Source: Bolinopsis microptera (lineage: Eukaryota; Ctenophora; Tentaculata; Lobata; Bolinopsidae). Taken from it: a stretch of 64,000 nucleotides of DNA. This document shows positions 1 to 64,000 of this stretch, piece by piece. Every line of letters begins with the position of its first letter. Position 1 is the stretch's first letter. The DNA is taken from the NCBI RefSeq assembly GCF_026151205.1, contig NC_087082.1, forward strand, positions 18,693,401-18,757,400, read 5' to 3'. Below the pieces are notes generated by a model. That model was not told the origin of the DNA. It was given only the letters and a program-made list of their open reading frames with translations, and searched no databases. The position numbers and the translations under genes were made by a program.

Positions 1-960
1 GTAATTAAGCATGTAAGGGATATTGGCCTATAATTTAAAACCTCATGTTTATCACCTTTTTTATATATGGGTACAACGTGTCCCAGTTTCCACTCCCTAG
101 GTAATGTCCCAATGTTGTAACATGAATGAAATAATAGTGATAATGGGTATGCAAGCCCAACAGCACAGTTTTTCAAAAGTTTCCCATGAATACCATCAGG
201 CCCATAAGCTTTGTTAGAGTTAATATTTGAAAGGATTTTGCGGACCCTTTGGTGGTCAAATGCAATATCAAAGCGCCAATCATTTGAATAATCAATATCT
301 ATGTCGTATAATGATGCTTCAGAGAACTGCTCGAAGAAAAAGCCATTAAATAAGTTGGCCTGGTCCTCTGGGCAGTTGCGGACAATGCCGTTGTAGCTTA
401 CAAACTCAGGAATTCTTTGACTAGCTGTTTTTGATTTTACATATGACCAGAATTTTTTTGTTACAAGAGCGCTATCATCTGATTCATTTAATGTTTCTCG
501 CATTTTTTGAGCAACCACATTTTTGAAGTTTTTCCTGGCGAGGGAGAACGCTATTTGGGCTCTATCGCTTTTATGTCTATCTTTATGCAGTCTTATTTTC
601 TTGCACCATGCATCATAGCACACTGAGTCAAACCATGGATCTTGTCCATCTGTCTTAACTGAGCATTTCTTGATGAATTTGTCAGTGATATTGAAAAGTT
701 TTTCCTTAAATTTTTTCCACCCAATTTCAGGTTCTGTGCCATTAAGCAATGCATTCCAGTCTGTGTGCCGGAGTTCATGGTTTAGCCTCTCCCAGTTCAC
801 GTTTTTATAGTTATAGCACATACGTTTAACCGGCTTCTTCCTATTTACCTTAATGTTGATCTTAAAGTTGATTGTAAAATGATCAGACTTACAGAAGCTA
901 TCTCGCTCACCTACCATTAGGTCACTGATATTAGACTCAGAGTTTGTGAGCAAAAGGTCC
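1..960 (-). pseudogene. 5'-truncated LINE fragment (endonuclease/RT ORF, internal part)
   Basis: Read on the minus strand this is almost identical to positions 38030-38987 of the intact LINE at 37382-40360, covering the end of the endonuclease domain and the first part of the reverse transcriptase. One visible difference is a Ser/Cys change in a shadow frame near 610, so the copies are young. The element's 5' side ends at 960, where the sequence switches abruptly to the SRCR upstream flank (its ATGAAACGATC motif recurs at 3362 and 5182). Truncation on the 5' side is normal for LINE insertion. The 3' part runs off the left edge of the window. It probably replaced the region where the first exons of the SRCR/Ig gene would be sought. 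Confidence 0.88.
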
Positions 961-1073
961 ATGAAACGATCATTAATTGTAATTTTACATTTTAAAGGCA
1001 ATGCCTACGGTTGATGGAAATCTAGCGTCCGGTAACCGGCACAAATATTCTTGTTAATGAATTCAACTCACAG

Positions 1074-1376
1074 ATTTTAGTCTGGTGGACTCTCATGGTG
1101 ATACTATTGGAGCTAACATTCTTGGGTTACTAATCAGCGATGGAGGAACAGTTTGTGACGATTATTTCACTGGTTACTCAGCTGATGCCATTTGTCGTCA
1201 AATGGGATATTTTGGTCAAGTGAGTTGGACATCCGGTAATAAGTGGGGCATCCAGTCAAATTATGATATTACCCTGGACGACGTTTCATGCAGCAGCGGT
1301 GAATGGAGTTCGTGTACATTTTCACTATCGAACAATTGTGGTCACAGTAAAGATGTGTTTTTACAGTGTGATGGAG
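1074..1376 (+). CDS. SRCR-domain exon, copy 1
   Basis: A scavenger receptor cysteine-rich domain in one phase 1-1 exon, with acceptor CACAG before 1074 and donor GTGAGT at 1377. Six cysteines in the group A pattern are visible, in the contexts GTVCDD, DAICRQMGY, DDVSC, SSC, NNC and FLQC. It ends CDGG before the donor, two codons' worth of sequence different from copies 2 and 3. The upstream flank is cut at 960 by a LINE fragment. Confidence 0.85.
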
Positions 1377-4300
1377 GTGAGTCAACATCATAAATTAAAG
1401 GACACCCTGTATAACTGGGTTAAAAGTAATTTGATACCATAAAATATTGTTCAGTAATGAGTAAACAAGTCGAAGCACCTTCCGTTTCTAGCCCTAACTA
1501 AGCAGTGCGCCATCGACAGTAAGACGCGCGCGCTGACCATTTAATGGTTTTTTAGCTCGTATTTCGGCCAGCACATTATTTCGGAAACAATCAAAAAGTT
1601 ATAATACTTCCCATATAACAATTTTGTTGAAATTTGGTCAGCTTACGTAAACACTTATGTTCTACTGAACCTAATTTAGTTTGAGCAATTTTGATGGTCA
1701 GAATTTGAGTTATCAACGAATTTATACCTATTTTATCATTTTTAGACCTCTTAATCAAGACCAATCTCTCCAAACTAAATTAGGTTCGGTAGTTAAGTAT
1801 GATTAAAAAGTTCTGACAAATTTTCAGCATGATTCATGTTCAGGAACCGAAGATATGACAGAATAATACGACAAAAATCAACGAATTTCGTCAAATTACG
1901 CGACTTTTACGCCTAATTTTGCTTGCTAAAGCCGCGCACCATCAAATATGGCACATAGGCGAAACTCACTGATCATTCCAAAAATTATTAATCAACTATA
2001 TACAGCAAACACAAGATAATAGAAAATAAATCATAAAATCGAGTGGCCGAGTAGTCTCGACTCACCCATAGCTTCTCCATAAGCGTCTATCATGAGCTTT
2101 GTACACTAAATCGTTGAAATTACTTAAACTAAATCTTTTATTTACAATCACAATAATATTCTTTGTCATAAAGTCTTTTAATAATAAATCAAATAAATTC
2201 GAACGAGGTCTGCCCCTCCTTCCTTTGTAGTCAAAACATCCTAAACATGCAAATCTAAAAGATAAGAAAGCGGGAGTGTCATCACCGCTTCTGAGAACGT
2301 GCCCAAGCATCTTCCATCTTGCTTTCTTGATCCTTTCAGTAAGGGGTCTGACATTACATCTCTTATATAAATTCTCGTTACTGATAACCGTAGGCCAATA
2401 GGTGTTGATTATCTGTCTCAGATGCTTTCTTTGAAGAACGTCGACAGATGCCATTACGGTTTCAGGAGCAGCCCAGCTGCTACAGTTATACAACAACACT
2501 GAAGTGACAAGAGCTTCGTACAGCTTCAGCTTTCTACTCTCACTGATCTGAACAGAACTATTCAACCAGACTTTCTTGTAGGTGTAAAAGGCAACATTGG
2601 CTTTGTTGCGTCTGTTGACAATATCTCTTTCTGAACAGAGCTTTGATTCTAATAGCACTGACTCTCGCCACTCTTCATCTCCTCTAATTTTATTCCAAAA
2701 AGGTATTGCAAATTTAGTACTGTGAAAATTCTCACAGTCTCTAGAAAACAATGGTACAAAAATTTTGAAAATCCGAGCAAGTTTATTTTTATCGTGCACT
2801 CCCTACCCTAACATAACCTTTAATTGTACCAAACTGATAACCATGAAACGTTACTTCATCTTATAAATGTGTTAAGAAGTTCAAGCTTTTCTTTACTTGA
2901 TCATTGATCATGATTGCGGTACAACATACAAAAATCTCGTTTTGTTGTGAATGCTTGGTGCAACCACCGACTTGGCCCCGATAATGATATTTGTAATCCG
3001 TTATATTGTTGAACAAATTATGATGCTGATATTATGTTAAACATGATTGTCGAGTGATTGATTTGTTAGGTATACGAAATGGACCATAAATGTTATTAGG
3101 AGTTACATTACCTACTACGGATTTCACGACTACCATTTTATTTAATCTAACAACTTATGTAAACTTGTAAACTAGCATTCCTTCACATAACTTTTTTTCT
3201 TCAAAGTTTTGACTGCATATCACCACACAGGCGCAGGCTACGGTATCCAGTCATTCAACTTTTCAAATTTGAATAATTGACAATGGCAACCCATCCATTT
3301 TGTGCTCTGTAGCGCCCCAAGAATGATGAATAAAGAACCATTATTTGATAGTTTGACCAACATGAAACGATCATTAATTGTAATTTTACATTTTAAAGGC
3401 AATGCCTACGGTTGATGGAAATCTAGCGTCCGGTAACCGGTGCAATTATACTTGTTAATGAATTCAACTCACAGATTTTAGTCTGGTGGACTCTCATGGT
3501 GATACTATTGGAGCTGGCATTCTTGGGTTACTAATCAGCAATGGAGGAACAGTTTGTCACGATTATTTCACTGATTACTCAGCTGATGCTATTTGTCGTG
3601 AAATGGGATACATGGGTCAAATGACTTGGACATCCGGTAATAAGTGGGGCATCCAGTCAAATTATGATATTACCCTGGACGACGTTTCATGCAGCAGCGG
3701 TGAATGGAGTTCGTGTACATTTTCATTATCGAACAATTGTGATCACAGTAAAGATGTGTTTTTACAGTGTTATCAAATTGGTGAGTCAACATCATAAATT
3801 AAAGGACACCCTGTATAATTTGGTTAAAAGTAATTACTAATTTGATACCATAAAATATTGTTCAGTAAACAAGTGGAAGCACCTTCCGTTTCTAACCCTA
3901 ATATAACCCTTAATTGTACCAAACTGATAACCATGAAACGTCACTTCATTTTATACATGTGTTAAGTAGTTCAAGCTTTTCTTTACTTGATCATTGATCA
4001 TGATGCGGTACAACATACAAACATCTCGTTTTGTTGTGAGTGCTTGGTGCAACTACCGACTTGGCTCCCGATAATGATATTAGTAATCCGTTATATTGTT
4101 GAACAAATTATGATGCTGATATTACGTTGAACATGATTGTCGAATAATTGATTTGTTATACGGCCCCACAAAAAACCTCACCGAACCTCCACGCGGTGTG
4201 GGGTGGGTGACTCGAACGGGAGGTGCATGGGTGTTTCTAACCTATGCAAAGGAAGGGACTAGGCATCTCAACAACAAAGGAAAGGCTATAATAGCCTTTA

Positions 4301-7300
4301 CTAACCTTAGACCCGCAGCATAACCGCTTTTCCCACAGGCAAATAACACCTTCCGCAGGAAAATAACACGCTCACAGGCTCCCACATGACGTTTTAACCC
4401 CAGGATTTGGTTTTGGATCGGACACTCAAAACAACGATAGAGGAGCGGTCTACACGCTCACAGACTACAACGTCTCGTGCAGAAACCCCAGGATTTAACA
4501 CGCTCACAGGCTACCACGTCTCGTGTACCCTAGGATTTGGTTATGGATCGGACACTCAAAACAACGATAGAGGAGCGGTCTACAGTGACAGAGTGACGTT
4601 ACAGGAACATTGCAAACTCCTACGATTTTCACGTAGCAGGCCATGAACTCCCCTGGAAGTCCCTGTCTCTCCGTCGTTAACCCGGCGGGGTTGCAACAGG
4701 GGCGGTGGTAACAGAACTTCAAGACTCTCGGAGTCTGTTGTCGATATCTATGTTTAATATATTTATGGTATATAATTTGAAAGTCTCTATCTCCGGCAGC
4801 AGGAGTTGGAGAATGGGGACGCGTTGTGAAAGCCACCGTAAGGAAGGCTTACTGTCGACGCCGACCAATCAAAAGAAAATTTGTTATACGAAATAGACCA
4901 TAAATGTTATTATCATATTATGAGTTACATTACCTACCTACTACGGATTTCACGACTACCATTTTATTTAATCTAACAACTTATGTAAAGTTGTAAACAA
5001 CCATTCCTTAACATGGCTTTTTTTCTTCAAAGTTTTAACTGCATATCACCACACAGGCTACGGTGTCCGGTCATTTAACTTTTAAAATTTGAATAATTGA
5101 CAATGGCAACCCATCCATTTTGTGCTCTGTAGCGCCCCAAGAATGATGAGTAAAGAACCATTATTTGATATTTTGACCAACATGAAACGATCGTTAATCG
5201 TAATTTTACATTTTAAAAGGCAATGCTTACGGTTGATGGAAATCGAGCGTCTGCTTACCAGCGCAATTATTTTTGTTAATGAATTCAACTCACAGATTTT
5301 AGTCTGGTGGACTCTCATGGTGATACTATTGGAGCTGGCATTCTTGGGTTACTAATCAGCGACGGAGGAACAGTTTGTGACGATTATTTCACTAAAGACT
5401 CAGCTGATGCAATTTGTCGTGAAATGGGATACTTTGGTCGAATGAGTTGGACATCCGGCAATAAATGGGGCATCCAGTCAAATTATGATATTACCCTGGA
5501 CGACGTTTCATGCAGCAGCGGTGAATGGAGTTCGTGTACAATTTCATTATCGAACGATTGTGATCACGATGAAGATGTGTTTTTACAGTGTGATGGAATT
5601 GGTGAGTCAACATCATAAATTAAAGGACACCTTGTATAATTGGGTTAAAAGTAATTTGATACCATAAAATATTGTTCAGTAAACAAGTCGAAGAACCTTC
5701 TGTTTCTAACCCTAATATAACCCTTAATTGTACCAAACTGATAACCATGAAACGTTACTTCATCTTATACATCATTGTGTTAATAAGTAGTTCAAGCTTT
5801 TCTTAATTTCTTTACTTGATCATTGATCATGAATGCGCTACAACATACAAACATCTCGTTTTGGTCGTTGGTGCAACCACCGACTTGGCCCCGATAAATG
5901 ATCCGTTATATTGTTGAACAAATTATGATACTGATATTATGTTGATAACTGATAACCATGAAACGTCACTTCAGATGTTGAATCAGTTAACATAGAAGTG
6001 AAGAAAGGCTCTCACGCAACGATTTCGTGTATCATCACTGGCATAACAGAAATAGCAACAGTGACCTGGCGAACAAGTACAGGACCAGTTCCAGCTGAAA
6101 AGTTCACCCCTGTTCAAGGAAGTCACTCTGCAGGGACACAAACATCAACTCTTGCCGTAGACGGAACTCTCGTAACCGAAGATACTGCCTACACTTGCAG
6201 AGTCACTTCCGGATCTTTACCTGATTCCAACTTCTCTGATACCTCTGTCAATCTAAACGTTTATGGTATGTTCTTTAACGCTAACAGTAATTTCTATCTC
6301 ACCTCCAATCTCCATATTCTAATTCAATTCAGTTAACGGAATTGTTTTGATGATCCGTTGGTTGTAATTGTAGAATTTGTAGAATTTGTAAATTTACCAA
6401 AACTCACTTCAGACGTTGAATCAGTTTACACAGAAGTGAAGAAAGGCTCTTACGCAACGATTTCGTGTATCATCACTGGCATAACAGGAACAGCAGCAGT
6501 GACCTGGCGAACAAGTACAGGATCTGTTCCAGCTGAAAAGTTCACCCATGTCCAAGGAAGTTACTCTGCAGGGACACAGAAGTCAACTCTTGCCGTAGAC
6601 GGAACTCTTGTCAACAAAGATACTGCCTACACTTGCAGAGTCACTTCCGGATCTTTACCTGATTCCATCTTCTCTGACACCACTGTCAATCTAAACGTTT
6701 ATGGTATGTTCTTTAACGCTAACAGTAATTTCTATCTCACCTCCAATCTCCATATTCTAATTCAATTCAGATAACGGAATTGTTTTGATGATCCGTTGGT
6801 TGTAAATTGTAGAATTTGTAGAATTTGTAAATTTACCAAAACTCACTTCAGACGTTGAATCAGTTAACACAGAAGTGAAGAAAGGCTCTTATACAACTAT
6901 TTCGTGTATCATCACTGGCATAACAGAAACAGCAGTAGTGACCTGGCGAACAAGTACAGGACCTGTTCCAGGCGATAAGCTCGTCCCTACCCAAGGAAGA
7001 CACTCTGCAGGGACACAGACGTCAACTCTTGCCGTAGACGGAACTCTTGTCAACGAAGATACTGCCTACACTTGCAGAGTCACTTCCGGATCTTTACCTG
7101 ATTCCAACTTCTCTGATACCACTGTCAATCTAAACGTTTATGGTATGTTCTTAAACGCTAATGCAGTAATTGTGCGATATATTTTTCGATTCATGAACGA
7201 ATTTCTATCCTTTCTTCATGTTCCAATTCACATCAGATCAAGGAAATGATTTCATGATGCGTCAGTTATAAATTGTAGAATTTGTAAATTTACCAAAACT

Positions 7301-10300
7301 CATTTCAGACGTTGAATCAGTTAACACAGAAGTGAAGAAAGGCTCTTACGCAATGATTTCGTGTATCATCACTGGCATAACAGAAACATCAGCAGTTACC
7401 TGGCGAACAAGTACAGGACCTGTTCCAGGCGATAAGTTTACCCCTGTTCAAGGAAGTTACTCTGCAGGGACACAAACATCAACTCTTGCCGTAGACGGAA
7501 CTCTTGTCAACGAAGATACTGCCTACACTTGCAGAGTCACTTCCGGATCTTTACCTGATTCCAACTTCTCTGATACCACTGTCAATCTAAACGTTTATGG
7601 TATGTTCTTTAGACGCTAACAGTAAGCTTACAATCTATTCATCGATTCATGAACTAATTTTTATCCTTCCTTCTTATTCCAATTCACATCAGATCAAGGA
7701 AATGATTTCATTATTTGTCGGTTATAAATTTTAGAATTTGTAAATTTACCAAAACTCATTTCAGACGTTGAATCAGTTAACACAGAAGTGAAGAAAGGCT
7801 CTTACGCAACGATTTCGTGTATCATCACTGGCATAACAGAAACAGCAGCAGTGACCTGGCGAACAAGTACAGGACCTGTTCCAGCTGAAAAGTTCACCCC
7901 TGTCCAAGGAAGTTACTCTGCAGGGACACAGACGTCAACTCTTGCCATACACGGAACTCTTGTCAACGAAGATACTGCCTACACTTGCAGAGTCACTTCC
8001 GGATCTTTACCTGATTCCAACTTCTCTGATACCACTGTCAATCTTAAAGTTTATGGTATGTTCTTTAACGCTAACAGTAATTTCTATCTCAACTCCAATC
8101 TCTATATTCTAATTCAATTCAGTTAACGGAATTGTTTTGATGATCCGTTGGTTTTAAATTGTAGAATTTGTAGAATTTGTAAATTTACCAAAACTCACTT
8201 CAGACGTTGAATCAGTTAACACAGAAGTGAAGAAAGGCTCTTACGCAACGATTTCGTGTATCATCAATGGCATAACAGAAACAGCAGCAGTGACCTGGCG
8301 AACAAGTACAGGACCTGTTCCAGCTGAAAAGTTCACCCCTGTCAAAGGAAGTTACTCTGCAGGGACACAGACGTCAACTCTTGCTGTAGACGGAACTCTT
8401 GTCAACGAAGATACTGCCTACACTTGCAGAGTCACTTCCGGATCTTTACCTGATTCCAACTTCTCTGATACCACTGTCAATCTAAACGTTTATGGTATGT
8501 TCTTTAACGCTAACAGTAATTTCTATCTCAACTCCAATCTCCATATTCTAATTCAATTCAGTTAACGGAATTGTTTTGATGATCCGTTGGTTTTAAATTG
8601 TAGAATTTGTAGAATTTGTAAATTTACCAAAACTCACTTCAGACGTTGAATCAGTTAACACAGAAGTGAAGATAGGCTTTTACGCAACGATTTCGTGTAT
8701 CATCACTGGCATAACAGAAACAGCAACAGTTACCTGGCGAACAAGTACAGGACCTGTTCCAGGCGATAAGCTCGTCCCTACCCAAGGAAGTTACTCTGAT
8801 GGGACACAGACATCAACTCTTAAAGTAGACGGGACTCTTGTCAACGAAGATACTGCCTACACTTGCAGAGTCACTTCCGGATCTTTACCTGATTCCAACT
8901 TCTCTGATACCATTGTCAATCTAAACGTTTATGGTATGTTCTTAAACGCTAATGCAGTAATTGTGCGATATATTTTTCGATTCATGAACGAATTTTTATC
9001 CTTTCTTCATACTCCAATTCACATCAGATCAAGGAAATGATTTCATGATCCGTCAGTTATAAATTGTAGAATTTGTAAATTTACCAAAACTCATTTCAGA
9101 CGTTGAATCAGTTAACACAGAAGTGAAGAAAGGCTCTTACGCAATGATTTCGTGTATCATCACTGGCATAACAGAAACATCAGCAGTTACCTGGCGAACA
9201 AGTACAGGACCTGTTCAAGGCGATAAGTTTACCCCTGTTCAAGGAAGTTACTCTGCAGGGACACAAACATCAACTCTTGCTGTAGACGGAACTCTTGTCA
9301 ACGAAGATACTGCCTACACTTGCAGAGTCACTTCCGGATCTTTACCTGATTCCAACTTTTCTGATACCACTGTCAATCTAAACGTTTATGGTATGTTCTT
9401 TAGACGCTAACAGTAAGCTTACAATCTATTAATCGATTCATGAACTAATTTTTATCCTTCCTTCTTATTCCAATTCACATCAGACCAAGGAAATGATTTC
9501 ATTATTTGTCGGTTATAAATTTTAGAATTTGTAAATTTACCAAAACTCACTTCAGACGTTGAATCAGTTAACACAGAAGTGAAAAAAGGCTCTTACGCAA
9601 CGATTTCGTGTATCATCACTGGCATAACAGGAACAGCAGCAGTGACCTGGCGAACAAGTACAGGACCTGTTCCAGGTGATAAGCTTGTCCCTACCCAAGG
9701 AAGTTACTCTGATGGGAGACAGACGTCAACTCTTGCCGTAGACGGGACTCTTGTCAACGAAGATACTGCCTACACTTGCAGAGTCACTTCCGGATCTTTA
9801 CCTGATTCCAACTTCTCTGATACCACTGTCAATCTAAACGTTTATGGTATGTTCTTTAAACGCTAATGCAGTAATTGTGTGATATATTTTTCGATTCATG
9901 AACTAATTTCTATCCTTCCTCCATATTCCAATTCACATCAGATCAAGGAAATGATTTCATGATTTGTCGGTTATAAATTGAAGAATTTGTAAATTTACCA
10001 AAACTCATTTCAGACGTTGAATCAGTCAACACAGAAGTGAAGGAAGGCTCTTACGCAACGATTTCGTGTATCATCACTGGCATAACAGAAACAGCAGCAG
10101 TGACCTGGCGAACAAGTACAGGACCTGTTCCAGCTGAAAAGCTCACCCCTGTCAAAGGAAGTTACTCTGCAGGGACACAGACGTCAACTCTTGCTGTAGA
10201 CGGAACTCTTGTCAACGAAGATACTGCCTACACTTGCAGAGTCACTTCAGGATCTTTACCTGATTCCAACTTCTCTGATACCACTGTCAATCTAAACGTT

Positions 10301-13300
10301 TATGGTATGTTCTTTAACGCTAACAGTAATTTCTATCTCACCTCCAATCTCCATATTCTAATTCAATTCAGTTAACGGAATTGTTTTGATGATCCGTTGG
10401 TTGTAAATTGTAGAATTTGTAGAATTTGTTAATTTACCAAAACTCACTTCAGACGTTGAATCAGTTAACACAGAAGTGAAGAAAGGCTCTTACGCAACGA
10501 TTTCGTGTATCATCACTGGCATAACAGAAACAGCAGCAGTGACCTGGCGAACAAGTACAGGACCTGTTCCAGGCGATAAGCTCGTCCCTACCCAAGGAAG
10601 TTACTCTGATGGGAGACAGACATCAACTCTTGCCGTAGACGGGACTCTTGTCAACGAAGATACTGCCTACACTTGTAGAGTCACTTCCGGATCTTTACCT
10701 GATTCCAATTTCTCTGATACCACTGTCAATCTAAACGTTTATGGTATGTTCTTTAAACGCTAATGCAGTAATTGTGTGATATATTTTTCGATTCATGAAC
10801 TAATTTCTATCGTTCCTCCATATTCCAATTCACATCAGATCAAGGAAATGATTTCATGATTTGTCGGTTATAAATTGTAGAATTTGTAAATTTACCAAAA
10901 CTCATTTCAGACGTTGAATCAGTCAACACAGAAGTGAAGAAAGGCTCTTACGCAACGATTTCGTGTATCATCACTGGCATAACAGAAACAGCAGCTGTGA
11001 CCTGGCGAACAAGTACAGGACCTGTTTCAGCTGAAAAGTTCACCACTGTCCAAGGAAGTTACTCTGCAGAGACACAGACGTCAACTCTTGCCGTAGACGG
11101 AACTCTTGTCAACGAAGATACTGCCTACACTTGCAGAGTCACTTCAGGATCTTTACCTGATTCCAACTTCTCTGATACCACTGTCAATCTAAACGTTTAT
11201 GGTATGTTCTTTAACGCTAACAGTAATTTCTATCTCACCTCCAATCTCCATATTCTAATTCAATGCAGTTAACGGAATTGTTTTGATGATCCGTTGGTTG
11301 TAAATTGTAGAATTTGTAGAATTTGTAAATTTACCAAAACTCACTTCAGACGTTGAATTAGTCAACACAGAAGTGAAGAAAGGCTCTTACGCAACGATTT
11401 CGTGTATCATCACTGGCATAACAGAAACAGCAGCAGTGACCTGGCGAACAAATACAGGACCTGTTCCAGGCGATAAGCTCGTCCCTACCCAAGGAAGTTA
11501 CTCTGATGGGAGACAGACATCAACTCTTGCCGTAGACGGGACTCTTGTCAACGAAGATACTGCCTACACTTGTAGAGTCACTTCCGGATCTTTACCTGAT
11601 TCCAACTTCTCTGATACCACTGTCAATCTAAACGTTTATGGTATGTTCTTTAAACGCTAATGCAGTAATTGTGTGATATATTTTTCGATTCATGAACTAA
11701 TTTCTATCCTTCCTCCATATTCCAATTCACATCAGATCAAGGAAATGATTTCATGATTTGTCGGTTATAAATTGTAGAATTTGTAAATTTACCAAAACTC
11801 ATTTCAGACGTTGAATCAGTCAACACAGAAGTGAAGAAAGGCTCTTACGCAACGATTTCGTGTATCATCACTGGCATAACAGAAACAGCAGCTGTGACCT
11901 GGCGAACAAGTACAGGACCTGTTTCAGCTGAAAAGTTCACCACTGTCCAAGGAAGTTACTCTGCAGAGACACAGACGTCAACTCTTGCCGTAGACGGAAC
12001 TCTTGTCAACGAAGATACTGCCTACACTTGCAGAGTCACTTCAGGATCTTTACCTGATTCCAACTTCTCTGATACCACTGTCAATCTAAACGTTTATGGT
12101 ATGTTCTTTAACGCTAACAGTAATTTCTATCTCACCTCCAATCTCCATATTCTAATTCAGTTCAGTTAACGGAATTGTTTTGATGATCCGTTGGTTGTAA
12201 ATTGTAGAATTTGTAGAATTTTTAAAGTTACCAAAACTCACTTCAGACGTTGAATCAGTTAACACAGAAGTGAAGAAAGGCTCTTACGCAACGATTTCGT
12301 GTATCATCACTGGTATAACAGAAACAGCAGCAGTGACCTGGCGAACAAGTACAGGACCAGTTCCAGCTGAAAAGTTCACCCCTGTTCAAGGAAGTCACTC
12401 TTCAGGGACACAAACATCAACTCTTGCTGTAGACGGAACTCTTGTAAATGAAGATACTGCCTACACTTGCAGAGTAACTTCCGGATCTTTACCTGATTCC
12501 AACTTCTCTGATACCACTGTTAATCTAAACGTTTATGGTATGTTCTTTAGACGCTAACAGTAAGCTTACAATCTATTTATCGATTCATGAACTAATTTTT
12601 ATCCTTCCTGCATATTTCAATTCACATCAGATCAAGGAAATGATTCATGATTTGTCGGTTATAAATTGTAGAATTTGTAAATTTACCAAAACTCACTTCA
12701 GACGTTGAATCAGTTATCACAGAAGTGAAGAAAGGTTCTTACGCAATGATTTCGTGTATCATCACTGGCATAACAGAAACAGCAGCAGTTACCTGGCGAA
12801 CTAGTACAGGACCTGTTTCAGCTGAAAAGTTCACCCCTGTTCAAGAAAGGCACTCTGCAGGGACACAGACGTCAACTCTTGCTATAGACGGAACTCTTGT
12901 CAACGAAGATACTGCTTACACTTGCAGAGTCACTTCCGGATCTTTACCTGATTCCAACTTCTCTGATACCACTGTCAATCTAAACGTTTATGGTATGTTC
13001 TTTAACGCTAACAATAATTTCCAATCTCCATATTCTAATTCAATTCAGTTAACGGAATTGTTTTGATGATCCGTTGGTTGTAAATTGTAGAATTTATAGA
13101 ATTTGTAAATTTACCAAAACTCACTTCAGACGTTGAATCAGTTAACACAGAAATGAAGAAAGGCTCTTACGCAACGATTTCGTGTATCATCACTGGCATA
13201 ACAGGAACAGCAGCAGTGACCTGGCGAACAAGTACAGGACCTGTTCCAGGCGATAAGCTCGTACCTACCCAAGGAAGTTTCTCTGATGGGACACAGACAT

Positions 13301-16300
13301 CAACTCTTGCCGTAGACGGGACTCTTGTCAACGAAGATACTGCCTACACTTGCAGAGTGACTTCCGGATCTTTACCTGATTCCAACTTCTCTGATACCAC
13401 TGTCAATCTAAACGTTTATGGTATGTTCTTTAAACGCTAATGCAGTAATTGTGCGATATATTTTTCAATTCATGAACGAATTTTTATCCTTTCTTCATAT
13501 TCCAATTCACATCAGATCAAGGAAATGATTTCATGATTTGTTGGTTATAAATTGTAGAATTTGTAAATTTACCAAAACTCACTTCAGACGTTGAATCAGT
13601 TATAACAGAAGTGAAGAAAGGCTCTTACGCAACGATTTCGTGTATCATCACTGGCATAACAGAAAGAGCAGCAGTGACCTGGCGAACAAGTACAGGACCT
13701 GTTCCAGGCGATAAGCTCGTCCCTACCCAAGGAAGTTACTCTGCAGGGACACAGACATCAACTCTTGCCGTAGACGGAACACTTGTCAACGAAGATACTG
13801 CCTATACTTGCAGAGTAACTTCCGGATCTTTACCTGATGCCAACTTCTCTGATACCACTGTTAATCTAAATGTTTATGGTATGTTCTTTAGACGCTAACA
13901 GTAACCTTACAATCTATTTATCGATTCATGAACTAATTTTTATCCTTCCTCCATATTCCAATTCACATCAGATCAAGGAAATGATTTTATGATTTGTCGC
14001 GGTTATAAATTGTAGAATTTGTAAATGCTCAAAAATCTATGCATCAATTTCAAAACAAAACTTTTCCAATAAGAAGTTGTTTTAAGAAAATTTATTGAAT
14101 GGTCATCTACGTCTATTAAACAAAATATAACTTATATTAAATTAACTTGAAATTAAAAAAAATATCAATTTATGTCAATAATTGAATTTAATATTTAAAT
14201 CGTGCGAGCGTTATAAATTGGATGATGATTAATCACTCTACACTCGACTGTCACGTGACTTTTTCAATCCGTTCTCTAGCTGGCCCTGAACGACTACTCG
14301 AAACCTTAACCCTCTAATCTGATTCCAACCGCAACCCAATCCCTTACAAAAGCATAATATGCTGAAACCCTAATCCAATAAGAAATTATATCAACTTCAT
14401 TATACGTTCATATTACATGATCGAGACAGTTTTTCGCCAATATTTTGCCAGAAAAGCATATTTAACTCTATGTCATGGGGGTGATTCAGACACACGCGCT
14501 CTTACATCACCTTTATATGATCATAACACCAGGTTTAAAGCTAAGTTAGGAAAGACATATTGTGCAGAGGAGGTTAACTATAATTGGCATAATTACACGT
14601 ACTCTGATTATCACACTTACCCGTATAACAAACACACATGCTCGAGACATATTGATATTGATATTGATATTGATATTGATATTGATATTGATATTGATAT
14701 TGATATTGATATTGATATTGATATTGATATTGATATTGATATTGATATTGATATTGATATTGATATTGATATTGATATTGATATTATTGAATGAAGCTAA
14801 CTTCAGACATAAATAATATTACTTCTATTAACAAAGGGACTTGGAGTATAAACGACCAAGTATGCATGATTGTCTATCCAACCAAGAATTCAGGAGGCAA
14901 GGGTGGGTGCGTAAACTTTACTCTCTGCACTCTCCGATCCTGTATCACCCTGGATTCTTTTATATATACCTTCTTTTATTATGTCCCCGAGTTTTAGTGG
15001 ATATAATTCCCGGAAGGTATTATAACCTCTAATTGCAGCGCTATCTACAATGGATACTGTGTACTACAGTCCCACGAGTATAGAGGTGTCGGTGGAAGGA
15101 CGTTATGAGCCACAAATAATTTGGTTCATTGGAGGACAGGCGTACAGTTTTCAAGATAATCCCCATTTGACCCCAACAATTTCATCGGTATGGTCTGGGT
15201 CCAAAAAGACCTTTAATCTGGCGTTCGATATGAGTGGGTTTGAAATATATATGTCGCCGTTCACAGTTCGAGGAACAGTGTCTTTCGGAGACGCCGATGA
15301 TTTAACCTTCGACACGGTGACAACCAACATCTACAAGAGAGGTTTTCTTCTCTTATCCATTATTCCATTGTCTCATTTAAATTTATGATTCGATATTGCT
15401 GAAACTTTACTGATATCTAACTCTCATTTCACTTTAAGATTTCAATTTTAAATATGAATTTATTTTCATAGCTGTATTATACCTAATCTTAAAAAGTTGT
15501 TAATAACCTTAATTACCATCCCAGAGTTTGTTGAGAGCCTTCCAGTCTCAACAATATTCCGCAACACTGACATCCCGAAAGCATTCTTGTGCTCTGCTTC
15601 GGGTGAAGACAAGGAATTACTTACGTTGTCTTGGAAAATAGGTTTTGATCTCCTGTTGCTCACATTCAATGTAATATACACCCTGCAACTCGCTCATTTG
15701 AATGTGATACGTACGATACATAAAATTTATGACCAGTCAGTTTTGTCAACGCTGAAATGTAAGTATTCTTTTTCTCGTGATAACTGAAATTACACACTAA
15801 AGAACGATACCACCACTCAACAGGAGATGTACTAGTAGATGATGAGGTAGAGCACGTGACCCTAAGAGATGAGTCAGACAGCAGCTCAACCACCACCAAG
15901 ATCAGCAAGTTGACAATAACAGCCAACAAACCAACTTTCAACGCTCAGTTCAAATGTATCGCTACCTGGAGTGGCGTAAATGGAAAATCAATCGAGTCGA
16001 CATCTGACGTTAACGCTGTTGGAGTAGCCGTGGATGAGAACACGTTCAGCACCGGTTCCTCTGGAGACGGAGTATTAAGTTGTGTGGTGTGGGGTGATTC
16101 ACCCCCATATTCTGTCACGTGGTCTAACGAAAGGGGTGATGCTATCACCAACCAACCTGATGAGGTAACTGCCATAGATAGCCGAGAATTAATGATCTCA
16201 ATGAACGATTTTTGAGCATGATTTTAATTATCTTTTTTGATATCTTCCAACTTTTAGTTTAACGAAATGACCCAACTTTCAGACAGAAATTGCAGACAGT

Positions 16301-19300
16301 ATAACAGAAGGCATTACTTACACCCACTTGCTCACTGTTAAGAAGATGTCGTTTGGGGATCAAGGAAAATACACCTGCTCAGTTGTGTTTGTGGAAAACG
16401 AAACCCCCGTTAATGTCGTCACAACTCTTCACAAGCTTTGTAAGTTGGTTATCAGTGATCATATTCAAACATCTATCCACCCTGTTGCTAAAACTTATAT
16501 TTATATATTGGTATTGTTTTATTTTTATACATATCATGAAACGGATCGTTTGCCCGCCAATTTGATTGTTTTCAATTGTTCGAAATGTATATATATATAT
16601 TATTCAATAAATTCACCGCTAAGTGATGTGATTTTCAGCTGCAAGTTTCGAACCAGCAACACCATATTTCGTCCACGAGAAAACTGTCCAGTTCTCCTGC
16701 GTGTACAACGGTTTGGATGACCCGCAGAATATCAAATGGTTCAGGGTAAATGAATACGCCATATTAAACCGAAATAATCTGAAAATCTAAAATATCTTGG
16801 GAAGATATCTTGTGAAAAAGCTACGTTTTCTTTTGTTTTTGTTTCATTGACTTGTTAAAACCATCACCATAAAGAGCTACGATCTCAGAGTTTAACAGAC
16901 GATGCTGAAAACCTAATCAGCAACAGTGATGCTAAGTACACCATTACCACTGGCAACTTCAACAAGGCCTCCAGAACGAAGACTAGCGTTATCACTGTAG
17001 AGTATGTTGAAGTCACTGACAGTGGCGACTACACCTGCAAATGGACCACCGAAACCTTCAATCCTAAGTCAACAATGGTAGTCTCTGTTCGATGTAAGTG
17101 ATTCTGTATTTAGCACGGTGTTCCTCAAGAGTTGTGATCCTTGTCATGATTTTTTATAATTTCTATATTGTTCCAGAATTTTCTGCTTTACAAAATTCAA
17201 TCATATTACAAACAGAAACAATTTCAGTGCTGACCACTCTCTACAACGGTATACAGCACTCTACAACGGTATACAGCACTGACGGGTCAATAAAGATCAC
17301 GTGCAACTACGAGGGTACAACGAGTGGCACCATGGAGTGGTACTATAATAGCCAGAAACTGGAAGATGCTGCTGATGATGCCATCACCATCAACCCCGGT
17401 TCCCTGCAGAGCAATGCTCAGCAGTACACTCTGACAATTACTGACGTTACTCCGCCTGACAATGCGGGGTCTTACAGCTGTGTTCTGTTGTTCACAGACG
17501 GGGACAGTCTGCGTGCAAGCACGGAGGTTGTGGTGCGAAAATCATCCTCAGTCGACAGAGCGGGCACTGCTGAATCCACCATAGTTGTAACTGGTGATGA
17601 ACTTTCTGCCAGATGCCTTATGGAAGGTGACAAGGTTCCCTCTGGAGTGACATGGACTAAAGGTGGCGATAAGATCGTGTTCGATGGATCCACTAAGATA
17701 GAAAACACGAATACCAAACAACTGGAAAGCAGCGTAAGGTTTTTCAGCAACATAACTATAAAAAGCTTCGATTTTGCTGACGAGGATAGTTACATCTGTA
17801 GCTTCAATTTTGGGGACGGTATTAATGTGCAATCAACAATAGAGGTCGTGTCTGCTAAAATTACCAACAATGAATGTGAGTTTGTGGAGATCCGAACCGA
17901 CACCAGCAAGACCCTTACCTGTACTTACCATGGTAGTAGTGCTGCCACTGCTGTTTCCTTTACTCGACCAGACGACTCAGTTGTTGCTGGAGTATTGGCT
18001 GAATTCAGCGCTGGAGGGGATGCCATTACGGCAGGTTCCCAAACGGGTAGTTACGCTGTATCTAGTGTGAGTGAAGCGTCCAGTGGTTCGTACAAGTGTA
18101 CCTTCACTTTAACAGGAGGGAAGACTGTGGAGTTCATTCAGAGACTAACTGCAAGGAGTAAGTAAACACTGAAATGTTATATAATTTCCATTTGCTTTTT
18201 TGCGAAATTTTGACTATGGAAATTAAGCATTAATTGTGCTTATTAACCTTGAATGATCTTAGCGCATTAATAACAAACGTTATATTTTAGAGGCTGTCAT
18301 CGAATCATCAGCTGGTCTAAATGCAGATCTCATCGTACAGGCTTCTATAACTCTGACTTGTACCGTTACCTCTGGTGCACGGTCTTTGGACTGGTTAGTG
18401 TAGTACTTTTTATTGCTCAGAACTATTCAGATCCTTCATAATTTAAATTTGATTCAAATTTCAGGTTTCAATGTTGTCCTCCGATGTGCTATAATGTAAA
18501 TCCGGATCGGAATATTGTTTATGAGTCGCATGGTTGCGCAAAGTATTCTTGTGTAAATTTGTATTGATCCCTTTTGATGCGACAAGGAAAATGCTCTTAT
18601 CAGGAAAGAAATTACTCAGTCTCAACGTTTCAATGTTACAAATCTAGAAATGTTTTTATCAAAAATTCAAAACGTAAAAAACATCGATCGAGGCAAAATT
18701 AGTGTACAATTATTTATTTTTAATTCCATCAACTTTACCAACAACAAAAAAAGAAAAAATAAATAAAAAATAAAGTGCTATAACATTCCATCCATTTCTT
18801 AATTTTAGGTACAAGGGAGTGGCCAAGCTGATCGAGGAGCAAAATTACGAACGAATAAAAGTATCAGAATCAGATGACCTGGTTTCCAAAATAACTTTTA
18901 ACATCGCTGACGACAGCGCAGGGTCATACACGTGTCGTGCGGTGCAATACGACAATTTCTGCCCTACCGAGGAAACGTTTAACTCGGAACCGGTTGTGGT
19001 GTCAATCATAGCGGCAGCTCTAATAACAAACCCTGCTAGTGCCACCGCTTATGGTGGTGCAAGCCACGTGTTTGAATGCGTGTTCCCTAATCCATTCGGA
19101 ACTGATTATAACGAAATCACGTGGTCTTTCAAAAGTGCTGGGGATTCTGTTGCTAGGGTAAGTTTTGACATTATCTTTTGGTCCTACCAAAAATGACAAT
19201 GAAAATATCGAATCTCGCCGTAAACCTGATGTAAATTTTGTACCGAAATATTGATCACATCTAACGGGCAAAATCATGTTTCATGATAGCGGTATATTAT

Positions 19301-22300
19301 AGTGACTGCAAAAAATAAAATCCGGCGCCTTTACTAATACTTTTCTCGCTCAAATTTATCCCATAATCGCAGCCGATGATAGGAAATGGAGATGTGTACA
19401 ATGACCAAAATGAGAGAGTTATCGATGGAACAAAGGCATCTGACAGCTCGGTTGCAAATAAAATCTCAACCACCCTCACCATCGGAAGTGTTAGTCAAAT
19501 CCTTCAAGATAGCTGTTTAAACTTTTAAAGTATTTGCCTTTCAGAGGTTTCTTTGACTAACTTTTGGACGCATTTAAAAGCTGGATTATCATTAAACCTT
19601 AGCTGATATTTGAATTGTTAACTTTACAGGTAAACTCGGACGCAGCAGGAGAGTATATCTGTTTCATAAAGTGGGGAAGAATAATCATCAAGTCCGCAGC
19701 CGCCACACTAAAAGTAAGAGAAATCTCTTCTCCACCCGAAACAACCAACGTGGCCAAGGGAGGAGAGGCTAAGTTCACTTGTAAAACTTCCGGTGACAGC
19801 GCAGTGTTAATCACCTTTCACAAGACAAGTTGTGATGAGTCAGTTGGTACAGTTGTTGTGACTGAAGCTACATCTGGTGACAATGTGACTACCACTGGAA
19901 TATTGACCATTGCTGGTGTCACAGCTACAGATCACGGTATTGAGTATTATTGCAAAGCAGCTTGGGGTGAAAACACAGTGGAATCAGGTAAGGTGTTCTT
20001 ATCTGTTTTGGATATAACGAGCTCAACAGAAACCGTGTGGGGCCTCGCTGGTTATGTAGCGGAGTTCAAATGTTATTCAGATGCTTTGCTCAAAGCAAAC
20101 GCGAACGGCGATCCGTATTTGGTCAACAAGCAGAAGACATACGCCGATGCTCAAATAAGTTGGGAGGTTTTTGACACTTCAGACACATCCTGGAAATCAA
20201 CTGCTTCAAATTCACGGTGAGTGCATGCTTGAAAATACGATCATTTTAAACTTCATTTAAATAAGATAGCAGCTCAATACTATGGGTATAAACTCCCTGC
20301 GTTGAGGCTTGTTTGCTGTACATAATCTAAGCTGAAGCGAGTGGTCGCTGAACTTAAGTTAAATCTTCCCGAATGGAAATACGTGTATTTTATTCAAAAA
20401 CTTAATCTTAAACTTGCCCCCTGCAGATTCGTGGTTAAGACATCGATGAGAAGCAATGATGGAGTAAGTTTGTCTCCTATGTCTCTCAATAACCTGGAGG
20501 AAGGTGATAACGATCTGAAAGTAAGATGTAACATCGCCTACCAAACAGATGCAGCCAACAACTTCTACGGAGGTACAGTCACCTCAGGAGAATTGACCAT
20601 GAAGATCGGTTCCATCACATCCTTCACTTCCTCTAAATCTGATCCACTGGTTGGAGAAACCATTACTCTAACCTGTACTGCAACCGGAGAAATTGCTCCT
20701 ACTTTCTCTTTTACAACCCACGGGAAGAACCATTTCGACACTACCTTCTTTAAGTTGGTGAAGGCTGCAACTGTTACTTCAGTCGATTCAGTACACACTG
20801 CGGAATACACTACAGAGACTCTCAGGGTTAACACGATGATAAATGGGCAAGTTGTCAACTGTCTGGTAAGAAGACAGTTTTTTTTTTAATTATTGAATAC
20901 TTTTCAAACTTTACAGAGTACAGCAATTTTAAAGTATAAAATAAACTCGAATAAATTATTGCCCCCGTCTGTAAAATCAGACGGGAGACCAAACACGGTA
21001 CTGCACAGTAAAATGTGCCCGCAATTACATGGCCCCGATATGATTACAAAAATGTGAAACAAAATTAAAATTGTGAAAAAATAAATGTGTGGTGAAGAAT
21101 GTGAAACAGTTCAAATTTCTTCAGACAAGGCTGATACACTGTTTTTATCAAAGCTGACAATCTTATTGTTCCTTATGAAATGAACTCTGTTAGGCTCTGC
21201 TTTCCTCTTCTCTTTCAATTCCTCCCAGAGCTTCTTGAAAGCTCTCCTTTTCTTCCACTGATCTGTCCGGGCAAATGTAGATATTTTTATAGTCCTCTTT
21301 TGTGCGTAGAATTTTAGCTTTTCTCAGCACCTGAGCAGCCATATAAAAACTACCTTATTTGGACGGACATTAAATGAACGGACATAATTATGAACGGACA
21401 TTAATATGAACGGTAGAAGGCATTAAAAACCATCAAAAATCCGAATTTTTTTTCATTTTTCGTTGACGATTTTTATTTCAGCAAATGATTTTTAAATCCA
21501 TTTTTTATATAATAAGTAAGAAATTCATTCGTTAAGCAGTAAAAATATTAAAATATGTGTACATGATCAGTGTCTAATATCACATATCATCTTCATCAAA
21601 TGGGTTTTCGTACATGAAATAGTCCATGCTTAAAGCATCAGTGATTTATGGAAACTTTTTTAATCAAACTACCCCGTCCTGCATTTCAGTGTTAACTTTT
21701 ACAAGCCATTCGGCGTGAAGTGGTTTTATCTTAGACAACTTTGTCTTTAGGTTAACCTTAACATCACGTGGAGCTTTCCTAGCACTGCTTCATTACCTCC
21801 CCTGAGTAATACGAACTATAACAACGTCGGACAATGTCCTTGGAAACACGATTTACCGTAATATCTAGAGGCTCATGGAACAAGTTTGTCATGTCGTTAA
21901 CTTGCGGCACAATAAATTTCACATAGTATATATACTATAGTATATATACTATAATTAGTATACATAGTATATAGTATACATAGTATATATACATATATAT
22001 ATACATAGTATATATACATAGTATATATACATAGTATATATACTATAATTTTCACATAGTATATATACTCTGGACAAAAAGTTCGAATTTTTGAAAAAAA
22101 ATTCAACGGACTTTAACTAGGATGGACTTTAAATGAACGGACTTTAAAAGTTTAAATGAACGGACTTTATTTGAACGGAGATTAAGATGAACGTTAGGCC
22201 CTCCAGCGTTCAAGTAATGTCCGTCCAAATAAGGTCCGATAAGGTATTCAGAGATTGCCTAGTAGGTCCTGATGTGTCGGCTCTCTTCTGACCAATTCTC

Positions 22301-25006
22301 TACAACAGTCACGAAATTAAGGTTTCTCGTTATCTCACCAAGAACTTCAGCAACTTTGTTTTCTAACTTCTGATCACCGTCGGATTCACTTATTCCATAG
22401 ATTACGACGTTTCTCACTTTTCTGCTTCTTTCATCCTTTTGAGCTATTGTTTTAACTGCAGTACATCTCTTCTTTGGCGTAAGAGCAGCAGCACTAGTCT
22501 TCTTCAGGGCAGAAGAATATGATTTCATTTCTGTCTGCACTGTTGTTTGGACTGACTCGAGTTCTTCGTCCTTCTTTTCAATGAGCTGCTTCTGCAAATC
22601 AATGACAGTTTTCTTCTTTAATTAATGAAATGTTTCGTTTATCTACTCTCTCCGCAACCATTTGCAAATGAGGGGCTGCATAACGATTCAAAATGAAACA
22701 AACAGTTTGCAGCCAATCACACAGTTTTTCTTTCGAAACTGATCGCTTGTTCAGGTTTTTTAATACAAGACCTCCGTATTCCTTAACATCCAGTTCGTGG
22801 CACATTTCATTAAAAACACTGTCTGTAACTCTTGCTACCTGATCTGCATTCCTGGCATTAAACAGATCTTCATTATCGGGGTCATCCACCAAATGCTTCG
22901 TATGTTCATGGTATGAGTGCTGCATCGTGTATATTCCGACGTACAGTTCTTGTATACAGGCTTGTATACAACTACAATATTTTTGTAAATAATCAATATT
23001 TATTGAAAATGTATAAATCGTGATTGATAGAACAATGCAGTTCAGCACTTTTTATTCATTTTTCTTATCGAGATTCGCTATATTATTTCAGGCTGACTAC
23101 GGATTAGCTCAGAAAACAGAGAAAGAATTGACAGTCACAACATATTTCAATTGTGCTGATGTCACATGGAAATCATTAAATCCAGGTATAGCATCACTCC
23201 TGATCCTAGATCATAGAACTTTTTTAAAAATATTATATTAACAATCGCCCTGCAAGCATTGGATTTAATAACGCTCTGGTTTTAGTTTCTCTGGACCGAC
23301 TTCTTGACAAGAGAATTTGCAATTTCAATACTTGTACTTGTAAGTAGATCTACGATTGGGGTTAAGTCAAGTTAAGGGTTGAAGGGTTCCAGGTTCAGGG
23401 CAGAACAACATAAGCCTATCAACATGCATCTGAGTCCAGATCTGCAAAACGTTTTCAATTCTTACTTCAAAACTCATCTACCCTCCCATACAGATGGAAA
23501 TGGAGCGACAATAGCACAGGAAGATCTTGGTGATGGTTCTCTGAAGCAGACTATAACCTGCCCTGTTAACTCAGACCAAGCTAGATTTGAATTAGTTACC
23601 CGTGAGTATTATTACTAAACTTTTTACACAATCTGTTGAAAATAAGCATAATTACACATTCAATTAATGTTATCTTTAGAACCTTGCCTGTGTTCTATTA
23701 TAATTGTGGTATCACTTTCCCTATTTATAACCAAAACTCAAGCTTTTTACCTCATTTTCCAGCGCCCGGCTCGGCTGCAGCAATAACTTGCACCAAGGAG
23801 ACTGGAAAGTATGACAACTCCCTTGCCCGGTGCAAAGAAACAAACCCATTATCCACCGGTACGGGAATACAAAAGATGGGTGTTGCAAACAGCGCAGAGC
23901 AGGTGCTTTTTTGTTTATTTGTTTGAATGCTTTATTTAGTATTTATTACATTCCATTTATTTGTCAAGTTTTCACAGGTAAGAAAAAGAGGCTTGTAAAT
24001 AAGCCGCCTTTTCTATATATAAGCCGCTTTTTCGCTTATATATAAGCCGATTTTTAAAATATACAAGCCACTTTTTCGTCAAAGAAAGTTGTACTCGTTG
24101 TAGATATGTTTAAAGTCACTATTGTGACGGTACATTAGAACTAGACAGAAACAAAGTGTGAAGGGCCTGAACGGAACCCCTCGGTTTCAGTTCCTTGTTT
24201 AACACTGCCGTACAGCAAGGACATTCGCCGGGTTCTCCAAGGATGGGCACATATCTCACTCTACACGATGCTCTGTCAAATGTTGCTTATATACCAAGGA
24301 TCTACAGGAAATATTTCCTTGTAAGTTTTTAGAGGGCGATCTGTGAACAGACAACTACCTCATTCCCAACTATAGGAACTAGAATTCCTATACTATCCCA
24401 ACAAGCTACACCAAGCGTAGTTTCAGATGAGATACCTGTCACAACTTTAACAGTATATATTTCAGCCAGCGCCTTGCACTGCTGAAGCAACTGGGGAATA
24501 TTCGATTGCAATAATGAAAGAAAAACTGAACTCACCGAACGATGTTTTTTGTGGTATTAGACATCAAGTTACGTGTTTGGGTGACGGAAGTAAGTGTTTT
24601 CTGTAGTTTTACGATTTTATAAAATTATCGTGGTGACTGTTGACGATGATAATAAAACTGGTACAATCGCGTGTTTATGACGCATATGTTTTCAATGCTT
24701 ATTATATTATCTTAAAATGCACCATAAACTTGATAAAGTGCCGAGCGAAGGCACTCAAGTGACTTTAAATTTTAAGTGACCATCTATGAACCATCATTGT
24801 ACCGCTTACTACAAAACACTCTTCTCACAGCGTGTACTCTGGATACAGACAAAACAAATTGTCGTTACGAGGACGGCAAGGTGATTATAGAGTACTTTGT
24901 TAACTTGACACCTGGTGTTTGGACTCTCGCTGAGAGACATCCTCTCATAGTATTGAAAGATAAAATTCAGTTCTGGAGCTGTTCAAACGATTATAATAAA
25001 AGGTAG
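1074..25006 (+). CDS. Giant SRCR-immunoglobulin receptor-like gene, 39-exon model, 5' incomplete
   Basis: Probable cell-surface or secreted recognition protein. Domain order: three SRCR domains, 18 near-identical Ig domains, about twelve diverged Ig-like domains, then a cysteine-rich C-terminal region. Exons were placed by AG and GT signals and phase: three SRCR exons, 18 Ig exons, then 15039-15341, 15525-15641, 15824-16164, 16283-16439, 16639-16745, 16877-17093, 17228-18157, 18291-18393, 18809-19157, 19373-19489, 19630-20216, 20427-20865, 23092-23185, 23286-23339, 23494-23601, 23763-23858, 24470-24589 and 24831-25006. Every junction agrees in phase, giving about 3,520 codons if all are used. 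No start codon, signal peptide or transmembrane helix is seen; the N-terminus must lie left of the window or be lost. It may be several genes or splice forms rather than one transcript. SRCR and Ig families suggest ligand binding, immunity or adhesion; the exact role is unknown. Confidence 0.6.
1499..2805. mobile_element. TIR-bounded element A (1,307 bp) carrying an RT fragment
   Basis: The ends form imperfect inverted repeats of about 15 bp: TAAGCAGTGCGCCAT at the left, and TAGGGAGTGCACGAT when the right end is read on the other strand. It is flanked by a 7-bp duplication CCCTAAC (1492-1498 and 2806-2812). The empty site is visible at about 3892 in the neighbouring duplicated block, which supports insertion. 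A shorter inverted relative lies at 28804-29365. The interior holds the C-terminal part of a reverse transcriptase reading frame on the minus strand. The superfamily is not assigned: a 7-bp duplication is not diagnostic. Confidence 0.72.
2062..2799 (-). pseudogene. C-terminal fragment of a non-LTR reverse transcriptase
   Basis: An open frame of about 245 codons without an ATG start. It resembles the region after the RT palm in LINE proteins: a KLKLYEALVTSVLLYNCSSW-type segment, then KARWKMLGHVLRSGDD and a GRRGRPRSN basic motif before the stop. There are no catalytic YADD residues, so it cannot act as a polymerase. It lies inside TIR element A and begins almost at the element's terminus, so it was captured or truncated rather than being a gene in its own right. 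Confidence 0.7.
3475..3780 (+). CDS. SRCR-domain exon, copy 2
   Basis: Phase 1-1 exon of 306 bp, acceptor ending at 3474 and donor GTGAGT at 3781. The six SRCR cysteines are kept. It differs from copy 1 at scattered residues (VCHDYFTDY for VCDDYFTGY; REMGYMGQM for RQMGYFGQV) and has TATCAAATT in place of the final GATGGA. The flanking introns are duplicated with it. Confidence 0.85.
4162..4878. mobile_element. 717-bp insertion with 11-bp target-site duplication
   Basis: The sequence interrupts a block otherwise shared with the 3050-3100 region. The 11-bp word ATTTGTTATAC occurs on both sides (4151-4161 and 4879-4889). The insert is GC-richer than its surroundings, ends in an A-rich stretch (AAAAGAAA), and contains an internal duplication of about 50 bp (around 4405-4456 and 4531-4583, beginning GGATTTGG and ending CGGTCTACA). 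A T-loop-like GTTCGAGTC lies on the minus strand near 4210. A long target duplication and A-rich end suggest LINE-mobilised, SINE-like or processed sequence. No protein is recognised. Confidence 0.62.
5296..5601 (+). CDS. SRCR-domain exon, copy 3
   Basis: Phase 1-1 exon of 306 bp with donor GTGAGT at 5602. The six cysteines are present. Specific residues include YFTKDSADAICREMGYFGR and a more acidic C-terminal loop (NDCDHDEDVF). It is the last SRCR exon before the Ig array, which starts 373 bp downstream in the same phase. Confidence 0.85.
5975..6265 (+). CDS. Ig exon 1 of array (AEK type)
   Basis: First and slightly most divergent member: SVNIEVKKGSHATIS start, LVTEDTAYTC instead of LVNEDTAYTC, and DTSVNL. 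Its acceptor lies in sequence resembling the SRCR flank (AAACGTCACTTCAG), so the array was joined to duplicated flank here. Followed by an S-type intron. Confidence 0.85.
6413..6703 (+). CDS. Ig exon 2 of array (AEK type)
   Basis: Private residues SVYTEV, TGSVPAEKFTHVQ, TQKSTL, LVNKDTAYTC and DSIFSD. S-type intron follows. Confidence 0.85.
6852..7142 (+). CDS. Ig exon 3 of array (GDKLV type)
   Basis: Loop PVPGDKLVPTQGRHSAG and TTISC at strand B. L-prime intron follows. Its equivalent after a 1,791-bp step is exon 7. Confidence 0.85.
7309..7599 (+). CDS. Ig exon 4 of array (GDKFT type)
   Basis: Mixed loop PVPGDKFTPVQ and TSAVTW, with AMISC at strand B. L intron follows. Pairs with exon 8, 1,791 bp downstream. 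Confidence 0.85.
7765..8055 (+). CDS. Ig exon 5 of array (AEK type)
   Basis: Private changes: LAIHGTLVNED and NLKVYG near the end. S intron follows. Confidence 0.85.
8204..8494 (+). CDS. Ig exon 6 of array (AEK type)
   Basis: IINGITE for IITGITE, and PVKGSYSAG with Lys in place of Gln. S intron follows. Confidence 0.85.
8643..8933 (+). CDS. Ig exon 7 of array (GDKLV type)
   Basis: Starts KIGFYATIS rather than KKGSYATIS. Loop PVPGDKLVPTQGSYSDG, then STLKVDG and DTIVNL. L-prime intron follows. Confidence 0.85.
9100..9390 (+). CDS. Ig exon 8 of array (GDKFT type)
   Basis: Loop PVQGDKFTPVQ, with Gln replacing the loop proline of exon 4. L intron follows. Confidence 0.85.
9556..9846 (+). CDS. 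Ig exon 9 of array (GDKLV type)
   Basis: TGTAAVTW, then PVPGDKLVPTQGSYSDGRQ. It sits where the block repeat predicts an AEK exon (like exon 5), so it marks a recombination or conversion point. L-prime intron follows. Confidence 0.85.
10014..10304 (+). CDS. Ig exon 10 of array (AEK type)
   Basis: KEGSYATIS start and AEKLTPVKG loop. First exon of the 897-bp dimer series. S intron follows. Confidence 0.85.
10453..10743 (+). CDS. Ig exon 11 of array (GDKLV type)
   Basis: Loop GDKLVPTQGSYSDGRQ. Nearly identical to exon 13. L-prime intron follows. Confidence 0.85.
10911..11201 (+). CDS. Ig exon 12 of array (SAEK type)
   Basis: Loop PVSAEKFTTVQGSYSAE. Protein identical to exon 14 over the shared part, a sign of very recent duplication. 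S intron follows. Confidence 0.85.
11350..11640 (+). CDS. Ig exon 13 of array (GDKLV type)
   Basis: As exon 11 but WRTNTGPV and an ELV start (GAATTAGTC at 11355). L-prime intron follows. Confidence 0.85.
11808..12098 (+). CDS. Ig exon 14 of array (SAEK type)
   Basis: Copy of exon 12 exactly 897 bp downstream, with the same SAEKFTTVQ loop and SYSAE. S intron follows. Confidence 0.85.
12247..12537 (+). CDS. Ig exon 15 of array (AEK type, L intron)
   Basis: AEKFTPVQGSHSSG loop followed by an L-type intron. This breaks the usual exon-intron pairing and marks a hybrid unit. Confidence 0.85.
12702..12992 (+). CDS. Ig exon 16 of array (SAEK type)
   Basis: SVITEV start, SAEKFTPVQERHSAG loop, LAIDG. 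The following S intron is shortened to 137 bp by a small deletion near 13018. Confidence 0.85.
13130..13420 (+). CDS. Ig exon 17 of array (GDKLV type)
   Basis: NTEMKKGS start (Val to Met), TGTAAVTW and GSFSDG. L-prime intron follows. Confidence 0.85.
13588..13878 (+). CDS. Ig exon 18 of array (GDKLV type), last copy
   Basis: SVITEV start, ITERAAVTW, PDANFSD. The L-type intron begins normally but breaks into unrelated AT-rich DNA near 14025, marking the end of the array. Confidence 0.85.
14417..14648 (+). pseudogene. Broken discoidin-like (F5/8-like) exon fragment
   Basis: The frame reads SPLYDHNTRFKAKLGKTYC and then YNKHTCSR. This matches the discoidin-like exon of the ZP gene at 42156-42557, which has SPGYDTWFKAKLDKQYC and QTYTCSR. 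Only the middle of the domain remains; it runs straight into a GATATT microsatellite and no downstream half is visible. No flanking splice sites were found. It suggests that the two genes share ancestry or exchanged exons. Confidence 0.55.
14649..14787. repeat. (GATATT)n hexanucleotide microsatellite
   Basis: About 23 perfect copies of GATATT. In one frame they encode a long Ile-Asp run directly attached to the broken discoidin-like fragment. Likely the expansion that ended that exon's coding use. Confidence 0.95.
15039..15341 (+). CDS. Ig-like exon lacking the canonical cysteines
   Basis: A 303-bp phase 1-1 exon, acceptor AATTGCAG. The protein has a WFIGG tryptophan and beta-rich sequence, but no cysteine pair, so the Ig assignment rests on size, phase and position. 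The donor (GTTTTC at 15342) is weak. If it is skipped, neighbouring phase 1 exons still join in frame. Confidence 0.5.
15525..16164 (+). CDS. Diverged Ig domain (two exons) and start of the next
   Basis: Exons 15525-15641 and 15824-16164. First domain: AFLCSAS, LSWKIG at the junction, then FKCIATW. A second domain starts in the same exon with VLSCVVW and YSVTWSN, and finishes in the next exon. The junction codon G|GA gives Gly; the second donor is GAG|GTAACT. Confidence 0.62.
16283..16439 (+). CDS. C-terminal half of diverged Ig domain
   Basis: Completes the domain begun at about 16020: LLTVKKMSFGDQGKYTCSVV is a textbook strand E-F with DQGKYTC. Phase 0 in, phase 1 out at a GTAAGT donor. Confidence 0.65.
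16639..17093 (+). CDS. Diverged Ig domain split over two exons
   Basis: Exons 16639-16745 (VQFSCVYNG, IKWFR) and 16877-17093 (VTDSGDYTCKW). The acceptor at 16876 follows a doubled AGAG; only the second AG keeps the frame. Donor GTAAGT at 17094. Confidence 0.65.
17228..18157 (+). CDS. Single exon encoding three Ig domains
   Basis: A 930-bp phase 1-1 exon. Domains run roughly 17228-17540 (IKITCNYEG, MEWYYN, NAGSYSC), 17541-17860 (LSARCLMEG, VTWTKGG, DEDSYICSF) and 17861-18157 (LTCTYHG, then SGSYKCTF). Unlike the tandem array, no introns separate the domains and the copies are highly diverged. A 20-bp tandem duplication sits at its 5' end (17241-17280). Donor GTAAGT. Confidence 0.72.
18291..19157 (+). 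CDS. Diverged Ig domain and start of the next (two exons)
   Basis: Exons 18291-18393 and 18809-19157. The tryptophan codon is split by the intron (TG|G). Domain: ITLTCTVTSG, then DWYKG, then DDSAGSYTCRAV. The second exon then opens another domain (HVFECVFPN, EITWSF). The 415-bp intron between them has nothing else recognisable. Confidence 0.65.
19373..20216 (+). CDS. Ig domains, two exons (one finished, one complete, one begun)
   Basis: Exons 19373-19489 and 19630-20216. They complete the previous domain (NSDAAGEYICF), encode a full one (AKFTCKTSG to DHGIEYYCKAAW), and start a third (AEFKCYSD, ISWEVF). The first donor is GTTAGT, weaker than most here. The second exon leaves in phase 2 at CG|GTGAGT. 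Confidence 0.62.
20427..20865 (+). CDS. Ig domains before the transposon-filled intron
   Basis: Finishes one domain (DLKVRCNIAYQ) and encodes most of another (ITLTCTATG to GQVVNCL). Exits in phase 0 at CTG|GTAAGA. The next intron (20866-23091) holds a decayed retroelement and a MITE. Confidence 0.62.
21351..22246. mobile_element. MITE-like element with 20-bp perfect TIRs
   Basis: The inverted repeat CCTTATTTGGACGGACATTA occurs at 21353-21372 and its complement at 22215-22234. The right end has an extra GATAAGGTA that may be the true terminus, pairing with TACCTTAT at 21351. Subterminal GAACGGAC(T/A)TTAA motifs repeat at both sides. There is no transposase. It has split the ORF1-like pseudogene, so it is the younger insertion. 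Confidence 0.7.
21918..22072. repeat. TATATACATAG-type AT microsatellite
   Basis: Imperfect repeats of CATAGTATATATA inside the MITE. The run is self-complementary and hairpin-prone. Confidence 0.8.
23092..23858 (+). CDS. Cysteine-rich region, four small exons
   Basis: Exons 23092-23185, 23286-23339, 23494-23601 and 23763-23858; after the first, all are phase 1-1 and under 110 bp. The sequence includes YFNCADVTW, then RICNFNTCTYG, QTITCPVNS and AITCTKE with LARCKE. The last two resemble half of a Sushi (CCP) domain, but the match is weak. The family is otherwise unrecognised. Confidence 0.5.
24108..24425 (+). repeat. Dispersed repeat, copy 1
   Basis: About 300 bp, from AGAACTAGACAGAAACAAAG to GCTACACCAAGCGTA, recurring in the same orientation at 35412-35697 with substitutions and a deletion. 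Likely a SINE or MITE remnant inside the intron between 23858 and 24470. No coding sequence. Confidence 0.75.
24470..25006 (+). CDS. C-terminal exons with stop codon
   Basis: Exons 24470-24589 and 24831-25006. The first uses the second AG of TTCAGCCAG, since only that keeps phase 1. Cysteines: APCTAE, VFCGIR, VTCLGD, then TCTLD, NCRYED and WSCSND. The frame ends NDYNKR and TAG. No membrane helix or GPI-like tail precedes the stop, so this form would be secreted. AAAAG|GTAGTT at the end could be a donor to further exons, so the end is uncertain. Confidence 0.5.
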
Positions 25007-27184
25007 TTATTAAAAAAGTTATTATTTATATTAAAAAAGTTATTATATTTATATATAAATATGAGTTTATTTTAATGGTGTGGACTGTTTATTTGAGTTT
25101 CTATTAATGGTGTGGACTGTTTATTTGAGTTTCTTTTAATGGTGTGGACTGTTGATATGAGTTTATTTTAATGGTGTGGACTGTTTATAGATACGAGTTT
25201 CTTTAAAAAAGATTACTTGATGGTTTTTCGTTGTTCCCTGGTGCATAGTTGAAATTTTTGTTTTAATGAAACTTTATAAAGCTCCAATGATTAAAATAAT
25301 CGTTTCGTCCTCTAGGCAAAATTTGTCATTTTCAAATGTCCAGTTGATAGGATAGTTTGACTATTAATGTATGACTATTATCTACATAATATACAACTTA
25401 GATCATAGCGAAACTGATCTTCTCTCTCTTAAATCAACCACTTGCCATGATTAAAGGAATTTTCAAATCAACACTCAAACAGTTATTACATTTTAATGTG
25501 AGCCGAGCCATTACCATATTTATAATGCTCGCAATATATGTTAATCATGATTGTATTGCTTTTCTTCACTCATTAAGACAAAATTGTTGTTTTCTTTCTA
25601 ACACAGTCTAGAAAAGAGTTGGTAACCATGGTTACCATTCTATACTAATATAATGCTACCATTATATTAGTATCACTACATTTACCAGTGGACCTGTCCA
25701 CACACCGCCACATAGTGTAATCAATCTGTTCTGCAAATACCACCCAGTCGAATAACTATGATAAGGAACACAAGGCTGGCAACTGTGTATTTCACACAAA
25801 ATGAGAGTTTCGGCTCGATCATGAACTGATTTAGAAGTTCTTCCACCGCGATAGAAATCGTTTCTTGTGTTCGATGTTGATGGTCTGATTGGACATGTTA
25901 TTTAGTTCGAGCCTCGCTTTATCATTTGTTGTGTTACTATTCTCAATGCTTTTCCAGAATCCTTTACGAACAGATTTCGTAATCTGATTTGCGACATCTG
26001 TTGTTTTCTCCTTGATCACTGCAAATACTTTCGTTTTTCCCGCATCCATATCCAGATTAGTAAAAATTTGGGAATATAGCAAACGTCATCGGAATTAATA
26101 AACTACAGCATTATTCATGAACAAACATTTTCAAAAACATTTTCAAAGTACTAAATATAACTGCTTTATAATTATAGAGAACAGTGTAGAGCTAGAGGGT
26201 AACATTGCGACTTCGTGAAGATTGAGGTTTACAGTGTAACTGTATGTAATGAAATGTGTTAGTACGAGTAACCAGTGCGGTTATCAAAACATTACATTCA
26301 AACATCTTTACTTGGTATCAGCTGATATCCTTGATTCCCAATAATAGATCCTGAATAATACAATTTCTTTAAAAGAACGAAATAATTTTTCATGAATGAA
26401 ACATATATAAACAAACATTATAAGACCCCAATGCAAGTGTTCTTAATTGGCATCACTAATAGCTGAATTGTAATGCTGGTATAATATAGCTCGATTACTT
26501 TTTGTACTCGGACTCAAAATAAGCATTATTTAAATTACATTATATTAATATACAGAACTTCTACATAAAGCTCATAATATTACATATTTTCCAAGTTCTG
26601 TCCCACTTCCAAATTATATGAAATTTTATGAACCGAATAAAATTTCGAAATCATATTGTCTCAATCTCTGTCCCATTTTTAGTTTTTGAAGATGAAATTT
26701 CCAGGACCGCAATTTTACAGTTTGACTGATCTTTTCACCCACAACCAATTAGTAAGTCAACTATAAATGCAAAATGTTACGATTGAGGTGCTGGAAGTTT
26801 GATTTCGGTCGGAGGAAGCCCACATCAGAAAGCTTAACAAAACGAAAAGTTGTATTTTCAAAATCCTGTCCAATTTTCAAATATTAAATTTTCTGAACAC
26901 AAATTAGACAGATTGGATGACATTTTTGCCCAGAAACCAATTATTCAGTTAATTGATGATGGTATGAAACCAAATTGAGGTACTGGGAGTCAAAATCCCG
27001 AATGAAATTGCAAAATCATATTGTCCCAATCTGTGTCCCATTTTGCATTTCCAGTTTTTAAAAATGAAATTTCCAGGACCGCAATTTTAAGGTTTTTACT
27101 GATCTTTTCGGCTTTTACTAATTTGCTCGCCCAAAAATTTCACGTGACTTTGGTTTTTATGATCTTGCAGCCGTACAAAACGGT
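25007..27184. other. No gene recognised; AT-rich spacer with old repeats
   Basis: Nothing supports an exon. Contents: a minisatellite at 25062-25205, a perfect 16-bp palindrome GGTAACCATGGTTACC at 25621, and two diverged direct repeats (about 26655-26830 and 26995-27125) sharing ATGAAATTTCCAGGACCGCA. Part of that repeat (CAACCAATTAGTAAGTCAAC) recurs near 29527. An 83-codon minus frame at 25831-26082 has no recognisable family. Confidence 0.6.
25062..25205. repeat. Minisatellite, about 4 copies of a ~37-39-bp unit
   Basis: The core TTTTAATGGTGTGGACTGTT occurs four times, alternating with TGAGTTT words. Confidence 0.85.
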
Positions 27185-27272
27185 TTTACATAAACCCTAA
27201 TCCCAACCCTAATGATAACCCCAAAGCTATCCATAACCCTTACCTCAACCCTAACCCTAACCCGAGCCCTAA
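27185..27272. repeat. Interstitial telomere-like CCCTAA patch
   Basis: Degenerate CCCTAA/AACCCT units (ACCCTAATCCCAACCCTAAT, then CAACCCTAACCCTAACCC). The metazoan telomere hexamer on this strand is CCCTAA. Too imperfect to be a recent telomere fusion. Confidence 0.7.
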
Positions 27273-27689
27273 ACAATTGAATTAATATTTTAATAGCCTG
27301 TCACGTGACCAAAACGGTTTTTTGCCCATAACTCTCCGTGGGAAACATTTTTTCATCAACTTTTTTTTGCTAAAAAAGTATAAATGGATAGAAGTGGTAG
27401 GAATTGAGAATTGATAATGGGAAGTAGTTAGGTACGTAGGTATGTTTTTCGTGTCACGTGTCACAAAGGAAAACATGCATTACCCTCCGCATACGTTATT
27501 TGAATGCATATTTTCCGGGCGCAGAACAATTATGGTGTCGTCGCCATGGTTGCCCTCCGCATACGTTTGCACTATTTGACGATTGAATGAATTACACCTC
27601 AAATGCGCGGCGCCAAGCATACAATTTGAATTCTATGGTAATTGATTTAAATAACAAGCGATTTTCCGGATGTTATAAATGTTTTAAAT

Positions 27690-28455
27690 AGATTCAAGCT
27701 TTTCTTTACTTGATAATTGATCATGATGCGGTACAACTTGACATACGTTGCATGCCACTTTTCGCGCGCGAAGCGCGCGCCGCCGAAGGTAAGGTACAAC
27801 ATATTAACTTTTCGGTTTTTTGTGAGTGCTTGGTGCAACCACCGACTTGGCTCCCGATAATGATATTAATAATCCGTTATACTGTTGAAAAAATTATGAA
27901 GCTGATATTATGTTGAACATGATTATTGATTGTCACGTGATTGATTTGTTGCTCTAACCAGAGCCCTCTCGCTTGCAGTAGCGCGCGACCGCCGAAACAA
28001 GCGCGTCACGAAGTAAGCGTAGACACATGGCTATGTGAAATTGATTTGTTATACGAAATGGACCATAAATGTTATTATGAGTTACATTACTTAGTACCTA
28101 CTCCGGATTTCACGACTACCATTTTATTTAATCTAACAACTTATGTAAACATGTAAACAACCATTCCTCCACATGGCTTTTGTTCTTCAAACTTTTAATT
28201 GCATATCACCACACAGGCGCAGAATACGGTGTCCGGTCATTTAACTTTTTAAATTTGATTAATTGACAGTAGCAACCCCTCCATTTTGTGCTCCGTAGCG
28301 CCCCAAAAGTGATGAGTAAAGAACCATTATTTAATATTTTTACCAACATCAAACATGAAACGATCGCGATCGTTAATTTAATTCAAAAGGCATGGCAATC
28401 CCTACGGTTGATGAAAATCTAGCGTCCGCTAACCGGCGCAATTTTTGTTAATTTT
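27690..28455 (+). repeat. Fourth copy of the SRCR-exon upstream flank, exon absent
   Basis: Matches the sequence that precedes SRCR exons 2 and 3 (TTCAAGCTTTTCTTTACTTG through the TGGAAATCTAGCGTCCG region and TTTTTGTTAAT). It departs exactly where the exon's acceptor should begin and continues with unrelated DNA. Two short GC-rich inserts (near 27748 and 27955) interrupt it. An orphan duplication 22 kb from its relatives. Confidence 0.75.
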
Positions 28456-28803
28456 ACCCTGTATCATGAGGGGATTCGGAATCAGCGTCAAAAAGTACAC
28501 CGATTTAAATCAATTTCATACTCAAAGGGCCTTTTCACATAAATTTTCTTACCTGGGGACCCCAGGCTATTTTGTTCATAAACATAGCCTAGCTGGCGTA
28601 ACTGAACCCTCTAAAACGCGCAGGTAAGCGCGTTTATGCGATTTTACAATCAAATAATCAGATTTTTCAATCTAACTCAGCGCACGGCTTTTGTAGCGCA
28701 TACGTCACTTCTTTCCAATTGGTAGTTGGCGTGCACGTGATCTTCTACGCGGCTGTAATTGGTTCTGAACGATCACGTGAATACTAGTCACGTACGCTCT
28801 AAC

Positions 28804-29365
28804 TAGGGAGTGCACGATAAAAATAAACTTGCTCAGATTTTCTAAATTTTTGTACCATTGTTTTCTAGAGAATGTGAGAATTTTCACACTAGTACCAAAT
28901 TTGTCATACCTTTTTGGAATGATCAGTGAGTTTCGCTAAGGTGCCATATTTGATGGTGCGCGGCTTTTGGAGCAAAATTAGGTGTAAAACTTGCGTAATT
29001 GGTAATTTGACCAAATTCGTTGATTTTTGTCATATTATTTTATCATATCTTCGGTTCCTGAACATGAATCATGCTGAAAATTTGTCAGAACCTTCCAATC
29101 ATACTTACCTACCGAACCTAATTTAGTTGGGAGGGATTGGCATTGATTAAGAGGTCTAAAAATGACAAAATAGGTATAAATTCGTTGATAACTCAAATTA
29201 TGACCATCGAAATTGCTCAAACTAAATTAGTAAAACAAATTGTTATATGGGAAGTATTATAACTTTTTGATTGTTTCCGAAATAATAATGTGCTGGCCGA
29301 AATACGAGCTAAAAAACCATTCAATGGTCAGCGCGCGCGTCTTACGGTCGATGGCGCACTGCCTA
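28804..29365. mobile_element. TIR-bounded element B (562 bp), internal-deletion relative of element A
   Basis: Termini TAGGGAGTGCACGAT and (reverse strand) TAGGCAGTGCGCCAT, flanked by the 7-bp duplication CTCTAAC (28797-28803 and 29366-29372). Inverted relative to element A. It lacks A's RT segment: both sides of the loss share TTTTTGGAAT, present twice in A (1975-1984 and 2692-2701 on the other strand) and once here (28911-28920). Confidence 0.75.
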
Positions 29366-29372
29366 CTCTAAC

Positions 29373-30930
29373 ATCCAATGAGCATTCGCATTTTTTTCAG
29401 GGCAATGGACGTCATAATTCACTCAGCCCGAACAGAAATTTGGCGGAATGACAAGTTGATCCGTTGATCGCCGCCCAGAAAGAAATTTTAAAAAATTTGA
29501 GCGAGCGATTTAGATTTTTCACCCGCAACCAATTAGTAAGTCAACTATAAATACCAAATATCACGATTGAGGTGCTGGAAATTTGCTTGATTTAATCTTC
29601 CTGGATGGCCGCCGCGCCACTGTTCCCAGGTTGACGCTAGCCTAACGTGTCATCCGACAATTAACGAATGTTATTGTACTAAGCAAGACTCCTCGGCCTC
29701 TAAATTTCTTCGAACATCGGAACTGAAGTAGCGCGCGATACTTTCTCCTACGAAGTTGCGCGCACCCTACCAGTGCATTAACAATTTCAATAGGCCGTGC
29801 GCCATCGATCGTAAGAAACTGCTGCTAACTGCTACTAACTGCTGCCAACTGCTACAGACTGCTGCTGACTGCTACTAACTGCTGCTAACTGCTGCTAACT
29901 GCTGCTGTCGCGCGCGCGCAGTTAGCAGCAGTTTCTTTGCACTTTGCTCCTCCTGTCCTACTTTGATATTCACAACACAGGAGGACCGGAGGGCCAAAGT
30001 GCAAAAAACTTTTGCTCACTGCTCACAGGGGGACTGAAGTGCAAAGAAACTGCTGCTAACAACTGCTAACTGCTGCTAACTGCTGCTTACTGCTGATGAC
30101 CTCATAATTTTGATGAAGATCTCATAATTTTGATGAAGACCCCTTGTAGGTTTACAACCTACCAAGACGCGCGCCGAGTTGGACTCGTCGACGGATCCAA
30201 TATATGGAACAGATATTATACGAGTATCACCCGTTAAAAGACCCCCTAACATGAGGAGCTCATGTTTAGTTAAATAGTAGACAACCAATAAAAACTAATT
30301 TGTTACAGAAGAAGTAAAATACAATTTTAAGTAAAATACAATTTTTATTTTCCACAGAAATCAATACATATTGAATTATAAATATCCGATACTTCCATTA
30401 ATAATCATTAGAAGTTGCTTTTATGTCATTTGTAAAATAAAAAACGAAAAGCCGTACGCTGAACGCGCGCGGCATCTTTTCTGCAGCTGCCTAACTTGTA
30501 GCCGCTATCATCAAAGCCGCCGCGCGCGCCAAGTGCTGGGGTGCATTTTCATTGACAATTAAACTTGATCAAAGATATTTATATACAATTCCTAAATTAA
30601 ATCAATAATCATGTTAATATGAATATCCAACACTACTCGACAACAAATATTTGCCGGCCCATCGACGATTCAGTCATTTCGACAAAACATTTCGTCATAA
30701 AACTATCGTGAGTTTCATACAATTTAAAATCTCACAATTTACGAAGTAATTTCAATAAAAAATTAATTGTAATATAGAAATTGGAAATTAGAAATATATG
30801 TAATACAATGTCAATAAAATCATGTTTCTAAAATCGTGGGTTTTATGGCAAAAAATAATGCTCTAAAGTTTAAGAAATTTGAATTAGAGTGTCTTCATAT
30901 TTATAATAACTAGCTCAAAAGAAATAAACA
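29373..30930. other. No gene recognised; GC-skewed repeats and spacer
   Basis: Contains a 10-bp minisatellite, scattered CGCGCG-rich patches, and near 29797 a GTGCGCCATCGATCGTAAG word resembling the TIR of elements A and B, perhaps a third relic. The 70-codon minus frame at 30076-30288 shows no family resemblance. Confidence 0.5.
29818..29910. repeat. 10-bp CTGCTGCTAA minisatellite
   Basis: About nine units of CTGCTGCTAA with variants, followed by a CGCGCGCG run and an inverted CAGTTAGCAGCAG, so a hairpin is possible. A shorter patch recurs at 30047-30097. Confidence 0.85.
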
Positions 30931-30980
30931 TACTAGTCATTTTTGATTTGAGTATTTTCCCAAAAACAGGTAGTGCTCCT

Positions 30981-31358
30981 ATGCCTTCTGCTCCTATACC
31001 CCCTCCTAGAACCCCTAGAACTCGAAAAGATCCTATAGAAGAGTATATAAAATCGGAAAGACTGAAATCAGATAAGGTAGAAGAAAACCCTGTCACTCCA
31101 AAATCGGATTTATGTGGAATCTGCAATAAAGGAGATGGCAATAGAACAGCCAGATGGGTTGAATGTGGAAAATGCAACATATGGTTTCACATTTCATGCG
31201 CCAAAGTATCAATTAAACAATATGATGTGATAGAGAAAGAGTCAACCGAGTGGATATGCCAGAAATGCAAGAAAACTGGCAAGATGGATAGAAGCAAGTT
31301 CACTTGGGGAGAGATGGATAGCGAGGAAGCCATTACTAGTATGATCAACAGCGTCTAA
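30981..31358 (+). CDS. PHD-finger ORF of the retrotransposon
   Basis: Starts at the first ATG after the target duplication; an upstream in-frame TTG is also open. A proline-rich N-terminus (PSAPIPPPRTPRTRK) is followed by a C4HC3 PHD finger: CGIC, then CGKCNIWFHISC, then WICQKC. In other proteins PHD fingers bind histone tails, so a role in chromatin targeting of integration is a possible inference. It stops at TAA 31356-31358 in the same frame as the RT ORF. Confidence 0.75.
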   Translation: MPSAPIPPPRTPRTRKDPIEEYIKSERLKSDKVEENPVTPKSDLCGICNKGDGNRTARWVECGKCNIWFHISCAKVSIKQYDVIEKESTEWICQKCKKTGKMDRSKFTWGEMDSEEAITSMINSV

Positions 31359-31373
31359 TGGGATAAAAATTTA

Positions 31374-34106
31374 ATGAGACTTCCACGTGGCAAGGCTGGC
31401 AAAGATTTCATCATTGAGCTAACCAGACTGTTCACTATGTTCACCCCTGACTCCGTATGGGAGAAAGTTTCACTTTCCCTTGTTCAGATATTTATTCCAC
31501 TGCTCCTTCAGAAACCATCAGCAAGGTCCAAAGCCCGTGAGAACAACAAATATCTGATCTCCAGGCTTCAGAAATGGGATGTTGGAGACATAGAAGGACT
31601 GTTGTCAGAATGTAGAATGATACAGAGCCGCCTTCAGAAGATAAATGTTACAAAAGATTTCAACGAAAAGAAGGCGTTCTGCCGGAGAATGCTCCAGGGT
31701 AAAGTAAAAGAAGCCACACGACTAATAGACAATGAGAAGAGAACAGGCATTCTTCCTATTAATGATGACACAATCAAACAGCTGCGAGAAAAACACCCTC
31801 CTGCAACGAAGCGTGATGGGCCAGAGAAACATCCAACAATTGATATCGAACCTGTACTGTTTGAAGAAATAGACGGCGAAGCCATCAAAGCTGCTGCCAA
31901 GAACACCCATGGATCAGGAGGCCCCACTCTCATTGATGCTGATGGTTGGAAACACATTCTATGCTCCAAGAGCTATGGAAAATGCAATGATACCTTAGCG
32001 CAAGCCATAGCCGATGTTACTAAAAGATTATGCACTGAAACCATTGCACCAACCATGCTCAGTGATCTTCTTGCAAGCAGACTGATCCCCTTAGACAAGC
32101 GACCAGGAGTCAGACCTATCGGCATTGGTGAAGTCTTGCGAAGGATTATGACAAAAACAGTAACAAGAACTATCAAAGAACACATTAAGGAGGCAAGTGG
32201 CTCCCTACAAACCTGCAGTGGCATTGAGTCAGGTATAGAAGCCGCAGTTCATTCAATGGCCGAGAACTTTGCCAACATAAACAGCCAAGGCCTTCTCCTA
32301 GTTGATGCATCAAATGCGCTCAACAGTTTACACCGAGAGCTGGCTCTTGATACTGTTGCAACAACCTGCCCTGTGTTTCACCAGTTCCTTAAAAATACCT
32401 ATCAAGCAAAGACAAAGCTCTTCATCTCCGGCTCAAAGTCAGGGGAGTTCATCTGGGGTGAAGAAGGCAACACACAAGGAGATGTTGCAGCAATGCAATT
32501 TTATTCCATAGCCACCAGACCTATAATAGATGATCTCAAAGCATATGCAGAAGCAACTATGGTGTGGTATGCTGACGACAGCTCTGCATGTGGAAGCTTC
32601 ATCCAACTGCTCCATTGGTGGAATAGACTCTGTGAAATAGGCCCAAGATATGGGTACCGCCCCAACGCTAAAAAGACAATTCTTATTGTCAAAAATCCCG
32701 AAGAGCTAATTGAAGCAGAGACCCTATTTAAACACCTGGGAGTTAAGATCACGACATCCGGAGAACGCCATCTTGGTGCTGTTGTAGGCTCAAAAGAATT
32801 CAGGGAAGAGTACATCAAAGAAAAAGTCGAAAAATGGATAGTTGATATTGATCAACTAGCAGATGTAGCGACGGAAGAACCACAACTGGCTTATTCGGCC
32901 TTTACTAAAGGAATATGCCACAGATGGAGATACTACATGCGTACTATACCAGACATTGGAGAGCACTTTGTCCCACTAGAGAGCAAGATCATGCATGTGC
33001 TCATTCCAGCCCTCCTTGGTCGCCCTGTCAACCAGCATGAAAGAGATATCCTTGAACTCCCTGTTCGATGTGGAGGCCTAGGTATCATCAATCCCGTTAG
33101 GATAGCATCTCGTGAATATGCATTCTCAGTGGCACTCACTAAAGATCTTGTGAGTTTAATCAACCAACAAGACCAGGATATCACCAAGCTGGATATGGGC
33201 AAGATGAAAGAAAAGAAAGAAGAACTGAGAAAGCAGAAAGATGAGTTCCTATCACAAAGGTTCAAGATGCTTTATAATGGGTCAGATCATCTTCTTAAGA
33301 ACCACTTAAACCAAGCAAGAGAAAAGGGAGCATCAACATGGCTTTCAGCATTACCCCTAAAGGACCTCAACTATGTTCTAAACAAGCAAGAGTTCCAAGA
33401 CAGCATACGCCTACGCTATGGATGGAAGATCCAAGGAGTGCCCTCTAAATGTGCTTGCGGACATGCAAACAGTGTCTACCACTCCCTTGATTGTAAATTA
33501 GGTGGATACGTTTGCATGCGCCACAATGCCATTAGAGACACTGCAGCCTTCTTCCTTCAAGAAGCAAAGTGTAAGGATGTAAGGATAGAACCTGCACTCC
33601 TACCTGTCCAACCAACTTCATTCTCCAGGAAGACCAACACCCAGGATGAAGCCCGTCTGGATGTAGCAGCTGTTGGACTGTATGCACCATTCGAAAGAAC
33701 ATTCTTTGACATCAGGGTCACTCATCCGAATTGTGACTCAAATACATTTAAGCCACTTGATAAAATCTACAGTGCGCATGAGAAAGAGAAGAAAGATCTC
33801 TATGAGGAGAGAGTACTTCAGTCAGAGAAGGGGTCCTTTGTCCCACTAGTCTTTACAACATCTGGAGGTATGGGCCCACTCTGCACTGTGTTTGTAGATC
33901 GTATTTCTGAAAGGATAGCTGACCACAATAAAGAAGCTAAGAGCCAGGTCAAAAATCACATCAGAACACGATTCAGGTTTGATCTGCTACGAAGCACACT
34001 CATAGCACTCAGGGGAATCAGAGGAAGACAAAAAGCCCAGCACCTTGGACTAGATGACGTATCCTTCAATCTCATTCCTCAGAAGACGAGCTTTGAGCTC
34101 TCTTAA
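31374..34106 (+). CDS. Reverse transcriptase ORF (910 codons)
   Basis: RT motifs: GVRPIGIGEVLRR at about residues 240-255, LLLVDASNALNS (motif A) near 310, GNTQGDVAAM (motif B) near 365, and VWYADDSS (motif C) at 397-404. The C-terminus has CACGHANSVYHSLDC near 690 and FFDIRVTHPN, suggesting a zinc knuckle and a restriction-like endonuclease (inference). It is in frame with the PHD ORF across a single TAA and five codons. Many long ORF shadows occur in other frames; ignore them. Confidence 0.8.
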   Translation: MRLPRGKAGKDFIIELTRLFTMFTPDSVWEKVSLSLVQIFIPLLLQKPSARSKARENNKYLISRLQKWDVGDIEGLLSECRMIQSRLQKINVTKDFNEKKAFCRRMLQGKVKEATRLIDNEKRTGILPINDDTIKQLREKHPPATKRDGPEKHPTIDIEPVLFEEIDGEAIKAAAKNTHGSGGPTLIDADGWKHILCSKSYGKCNDTLAQAIADVTKRLCTETIAPTMLSDLLASRLIPLDKRPGVRPIGIGEVLRRIMTKTVTRTIKEHIKEASGSLQTCSGIESGIEAAVHSMAENFANINSQGLLLVDASNALNSLHRELALDTVATTCPVFHQFLKNTYQAKTKLFISGSKSGEFIWGEEGNTQGDVAAMQFYSIATRPIIDDLKAYAEATMVWYADDSSACGSFIQLLHWWNRLCEIGPRYGYRPNAKKTILIVKNPEELIEAETLFKHLGVKITTSGERHLGAVVGSKEFREEYIKEKVEKWIVDIDQLADVATEEPQLAYSAFTKGICHRWRYYMRTIPDIGEHFVPLESKIMHVLIPALLGRPVNQHERDILELPVRCGGLGIINPVRIASREYAFSVALTKDLVSLINQQDQDITKLDMGKMKEKKEELRKQKDEFLSQRFKMLYNGSDHLLKNHLNQAREKGASTWLSALPLKDLNYVLNKQEFQDSIRLRYGWKIQGVPSKCACGHANSVYHSLDCKLGGYVCMRHNAIRDTAAFFLQEAKCKDVRIEPALLPVQPTSFSRKTNTQDEARLDVAAVGLYAPFERTFFDIRVTHPNCDSNTFKPLDKIYSAHEKEKKDLYEERVLQSEKGSFVPLVFTTSGGMGPLCTVFVDRISERIADHNKEAKSQVKNHIRTRFRFDLLRSTLIALRGIRGRQKAQHLGLDDVSFNLIPQKTSFELS

Positions 34107-34183
34107 GTTTGTTTGTGTAAATTTTATAGATAATTTATTGTAGCTTTTATATTGTGAAAAATTTTACGGACGAAATGATCCCA

Positions 34184-34298
34184 GGGGGGACTCCCAACCC
34201 ACCGCCTCGGCGGGTAGTTGATACACCTTTCACAAGCAAGAGCCACTTTGGTCTACTTGCTGTGAGGTGTCTCAGCTACATGGGTTGGGGGTCCCCCC
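34184..34298 (+). other. 3' stem-loop of the retrotransposon
   Basis: Arms GGGGGGACTCCCAACCCA (34184-34201) and TGGGTTGGGGGTCCCCCC (34281-34298) pair at 17 of 18 positions around an 80-nt loop that contains its own CCGCCTCGGCGGG hairpin. It precedes the poly(A). Possibly the RNA structure recognised by the element's RT. Confidence 0.7.
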
Positions 34299-34306
34299 TT
34301 TTTTTT

Positions 34307-34308
34307 AA

Positions 34309-34356
<48 letters not shown>
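34307..34356 (+). repeat. Poly(A) tail of the retrotransposon
   Basis: Nearly pure A with one G, preceded by a T run; ends at the target duplication. Confidence 0.9.
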
Positions 34357-34359
<3 letters not shown>

Positions 34360-34432
34360 TAGTCATTTTTAGAATACACTGTCCATAGTGTTAATTATTC
34401 ACTAAAATATCCGTGAGCTAGCTTTTGATATT

Positions 34433-34497
34433 TTACAGCAGGAAGTGCAGCAGGAGGAGTATAGTCCATATTTCACATCCTAATTTCACTCCTGAAC
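34433..34497 (-). CDS. ZP gene exon 12: hydrophobic C-terminus and stop
   Basis: GSGVKLGCEIWTILLLLHFL plus one residue, then TAA (34433-34435). Small residues followed by a hydrophobic end with no cytoplasmic tail fit a GPI-attachment signal, or a very short membrane anchor. Confidence 0.7.
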
Positions 34498-37400
34498 CTG
34501 AAAAACATAAATTTGAGCTCAGAATCATTTCGGTAATTGTGGAGCAAATTTTTGAAAATCTTATTGATGTAAATGCTGTTATACTGAAGCCTTACACAGT
34601 GTAGGGTTGGTCCCTTTGGTGTGAATTACGTAAATTTAACTGTCAAAGATTTAGGTTAACTTTCTTAACTCAGTATTCATGTTATTTTCTGGGATGAATA
34701 ATTAAACACTGCTGAGTATAAAGTTTATCTTAAAAGCGGTGTTATTAAAATTTCAATTTATTATCATCAGGTTTGTAATTTTTATCCTACCTCTGGTTTC
34801 AATGGGGTCACCAGCTACCATTGGTCCCTGATAGACATGGAACCGTTGGTCGTTCAGTTCAGTTTTTCCGTCTACGGACCTCTTCCGTCTGCTGTTGGAG
34901 CACAAATCTGTGCAGCCAAAACTGAAAGAATCAGGAAATGATAAAATGCGGTTTAGTATAAGATATTAATAGGATAATTGACCTTTAATTAGAACTAACT
35001 TGCTGGGAATCTATAGAGATGATGACCCGTACCCCATATTCATAAAAAGTGGATATGGGTTTCATTATGGAAGAAATGTTAGCAGGAAGGGTCAGCCTTA
35101 ATGATTATTCGTTTTATTATTTAAATTCTAACTTTTTTCTAAATAATGCACTCTTACAGGAAGTCTAAAACAGATATTAAGAAAATTTACCTGCTATCCG
35201 AGACACTGCAGACCTTGACAACTGCATGAACATATGTTGCAGTCTGGGAATCCAAAAAGTTGAAAGATTTAAATGTAAATCTTTTTATTTTTGGGTCGGA
35301 GAGAAGCTGTGAGTTGGAATCTTTGTTGATAAAGGTGAAGGTTGAGTCTTCAATACAACTGTGGTAAATTATATTAGATCCCAACATTAATTAGTCATTG
35401 AGATAATATATTAAAGTAGTTATTGTAATGGTGTATTAGAACCAGACAGAAACAAAGTGTGAAGGGCCTGAATGGAACCCCTCGGTTTCAGTTCCCTGTT
35501 TAACACTGCCGTACAGCAAGGGCACAAAGCTCACTCCACAAGATGCTCTGTCAAATTTTGCTTATATAAGGAGAATCTACAGGAAATATTTCCTTGTAGG
35601 TCTAGAGGGTGATCTGTGAACATACAATTACCTCATTCCCAACTTAAAGGAATTAGAATTCCTATACTATCGCAACGAGCTACACCAAGCATAACTTAAT
35701 ACAATAATTCGCTTGACTTATTTCTAGTTGTTAAAATGTCATAACATATTTTTTTGACGATTTTTATCTGATACAGATTCATATTGGTACGTCATGATCT
35801 GTTAAAATGAGTAAAATTATAATAATCGATTAAATTACCAGAGCTAATCCTAACTGACATACTTTGATCTCTACTCATTTAAATAGTAAATATTAATGTA
35901 TATAATATGATAATGATAATCCCAACAAGCGTAAAATACAATGATTACACAAATGACTCTTGTGAAATTAAATATCACAAACTTAGAAGAGGATTTTAAA
36001 TTTTGACTCTTTGGGGAGGTGATAATTTTGTATACGATTAACTAGCTACAGTGTTGACAAATTAAACCAATAATCACTGTTACTCTGTTAGGTACCAAAT
36101 TTGGTTCACCTCCCCAACATGAACAGTATCAGCTATTGATTGAAACTTACCCTTCTTTAACTAGGTCGTATGACAAAGTCCCCTCGTCCTCAGATTCACT
36201 GTTTTTAGCTTGCACGTGCAATACTCCTAGAGAAAGATCTGAATCCAGCGAATCCAATGTTACCTGGTAAATAAATTATTTCATAGCAGTCGTTTTACTT
36301 GATAATTAGCACTAATTGGTCGTAGTACAGTTGCTTTACAATCAAATTTGAATTTCATACACAACTCCTTAAGTAAAGTTCCATTTGATGACATATCCTT
36401 AGCTAAATAATAATCTTTCAATATAATAATGAATAATTATTAACAACACATCCAATGTGGGTTTAAGAATTTATTAAAAGCTAAAGTTTAATTCAAGACC
36501 TGCATGTAAATGTCTTCATTAAGAGACAGTTCAAAGGGGAAGTTGTCCACTTTGTCTGCAAAATTTCCGTCCGTGTAGAGGTCTAGGACAAATCGAAGTG
36601 AGCCAGCACCAGCCACTCTTTGCACAACAGTAGTTCCTTTTATCTCCCAAGATGCAAACTCGGTCGCTCCTGGAGGGCGGAATTGTTTATAATTGAGGTA
36701 TGCCTCTCTATATAACGGGGTTCCTTGATAAAGTGTTGGGCCAGTTCATGCAAGAAATGTGATCTATCAGAGCTCACATTGCATTTAGTGATTATATAAT
36801 GAGCATATTATATCTATCTTATTAGTTAGTAAAGAGAATAAAAATACTTAGAATCGTCAAAATTTTGATAATCTGACCTGTTCTACTATAAGAACACTCA
36901 AATGCTAATCTGAATTCTTTTTCTCTAGTAATACCATTAGTGTCATCACTTGTCTTTGTTAGGCCTATCATCTGAAATATGAAAGAATAGTTAAGCCACA
37001 AATTGCTAAGGAATTATTTAAGAAACATACTTGAACTTTACTTAATAAACTATTTTTGTAACATACATCTTTGTAATCCAATGAAATTGTTATGTGAAAA
37101 TGAATACTAGCATACACAAAAAGTAAAATGTCAATAGTATCAAGTGTTTATCTGACCTGGTTTTTATATATAACGTGGGTGCTATTAAAAGACACTTTTG
37201 TTCCGCATTTCTCTAAATCTGTTTTTATCTCTTGTATTTCTCCCGTGAATTCGCAATCTGCAACGAAGTATCAATAACGTGAATTATCTGATAAATGTTC
37301 AAATAAATGTCACATATGATTGCCGAGCCTTTGTACCAACATATCCAGTGCCTAACTTGTGCCGATATTTTATTATAGGTATTGAATGTTTACTTTCAGA

Positions 37401-40400
37401 ATGCTCAAGGCCTTATTCCCTTCGGTGAGCTTAATAATGCCCACCCAATGCTTGATAACACCAAATGTCTTGAGCTTTCAACTTATCTTAATGAGGCAAA
37501 TATAGATATTGCAATACTTAACGAAACTTGGTTTAAAAACTCCATAGCTGATAGCGAATTCCTGCACCCTGATAGATATAAGATATTTCGCTCTGACAGA
37601 TCTAAGAAAACTCATCCACCTGATCCCTCTAATCCGACCCGGTTTAGGAGAAATGGTGGCGGGGTCATGATTGCTGTGAGAGCAGACCTTCAATTATCTT
37701 CGAAAGAAATCCGACTTAAAGAGGGGGCTGAGATTCTTGCTGTGGAGTTTACAACATCAACGGGCATTAAATTTGTTATCTGTACATGTTATCGTGTTGG
37801 TACACTGGGCTTTGCAAATCATGAACAAATTCTTGGATCTCTGAAAACTCTTCTTCGGAGAAGAGGGCTAAGCAAAGTTTTCATCCTGGGAGATTTCAAC
37901 CTGACTGGAGTCTCCTGGTCTACCTTAGCCGGCTCCTGTCCTATTGAGCAGATTTTTGTTGAATCTTTTGTAGACCTTGGCCTTCGGCAATGTGTACTTA
38001 CACCCACCCATTGCAAAGGCAAAACACTGGACCTTTTGCTCACAAACTCTGAGTCTAATATCAGTGACCTAATGGTAGGTGAGCGAGATAGCGTCTGTAA
38101 GTCTGATCATTTTCCAATCAACTTTAAGATCAACATTAAGGTAAATAGGAAGAAGCCGGTTAAGCGTATGTGCTATAACTATAAAAACGTGAACTGGGAG
38201 AGGCTAAACCATGAACTCCGGCACACAGACTGGAATGCATTGCTTAATGGCACAGAACCTGAAATTGGGTGGAAAAAATTTAAGGAAAAACTTTTCAATA
38301 TCACTGACAAATTCATCAAGAAATGCTCAGTTAAGACAGATGGACAAGATCCATGGTTTGACTCAGAGTGCTATGATGCATGGCGCAAGAAAATAAGACT
38401 GCATAAAGATAGACATAAAAGCGATAGAGCCCAAATAGCGTTCTCCCTCGCCAGGAAAAACTTCAAAAATGTGGTTGCTCAAAAAATGCGAGAAACATTA
38501 AATGAATCAGATGATAGCGCTCTTGTAACAAAAAAATTCTGGTCATATGTAAAATCAAAAACAGCTAGTCAAAGAATTCCTGAGTTTGTAAGCTACAAAG
38601 GCATTGTCCGCAACTGCCCAGAGGACCAGGCCAACTTATTTAATGGCTTTTTCTTCGAGCAGTTCTCTGAAACATCATTATACGACATAGATATTGATTA
38701 TTCAAACGATTGGCGCTTTGATATTGCATTTGACCACCAAAGGGTCCGTAAAATCCTTTCCAACATTAACTCTAACAAAGCTTATGGGCCTGATGGTATT
38801 CATGGGAAACTTTTGAAAAACTGTGCTGTTGGGCTTGCATACCCATTATCACTATTATTTCATTCATGTTACAACATTGGGACATTACCTAGGGAGTGGA
38901 AACTGGGACACGTTGTACCCATATATAAAAAAGGTGATAAACATGAGGTTTCAAATTATAGGCCAATATCCCTTACATGCTTAATCACCAAAGTTCTTGA
39001 ACGCATAATAAAAGATGAGTTACTTGCACTTACTTACGGCATGATCAACGATAAACAACACGGTTTTCGAGCTGAAAGATCATGTGCAACTAATCTTGTA
39101 GGTCTATGTGACAGCCTAGCTCTCTCACTGAACGAAAATATGAGAACAGATGTAGTCTACTTTGATTTTGCCAAAGCGTTTGACTCGGTTAACCATGATC
39201 TTATATTATTTAAGCTAAAGAGCAAATTTGGTATTGATGGGAGGCTACTGAAATTCATCACTGATTATCTAAGAGACAGGCAACAACAGGTCTTGATAAG
39301 TGGCAAGTTTTCTTCTATGAGAAACGCCCAGTCTGGTGTACCACAAGGGTCAATTTTGGGACCGTTGTTGTTCATTATGTTCATTGATGATATATCAGTG
39401 GGGATTTCACCATGCACACAACTGTCACTGTATGCCGATGATACTAAAATTTGGCGTAAGATTGTTTCAGAGTCTGATATCCTGCGACTGCAGAAGGACA
39501 TTGATTATCTCCATGACTGGTCACTTTCTAATAAAATGAGATTTCATCCCGACAAATGTAAGGTCCTCACCGTCGCAGGAAGGATATCCGAAACAGTTTC
39601 CCTCCTTAGTGTCCTACCACTCTTTAACTTTGTATACTCCATGGGAAGAATCGCACTTGACTATGTTGATCATGAAAAGGATCTGGGTGTTTTTGTGACC
39701 AAGAATCTCGACTGGCAAGACCAGTGCTCTAAAGTCCTTTCAAAGGCCAACCAAAAGTTAGGCATGGCAAGGAGAAATTGCTATTTTGTTCAAGATGAAA
39801 ATCGTCGTAGAGTACTTTATCTCACTTTAATGAGAAGTCAATTTGAGCATTGCTCAGTTATATGGAGACCGGTCACAAAATCCCAGATAAGCAAGCTGGA
39901 GGGCCTCCAAAAGCGTGCTATTAAGTGGATTCTTCACGAGGAGTATATGAGTTATCCACCATCCACATACATTCAAAAATGCAGACAGCTTAAGATTATG
40001 CCCATAGAAGACCGCTTCGACTTTCTTGACCTTATTTTCTTCTTTAAAATTGTGAAGCAACATATACCTGTCACTTTACCCCCATATTTGCAACCATTTC
40101 AAGGCCACTCGAGGTTAAGAAATAGCCACATGGACCCCTTATGTTTTGTAAGCTCAATCTTACCACGAGCAAGCTCTAACGCTTTTGCTAAGAACTTTTA
40201 CTTTAGGACCCATTCCAAATGGAATCATATTCCTCTAGCTATACGTGAGATAGAGACTATTACTGAGTTCAAAAGCAAATTGACCTCCTACATGTGGGAT
40301 AAAATTCTGCCGGAGGACTTTGATTATGATCTAGATTATTCCTTCGAGACAGAGATGTGAGGCAGTCTACCTAAAGCTAACAATATGTTCATAGAACTTA

Positions 40401-42783
40401 AATCCCTGTTGTCTGTATTTCTCATTCCTCATTTTAGTGCATATCATCACATCATGGATTTCACTTTATTATGTATGATTTGATTGCTTTTGATATTTTT
40501 GTGTGATTCTATTTGAAATTCTATTTAAAATTCAAGATTTTCGTGGGCCCATACTTGTGCAGGAGGTGCATTTTGCTCTCAACATCTGTGTTTTGGTGAC
40601 CCTCAGGTCCTTTGATTACATACATTTTGTCCTAGAAAATCTTATTTTATCGGAGTCTTATACTATGAGAAGATTTAATGTTGTTCATTGTGTAAATTTG
40701 TATGTAATTGATTGATTTGAAAGATTTCAATAAAAAAAAAAAACGCAATGTACCAGAAAATTAACAGTTTATATTTACAAAATACGAACAAATAAAATAC
40801 CTTTTTCGTTAAGTCGAATAGTATCAAAACTACTCTTCTTTGCAAGGGTCAACTTCATTTCGTTCTCGTCACATGTCACGTTGGCCACTGGAGACAACAA
40901 AAATGTAAGTAATAACAGGCAGAAGGAAGAAATCTATTTGTAATGGCAATATCAAATTAACAGTTTGTATAATTTGAGTTTTATGATTCGAGCTTAAGAG
41001 AATTCTAATTACACTTTCGATCCTATTTACAACTTAAGCTTTTATTGAGCGACCATTTTACCTTTGAAAGTCATTACCTGGTACACACGCTGGAGATACG
41101 GACAGCTTGCTGTTGGTGCAGGTGATTGTTGACGATCCAGAGATCACGAATCCGTTGTCGCATGATACGGTGTAGGTGGCGCCCGAATAAATTCCCGAAT
41201 CCGGGGATACCGCTCCTTTTTCAATGATAGGCTTGCTACAATCATAAGGTGCTGAAAAGAAATCATCAGAAGTCCTATCAAATGTAAACAAAATTATGTA
41301 ATGACTTAGTCATGATTCGTAAATGAATTCTAATTTAATTAATTTAATTGGGAGATTGAGAGAAGACATTTTCATTTATCGCTAAATTCTAAGTTTACAA
41401 CGGCTTTACAATATCTAATACTGTAATAATGACATTGCATGAACTATTTTTAATACAAATTATGCCCGGCCGACGCTTAACCTATGAATTAATAATGTTT
41501 CATAATGCTACAATGGAATTCTTTAAAAAGTTTCTACGTGTAAATTTCAACAGACTGTAGAAAAATATCATAATAATAAACCAGTGATATAATATATAGA
41601 CTCCTACCTCTCCCAATGATAACTAGTTCATATACTATAGCATTCCCCTCAACAAACTAATTTTTAATGACGATATAAAATTAACAGTTGTTATCATGAG
41701 TAGAGTTTTATGATCAGGGGATTTTAGTAACTCTTTTGATCCTATTTTCAAATTATGCTTTTACTGAGCAACCAAAGTCATGTTTGGTAGAAATTTACCT
41801 GGTACACACGCTGGAGATACGGACAGCTGGCTGTTGGTGCAGGTGATTGTTGACGATCCAGAGATCACGAATCCTTTGTCACATGTTGTCTCGTATATGG
41901 CTCCCGAACTAATTGTCGAATCAGGGGTTACCGTGCCTTTTTCAATGACTGGTTTGATACATGATGATATTTCTGAAAAGAAAACATCCGATCAGATGAA
42001 CAATACTGTGTAGTGACTTAGGCATGATTCATACATTAATTCTAATCATAATTATAATTTTAAGATTGTGAAGAGTGAAAGCTTTGTATTCAATAATCGC
42101 TAAATTGACTTTAGAAAAATACCAATAATAAGAAGACAGTGATATAGACTCCTACCTCTCCCAATGACAACGAGCTCATGAATGGCAACCATCCCATTAC
42201 GACCATCAAATTTAACAGTGTCTCCTATTATGCAATCAGAAGGAGCATTGTCCGGGGCTGTTCCATCCTCAGAGTATACTGACACGGGCCACATGTAGCA
42301 GTAATAACCACTGCAGGTACACGCGTCCCTCGAGCATGTGTATGTTTGAAGTTTACTATTATACCAATGACGTACTACCTCTACACAATACTGCTTATCT
42401 AACTTAGCCTTAAACCAGGTGTCATATCCTGGTGAATAAGCCCAAGTACCTGTATTCCTGTCTATAGCATTACTTGCCACATGTCTTGAGCTAGCCTCTT
42501 TAGTCATTGACACAGAGACAGGTTTTATTTCACCATCTACCTCTCCTAAAATTTCACCTGAAATAATGACAACGATAAATTGTTGTGTCTCACTACTTCG
42601 TACTCGCAGTTTAATTAGAGACATATAGGACTCCAACTAAATTTGTGTACGTATATTATATATTCTGTGTTAATTCTGATAAGGCCGTGATATAAAATAA
42701 ATATTACAATTTTGAACAAGTTAACCTTGGATGGGTAACCACAATAGAGTCGTGAAGAGGATTATCTTTATCTTCGTGACCAT
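34433..42783 (-). CDS. Discoidin-like/Sushi/ZP-domain membrane protein, complete 12-exon model
   Basis: A 578-residue extracellular protein. Signal peptide 1-19, discoidin-like (F5/8-like) domain 20-153, Sushi domains 154-211 and 212-269, ZP module about 270-520, a furin-type RRKR site at 525-528, and a hydrophobic C-terminal tail 566-578. Exons on the minus strand, 5' to 3': 42726-42783, 42156-42557, 41799-41972, 41078-41251, 40801-40887, 37157-37257, 36878-36971, 36500-36669, 36151-36263, 35191-35358, 34791-34921, 34433-34497. All phases agree and the total, 1,737 nt, is exactly 579 codons with the stop. ZP proteins polymerise outside the cell after cleavage at such a site. A LINE lies antisense in intron 5, and another retrotransposon sits just beyond the stop. 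Confidence 0.82.
34791..34921 (-). CDS. ZP gene exon 11: last ZP cysteines and furin-type site
   Basis: FGCTDLCSNSRRKR, then SVDG: the dibasic consensus cleavage site after the ZP module, where ZP precursors are normally processed before assembly. Confidence 0.78.
35191..35358 (-). CDS. ZP gene exon 10: ZP-C with conserved cysteines
   Basis: GCIEDSTFTF, IKRFTFKSFNFLD, then VVKVCSVSDS: the cysteine and F-x-F strands that close ZP-C. Confidence 0.72.
35412..35697 (+). repeat. Dispersed repeat, copy 2
   Basis: Same orientation as 24108-24425, lying in the intron between ZP exons 11 and 10's upstream side (exon 9-10 intron). It lacks the GGACATTCGCC segment of copy 1. Confidence 0.75.
36151..36263 (-). 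CDS. ZP gene exon 9: ZP-C middle
   Basis: VTLDSLDSDLSLGVLHVQAK followed by an acidic EDEGT stretch. Phase 0 in, phase 2 out at GG|GTAAGT. Confidence 0.65.
36500..36669 (-). CDS. ZP gene exon 8: linker and start of ZP-C
   Basis: SLRFVLDLYTDGNFADKVDN, then FELSLNEDIYMQ: the R-x-x-L-D-Y-D-type start of ZP-C. Confidence 0.68.
36878..36971 (-). CDS. ZP gene exon 7: end of ZP-N
   Basis: Ends EKEFRLAFECSYSRTG, the usual F-x-C-x-Y last strand of ZP-N. Confidence 0.7.
37157..37257 (-). CDS. ZP gene exon 6: ZP-N continued
   Basis: DCEFTGEIQEIKTDLEKCG, then FNSTHVIYKNQ. The C-x-x-x-x and EKCG pattern with a following N-T/V-I-Y strand is typical of ZP-N. Phase 1 in, phase 0 out. Confidence 0.7.
37376..40741 (+). 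mobile_element. Full-coding LINE in intron 5 of the ZP gene
   Basis: A non-LTR retrotransposon ending in AATAAA merged with a short poly(A) at 40730-40741. It begins at the very start of the endonuclease domain, so ORF1 and the 5' UTR are missing (5' truncation). A clear target duplication was not found. It is antisense to the host gene. A near-identical fragment lies at 1-960 in the opposite orientation. Confidence 0.85.
37382..40360 (+). CDS. LINE endonuclease/reverse transcriptase polyprotein
   Basis: A 992-codon open frame from a TTG; the true start is probably lost with the 5' end. N-terminal apurinic-like endonuclease (QNAQGL, ILNETWF, LGDFNLTG, SDHFPI within about residues 1-250). RT from about 460 to 760: NKAYGPDGIHG, NYRPISLTCL, DVVYFDFAKAFDSVNH, SGVPQGSILGPLLF and LYADDTKIW near 682-690. 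The C-terminal region is of the usual thumb/connector type. No frameshift or stop, so it could be active if the promoter were present. CR1/L2/Jockey-like by appearance; clade not assigned. Confidence 0.88.
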   Translation: MNVYFQNAQGLIPFGELNNAHPMLDNTKCLELSTYLNEANIDIAILNETWFKNSIADSEFLHPDRYKIFRSDRSKKTHPPDPSNPTRFRRNGGGVMIAVRADLQLSSKEIRLKEGAEILAVEFTTSTGIKFVICTCYRVGTLGFANHEQILGSLKTLLRRRGLSKVFILGDFNLTGVSWSTLAGSCPIEQIFVESFVDLGLRQCVLTPTHCKGKTLDLLLTNSESNISDLMVGERDSVCKSDHFPINFKINIKVNRKKPVKRMCYNYKNVNWERLNHELRHTDWNALLNGTEPEIGWKKFKEKLFNITDKFIKKCSVKTDGQDPWFDSECYDAWRKKIRLHKDRHKSDRAQIAFSLARKNFKNVVAQKMRETLNESDDSALVTKKFWSYVKSKTASQRIPEFVSYKGIVRNCPEDQANLFNGFFFEQFSETSLYDIDIDYSNDWRFDIAFDHQRVRKILSNINSNKAYGPDGIHGKLLKNCAVGLAYPLSLLFHSCYNIGTLPREWKLGHVVPIYKKGDKHEVSNYRPISLTCLITKVLERIIKDELLALTYGMINDKQHGFRAERSCATNLVGLCDSLALSLNENMRTDVVYFDFAKAFDSVNHDLILFKLKSKFGIDGRLLKFITDYLRDRQQQVLISGKFSSMRNAQSGVPQGSILGPLLFIMFIDDISVGISPCTQLSLYADDTKIWRKIVSESDILRLQKDIDYLHDWSLSNKMRFHPDKCKVLTVAGRISETVSLLSVLPLFNFVYSMGRIALDYVDHEKDLGVFVTKNLDWQDQCSKVLSKANQKLGMARRNCYFVQDENRRRVLYLTLMRSQFEHCSVIWRPVTKSQISKLEGLQKRAIKWILHEEYMSYPPSTYIQKCRQLKIMPIEDRFDFLDLIFFFKIVKQHIPVTLPPYLQPFQGHSRLRNSHMDPLCFVSSILPRASSNAFAKNFYFRTHSKWNHIPLAIREIETITEFKSKLTSYMWDKILPEDFDYDLDYSFETEM
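40801..40887 (-). CDS. ZP gene exon 5: start of ZP-N
   Basis: Encodes ANVTCDENEMKLTLAKKSS: the first conserved ZP cysteine and strand. Its donor (GTATTT) lies 58 bp from the poly(A) end of the LINE in the intron. Confidence 0.7.
41078..41251 (-). CDS. ZP gene exon 4: Sushi (CCP) domain 2
   Basis: Four cysteines (YDCSKP, VSCDNGF, ITCTNS, PACVPG). The 3' half is almost identical to exon 3 at DNA level; the 5' half is more diverged. Confidence 0.85.
41799..41972 (-). CDS. ZP gene exon 3: Sushi (CCP) domain 1
   Basis: A 174-bp phase 1-1 exon with four cysteines (SSCIKP, TTCDKGF, ITCTNS, PACVPG) and GFVISGSSTITC. Very similar to exon 4, so a recent tandem duplication including the intron edges. 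Confidence 0.85.
42156..42557 (-). CDS. ZP gene exon 2: discoidin-like (F5/8-like) domain
   Basis: A 402-bp phase 1-1 exon. Motifs: HVASNAIDRNTGTWAYSPGY, WFKAKLDKQYCVEVVRHWY, and a final HELVVIG strand. It has extra cysteines (CSRDACTCSGYYC). The family binds glycans or phospholipids. The broken copy at 14417 has the same RFKAKL-KTYC core. Confidence 0.72.
42726..42783 (-). CDS. ZP gene exon 1: signal peptide
   Basis: ATG at 42783, MVTKIKIILFTTLLWLPIQ: a short basic start then a hydrophobic core. Exits in phase 1 at CAAG|GTTAAC. The next exon supplies Gly-Glu, a plausible cleavage point. Confidence 0.8.
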
Positions 42784-43752
42784 CTGGTCGATATAATACA
42801 TGAGCATATTCATAATATAGAAATTATTTAAATCAGTCAACTGTTTTAACGTTAAGACAATAATCAAGTATCTGGCTAAAACTCGTCACAGATTGTAATC
42901 GAAGAATGAGGGTACCGAGTGAAAGCCAGAACAGAACTGTTTACCATCGTAAGGTATAGAATTAGATTTATCTAGCATATTCCCGGACTCATTTATTATA
43001 ACGGATTATAGACGCTTCTCACTTTTGTCCTAACAGGCGTGAGCGACCACAAGACGGATCAGTGTAAAAACGTAGAGTAAGATAAAACTGAAAGTACACA
43101 TTGTTACGAAAATAATGCCTTCCTCTGCATCTCCTTGCTATTTATAAGCAAGGTAGACAGGTTAGCATCAGGTGACTGTATTCCGAGTTTCGTATTGATG
43201 TGATGCAGCTACGGGCACGTATCTACTCACAGACATGTTTCAAACCACCAGGCAATATTGTCTCCTTATTTGGATGTAAACAAACCGATACAATCCTACA
43301 ATCGAGCATTCCGTCTCCATTGTTGGAGCTTCGTGTTTACTTCTTGGCTCTGCACGTTTATCACCAAGATATTGTACGGAATATTGTAAGTTATTATTTC
43401 TATAGGTATTACACCAATGTAGAAGAATCACTGGAATGATCCTACTGCTAATTTCAATACCATATTATTATCTTTAAGAAGTGTTTCACAGTAATAATAT
43501 GGTAAATTAGTAAATTGTAACTAAAATTTTTAATTTGGATCAGGACTGTTAGTTAAAGAGAGAGATTAGAGACATTTTTTTAGGTAATTTTCAGCAAACA
43601 GAAAAGGAGCTTCTAATTTAGTGATTTAATAGCCATTTCGCCACTAATGTTCAATGAAGTGCATGACAAATTTCAGAAGGACTGATAAAACTTAAAAAAT
43701 AATTTAACAAATTTAAATCTAATAATTTCATTAACCTTTTGTGTAGGATGAC
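42784..43752. promoter_or_regulatory. Head-to-head intergenic region of the ZP and KIAA0319-like genes
   Basis: 969 bp separate two start codons facing away from each other. A TATTTATAAGC motif occurs near 43138. The + gene's CDS exon follows an AG at 43745-43746 (TGTAG|GATG), so a non-coding first exon may lie upstream. Shared regulation is possible but unproven. No other feature seen. Confidence 0.4.
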
Positions 43753-43786
43753 ATGAGAGTTACATGGCTAACATCACTGTTATTTG
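43753..43786 (+). CDS. KIAA0319-like exon 1: signal peptide
   Basis: MRVTWLTSLLFG, continuing VIIPCLVDG in the next exon. The upstream ATG at 43748 gives only a two-codon frame (ATG ACA TGA), so 43753 is chosen. Donor GTAAGC. Confidence 0.7.
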
Positions 43787-46700
43787 GTAAGCAGTTATTG
43801 TAAAATAAACTTTATTTACTATTGAGCATGTCTTGGCTATTACAAATTCGGATTTGTCTAATTTCTGTGAATAATTTTCTGAATTTCTAGTATATAATAT
43901 CCAGGTTCTTCACGGATTTGTTTCAGTGATCATACCATGTTTGGTTGATGGTAGCAGCATCACTTGCACCAAGAGTGACACTGTCGATGGTGTGCCAACT
44001 GGCATTAATGTCACGGACGCAGAGGTAGTCCGCAAACTCTCATTTGAGGTAAGATTTATTGTTGTTAATAACAGTTCATTGTGGCACAGTGTCTTAACTG
44101 CAAGTGTACCTTTTGCAAGTGTACCATTTGGCTACTTTACTAAAAACTGATATAGGAAAATCTCACAAATTTTGAACACAAACTGACAAACTATTGTATT
44201 TAAATGAAAATATTGTAATCTGTATATCATCAATATTTCAGGCTTGCGTTGATCGTTGCTGTCAAAAGGACGGTTGCGAGGTAGCAGGACTACATAAGAA
44301 TGTCTGTGTATTAGCCAGTTGTACTACTCACCCATGCAAGAGGGATTTTAAAGCTGACCCCGAAGATAATAAGGCTAATTTCACGTTTCTCACCAAACAT
44401 GGTAGGTTGTTCATTTCTTGGAAACATAATATTGCTCATTGGAAATTGTGCTAAAAAGTGGTTTTGAACATTCTGAAACTTCAATCATGGTGTCTTTTTA
44501 TGAAAATTTAAAGTATACAACCTATACTTTAGGCTGCTGTTTGGATAAATATTGTCACTTTATATCTAAAAATTGTAAAATAGGTTCATGATATCAAAGA
44601 ATTGATTATTTCCAAATTTCACCTTATTTCAATTCAGTCCAAGAAGACAAGCCGAATTCAGCTGCAGCTGACACTGAAAAGAAGGATTCAGCAGATCCTA
44701 AAAAAGATGCAGAGGATACCAAAACACCAGACACTAAAAGTAGCACTAAAGTTGATTCAGAAGATTCTGACAAGACAACAGCAGATTCAGTAGACACTAG
44801 TGCAGTTACATTGGATTCAAATAATAAAGAGGGGGAGCAAGCTAAATCAGATGAAACGATACTAGTTCAGAAAGCAAGCAGTGAAACTTCTGAAAGGAAC
44901 GCAGTCAAGGAGAAGAGTGATACTGCAGAATCAGGAGAAACAAAAGACAAACAAACTACTGCAGAATCAGGAGAAACAAAAGACAAACAAACTACTGCAG
45001 CACCTGATTCTAAAAGCAAAAACACCCCTAGTAAACAGAAAACAAAAGCATCAGACACTAAAACTGTTGCACCCAAAGAAGAAGCCAAAGTAGAAGCTAT
45101 AGAAGAAGCTATAGAAGAAGCCAAAGATGATGCTAAAGATGATGCTAAAGATGATGCTAAAGATGACTCCAAAGATGATGCTAAGGATGCCTCCAAAGAT
45201 GATGCTAAAGATGATGCTAAAGATGACTCCAAAGATGACTCCAAAGATGAATCCAAAGATGACTCCAAAGATGATGCCAACAAACCAAACTGTGACCCTG
45301 ATTGCGATATAGCATCAGAGAAATGTGTTAAAGATAACAACGTTTGGAAGTGTGATTGCAAAGAAGGTACGTTAAATTTTCTGAACTTATATTTAGCAGG
45401 AGATTACAATTTAGCTTGCAATTATTTCTTATTCGTCATTATGATTATCTTGAGCGAAATTCACTTGTATTTGCTGTAAAAGAAGCGTCACTAACTTTTG
45501 TGATAGGTTACTGATAACAGTTGTTACATCTCTACTGATAAAAGTTGTTACATACTTGACTATAAAGTATAATTTCGCTTTTAATTAATATTTAAATTAT
45601 TTAGATTGTTTCTTGACGCAGGTTTTATAAAGACTAAGGATGATGGATGTGTTGCCAAGGTGATGTGTGAAGCTTCTACTAGTTGCCCTGGTGACCACAC
45701 GGCGTGTACTGTTGTCGACAATAAAATAGCGTGTGGCTGTCAAAACGGGTATGTTAATGTTATTCTACTCAGTCTGACTAATTTTGACGGCCCCAACGTT
45801 AATGTGGCTCTTGCTATATGTTGGTTCAGCCGAATTAATTATTATGTAATCAAGTTTATTTTTCTCTTTAAGTTAGTTGTCATCCGGCCAAACATTAAGC
45901 AACTTATATTGCAGTACCATTTATCAATTAGTATATCAAAATATGTCATTGTAATTTTGCATGGCTGAAATGTAACGCTTGATTTATATAGGATACAAGG
46001 ATACAAGGATACAAGGATACAAAAGTGATAATTATTTTATTGAGTTCAACGAGTTTATATATATAATAATTAATTAAATTTTCAAATTAAAAAAAAAAAA
46101 AATTGGGAATTTAAACTCTTGATATTCTTAATTCTTTATAATACTTCCTGGAAACGTACTGGAATTCTCTGAAGTTTTCTGGAACATTCATTAGCTTTCT
46201 GTAAGCTGTGCCAGTGGTTTTGGTTTTGTTGTAGTGCCTTGCGAGAAACACAAGATATGGGATTAGTTGGAATCTTAGGTTACAGTACAGTGTATATTTA
46301 TGCGTGGTAATTATGTGTAATTATGTGTAATTATGTGTAATTATGTGTGATATGCGTGGAATGTGGATTATATTATCCTGACACTCCCACTTCACTGCAA
46401 TGCTTTGTCTTATCAATACCCAGAATTGAATTGAAGTGTTAGTTTCGGGGGAGTAACACTCAAGGGTTTCAATCCTACATTTCACAATTTGCCATTGTTC
46501 AGACTGAATATCTAATTAATTAATTAACTAATTAATCTAATTAAACTCATCATTCCAATTACCACACCTAGACCAATAGACAACATACCACAAACCATTG
46601 TCTACAAACAGAATGTATATTCTCTCTTACCCTAACAACACTAACACTATGTCTTACCAGGTATAAGAAGGAGAAGGGAGTCTGTAAGGAGGTGACCTGT

Positions 46701-49700
46701 AAAGGTGTATCCTGTCCGAATCATGCCACGTGCGCCTTGTCGGAGAACACCGCGCACTGTTTCTGTGATAAGGACTATGTAGCACAGGGTATATTCTGCA
46801 GGACTGGTAAGTGATAAGGACTATGTAGCACAGGGTATATTCTGCAGGACTGGTAAGTGATAAGGACTATGTGGCACAGGGTATATTCTGCAGGACTGGT
46901 AAGTGATAAGGACTATGTGGCACAGGGTATATTCTGCAGGACTGGTAAGTGATAAGGACTATGTGGCACAGGGTATATTCTGCAGGACTGGTAAGTGATA
47001 AGGACTATGTAGCACAGGGTATATTCTGCAGGACTGGTAAGTGATAAGGACTATGTAGCACAGGGTATATTCTGCAGGACTGGTAAGTGATAAGGACTAT
47101 GTGGCACAGGGTATATTCTGCAGGACTAGTAAGTGATAAGGACTATGTGGCACAGGGCATATTCTGCAGGACTAGTAAGTGATAAGGACTATGTGGCACA
47201 GGGTATATTCTGCAGGACTGGTAAGTGATAAGGACTATGTAGCACAGGGTATATTCTGCAGGACTGGTAAGTGATAAGGACTATGTAGCACAGGGTATAT
47301 TCTGCAGGACTGGTAAGTGATAAGGACTATGTGGCACAGGGTATATTCTGTAGGACTGGTAAGTGATAAGGACTATGTGGCACAGGGTATATTCTGCAGG
47401 ACTGGTAAGTGATAAGGACTATGTGGCACAGGGTATATTCTGTAGGACTGGTAAGTGATAAGGACTATGTGGCACAGGGTATATTCTGTAGGACTGGTAA
47501 GTGATAAGGACTATGTGGCACAGGGTATATTCTGCAGGACTGGTAAGTGATAAGGACTATGTGGCACAGGGCATATTCTGCAGGACTGGTAAGTGATAAG
47601 GACTATGTGGCACAGGGTATATTCTGCAGGACTGGTAAGTGATAAGGACTATGTGGCACAGGGCATATTCTGCAGGACTGGTAAGTGATAAGGACTATGT
47701 GGCACAGGGTATATTCTGCAGGACTGGTAAGTGATAAGGACTATGTGGCACAGGGTATATTCTGCAGGACTGGTAAGTGATAAGGACTATGTGGCACAGG
47801 GCATATTCTGCAGGACTGGTAAGTGATAAGGACTATGTGGCACAGGGTATATTCTGCAGGACTGGTAAGTGATAAGGACTATGTGGCACAGGGCATATTC
47901 TGCAGGACTGGTAAGTGATAAGGACTATGTGGCACAGGGTATATTCTGCAGGACTGGTAAGTGATAAGGACTATGTGGCACAGGGTATATTCTGCAGGAC
48001 TGGTAAGTGATAAGGACTATGTGGCACAGGGTATATTCTGTAGGACTGGTAAGTGATAAGGACTATGTGGCACAGGGTATATTCTGTAGGACTGGTAAGT
48101 GATAAGGACTATGTGGCACAGGGTATATTCTGCAGGACTGGTAAGTGATAAGGACTATGTGGCACAGGGCATATTCTGCAGGACTGGTAAGTGATAAGGA
48201 CTATGTGGCACAGGGTATATTCTGCAGGACTGGTAAGTGATAAGGACTATGTGGCACAGGGCATATTCTGCAGGACTGGTAAGTGATAAGGACTATGTGG
48301 CACAGGGTATATTCTGCAGGACTGGTAAGTGATAAGGACTATGTAGCACAGGGTATATTCTGCAGGACTGGTAAGTGATAAGGACTATGTGGCACATGGT
48401 ATATTCTGCAGGACTGGTAAGTGATAAGGACTATGTGGCACAGGGTATATTCTGCAGGACTGGTAAGTGATAAGGACTATGTGGCACAGGGTATATTCTG
48501 CAGGACTGGTAAGTGATAAGGACTATGTGGCACAGGGCATATTCTGCAGGACTGGTAAGTGATAAGGACTATGTGGCACAGGGTATATTCTGCAGGACTG
48601 GTAAGTGATAAGGACTATGTGGCACAGGGCATATTCTGCAGGACTGGTAAGTGATAAGGACTATGTGGCACAGGGTATATTCTGCAGGACTGGTAAGTGA
48701 TAAGGACTATGTAGCACAGGGTATATTCTGCAGGACTGGTAAGTGATAAGGACTATGTGGCACAGGGTATATTCTGCAGGACTGGTAAGTGATAAGGACT
48801 ATGTGGCACAGGGTATATTCTGCAGGACTGGTAAGTGATAAGGACTATGTGGCACAGGGTATATTCTGTAGGACTGGTAAGTGATAAGGACTATGTGGCA
48901 CAGGGTATATTCTGCAGGACTGGTAAGTGATAAGGACTATGTGGCACAGGGTATATTCTGCAGGACTGGTAAGTGATAAGGACTATGTGGCACAGGGTAT
49001 ATTCTGCAGGACTGGTAAGTGATAAGGACTATGTGGCACAGGGTATATTCTGTAGGACTGGTAAGTGATAAGGACTATGTGGCACAGGGTATATTCTGTA
49101 GGACTGGTAAGTGATAAGGACTATGTAGCACAGGGTATATTCTGCAGGACTGGTAAGTGATAAGGACTATGTGGCACAGGGTATATTCTGCAGGACTGGT
49201 AAGTGATAAGGACTATGTGGCACAGGGTATATTCTGCAGGACTGGTAAGTGATAAGGACTATGTAGCACAGGGTATATTCTGTAGGGCTAGTAAGTGATA
49301 AGGACTATGTGGCACAGGGCATATTCTGCAGGACTGGTAAGTGATAAGGACTATGTGGCACAGGGTATATTCTGCAGGACTGGTAAGTGATAAGGACTAT
49401 GTGGCACAGGGTATATTCTGCAGGGCTAGTAAGTGATAAGGACTATGTGGCACAGGGTATATTCTGCAGGACTGGTAAGTGATAAGGACTATGTGGCACA
49501 GGGCATATTCTGCAGGACTGGTAAGTGATAAGGACTATGTGGCACAGGGTATATTCTGCAGGACTGGTAAGTGATAAGGACTATGTGGCACAGGGTATAT
49601 TCTGCAGGGCTAGTAAGTGATAAGGACTATGTGGCACAGGGTATATTCTGCAGGACTGGTAAGTGATAAGGACTATGTGGCACAGGGCATATTCTGCAGG

Positions 49701-52700
49701 ACTGGTAAGTGATAAGGACTATGTGGCACAGGGTATATTCTGCAGGACTGGTAAGTGATAAGGACTATGTGGCACAGGGTATATTCTGTAGGACTGGTAA
49801 GTGATAAGGACTATGTGGCACAGGGCATATTCTGCAGGACTGGTAAGTGATAAGGACTATGTAGCACAGGGTATATTCTGGAGGACTGGTAAGTGATAAG
49901 GACTATGTGGCACAGGGTATATTCTGCAGGACTAGTAAGTGATAAGGACTATGTGGCACAGGGTATATTCTGCAGGACTGGTAAGTGATAAGGACTATGT
50001 AGCACAGGGTATATTCTGGAGGACTGGTAAGTGATAAGGACTATGTGGCACAGGGTATATTCTGCAGGACTGGTAAGTGATAAGGACTATGTGGCACAGG
50101 GTATATTCTGCAGGACTGGTAAGTGATAAGGACTATGTGGCACAGGGTATATTCTGCAGGACTGGTAAGTGATAAGGACTATGTGGCACAGGGTATATTC
50201 TGCAGGACTGGTAAGTGATAAGGACTATGTAGCACAGGGCATATTCTGCAGGACTGGTAAGTGATAAGGACTATGTAGCACAGGGTATATTCTGCAGGAC
50301 TGGTAAGTGATAAGGACTATGTAGCACAGGGTATATTCTGTAGGACTGGTAACTGATAAGGACTATGTGGCACAGGGTATATTCTGCAGGACTGGTAAGT
50401 GATAAGGACTATGTGGCACAGGGTATATTCTGCAGGACTGGTAAGTGATAAGGACTATGTAGCACAGGGTATATTCTGCAGGGCTAGTAAGTGATAAGGA
50501 CTATGTAGCACAGTGTATATTCTGCAGGACTGGTAAGTGATAAGGACTATGTGGCACAGGGTATATTCTGCAGGACTGGTAAGTGATAAGGACTATGTGG
50601 CACAGGGTATATTCTGCAGGACTGGTAAGTGATAAGGACTATGTGGCACAGGGTATATTCTGCAGGACTGGTAAGTGATAAGGACTATGTAGCACAGGGT
50701 ATATTCTGCAGGACTGGTAAGTGATAAGGACTATGTAGCACAGTGTATATTCTGCAGGACTGGTAAGTGATAAGGACTATGTGGCACAGGGTATATTCTG
50801 CAGGACTGGTAAGTGATAAGGACTATGTGGCACAGGGTATATTCTGCAGGACTGGTAAGTGATAAGGACTATGTGGCACAGGGCATATTCTGCAGGACTG
50901 GTAAGTGATAAGGACTATGTGGCACAGGGTATATTCTGCAGGACTGGTAAGTGATAAGGACTATGTGGCACAGGGTATATTCTGCAGGACTGGTAAGTGA
51001 TAAGGACTATGTGGCACAGGGTATATTCTGCAGGACTGGTAAGTGATAAGGACTATGTAGCACAGGGTATATTCTGCAGGACTGGTAACTGATAAGGACT
51101 ATGTAGCACAGGGTATATTCTGCAGGACTGGTAAGTGATAAGGACTATGTAGCACAGGGTATATTCTGCAGGACTGGTAAGTGATAAGGACTATGTGGCA
51201 CAGGGTATATTCTGCAGGACTGGTAAGTGATAAAAGACTATGTGGCACAGGGTATATTCTGCAGGACTGGTAAGTGATAAGGACTATGTAGCACAGGGCA
51301 TATTCTGCAGGACTGGTAAGTGATAAGGACTATGTGGCACAGGGTATATTCTGCAGGACTGGTAAGTGATAAGGACTATGTGGCACAGGGTATATTCTGC
51401 AGGACTGGTAAGTGATAAGGACTATGTGGCACAGGGTATATTCTGCAGGACTGGTAAGTGATAAGGACTATGTGGCACAGGGCATATTCTGCAGGACTGG
51501 TAAGTGATAAGGACTATGTGGCACAGGGCATATTCTGCAGGACTGGTAAGTGATAAGGATTATGTGGCACAGGGTATATTCTGCAGGACTGGTAAGTGAT
51601 AAGGACTATGTGGCACAGGGTATATTCTGTAGGACTGGTAAGTGATAAGGACTATGTGGCACAGGGTATATTCTGCAGGACTGGTAAGTGATAAGGACTA
51701 TGTGGCACAGGGTATATTCTGTAGGACTGGTAAGTGATAAGGACTATGTGGCACAGGGTATATTCTGCAGGACTGGTAAGTGATAAGGACTATGTGGCAC
51801 AGGGTATATTCTGCAGGACTGGTAAGTGATAAGGACTATGTGGCACAGGGCATATTCTGCAGGACTGGTAAGTGATAAGGACTATGTGGCACAGGGTATA
51901 TTCTGCAGGACTGGTAAGTGATAAGGACTATGTGGCACAGGGCATATTCTGCAGGACTGGTAAGTGATAAGGACTATGTGGCACAGGGCATATTCTGCAG
52001 GACTGGTAAGTGATAAGGACTATGTGGCACAGGGTATATTCTGCAGGACTGGTAAGTGATAAGGACTATGTGGCACAGGGCATATTCTGCAGGACTGGTA
52101 AGTGATAAGGACTATGTGGCACAGGGCATATTCTGCAGGACTGGTAAGTGATAAGGACTATGTGGCACAGGGTATATTCTGTAGGACTGGTAAGTGATAA
52201 GGACTATGTGGCACAGGGCATATTCTGCAGGACTGGTAAGTGATAAGGACTATGTGGCACAGGGCATATTCTGCAGGACTGGTAAGTGCTACATCTGTTA
52301 TTTATAAAAAATGTTATAATCTCACAATCGTCTATTATTAAAATATTATGTATTAAAATGAGGTCAGGTTTAGTTCAATGAGTTGGGCGATAAATTGAGC
52401 TGGCCTTTTATTGTAAACTTACTCCCGTAGTTCTGTTCTAGAAGCATCACAGTAAACCCCCGATTTACCGTGGGGCGTGGGAACGGAAAGATATGATAAG
52501 GCCTGAAATCCATAGAATTAAAAGTGATATTTTTTATAGTCTAATGATCAAATACTTAGCAATTCAAAAGTAACAACTTTTCATGACATCTAGATTCTAG
52601 AATACATCCAATTATATCAGCTGAGAATAATTGGCATGGTATGTGAGATTGTTAACTTTATCTGCTTCCCTTATCACCTCGTAAGCAGATGACAGCGCTC

Positions 52701-55700
52701 GGTCTGATAAAACATTGTAGTGAGTAGATAATAGTGAAGGAATGGGGCCACGATCAGTCGTTGGCATGCGAACCCCGTCGTCAGCTGATACTATACTAAC
52801 AACTGTTCAGTAGGATCTAGAAAAGTTAGATCAGGAGGAAAAGAATTCCTGTTTTATATCTATATTTCTTACTTATTATATTTATTATTACTTTTATTAC
52901 TATCAGACCTAGACAGTGAATGTAGATAATATGTCCTCAGGATGACCCTGATGATGAAGATTTTCCAGGTACTGAATAATATGTTGATAACATAAAACGA
53001 GCTAATTTCAGACGTAAAAACATTGTCGAACAAATTTTCGGGAAAAAATCAAAACTGTCGGAAAAAAAGTTAAATTATTCGAAAAAAGTTGTTTAGTGAA
53101 TTAGAAGAAAAATTCGGGGAAAGGATTTATCCGTGCGGTAAATCGGGGTTTGCGGTAATTCGGGGCGCAGTTAATCAGGGTATTACTGCACTGTACATAT
53201 TAATCTACTGTATCTGTATCCTCTTACCTACTTTATATTGCCACACAGTTGTTGACTGCACTACGGAGCCTAAAAACGCGGGGTGTCCAACCAACGAACA
53301 GTGTAAACAGGTAATTTATATTTTATTCTCACATCACCATTTTATCAAATCGGTTTACAGTTTGCTGTATATTTTTAAAGCTGTATAATATTTTAAAAGT
53401 TGATCTCTAATAGAACCGCTGACCCAGGTGAGCAGCAAGAAGCAGTGTTTCTGCATTCCCGGCAAGCTGCGCGTTAAACCAACCGGTGACTGCACAGGGA
53501 ACGCGAGCGCAATAGTGCTGACCAGTGAGGACGTGACAGTGCAACTTCCTGCACAGTCCGCAACAATGTCCGTGTCTGTGGCTCCCGCGCACTCTAAGAA
53601 TGATAACTACTACGCCTACAAGTGGGAGCAACAGAAGAACCCGGCCGGAGTGAGTTTGGTTTTAGTTGGCTAGTAAACTGAGGGTACTGGAACTTGGCCG
53701 GGGTGAGTTTGGTTTTAGTTGGCTAGTAAACTGAGGGTACTGGAACTTGGCCGGGGTGAGTTTGGTTTTAGTTGGCTAGTAAACTGAGGGTACTGGAACT
53801 TGGCCGGGGTGAGTTTGGTTTTAGTTGGCTAGTAAACTGAGGGTACTGGAACTTGGTTAAGAAATTATTGTTAGGGTCGTCTAGATTAGTCGTAATTAGG
53901 TATAACTGCACTCAAGTTGTTCTGAAATATATCGGGTTTTAATTGATGGCTCCAGTTTAGTGTAATTTAGGGGTTGTTTAGAGTTCTGGATTGTTGGTTG
54001 AGATTGTGGGAGAAGCTTTTTCAGCTTTGGCCTCGAATCAACGCTGTTGTTTTCGTAAATTGCAGATTTGCAGATTTACGTGATTTACACGATTATCCAA
54101 TACTTGTCTTGCACGTTTTTCAAACCTTGCTGCTATATTTGCTAAACTTCACCCGATTGATTAACTAACTAATCAACTAATCGATGCGTAATCACCAGGG
54201 AGATTCATTAGTGGAAGGGTTGACCAAGTCTCGAGTTACCATAAGTAAGCTGGTCGCAGGAGAGTATGTGTTCTTAGTGACCGTGCTGGGGATACACAAC
54301 GAATATCACACCAAGGTACTTATTTACAACTACTAGATTAATTGATTTGAAAATAGCACAACAGAATTTGAGTAGATCCATGGCCTTATGGGCTGGAATT
54401 CCCAACCAACTGGAGAGTTGAGGGTTGAATTTTTCTCAAGTTGACATAGATTCGGGGTCTTCTTAAGTGGTATAAATTTAAACTTTTATTTTATAAACTC
54501 AATTTGAGTCTTGTACATGTAACATGCAGTACATACAGTACTGAGTACACGCTTATAACTGGTAGTATTTTCTGTACATAGTTCTTTCCTGTTGACTCAA
54601 GCCTCTGACGTAATATTTTGTGCTCAATTGTTGGTGGCTCCATCTCTCCATGTGAATATGTTACATATTGTATAATAGTGTATATATTTTATACACTGAA
54701 CAATGTGTCTACTTTACATGTACACTCTGAACAGTAACAATGCGTATACACGACAATATCATTTTATACCTGAAGAAGCTGTGTACAGTACTGGTATTGA
54801 ATAACAACTAGACTATAATAAGTTAAATTGGAGTTATTAAAAAGATTATCTCATAAAAAATGTTAGAATTGACATGAATTATTGAGTAACATATTTTATT
54901 TTAAAATCCCACAGTCTATTATAATGGCAGATACGTGTAAATTCGCCTATAACGTTTATTTAAAGTTTAAAGTCATTAAATAATTATTAGTGTTAGACAA
55001 CATTGAAGTGGACGCGTTTCAATCTACACTCGCGTTTATATAACAGCTGCAGATCATCGAACATGGTGAATAATGACTCATGAATATTTAATATGCACAT
55101 ATTAGTCATTAAATTAATGTAATAATATGTAAAGTATTGTATTTGGTACAGTGTTATAATCACGACCGTCCAAGTATCAATACCATCATTCAGTTAAAAG
55201 ATTCTGATCTATCTTTAAAACTAAGTTAATTTATTAAGTATAAATAACTTACACATTGTCTGATAACGAACATTATATAAGTTCAGTAAACAGGTGTGGG
55301 ACAATAATTCCTATCATCAGAACACACTTTATAATTTGTAATACTTGCAACACTACTATATATATAACAAATAATTTGAAGAGGTTCTCTGAAGATGATA
55401 TTTTATTCGAAGAGCCTAAATTGTGTATGATTAGCTTCTCCAAACAAATCTAAAGACACACTTTATAATAGTAACTGCAACTAAGGGATGTTCCTAACTC
55501 TTCTGTTACCCTATCTAAATATCACTTCATATAGTCCTCCTCCTCCTCTGAACACCTGTTATCTCACAGTCAGTACGTGTTTTACTGTGTTTCAGTGGGT
55601 AGCAGTCTCAGCAGCTGTTGTTTAGCGTAGTTCTTGTGTTTAAGGGGGCCGGGGGGGGGGGGGGGGGTCTTCATCAAAATTCTCTCGAAATTGACTTTTT

Positions 55701-58700
55701 AGTTGTTTCTGATAGAGGGGAGTGATATCTATCAGCTGTTTTTGATCCCATGGAAAAATATTGTTCCTAGCCGAAATTATTGCCGGTCAAAGGTCAGCGC
55801 TTATGTGTAATTGTATTGCGCGAGCGATTTTCAATCGCGCGCCCTGAAAATCGAGTCTAAAAATCTATCTTCTCCTACATTTTTTGAGCAATCACCCTGA
55901 AACTTTCAGGATATGTTCTAAGGACCATTTAGAAGAGATTGTCGCGCCAGAATTTTGAGATAGGCCTTAAAACATTTTTTATTCGATTTTGAAAATCTTG
56001 GACCTCGTTTTTTGACGATTTTTTCAGGTCCAAGATTTTCAAAATCGATTAAAAAATGTTTTAAGGCCTATCTCAAAATTCTGGCCCGACAATCTCTTCT
56101 AAATGGTCCTTAAAACACATCCTGAAAGTTTTAGGGTGATTGCTCATAAACTGTAGGAGAGGATAGATTTTTAGACTCGATTTTCAGGGCGCGCGATTGA
56201 AAATCGCTTGCGCAATACAATTACACATAAGCGCTGACCTTTGACCGGCAATAATTTCGGCTAGGAACAATATTTTTCCATGGGATCAAAAACAGCTGAT
56301 AGATATCACTCCCCTCTATCAGAAACAACTATAAAGTCAATTTCGAGAGAATTTTGATGAAGACCCCCCCCCCCCCGGCCCCCTTAATATTCATTTAGCT
56401 GGCTGAATCTGAGTATTAACCAGGAAAAAAACAGGTACATTTCTTTTGTGGTTATTAAATAAACTAATAAAGAAAGAAATGTTTGAGGAGACTGTGAAAA
56501 TGTGTGTTTTCCTTTCGTTATACCATGTATACATTCATCAGTTGAAATGTTAAGCCTAGTTTTAGATAGGTGTAAATTCCTCAGACACATGTTTATTATA
56601 TGTGTGGGTACTACCAGCATTAGTACTAGTAACTAGTAACTAGTAACTAGTAACTAGTAACTAGTAACTAGTAACTAGTAACTAGTTACTAGTTACTAGT
56701 TACTAATTACTAGTTACTACTGGGACTATTAAATTAACAGATAGGCTGATACATTTTGGAGAAGACGTGTCTGTTGACAGTTTAATATTTTTCCTATGAG
56801 TAAGATTCGTAGTATATTGATATTATGAACAATATCTATATTGTATATAATCAAGATTTGTACATTTTGTAATAAATGATAAATCCCAGTGCAGTAGTCA
56901 ATACAAATGTATTCCAAATGTAAATCCTTGTAGTACGTTTGGAACATTGTGCATATTCTTGATATATCTCAAGAGTTAGGGTGATTCCTAGATATGTGAC
57001 GTTGCAACTCTACTACTCAGGATTCAGTTTACCGCGAACTAAAGCTTACATTTTCAGGTTGTGAAATTAAAGGTGTTGCCTACAGTACCGCAAAATAAAG
57101 CTCACATTTTCAGGTTGTGAAATTAAAGGTGTTACCTACAGTACCGCAAACTAAAGCTCACATTTTCAGGTTGTGAAATTAAAGGTGTTACCTACAGTAC
57201 CGCAAACTAAAGCTCACATTTTCAGGTTGTGAAATTAAAGGTGTTACCTACAGTACCGCAAACTAAAGCTCACATTTTCAGGTTGTGAAATTAAAGGTGT
57301 TACCTACTGCAGTACCGCAAACTAAAGCTCACATTTTCAGGTTGTGAAATTAAAGGTGTTACCTACAGTAACGGAGAACAAAGCACCCGTTGCCGTTATT
57401 AAACCTGCCGGCAAAGTATCTTTCAAACTTCCTGCCGAGTTCTCCCTCAACGGAATTGATAGTCACGATGATGATAAGGTACCAGTTATTGCACTGTTTT
57501 ACTTTAAAATACAATTTTCTATAAAGTTCTACGATGATTTTAAAGGTTTTATTCTAACCTTGTTATTTGCATTGGAAAGTTGGAAATGCTAACTTTGAAG
57601 TCGTGCTGAAGTGTACATAATATGTATATTATTTTAACAATAATTGTATTGTAACTCTTGTGACTACGAGTCACTAAACCTCGCGTCATTTTCATGTGTA
57701 CATGACTACCATCAATAATAGACATATAATGTATAATTCAATGTGTACCAGTTACAATTATTGTTAAAATAAATCTTAAGATTCTAAACTCATTTATCTT
57801 GAGGCGACTTGTTTATTTTAAACGTTAGCTCTATTATTACACATGCGATAGCATCATATTAATACTGATAGTTGTATAATAATAGTGAATAATGGTACAT
57901 GATGTCTGCCTCATCAGTCAATGGTCGAAATAACACGTACTTACATAATACTATAATATTACAATACCAATGAGGGTTATTTTACACTTTGGTATAGATA
58001 CGCCCATATCTGTTTATAAAGAGAATTTTATAACAAGTATCTTCCAATTATAGCTTTATAGGGGTAAATATAAGTATTGCTAGGGTTAGACACAAATAAA
58101 AGGCAGAGTTAAACATTAACTAGCATAATCTCAATCTAGCAGAATATTTGTTTCCATAACATGCTAAAGTAAGATGTAAGTTTTCAGTCCGGAAACTGGT
58201 AAAACCGGTTCAAGTCTCAATTAGGGCTAAATTATGGGACATAAGGTCATTTTTATAATTATAACCAATCAGCTCTTAAATAAAAGCATTAAACATCTCA
58301 CTGACCCCACCCCTCCCCAACTCTGATATTAAATGAAATCCTCACAATAAACCCATTGCAGATAGTTTCCTACGCATGGACCATAGAGGCTAGACCAGTA
58401 GCAAGCAGTGAGAATTTCGTCAAGCTCATCGGTAATTAATATATTTCTCATAATCTTTCATCATGCTTTCGGAAATGTATTATTCACAACAATTGTACTG
58501 TTTGCGCAATTTTGCAGGCTACATTATACTGACTGAGGTATTACCTCTGTGGTCAGTTTTACAATCATCTGATGAGGAAAATGTACATAATTGTTATTTA
58601 TTAAATTGGTTTTTGTTTTTTGCGTTATATGATCACACTATAAAATTCCTATTTGTTATCGTGAACTCTATTTCGGCTATCAATAATGCTGAGAACGTAT

Positions 58701-60134
58701 AGTGCGTTATAAGTAATATAATTTACTTGTTTATTTATAATTTGATATGAAGTTACGCCGCTTACATATGAGTTCTCCCGTAAGTTAAGGCTGGGGGTTC
58801 ACCCTGAATTTTTTGTGAAACTTGGTTTCGAGATAGCAGTTGACCAACAAACTAGGACCGGTGACCGAACTTTTGAGGGGGTCCCGGACCCCAACCGCCA
58901 AACGGTGCCCGCGGGGCAGCCACGCCCATATTTGGTCCAAATTAGGCCCAATTTAGCCAAATACCCTGAACATGCCCAAAACCCAGATTTTAGGTGCTCT
59001 ACTTGTAGCTAGTGGTCCCCTGAACTCGTATATGAATTTTCATCAAGATTGGACAAAAAATGACTGAGTTATGAGCCAAAAACCATATGACCATATTTGG
59101 GCATACGCACCAAATTTGATCGATTTTGGCCCATAAATTGGTCAAATATCAATATTTTTGAATGAAACCAACTTTATATGGAAGATAAGCCTATACTACA
59201 GATTCTCTATGATTATCAGCTCAATATCTACCTAACTGTGGATTCTGTGTTCAATTAATTGCAAAAAATGAACAAAATCGCCCATATCTCAGTTCGCGAT
59301 ATTTGCGAAACTGATTTCGTTCAAAACAATAGAACTCAATAGGGTTTCAATATTTTTTCATGAAATTTTCAGAATCAACGTAGAATCGCATTTCGACCTT
59401 AAGTTTTAATATGGAATTTTGAGTTAGGCCTTTAAAAAAATTTGGCGGCCAAATTCTGAAAAATGCCCGGCAAATTTCAGAATTTGGCCGCCAAATTTTT
59501 TTAAAGGCCTAACTCAAAATTCCATATTAAAACTTAAGGTCGAAATGCGATTCTACGTTGATTCTGAAAATTTCATGAAAAAATATTGAAACCCTATTGA
59601 GTTCTATTGTTTTGAGCGAAGTCAGTTTTGCAAATATCGCGAACTGAGATATGGGCGATTTTGTTCATTTTTTGCAACTATTTGAACACAGAATCCACAG
59701 TTAGGTAGATATTGAGCTGATAATCATAGATAATCTGTAGTATAGGGTTATCTTCCATATAAAGTTGGTTTCATTCAAAAATATTGATATTTGACCAATT
59801 TATGGGCCAAAATCGATCAAATTTGGTGCGTATGCCCAAATATGGTCATATGGTTTTTGGCGCATAACTCAGTCATTTTTTGTCCAATCTTGATGAAAAT
59901 TCATATACGAGTTCAGGGGACCACTAGCTACAAGTAGAGCACCTAAAATCTGGGTTTTGGGCATGTTCAGGGTATTTGGCTAAATTGGGCCTAATTTGGA
60001 TCAAATATGGGCGTGGCTGCCCCGCAGGCACCGTTTGGCGGTTGGGGTCCGGGACCCCCTCAAAAGTTCGGTCACCGGTCCTAGTTTGTTGGTCAACTGC
60101 TATCTCGAAACTAAGTTTCACAAAAAAATCAGGG

Positions 60135-60221
<87 letters not shown>

Positions 60222-61400
60222 AAATATTATTTCGACGAAATAAGGTCTACTTGTTATCTTAGTCGGAAGGCGCGATAATATATTCTGTTAGATACAATGC
60301 GTCACATGCTGCGTGTTCTGCGCGCGCATTTCTTATTTATTTCATATTAACTTGTCATGTTGCGTTGATCTGATCACACCGGTACTTATTGTTCATCGCG
60401 GCATGCGAATTGGTTTTACTCTACGGTTGAGAAACTCGGACACTGGAAAAGGCCTAACAGAAATATTCTGGACGGGACATAAAAATTTAATCAGGCATCC
60501 TGAAATGCTAGCACGTAATCTCGTCTTGTGGGAACATGCGAATGATAGAGCTAGAAGAGGCTGTGGAAGCAACCGTCTTCGGACGATGCAAAACTTACGG
60601 ATTTGGCAAATAGTCACTAGAGCGTCAGGATGTTAGAGTAGCCACTAAAATAGTCACTAGAGCGTCAGGATGTTAGAGTAGTCACTAGAGCAGTAACTTG
60701 AGGTATATTAACAGTTAAAACGTAACTTTTCAGGTGAAACTACGGATACGTTACACGTAAAAGTCTCACAAGGAGAAGGGGAATTCAAGTTCAAACTCGA
60801 GGTAAGAGTTAAAGGGGGGAGGGGGGAGGGGGTTCATCCTGATTTTTAGGTAAGAGTTAACAAGGGTTAACCGATATAAAACTAAATATATTATTTCTAC
60901 AGTCGCCATTTGAATTATAGCCCCACCACTTCCTGAACCTAAACTTAACTCCTGCGTTACTAATAGTAGTTACTATGGTTACTAATAGCTAAAATAAACA
61001 CAGGTGAAAGATAAATCTGGTTTGACTGGCTCGGCCTCTAAATCAGTGCTCATTTTGGCTGAGGACGATTTCCCTCCCAGGTAAAACTACAAACCTAGCA
61101 CTGTGCCAGTGGCACTGACACTTCACTTTAAGAATATTCTATCTACATTTTTATGTCAAGTTGCTTGTAAGAAAAGTATTACATATTTTACAACTACTGC
61201 CATTATAATATGTAACATGCATATTAATTCCGTCAATGCATATCAACATTGTCAATGCCACGTACTTTTATCCGTACTTTCTTATCTTGATACTGTTTTA
61301 CTTTCAGTGCTAAAGTTTCCTCTGCTCTGGTTCTTACTCTACCTAAGAATTCCGCTGTTCTGTACGGCAACGGCAGCAAAGATGACCACGAAATAACAAA
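43753..61400 (+). CDS. KIAA0319/KIAA0319L-like PKD-domain protein, 14 exons seen, 3' incomplete
   Basis: An extracellular receptor-like protein: signal peptide, MANSC-like seven-cysteine domain, charged repeat linker, EGF-like modules, then PKD domains. Exons: 43753-43786, 43927-44048, 44242-44401, 44638-45366, 45622-45748, 46661-46806, 53249-53310, 53428-53649, 54199-54315, 57341-57478, 58362-58431, 60734-60801, 61004-61080, 61308-61400. Phases agree throughout, giving about 721 residues so far. PKD signatures match the family: APVAVIKP with SLNGIDSHDDDK, then FPPSAKV with LTLPKNSAVLYGNGSKDDHE. Family members act in cell adhesion and trafficking; vertebrate relatives lack the EGF-like modules seen here. 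Later PKDs and the membrane helix lie beyond the window. Three introns or exon edges carry splice-junction minisatellites. Confidence 0.8.
43927..44401 (+). CDS. KIAA0319-like exons 2-3: MANSC-like domain
   Basis: Exons 43927-44048 and 44242-44401. Cysteines at IPCLVD, ITCTKS, then ACVDRCCQKDGCEVAG, KNVCVLASC and HPCKRD. The CC followed by a spaced C and CxxxxC pattern matches the N-terminal MANSC/MANEC domain that opens KIAA0319 proteins. Confidence 0.75.
44638..45366 (+). CDS. KIAA0319-like exon 4: charged, repetitive linker and EGF-like start
   Basis: A 729-bp phase 1-1 exon. About 215 residues are Asp/Lys/Ser/Thr-rich and surely disordered, with a twofold AESGETKDKQTT repeat and a KDDA/KDDS repeat (45115-45290, 12-bp period). 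It ends with a cysteine cluster NCDPDCDIASEKC, then WKCDCKEG, starting an EGF-like module. The replaced position in vertebrate relatives is also low-complexity. Confidence 0.8.
45622..45748 (+). CDS. KIAA0319-like exon 5: EGF-like module
   Basis: DGCVAKVMC, TSCPGDHTACTVV and IACGCQNG. Phase 1 in, phase 2 out at AACGG|GTATGT. Confidence 0.75.
45990..46350. repeat. Short tandem repeats in the exon 5-6 intron
   Basis: Four GGATACAAG-type units near 45992-46022, and four GTAATTATGTG-type units at 46308-46349. Otherwise this 912-bp intron shows nothing. Confidence 0.8.
46661..46806 (+). CDS. KIAA0319-like exon 6: EGF-like module, seed of the 46-bp array
   Basis: GVCKEVTCKGVSC, HATCALS and HCFCDKDYVAQGIFCRT. 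The last 40 nt plus the GTAAGT donor are the founding copy of the 5.5-kb minisatellite. Phase 1 exit (ACT G|) joins G|TT GTT at 53249 to give Val-Val. Which of 120 identical donors is used is not determined by sequence alone; only the first keeps the frame cleanly. Confidence 0.75.
46767..52287 (+). repeat. 46-bp minisatellite, 120 copies, each with a splice donor
   Basis: Unit: GATAAGGACTATGTGGCACA, then GGGTATATTCTGCAGGACTG, then GTAAGT. Length 5,521 bp, exactly 120 units plus one inserted A near 51231. Copy 1 is the end of exon 6 and its intron start. Common variants: GTA/GTG, GGT/GGC, TGC/TGT, and AC/GC with TG/TA just before GTAAGT. Almost every unit keeps GTAAGT; two have GTAACT. No spacers, so it is not a CRISPR array. 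Confidence 0.97.
52288..53248 (+). other. Unique intron sequence after the 46-bp array
   Basis: AT-rich, no repeats of note and no extra exon recognised. It supplies the single acceptor (CCACACAG, ending 53248) for the preceding array of donors. Confidence 0.6.
53249..53310 (+). CDS. KIAA0319-like exon 7: cysteine-rich
   Basis: VVDCTTEPKNAGCPTNEQCK, first half of an EGF-like or C-rich module. Acceptor CCACACAG. Phase 0 out. Confidence 0.7.
53428..53649 (+). CDS. KIAA0319-like exon 8: EGF-like end and start of PKD 1
   Basis: KKQCFCIPG and GDCTGN close the module. Then VTVQLPAQSATMSVSVAP and YYAYKWEQQKNPAG give the first PKD domain with its W. Donor GGA|GTGAGT, the seed of the 53-bp minisatellite. 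Confidence 0.78.
53643..53855 (+). repeat. 53-bp minisatellite, 4 copies, splice-donor spanning
   Basis: Units start at 53643, 53696, 53749 and 53802. Each has GGCCGG, a GTGAGTTTGG donor and GGGTACTGGAACTT. The first copy is the end of exon 8. Confidence 0.93.
54199..54315 (+). CDS. KIAA0319-like exon 9: PKD 1 second half
   Basis: VEGLTKSRVTISKLVAGEYV, then FLVTVLG and NEYHTK: the S-x-L-x-x-G-x-Y-x-F PKD strand pattern. Phase 0-0, 39 codons. Confidence 0.78.
55640..56387. mobile_element. Foldback element 1 with TTAA ends and G/C homopolymers
   Basis: A nearly perfect inverted repeat with arms of about 360 bp around a centre near 56010. Bounded by TTAA at 55640-55643 and 56384-56387. The termini are GGGGGCCG(17 G in all) and C(13)GGCCCCC. 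TTAA target duplication suggests a piggyBac-type non-autonomous element (inference). In the intron between exons 9 and 10. Confidence 0.8.
56619..56722. repeat. TAGTAAC heptamer repeat with inverted half
   Basis: About nine TAGTAAC units, then about five TAGTTAC units, so the two halves pair as a hairpin. Confidence 0.9.
57030..57372 (+). repeat. 56-bp minisatellite, 6 copies, splice-acceptor spanning
   Basis: Units begin at 57030, 57086, 57142, 57198, 57254 and about 57314. Each holds CACATTTTCAG|GTTGTGAAA, an acceptor and the first 28 nt of exon 10. Only the last copy continues into exon 10. Confidence 0.93.
57341..57478 (+). CDS. KIAA0319-like exon 10: PKD 2 start
   Basis: VVKLKVLP ends PKD 1; KAPVAVIKPAGKVSFKLPAE then SLNGIDSHDDDK begins PKD 2. 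Five upstream decoy acceptors are identical in their last 10 nt. Confidence 0.8.
58362..58431 (+). CDS. KIAA0319-like exon 11: PKD 2 middle
   Basis: IVSYAWTIEARPVASSENFV, then KLIG. The YAW tryptophan is the conserved PKD strand. Phase 0 in, 1 out. Confidence 0.78.
58795..60137. mobile_element. Foldback element 2, 1.3 kb, with poly(C) right end
   Basis: Long inverted repeat with arms of about 665 bp around a centre near 59467, for example GACCGGTGACCGAACTTTTG at 58856 matched in complement near 60065. The left end has TTAA followed by GGCTGGGGG. On the right the corresponding C run has expanded to 83 nt and no TTAA follows. Mirror ORFs of 65 codons occur on both arms and mean nothing. Confidence 0.8.
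60138..60220 (+). repeat. Poly(C) tract, 83 nt
   Basis: Uninterrupted C at the terminus of foldback element 2. Could be partly an assembly or sequencing artefact; it could also form i-motif or G-quadruplex structure. Confidence 0.95.
60390..60636 (+). pseudogene. Possible remnant of a LINE RT C-terminus
   Basis: Frame includes FWTGHKNLIRHPEMLARNLV, then LWEHANDRARRGC, loosely like the GH-x-x-R and L-W-E-grrrrGRP end region of LINE proteins. Weak and short; may be chance. It lies between foldback element 2 and exon 12. Confidence 0.3.
60614..60695. repeat. Tandem duplication of ~50 bp
   Basis: CACTAGAGCGTCAGGATGTT followed by AGAGTAG occurs twice in succession. Confidence 0.85.
60734..61080 (+). 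CDS. KIAA0319-like exons 12-13: PKD 2 end
   Basis: Exons 60734-60801 (ETTDTLHVKVSQGEGEFKFK, then LE) and 61004-61080 (VKDKSGLTGSASKSVLILAE, then DDFPP). The F-x-F-x-L-x-V-x-D-x-x-G pattern is the last strands of a PKD domain. Confidence 0.8.
61308..61400 (+). CDS. KIAA0319-like exon 14: PKD 3 start
   Basis: SAKVSSALVLTLPKNSAVLY, then GNGSKDDHEITK. The LTLP-x-N-S and G-N-x-S-x-DDH pattern is a hallmark of KIAA0319 PKD domains. Exits in phase 2 at AA|GTAAGT. The next exon is not in the window. Confidence 0.8.
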
Positions 61401-61430
61401 GTAAGTTATTTTGGGTTCCTGCCAAAGTAA

Positions 61431-63906
61431 GGAACCACTGAACAACACCTGAACACCACTGAACAACACCTGAACAACACCTGAACAACACCTGAACAAC
61501 ACCTGAACAACACCTGAACAACACCTGAACACCACCTGAACACCACCTGAACAACACTGAACACCACCTGAACACCACCTGAACACCACTGAACAACACC
61601 TGAACACCACTGAACACCACCTGAACACCACCTGAACAACACCTGAACACCACTGAACAACACCTGAACACCACTGAACACCACCTGAACAACACCTGAA
61701 CACCACCTGAACACCACTGAACAACACCTGAACACCACTGAACACCACCTGAACAACACCTGAACAACACCTGAACACCACTGAACAACACCTGAACAAC
61801 ACCTGAACACCACCTGAACAACACTGAACAACACCTGAACAACACCTGAACACCACTGAACAACACCTGAACACCACTGAACACCACCTGAACAACACCT
61901 GAACACCACCTGAACAACACCTGAACACCACCTGAACACCACTGAACAACACCTGAACACCACTGAACACCACCTGAACAACACCTGAACACCACTGAAC
62001 ACCACCTGAACAACACCTGAACACCACCTGAACAACACCTGAACACCACCTGAACACCACCTGAACACCACCTGAACAACACTGAACACCACCTGAACAA
62101 CACCTGAACACCACCTGAACAACACCTGAACACCACTGAACAACACCTGAACAACACCTGAACAACACCTGAACAACACCTGAACAACACCTGAACAACA
62201 CTGAACACCACCTGAACAACACCTGAACAACACATGAACAACACCTGAACAACACCTGAACAACACCTGAACACCACCTGAACAACACCTGAACAACACA
62301 TGAACACCACCTGAACACCACCTGAACACCACTGAACAACACCTGAACAACACCTGAACAACACATGAACACCACCTGAACAACACCTGAACACCACCTG
62401 AACAACACCTGAACAACACATGAACACCACCTGAACAACACCTGAACAACACATGAACACCACCTGAACAACACCTGAACACCACCTGAACAACACCTGA
62501 ACAACACATGAACACCACCTGAACAACACCTGAACACCACCTGAACAACACCTGAACACCACCTGAACACCACCTGAACACCACCTGAACAACACTGAAC
62601 ACCACCTGAACAACACCTGAACACCACCTGAACAACACCTGAACACCACCTGAACACCACCTGAACAACACTGAACACCACCTGAACAACACCTGAACAC
62701 CACCTGAACAACACCTGAACAACACATGAACACCACCTGAACAACACCTGAACACCACCTGAACAACACCTGAACAACACATGAACACCACCTGAACAAC
62801 ACCTGAACACCACCTGAACAACACCTGAACAACACATGAACACCACCTGAACAACACCTGAACACCACCTGAACAACACCTGAACACCACCTGAACACCA
62901 CCTGAACACCACCTGAACAACACTGAACACCACCTGAACAACACCTGAACACCACCTGAACAACACCTGAACACCACCTGAACACCACCTGAACAACACA
63001 TGAACACCACCTGAACAACACCTGAACACCACCTGAACAACACCTGAACACCACCTGAACACCACCTGAACACCACCTGAACAACACTGAACACCACCTG
63101 AACAACACCTGAACACCACCTGAACAACACTGAACACCACCTGAACAACACTGAACACCACCTGAACAACACCTGAACACCACCTGAACAACACCTGAAC
63201 AACACATGAACACCACCTGAACAACACCTGAACACCACCTGAACAACACCTGAACACCACCTGAACAACACTGAACAACACCTGAACACCACTGTACACC
63301 ACTGAACAACACCTGAACACCACCTGAACACCACCTGAACACCACCTGAACACCACCTGAACAACACCTGAACACCACCTGAACACCACCTGAACACCAC
63401 CTGAACAACACCTGAACAACACATGAACACCACCTGAACACCACCTGAACAACACCTGAACACCACCTGAACACCACCTGAACACCACCTGAACACCACC
63501 TGAACAACACCTGAACAACACCTGAACACCACCTGAACACCACCTGAACAACACCTGAACACCACCTGAACACCACCTGAACAACACCTGAACACCACCT
63601 GAACACCACCTGAACACCACCTGAACACCACTGAACAACACCTGAACAACACCTGAACAACACCTGAACACCACTGAACAACACCTGAACACCACCTGAA
63701 CACCACCTGAACAACACTGAACACCACCTGAACAACACCTGAACACCACTGAACAACACCTGAACAACACCTGAACAACACCTGAACACCACTGAACACC
63801 ACTGAACAACACCTGAACAACACCTGAACAACACCTGAACAACACCTGAACACCACCTGAACAACACCTGAACAACACCTGAACAACACCTGAACAACAC
63901 CTGAAC
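61431..63906. repeat. 11-bp satellite, about 2.5 kb
   Basis: Units CTGAACAACAC and CTGAACACCAC, with 10-bp (TGAACAACAC) and ATGAACAC variants; over 220 units. It starts 30 bp after exon 14. The three long minus-strand frames across it (841-891 codons) arise because the unit has no stop in that strand and 11 is not a multiple of 3; they are not genes. Confidence 0.97.
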
Positions 63907-64000
63907 ACCTCCTTTTCAACTTACTACCCATATTTCCAAACCATAATGCAATGATTTTGTAATAGAATACCCTTTATGCTTTTATGGCCTCAGAATCAAG

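Follow-up and report, generated by a model that had tools for sequence, protein, structure and literature searches.

A junction-spanning minisatellite repeats a splice donor in a KIAA0319-like gene of the ctenophore Bolinopsis microptera

It has long been asked how a single 5' splice site is chosen from several equal ones, and the usual tests compare two or a few engineered sites. A locus of Bolinopsis microptera, analysed here in a stretch of 64,000 nucleotides (the window), provides a natural test set: 120 near-identical donors lie 46 nt apart at one exon end, as against a single donor in a nearby copy of the gene. Further natural contrasts are found at a second junction, with 4 versus about 28 donors, and at a 3' splice site repeated 6 versus 2 times, and downstream the protein is unchanged.

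The exon-6 array and its host gene

The host gene occupies 43753..61400 on the forward strand, with 14 coding exons in a predicted model, and probably extends further since a donor follows exon 14. Its product matches the Pfam family K319L-like_PKD (E 5.7e-21, 74.8 bits against a cut-off of 27), while KIAA0319_N falls marginally below its cut-off (E 5.5e-6, 26.5 bits against 27); judged by these matches, the name KIAA0319-like given by an earlier, sequence-only reading holds. The array begins in the sixth coding exon of the model (46661..46806, forward strand), in which the phases agree. This exon of 146 nt ends in GGACTG/GTAAGT, and the first repeat unit takes its exonic part from the final 41 nt. 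If this first donor is joined to TTGTTGACTG, intron 6 spans 46807..53248 (6.4 kb) on the forward strand and is followed by exon 7 at 53249..53310, the start that had also been proposed from the sequence.

Tandem Repeats Finder (TRF) places the array at 46765..52288 on the forward strand (period 46, 120.1 copies, 97% matches, score 10465). Read in the register 46766-52286, it consists of 120 units, of which 119 measure 46 bp and the remaining one 47 bp; each unit straddles the splice site with 41 exonic nt plus GTAAG and thereby repeats the splice signal. The description of the unit as an exon-6 end plus a 5' splice site, in 120 copies with nearly all donors GTAAGT, is thus confirmed: GT is present in 120/120 units and an intact GTAAGT in 118/120. 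Over positions -3 to +6 the donor reads CTGGTAAGT in 111/120 units, CTAGTAAGT in 7/120 and CTGGTAACT in 2/120. Matches of at least 8/9 to CAG/GTAAGT number 111 within the 5.5-kb array, whereas the other 58.5 kb of the window have 4 on the array's strand and 10 on the opposite one.

Translation past donor 1 gives CRTGK followed at once by two stops, and therefore any later donor brings a stop, as had been predicted. In human IFI6, a minisatellite unit of 12 bp keeps the frame; with 46 = 3n+1, the present unit does not.

The array holds 17 distinct unit sequences in irregular order. The commonest variants lie at third codon positions, as selection on the units might produce, but variable positions are few. 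The mean pairwise difference among units is 2.6% per site, and multi-unit words recur, the longest being 8 units (e.g. ADDABABA); both indicate that the units were homogenised recently. No clear gradient that would point to growth from one end was seen among the 120 units. Tandem arrays are error-prone in wtdbg-built, gap-closed and polished assemblies, which counts for the alternative that the real array is far shorter and was inflated during assembly or gap closing. The copy number is taken from one assembly; the published one combined wtdbg contigs from PacBio reads with TGS-GapCloser and pilon polishing (PMC10232365), and given this the count of 120 may be inexact. However, inflation of an array with 17 different unit sequences, an irregular order and no repeated word beyond 8 units appears very unlikely. 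Moreover, the kind of array does not depend on the count, as exon 8 has 4 and 28.5 copies in the two gene duplicates described below.

Two further arrays and a duplicate gene

Two other junctions of the same gene carry arrays whose units likewise hold exon and intron sequence across a splice site, as placed by TRF and the gene model. The second array (53 bp x 4.0; 53643..53856, forward strand) crosses the 5' splice site of exon 8 (53428-53649, forward strand; acceptor CCCAG/GTGAGC, donor GGA/GTGAGT), and reading through its first donor leads to a stop. The third (56 bp x 6.0; 57030..57370, forward strand) crosses the 3' splice site of exon 10 (57341-57478, forward strand; acceptor CATTTTCAG/GTTGTG, that is TTTTCAG/GTTGTG) and offers six identical acceptors, the last of which alone keeps the frame; each of the five earlier ones, if used, leads to a stop. 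Acceptors first picked by eye, AATAG for exon 8 and CTACAG for exon 10, gave wrong phases and are superseded by those listed here.

Part of the window (30702..63909) belongs to a segmental duplication whose partner lies on the same strand at about C11:19.039-19.068 Mb, 312 kb distant. The homology continues about 1.6 kb beyond the right end of the window and ends inside contig C11, where the comparison was carried another 8 to 9 kb. The left edge, at 30.7 kb of the window, is less sure because the partner was inspected for just 2.1 kb past it. A pair of haplotypes instead of a gene duplication is disfavoured by a dS of 0.106, by the purging of haplotigs in the published assembly (PMC10232365) and by the end of the homology within C11.

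Array length is unstable between the duplicates at all three junctions: the copies here and in the duplicate gene number 120 and 1 at exon 6, 4 and 28.5 at exon 8, and 6 and 2.2 at exon 10. The single-copy exon-6 junction of the duplicate lies at C11:19052626-19052792, and the intron is present there without the array, with a length of 1,117 bp. In exon 8 the array donors of the duplicate also include GTGAGC. Over 757 aligned codons the duplicates differ with a dS of 0.106 and a dN of 0.0126, and all 20 differences in 281 codons of exons 7-14, downstream of the exon-6 array, are synonymous; therefore the protein persists across the arrays. By this comparison of two duplicates, the gene pair appears to be under strong protein constraint, part of which may predate the array. 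Given the single-copy duplicate and this constraint, the exon-6 array looks dispensable, and the suggestion that it tunes splicing loses ground. The changes in other directions at the other two junctions also count against a tuned function.

Donor choice and growth of the array

The reading that we consider probable is that of a neutral minisatellite of the type named mirages in amphioxus, in which a tandem duplication spanning the junction grew to 120 copies while exon definition kept donor 1 in use and left the other 119 silent. At both ends of the unit lies a 3-bp repeat, GTG, found in the exon as TCT-GTG-ATAAGG and in the intron as GGTAA-GTG-CTAC, and the duplicate gene shows the single-copy state GGACCGGTAAGTGCTAC. 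The single copy would be the older state. A first duplication, which chanced to span the exon 6/intron 6 junction, may have used the GTG microhomology, and unequal exchange or slippage would then have expanded it to 120 copies. Because it is flanked by long introns (intron 5, 0.9 kb; intron 6, 6.4 kb), exon 6 would be recognised through exon definition, and donor 1, the nearest to the exon's own acceptor, would pair across the exon and be used. The 119 later, near-equal donors would be bound at most transiently and be removed with the intron. The exon-10 array would be the mirror image, with the last acceptor, which touches the exon, in use. Since the use of a later donor or an earlier acceptor runs into an in-frame stop, errors would end as truncated products or in nonsense-mediated decay (NMD), and provided that donor 1 prevails, copy number would in effect be neutral.

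What is known of competing donors speaks to this reading in more than one way. In older in-vitro work, Eperon and co-workers reportedly found that of two strong donors the intron-proximal one is preferred, which would predict the use of donor 120, against the donor-1 reading. When an exon-definition minigene with two equal CAG/guaagu donors 52 nt apart was transfected into cells, the upstream one was used exclusively; the same source reports that human donor pairs of equal strength favour the upstream site in 60% of events only, and that with short introns the preference goes to whichever site is nearest across the intron (PMC9225289).

The use of donor 1 need not be complete. Some transcripts could use donors 2-120 and gain a tail of K and two stops, to be degraded or to yield a truncated secreted protein, so that array length would set full-length output relative to the single-copy duplicate. 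The 119 extra donors nearly all equal to the first, the stop after CRTGK and the array-free gene copy nearby fit such a leaky dosage switch. Still, we regard it as unlikely: copy number is not conserved between the duplicates, the equal-donor minigene used its upstream donor exclusively (PMC9225289), and mirages in amphioxus reportedly leave regular splicing undisturbed (PMC3087553, PMC3902484).

An array of this kind could also load U1 snRNPs onto intron 6, with stronger definition of exon 6, a block of premature cleavage and polyadenylation in the long intron or a titration of U1 as the result. Indeed, 118/120 sites match U1 over +1 to +6. The search for U1 genes gave 10 matches over the cut-off, and the three copies within the 2 loci examined carry ATACTTACCTG, with ACTTAC kept; together with the near-identity of the donors, this upholds the value of the locus as a natural test of donor choice. 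The duplicate gene, however, manages without the array, and U1 binding is not common to the arrays, because the exon-8 donors are weaker (GTGAGT, joined by GTGAGC in the duplicate) and what recurs at exon 10 is an acceptor. Titration by a single gene would be quantitatively unlikely, and a U1 platform as a whole seems highly improbable.

The units also contain a possible acceptor, TTCTGCAG in 104/120, TTCTGTAG in 14 and TTCTGGAG in 2, which would make cryptic 5-nt exons or recursive splicing within the array (TTCTGCAG/GACTG/GTAAGT) conceivable. To this we give almost no credence, as the pyrimidine stretch is very short, 5 nt would be too small for ordinary exon definition and the frame would shift.

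Arrays elsewhere and known systems

Six of 12 further arrays, selected by donor motif, span splice junctions: about 44 copies lie at a Sushi exon, two arrays at dynein-like exons and one at a CDK-like 3' splice site, and the members of a paralogous pair have about 37 and 26 donors. An array at 914k on C1 apparently begins within an intron and was scored as not spanning; a Pfam search with the exon beside it gave no convincing match. No coding evidence was found alongside the arrays at 304k, 377k, 569k, 1.291M and 3.114M on C1.

In the genome, triple-spaced GTAAGT occurs 8586+9073 times, compared with 1701+1456 for the backward control, and the motif AGGTAAGT 672+819 times against 12+0. Such motif counts were nevertheless rejected as evidence of a genome-wide enrichment: a second and a third hexamer reached 1781+1574 and 5870+6513, and AGTGATGA and AGTAGTGA gave 41+312 and 645+896. 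As each repeat unit counts as a match, totals of this kind can be driven by a small number of large arrays. As a sample of prevalence, 55 ends of incomplete Pkinase matches in 40 regions, each end a proxy for an exon end, were hand-picked among the 136 matches listed by a search that scored 127/769 candidates; a cluster at C5:14.3 Mb and some incomplete matches on C2, C3, C5 and C6, for example, lay outside the sample. Among TRF arrays of period at least 20, which cover 392/21450 bases of the flanks, 0/55 ends had one that spanned the junction, and 1/55 had an array nearby that, read by eye, starts about 8 nt inside the intron. Enrichment of arrays at splice sites is therefore not shown in this kinase sample of 55 ends, whose power is low. 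A broader view would make junction arrays common enough in this ctenophore to be a regular part of its gene architecture, with dozens to 120 near-perfect donors tolerated because the spliceosome takes the exon-adjacent site almost absolutely, and array length a heritable, fast-mutating dial on a small leak to downstream donors and hence on the output of one duplicate relative to the other. We consider this quite unlikely.

The sequence-only reading knew of no described system of this kind; precedents do exist, in amphioxus and in human. The exon-6 array looks like an apparently extreme case of the mirages reported from amphioxus Adh3, the globins BflGb6 and BflGb9, TnC and PGBD5, a name credited to the Adh paper of Canestro et al. 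(2002), with somatic instability on record for the Adh3 mirage (PMC3087553, PMC3902484). Shared features are a unit across the exon-intron boundary, repeated splice signals and an unstable length, here between duplicates. In contrast, the haplotypes described for BflGb6 have 6 and 3 units as against 120 near-identical donors here, and the present case has a ctenophore host, three arrays in one gene and an array-free duplicate nearby. Human IFI6 (6-16/G1P3) has, by the title of Turri et al. (1995), a minisatellite with multiple splice donors, and two downstream units serve as donors for isoforms (PMC4526556). There, too, minisatellite units provide donors, but the present unit measures 46 bp, and use of a later donor leads to a stop. 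Human segmental duplications are described as carrying internal tandem repeats at exon-intron boundaries, on average four 30-bp units, that can alter splicing and form introns (PMC2812944). Like these, the present arrays are boundary minisatellites that vary between recent paralogs, although the exon-6 array has 120 units of 46 bp and the protein downstream is unchanged. Intron gain through duplicated AG/GT proto-splice sites (Rogers, cited in PMC3087553) similarly copies splice signals by duplication, whereas the intron here is also found in the array-free duplicate gene. What is new is the ctenophore host, the two further arrays in the same gene and the duplicate with 1, 28.5 and 2.2 copies in place of 120, 4 and 6, by which mirages are extended past the animals in which our literature search found them or their counterparts, amphioxus and human.

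A tandem donor array at exon 6

The sequence-only reading had placed exon 6 of a KIAA0319-like gene at the start of a minisatellite and the beginning of the next exon at 53249, and both placements agree with the 14-exon model built here, which is predicted from sequence and in which all phases are consistent. Predicted exon 6 occupies 46661-46806 and predicted exon 7 occupies 53249-53310, both on the forward strand, with unit 1 of the array forming the end of exon 6. The model protein has a K319L-like PKD match (Pfam, E 5.7e-21) and a marginal match to KIAA0319_N.

The array itself (46765-52288, forward strand) was found by TRF with a period of 46, 120.1 copies and a 97% match, and in-register cutting divides it into 120 units, 119 of 46 bp and one of 47. 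Its donors read GTAAGT in 118 of the 120 units and GTAACT in the other two. Matches of at least 8/9 to CAG/GTAAGT number 111 inside the array, on the strand of the gene, while the remaining 58.5 kb of the window holds four on the same strand and 10 on the opposite one. The earlier count of about 120 tandem copies, nearly all with a GTAAGT donor, holds in the assembly, as does the claim that use of a later donor brings a stop: translation past donor 1, the exon-adjacent 5' splice site, gives CRTGK and then two stops. The units differ by a mean of 2.6% per site in pairwise comparison and multi-unit words recur, which is the pattern expected of recent turnover.

The duplicate gene and its junctions

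The contig carries another copy of the gene, 312 kb from this one and in the same orientation. Its exon-6 junction is present once (...TTCTGCAGGACCGGTAAGTGCTACATTTG), and its intron 6 measures 1.1 kb versus 6.4 kb in the window copy; copy number at the junctions was compared between these two duplicates, and the single-copy state may be the older one. The copies are homologous from window 30.7 kb up to about 1.6 kb beyond the window's right end; the right edge of the homology is clear, and its left edge was compared over only 2.1 kb of the partner. The pair is taken as a segmental duplication and not a stray haplotype. Because GTG is common to both flanks of the 46-bp unit, the simplest origin of the main array would be a tandem duplication bounded by this microhomology. 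Insertions present in only one of the duplicates are found at window 37380-40740, which by eye has the look of a reverse-transcriptase element, at 55644-56383 and 58793-60221, both judged by eye to resemble long inverted repeats, and at 2457-3817 of L006, in the region of the second copy.

Other splice sites of the gene also carry arrays. Across the exon-8 5' splice site a 53-bp unit is repeated 4.0 times in the window copy and 28.5 times in the duplicate; across the exon-10 3' splice site a 56-bp unit is repeated 6.0 and 2.2 times, respectively. The exon-10 acceptors are identical in CATTTTCAG/GTTGTG (6/6); the last alone keeps the frame, and the other five all run into a stop. Intronic TRF arrays with a period of at least 30 across exons 1-14 start at 46765, 53643, 57030 and 60608, and three of the four span a splice junction, a post hoc count from one gene. 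Beyond exon 14, an 11-bp array (CTGAACAACAC) begins 38 bp into the following intron in both duplicates, with 228 copies at window 61438-63907 and 331 in the second copy (L006 5600-9182). A 439-bp tandem array of 17.7 copies at window 5961-13904, its consensus coding-like by eye, perhaps consists of repeated exons.

Predominant use of later donors or earlier acceptors would leave exons 7-14 or 10-14 of the window copy unread. Over 757 aligned codons, dS between the duplicates is 0.106 and dN is 0.0126. Exons 7-14 (281 codons) show 20 synonymous and 0 nonsynonymous differences, and constraint is looser 5' of exon 7, with 7 synonymous and 3 nonsynonymous differences in exons 1-3, 13 and 16 in exon 4, and 6 and 2 in exons 5-6; dN/dS is 0.29 in exon 4 versus 0.12 overall. 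These counts suggest that the protein carries on across the arrays in the window copy, and part of the constraint may be older than the array. Exon 4 also holds a Lys/Asp-rich coding repeat (KDDAKDDSKDD; window 45073-45280, and 4692-4887 of L005 in the duplicate's region) whose length and composition are not the same in the two copies.

Junction arrays elsewhere in the genome

The genome comprises 264,652,675 bases in 232 contigs, with 26,206,493 in C1; the window is C11:18693401-18757400. One glutamate receptor of this genome has as its nearest structure the ML032222a iGluR of Mnemiopsis leidyi (4yki, 407 bits), and for a second receptor the best 60 matches listed contained no such structure. 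Twelve C1 arrays were examined, chosen by donor motif among the matches listed (nine and three from two motif searches). Six of the 12 lie across a splice junction next to sequence with coding evidence, one seems intronic and five were placed in neither group; as the donor motif decided which arrays were sampled, this is no genome rate. Such arrays lie at a Sushi exon (C1:428.5-430.9 kb, about 44 copies by length), two dynein-like exons (C1:858 kb, AAA_8, E 1.7e-5; C1:885 kb, AAA_9, E 3.2e-4), a CDK-like 3' site (C1:217 kb, Pkinase E 0.0014 after joining two exons) and a pair of paralogues with 32-bp donor arrays (C1:36573-37725 and C1:761372-762172), whose lengths correspond to about 37 and 26 donors. 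Being short, the Sushi, dynein-like and CDK-like array-bearing exons have Pfam scores under the family cut-offs; in the Sushi gene the exon that follows scores above its cut-off. For the paralogous-pair exon a Pfam search found no match, and its conserved open frame, with two synonymous changes as the only differences between copies, suggests that it is coding. The search motif lay on the strand opposite to this gene, whose own donors in the copies seen are CAG/GTACTT, with that form at the exon and CAG/GTAATT at the far end.

In the CDK-like gene, a 41-bp tandem array (795-1086 of L013, near C1:217.5 kb) fills nearly a whole intron, and one unit seems to amount to a complete tiny intron together with its acceptor and a few bases of the exon. 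Inside the dynein-like exon near C1:885 kb (L020 260-586), a 171-bp stretch is duplicated in frame (1.9 copies, 100% match) shortly before the donor array. When genome motif counts were set against those of control words, the noise was too great for any enrichment of donor-motif arrays to be shown, and 0 of 55 kinase exon ends picked by hand had a junction-spanning array.

Donor choice and known systems

Under exon definition, in which the spliceosome recognises the sites on either side of an exon as a pair, donor 1 would be used, the remainder of the main array would be intron, and its copy number would drift. Exon 6 lies between two long introns, 5 (912 nt) and 6, an arrangement consistent with exon definition. 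Three U1 copies in the two loci examined keep ATACTTACCTG, which allows full pairing with the 118 GTAAGT sites over +1 to +6. Carranza et al. placed a pair of equal CAG/guaagu donors in one exon, 52 nt apart, and reported exclusive use of the upstream site in every construct carrying these strong sites; the preference was less strict in their human database, where the upstream of two near-equal donors was favoured in 60% of events (PMC9225289). Their two-donor construct is close to a two-copy form of the main array. Short introns are reported to favour the sites closest across the intron (PMC9225289). Intron 7 is only 117 nt, which puts the exon-8 array in a mixed context, and it may behave differently from the main array.

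The claim that no system of this kind had been described does not stand. In amphioxus, tandem repeats over exon-intron boundaries go by the name of mirages; examples at 5' as well as 3' sites have been described from Adh3, globins, TnC and PGBD5, and splicing is apparently not disturbed by them (PMC3087553, PMC3902484). Human IFI6 contains a minisatellite that supplies multiple splice donors (PMC4526556), and a catalogue of internal tandem repeats located at exon-intron boundaries exists for the human genome (PMC2812944). A search of the open-licence literature found, judged by title, no paper on such arrays in ctenophores. The kind is therefore already known, and what this case adds is the phylum, the scale, three arrays in one gene and a single-copy duplicate.
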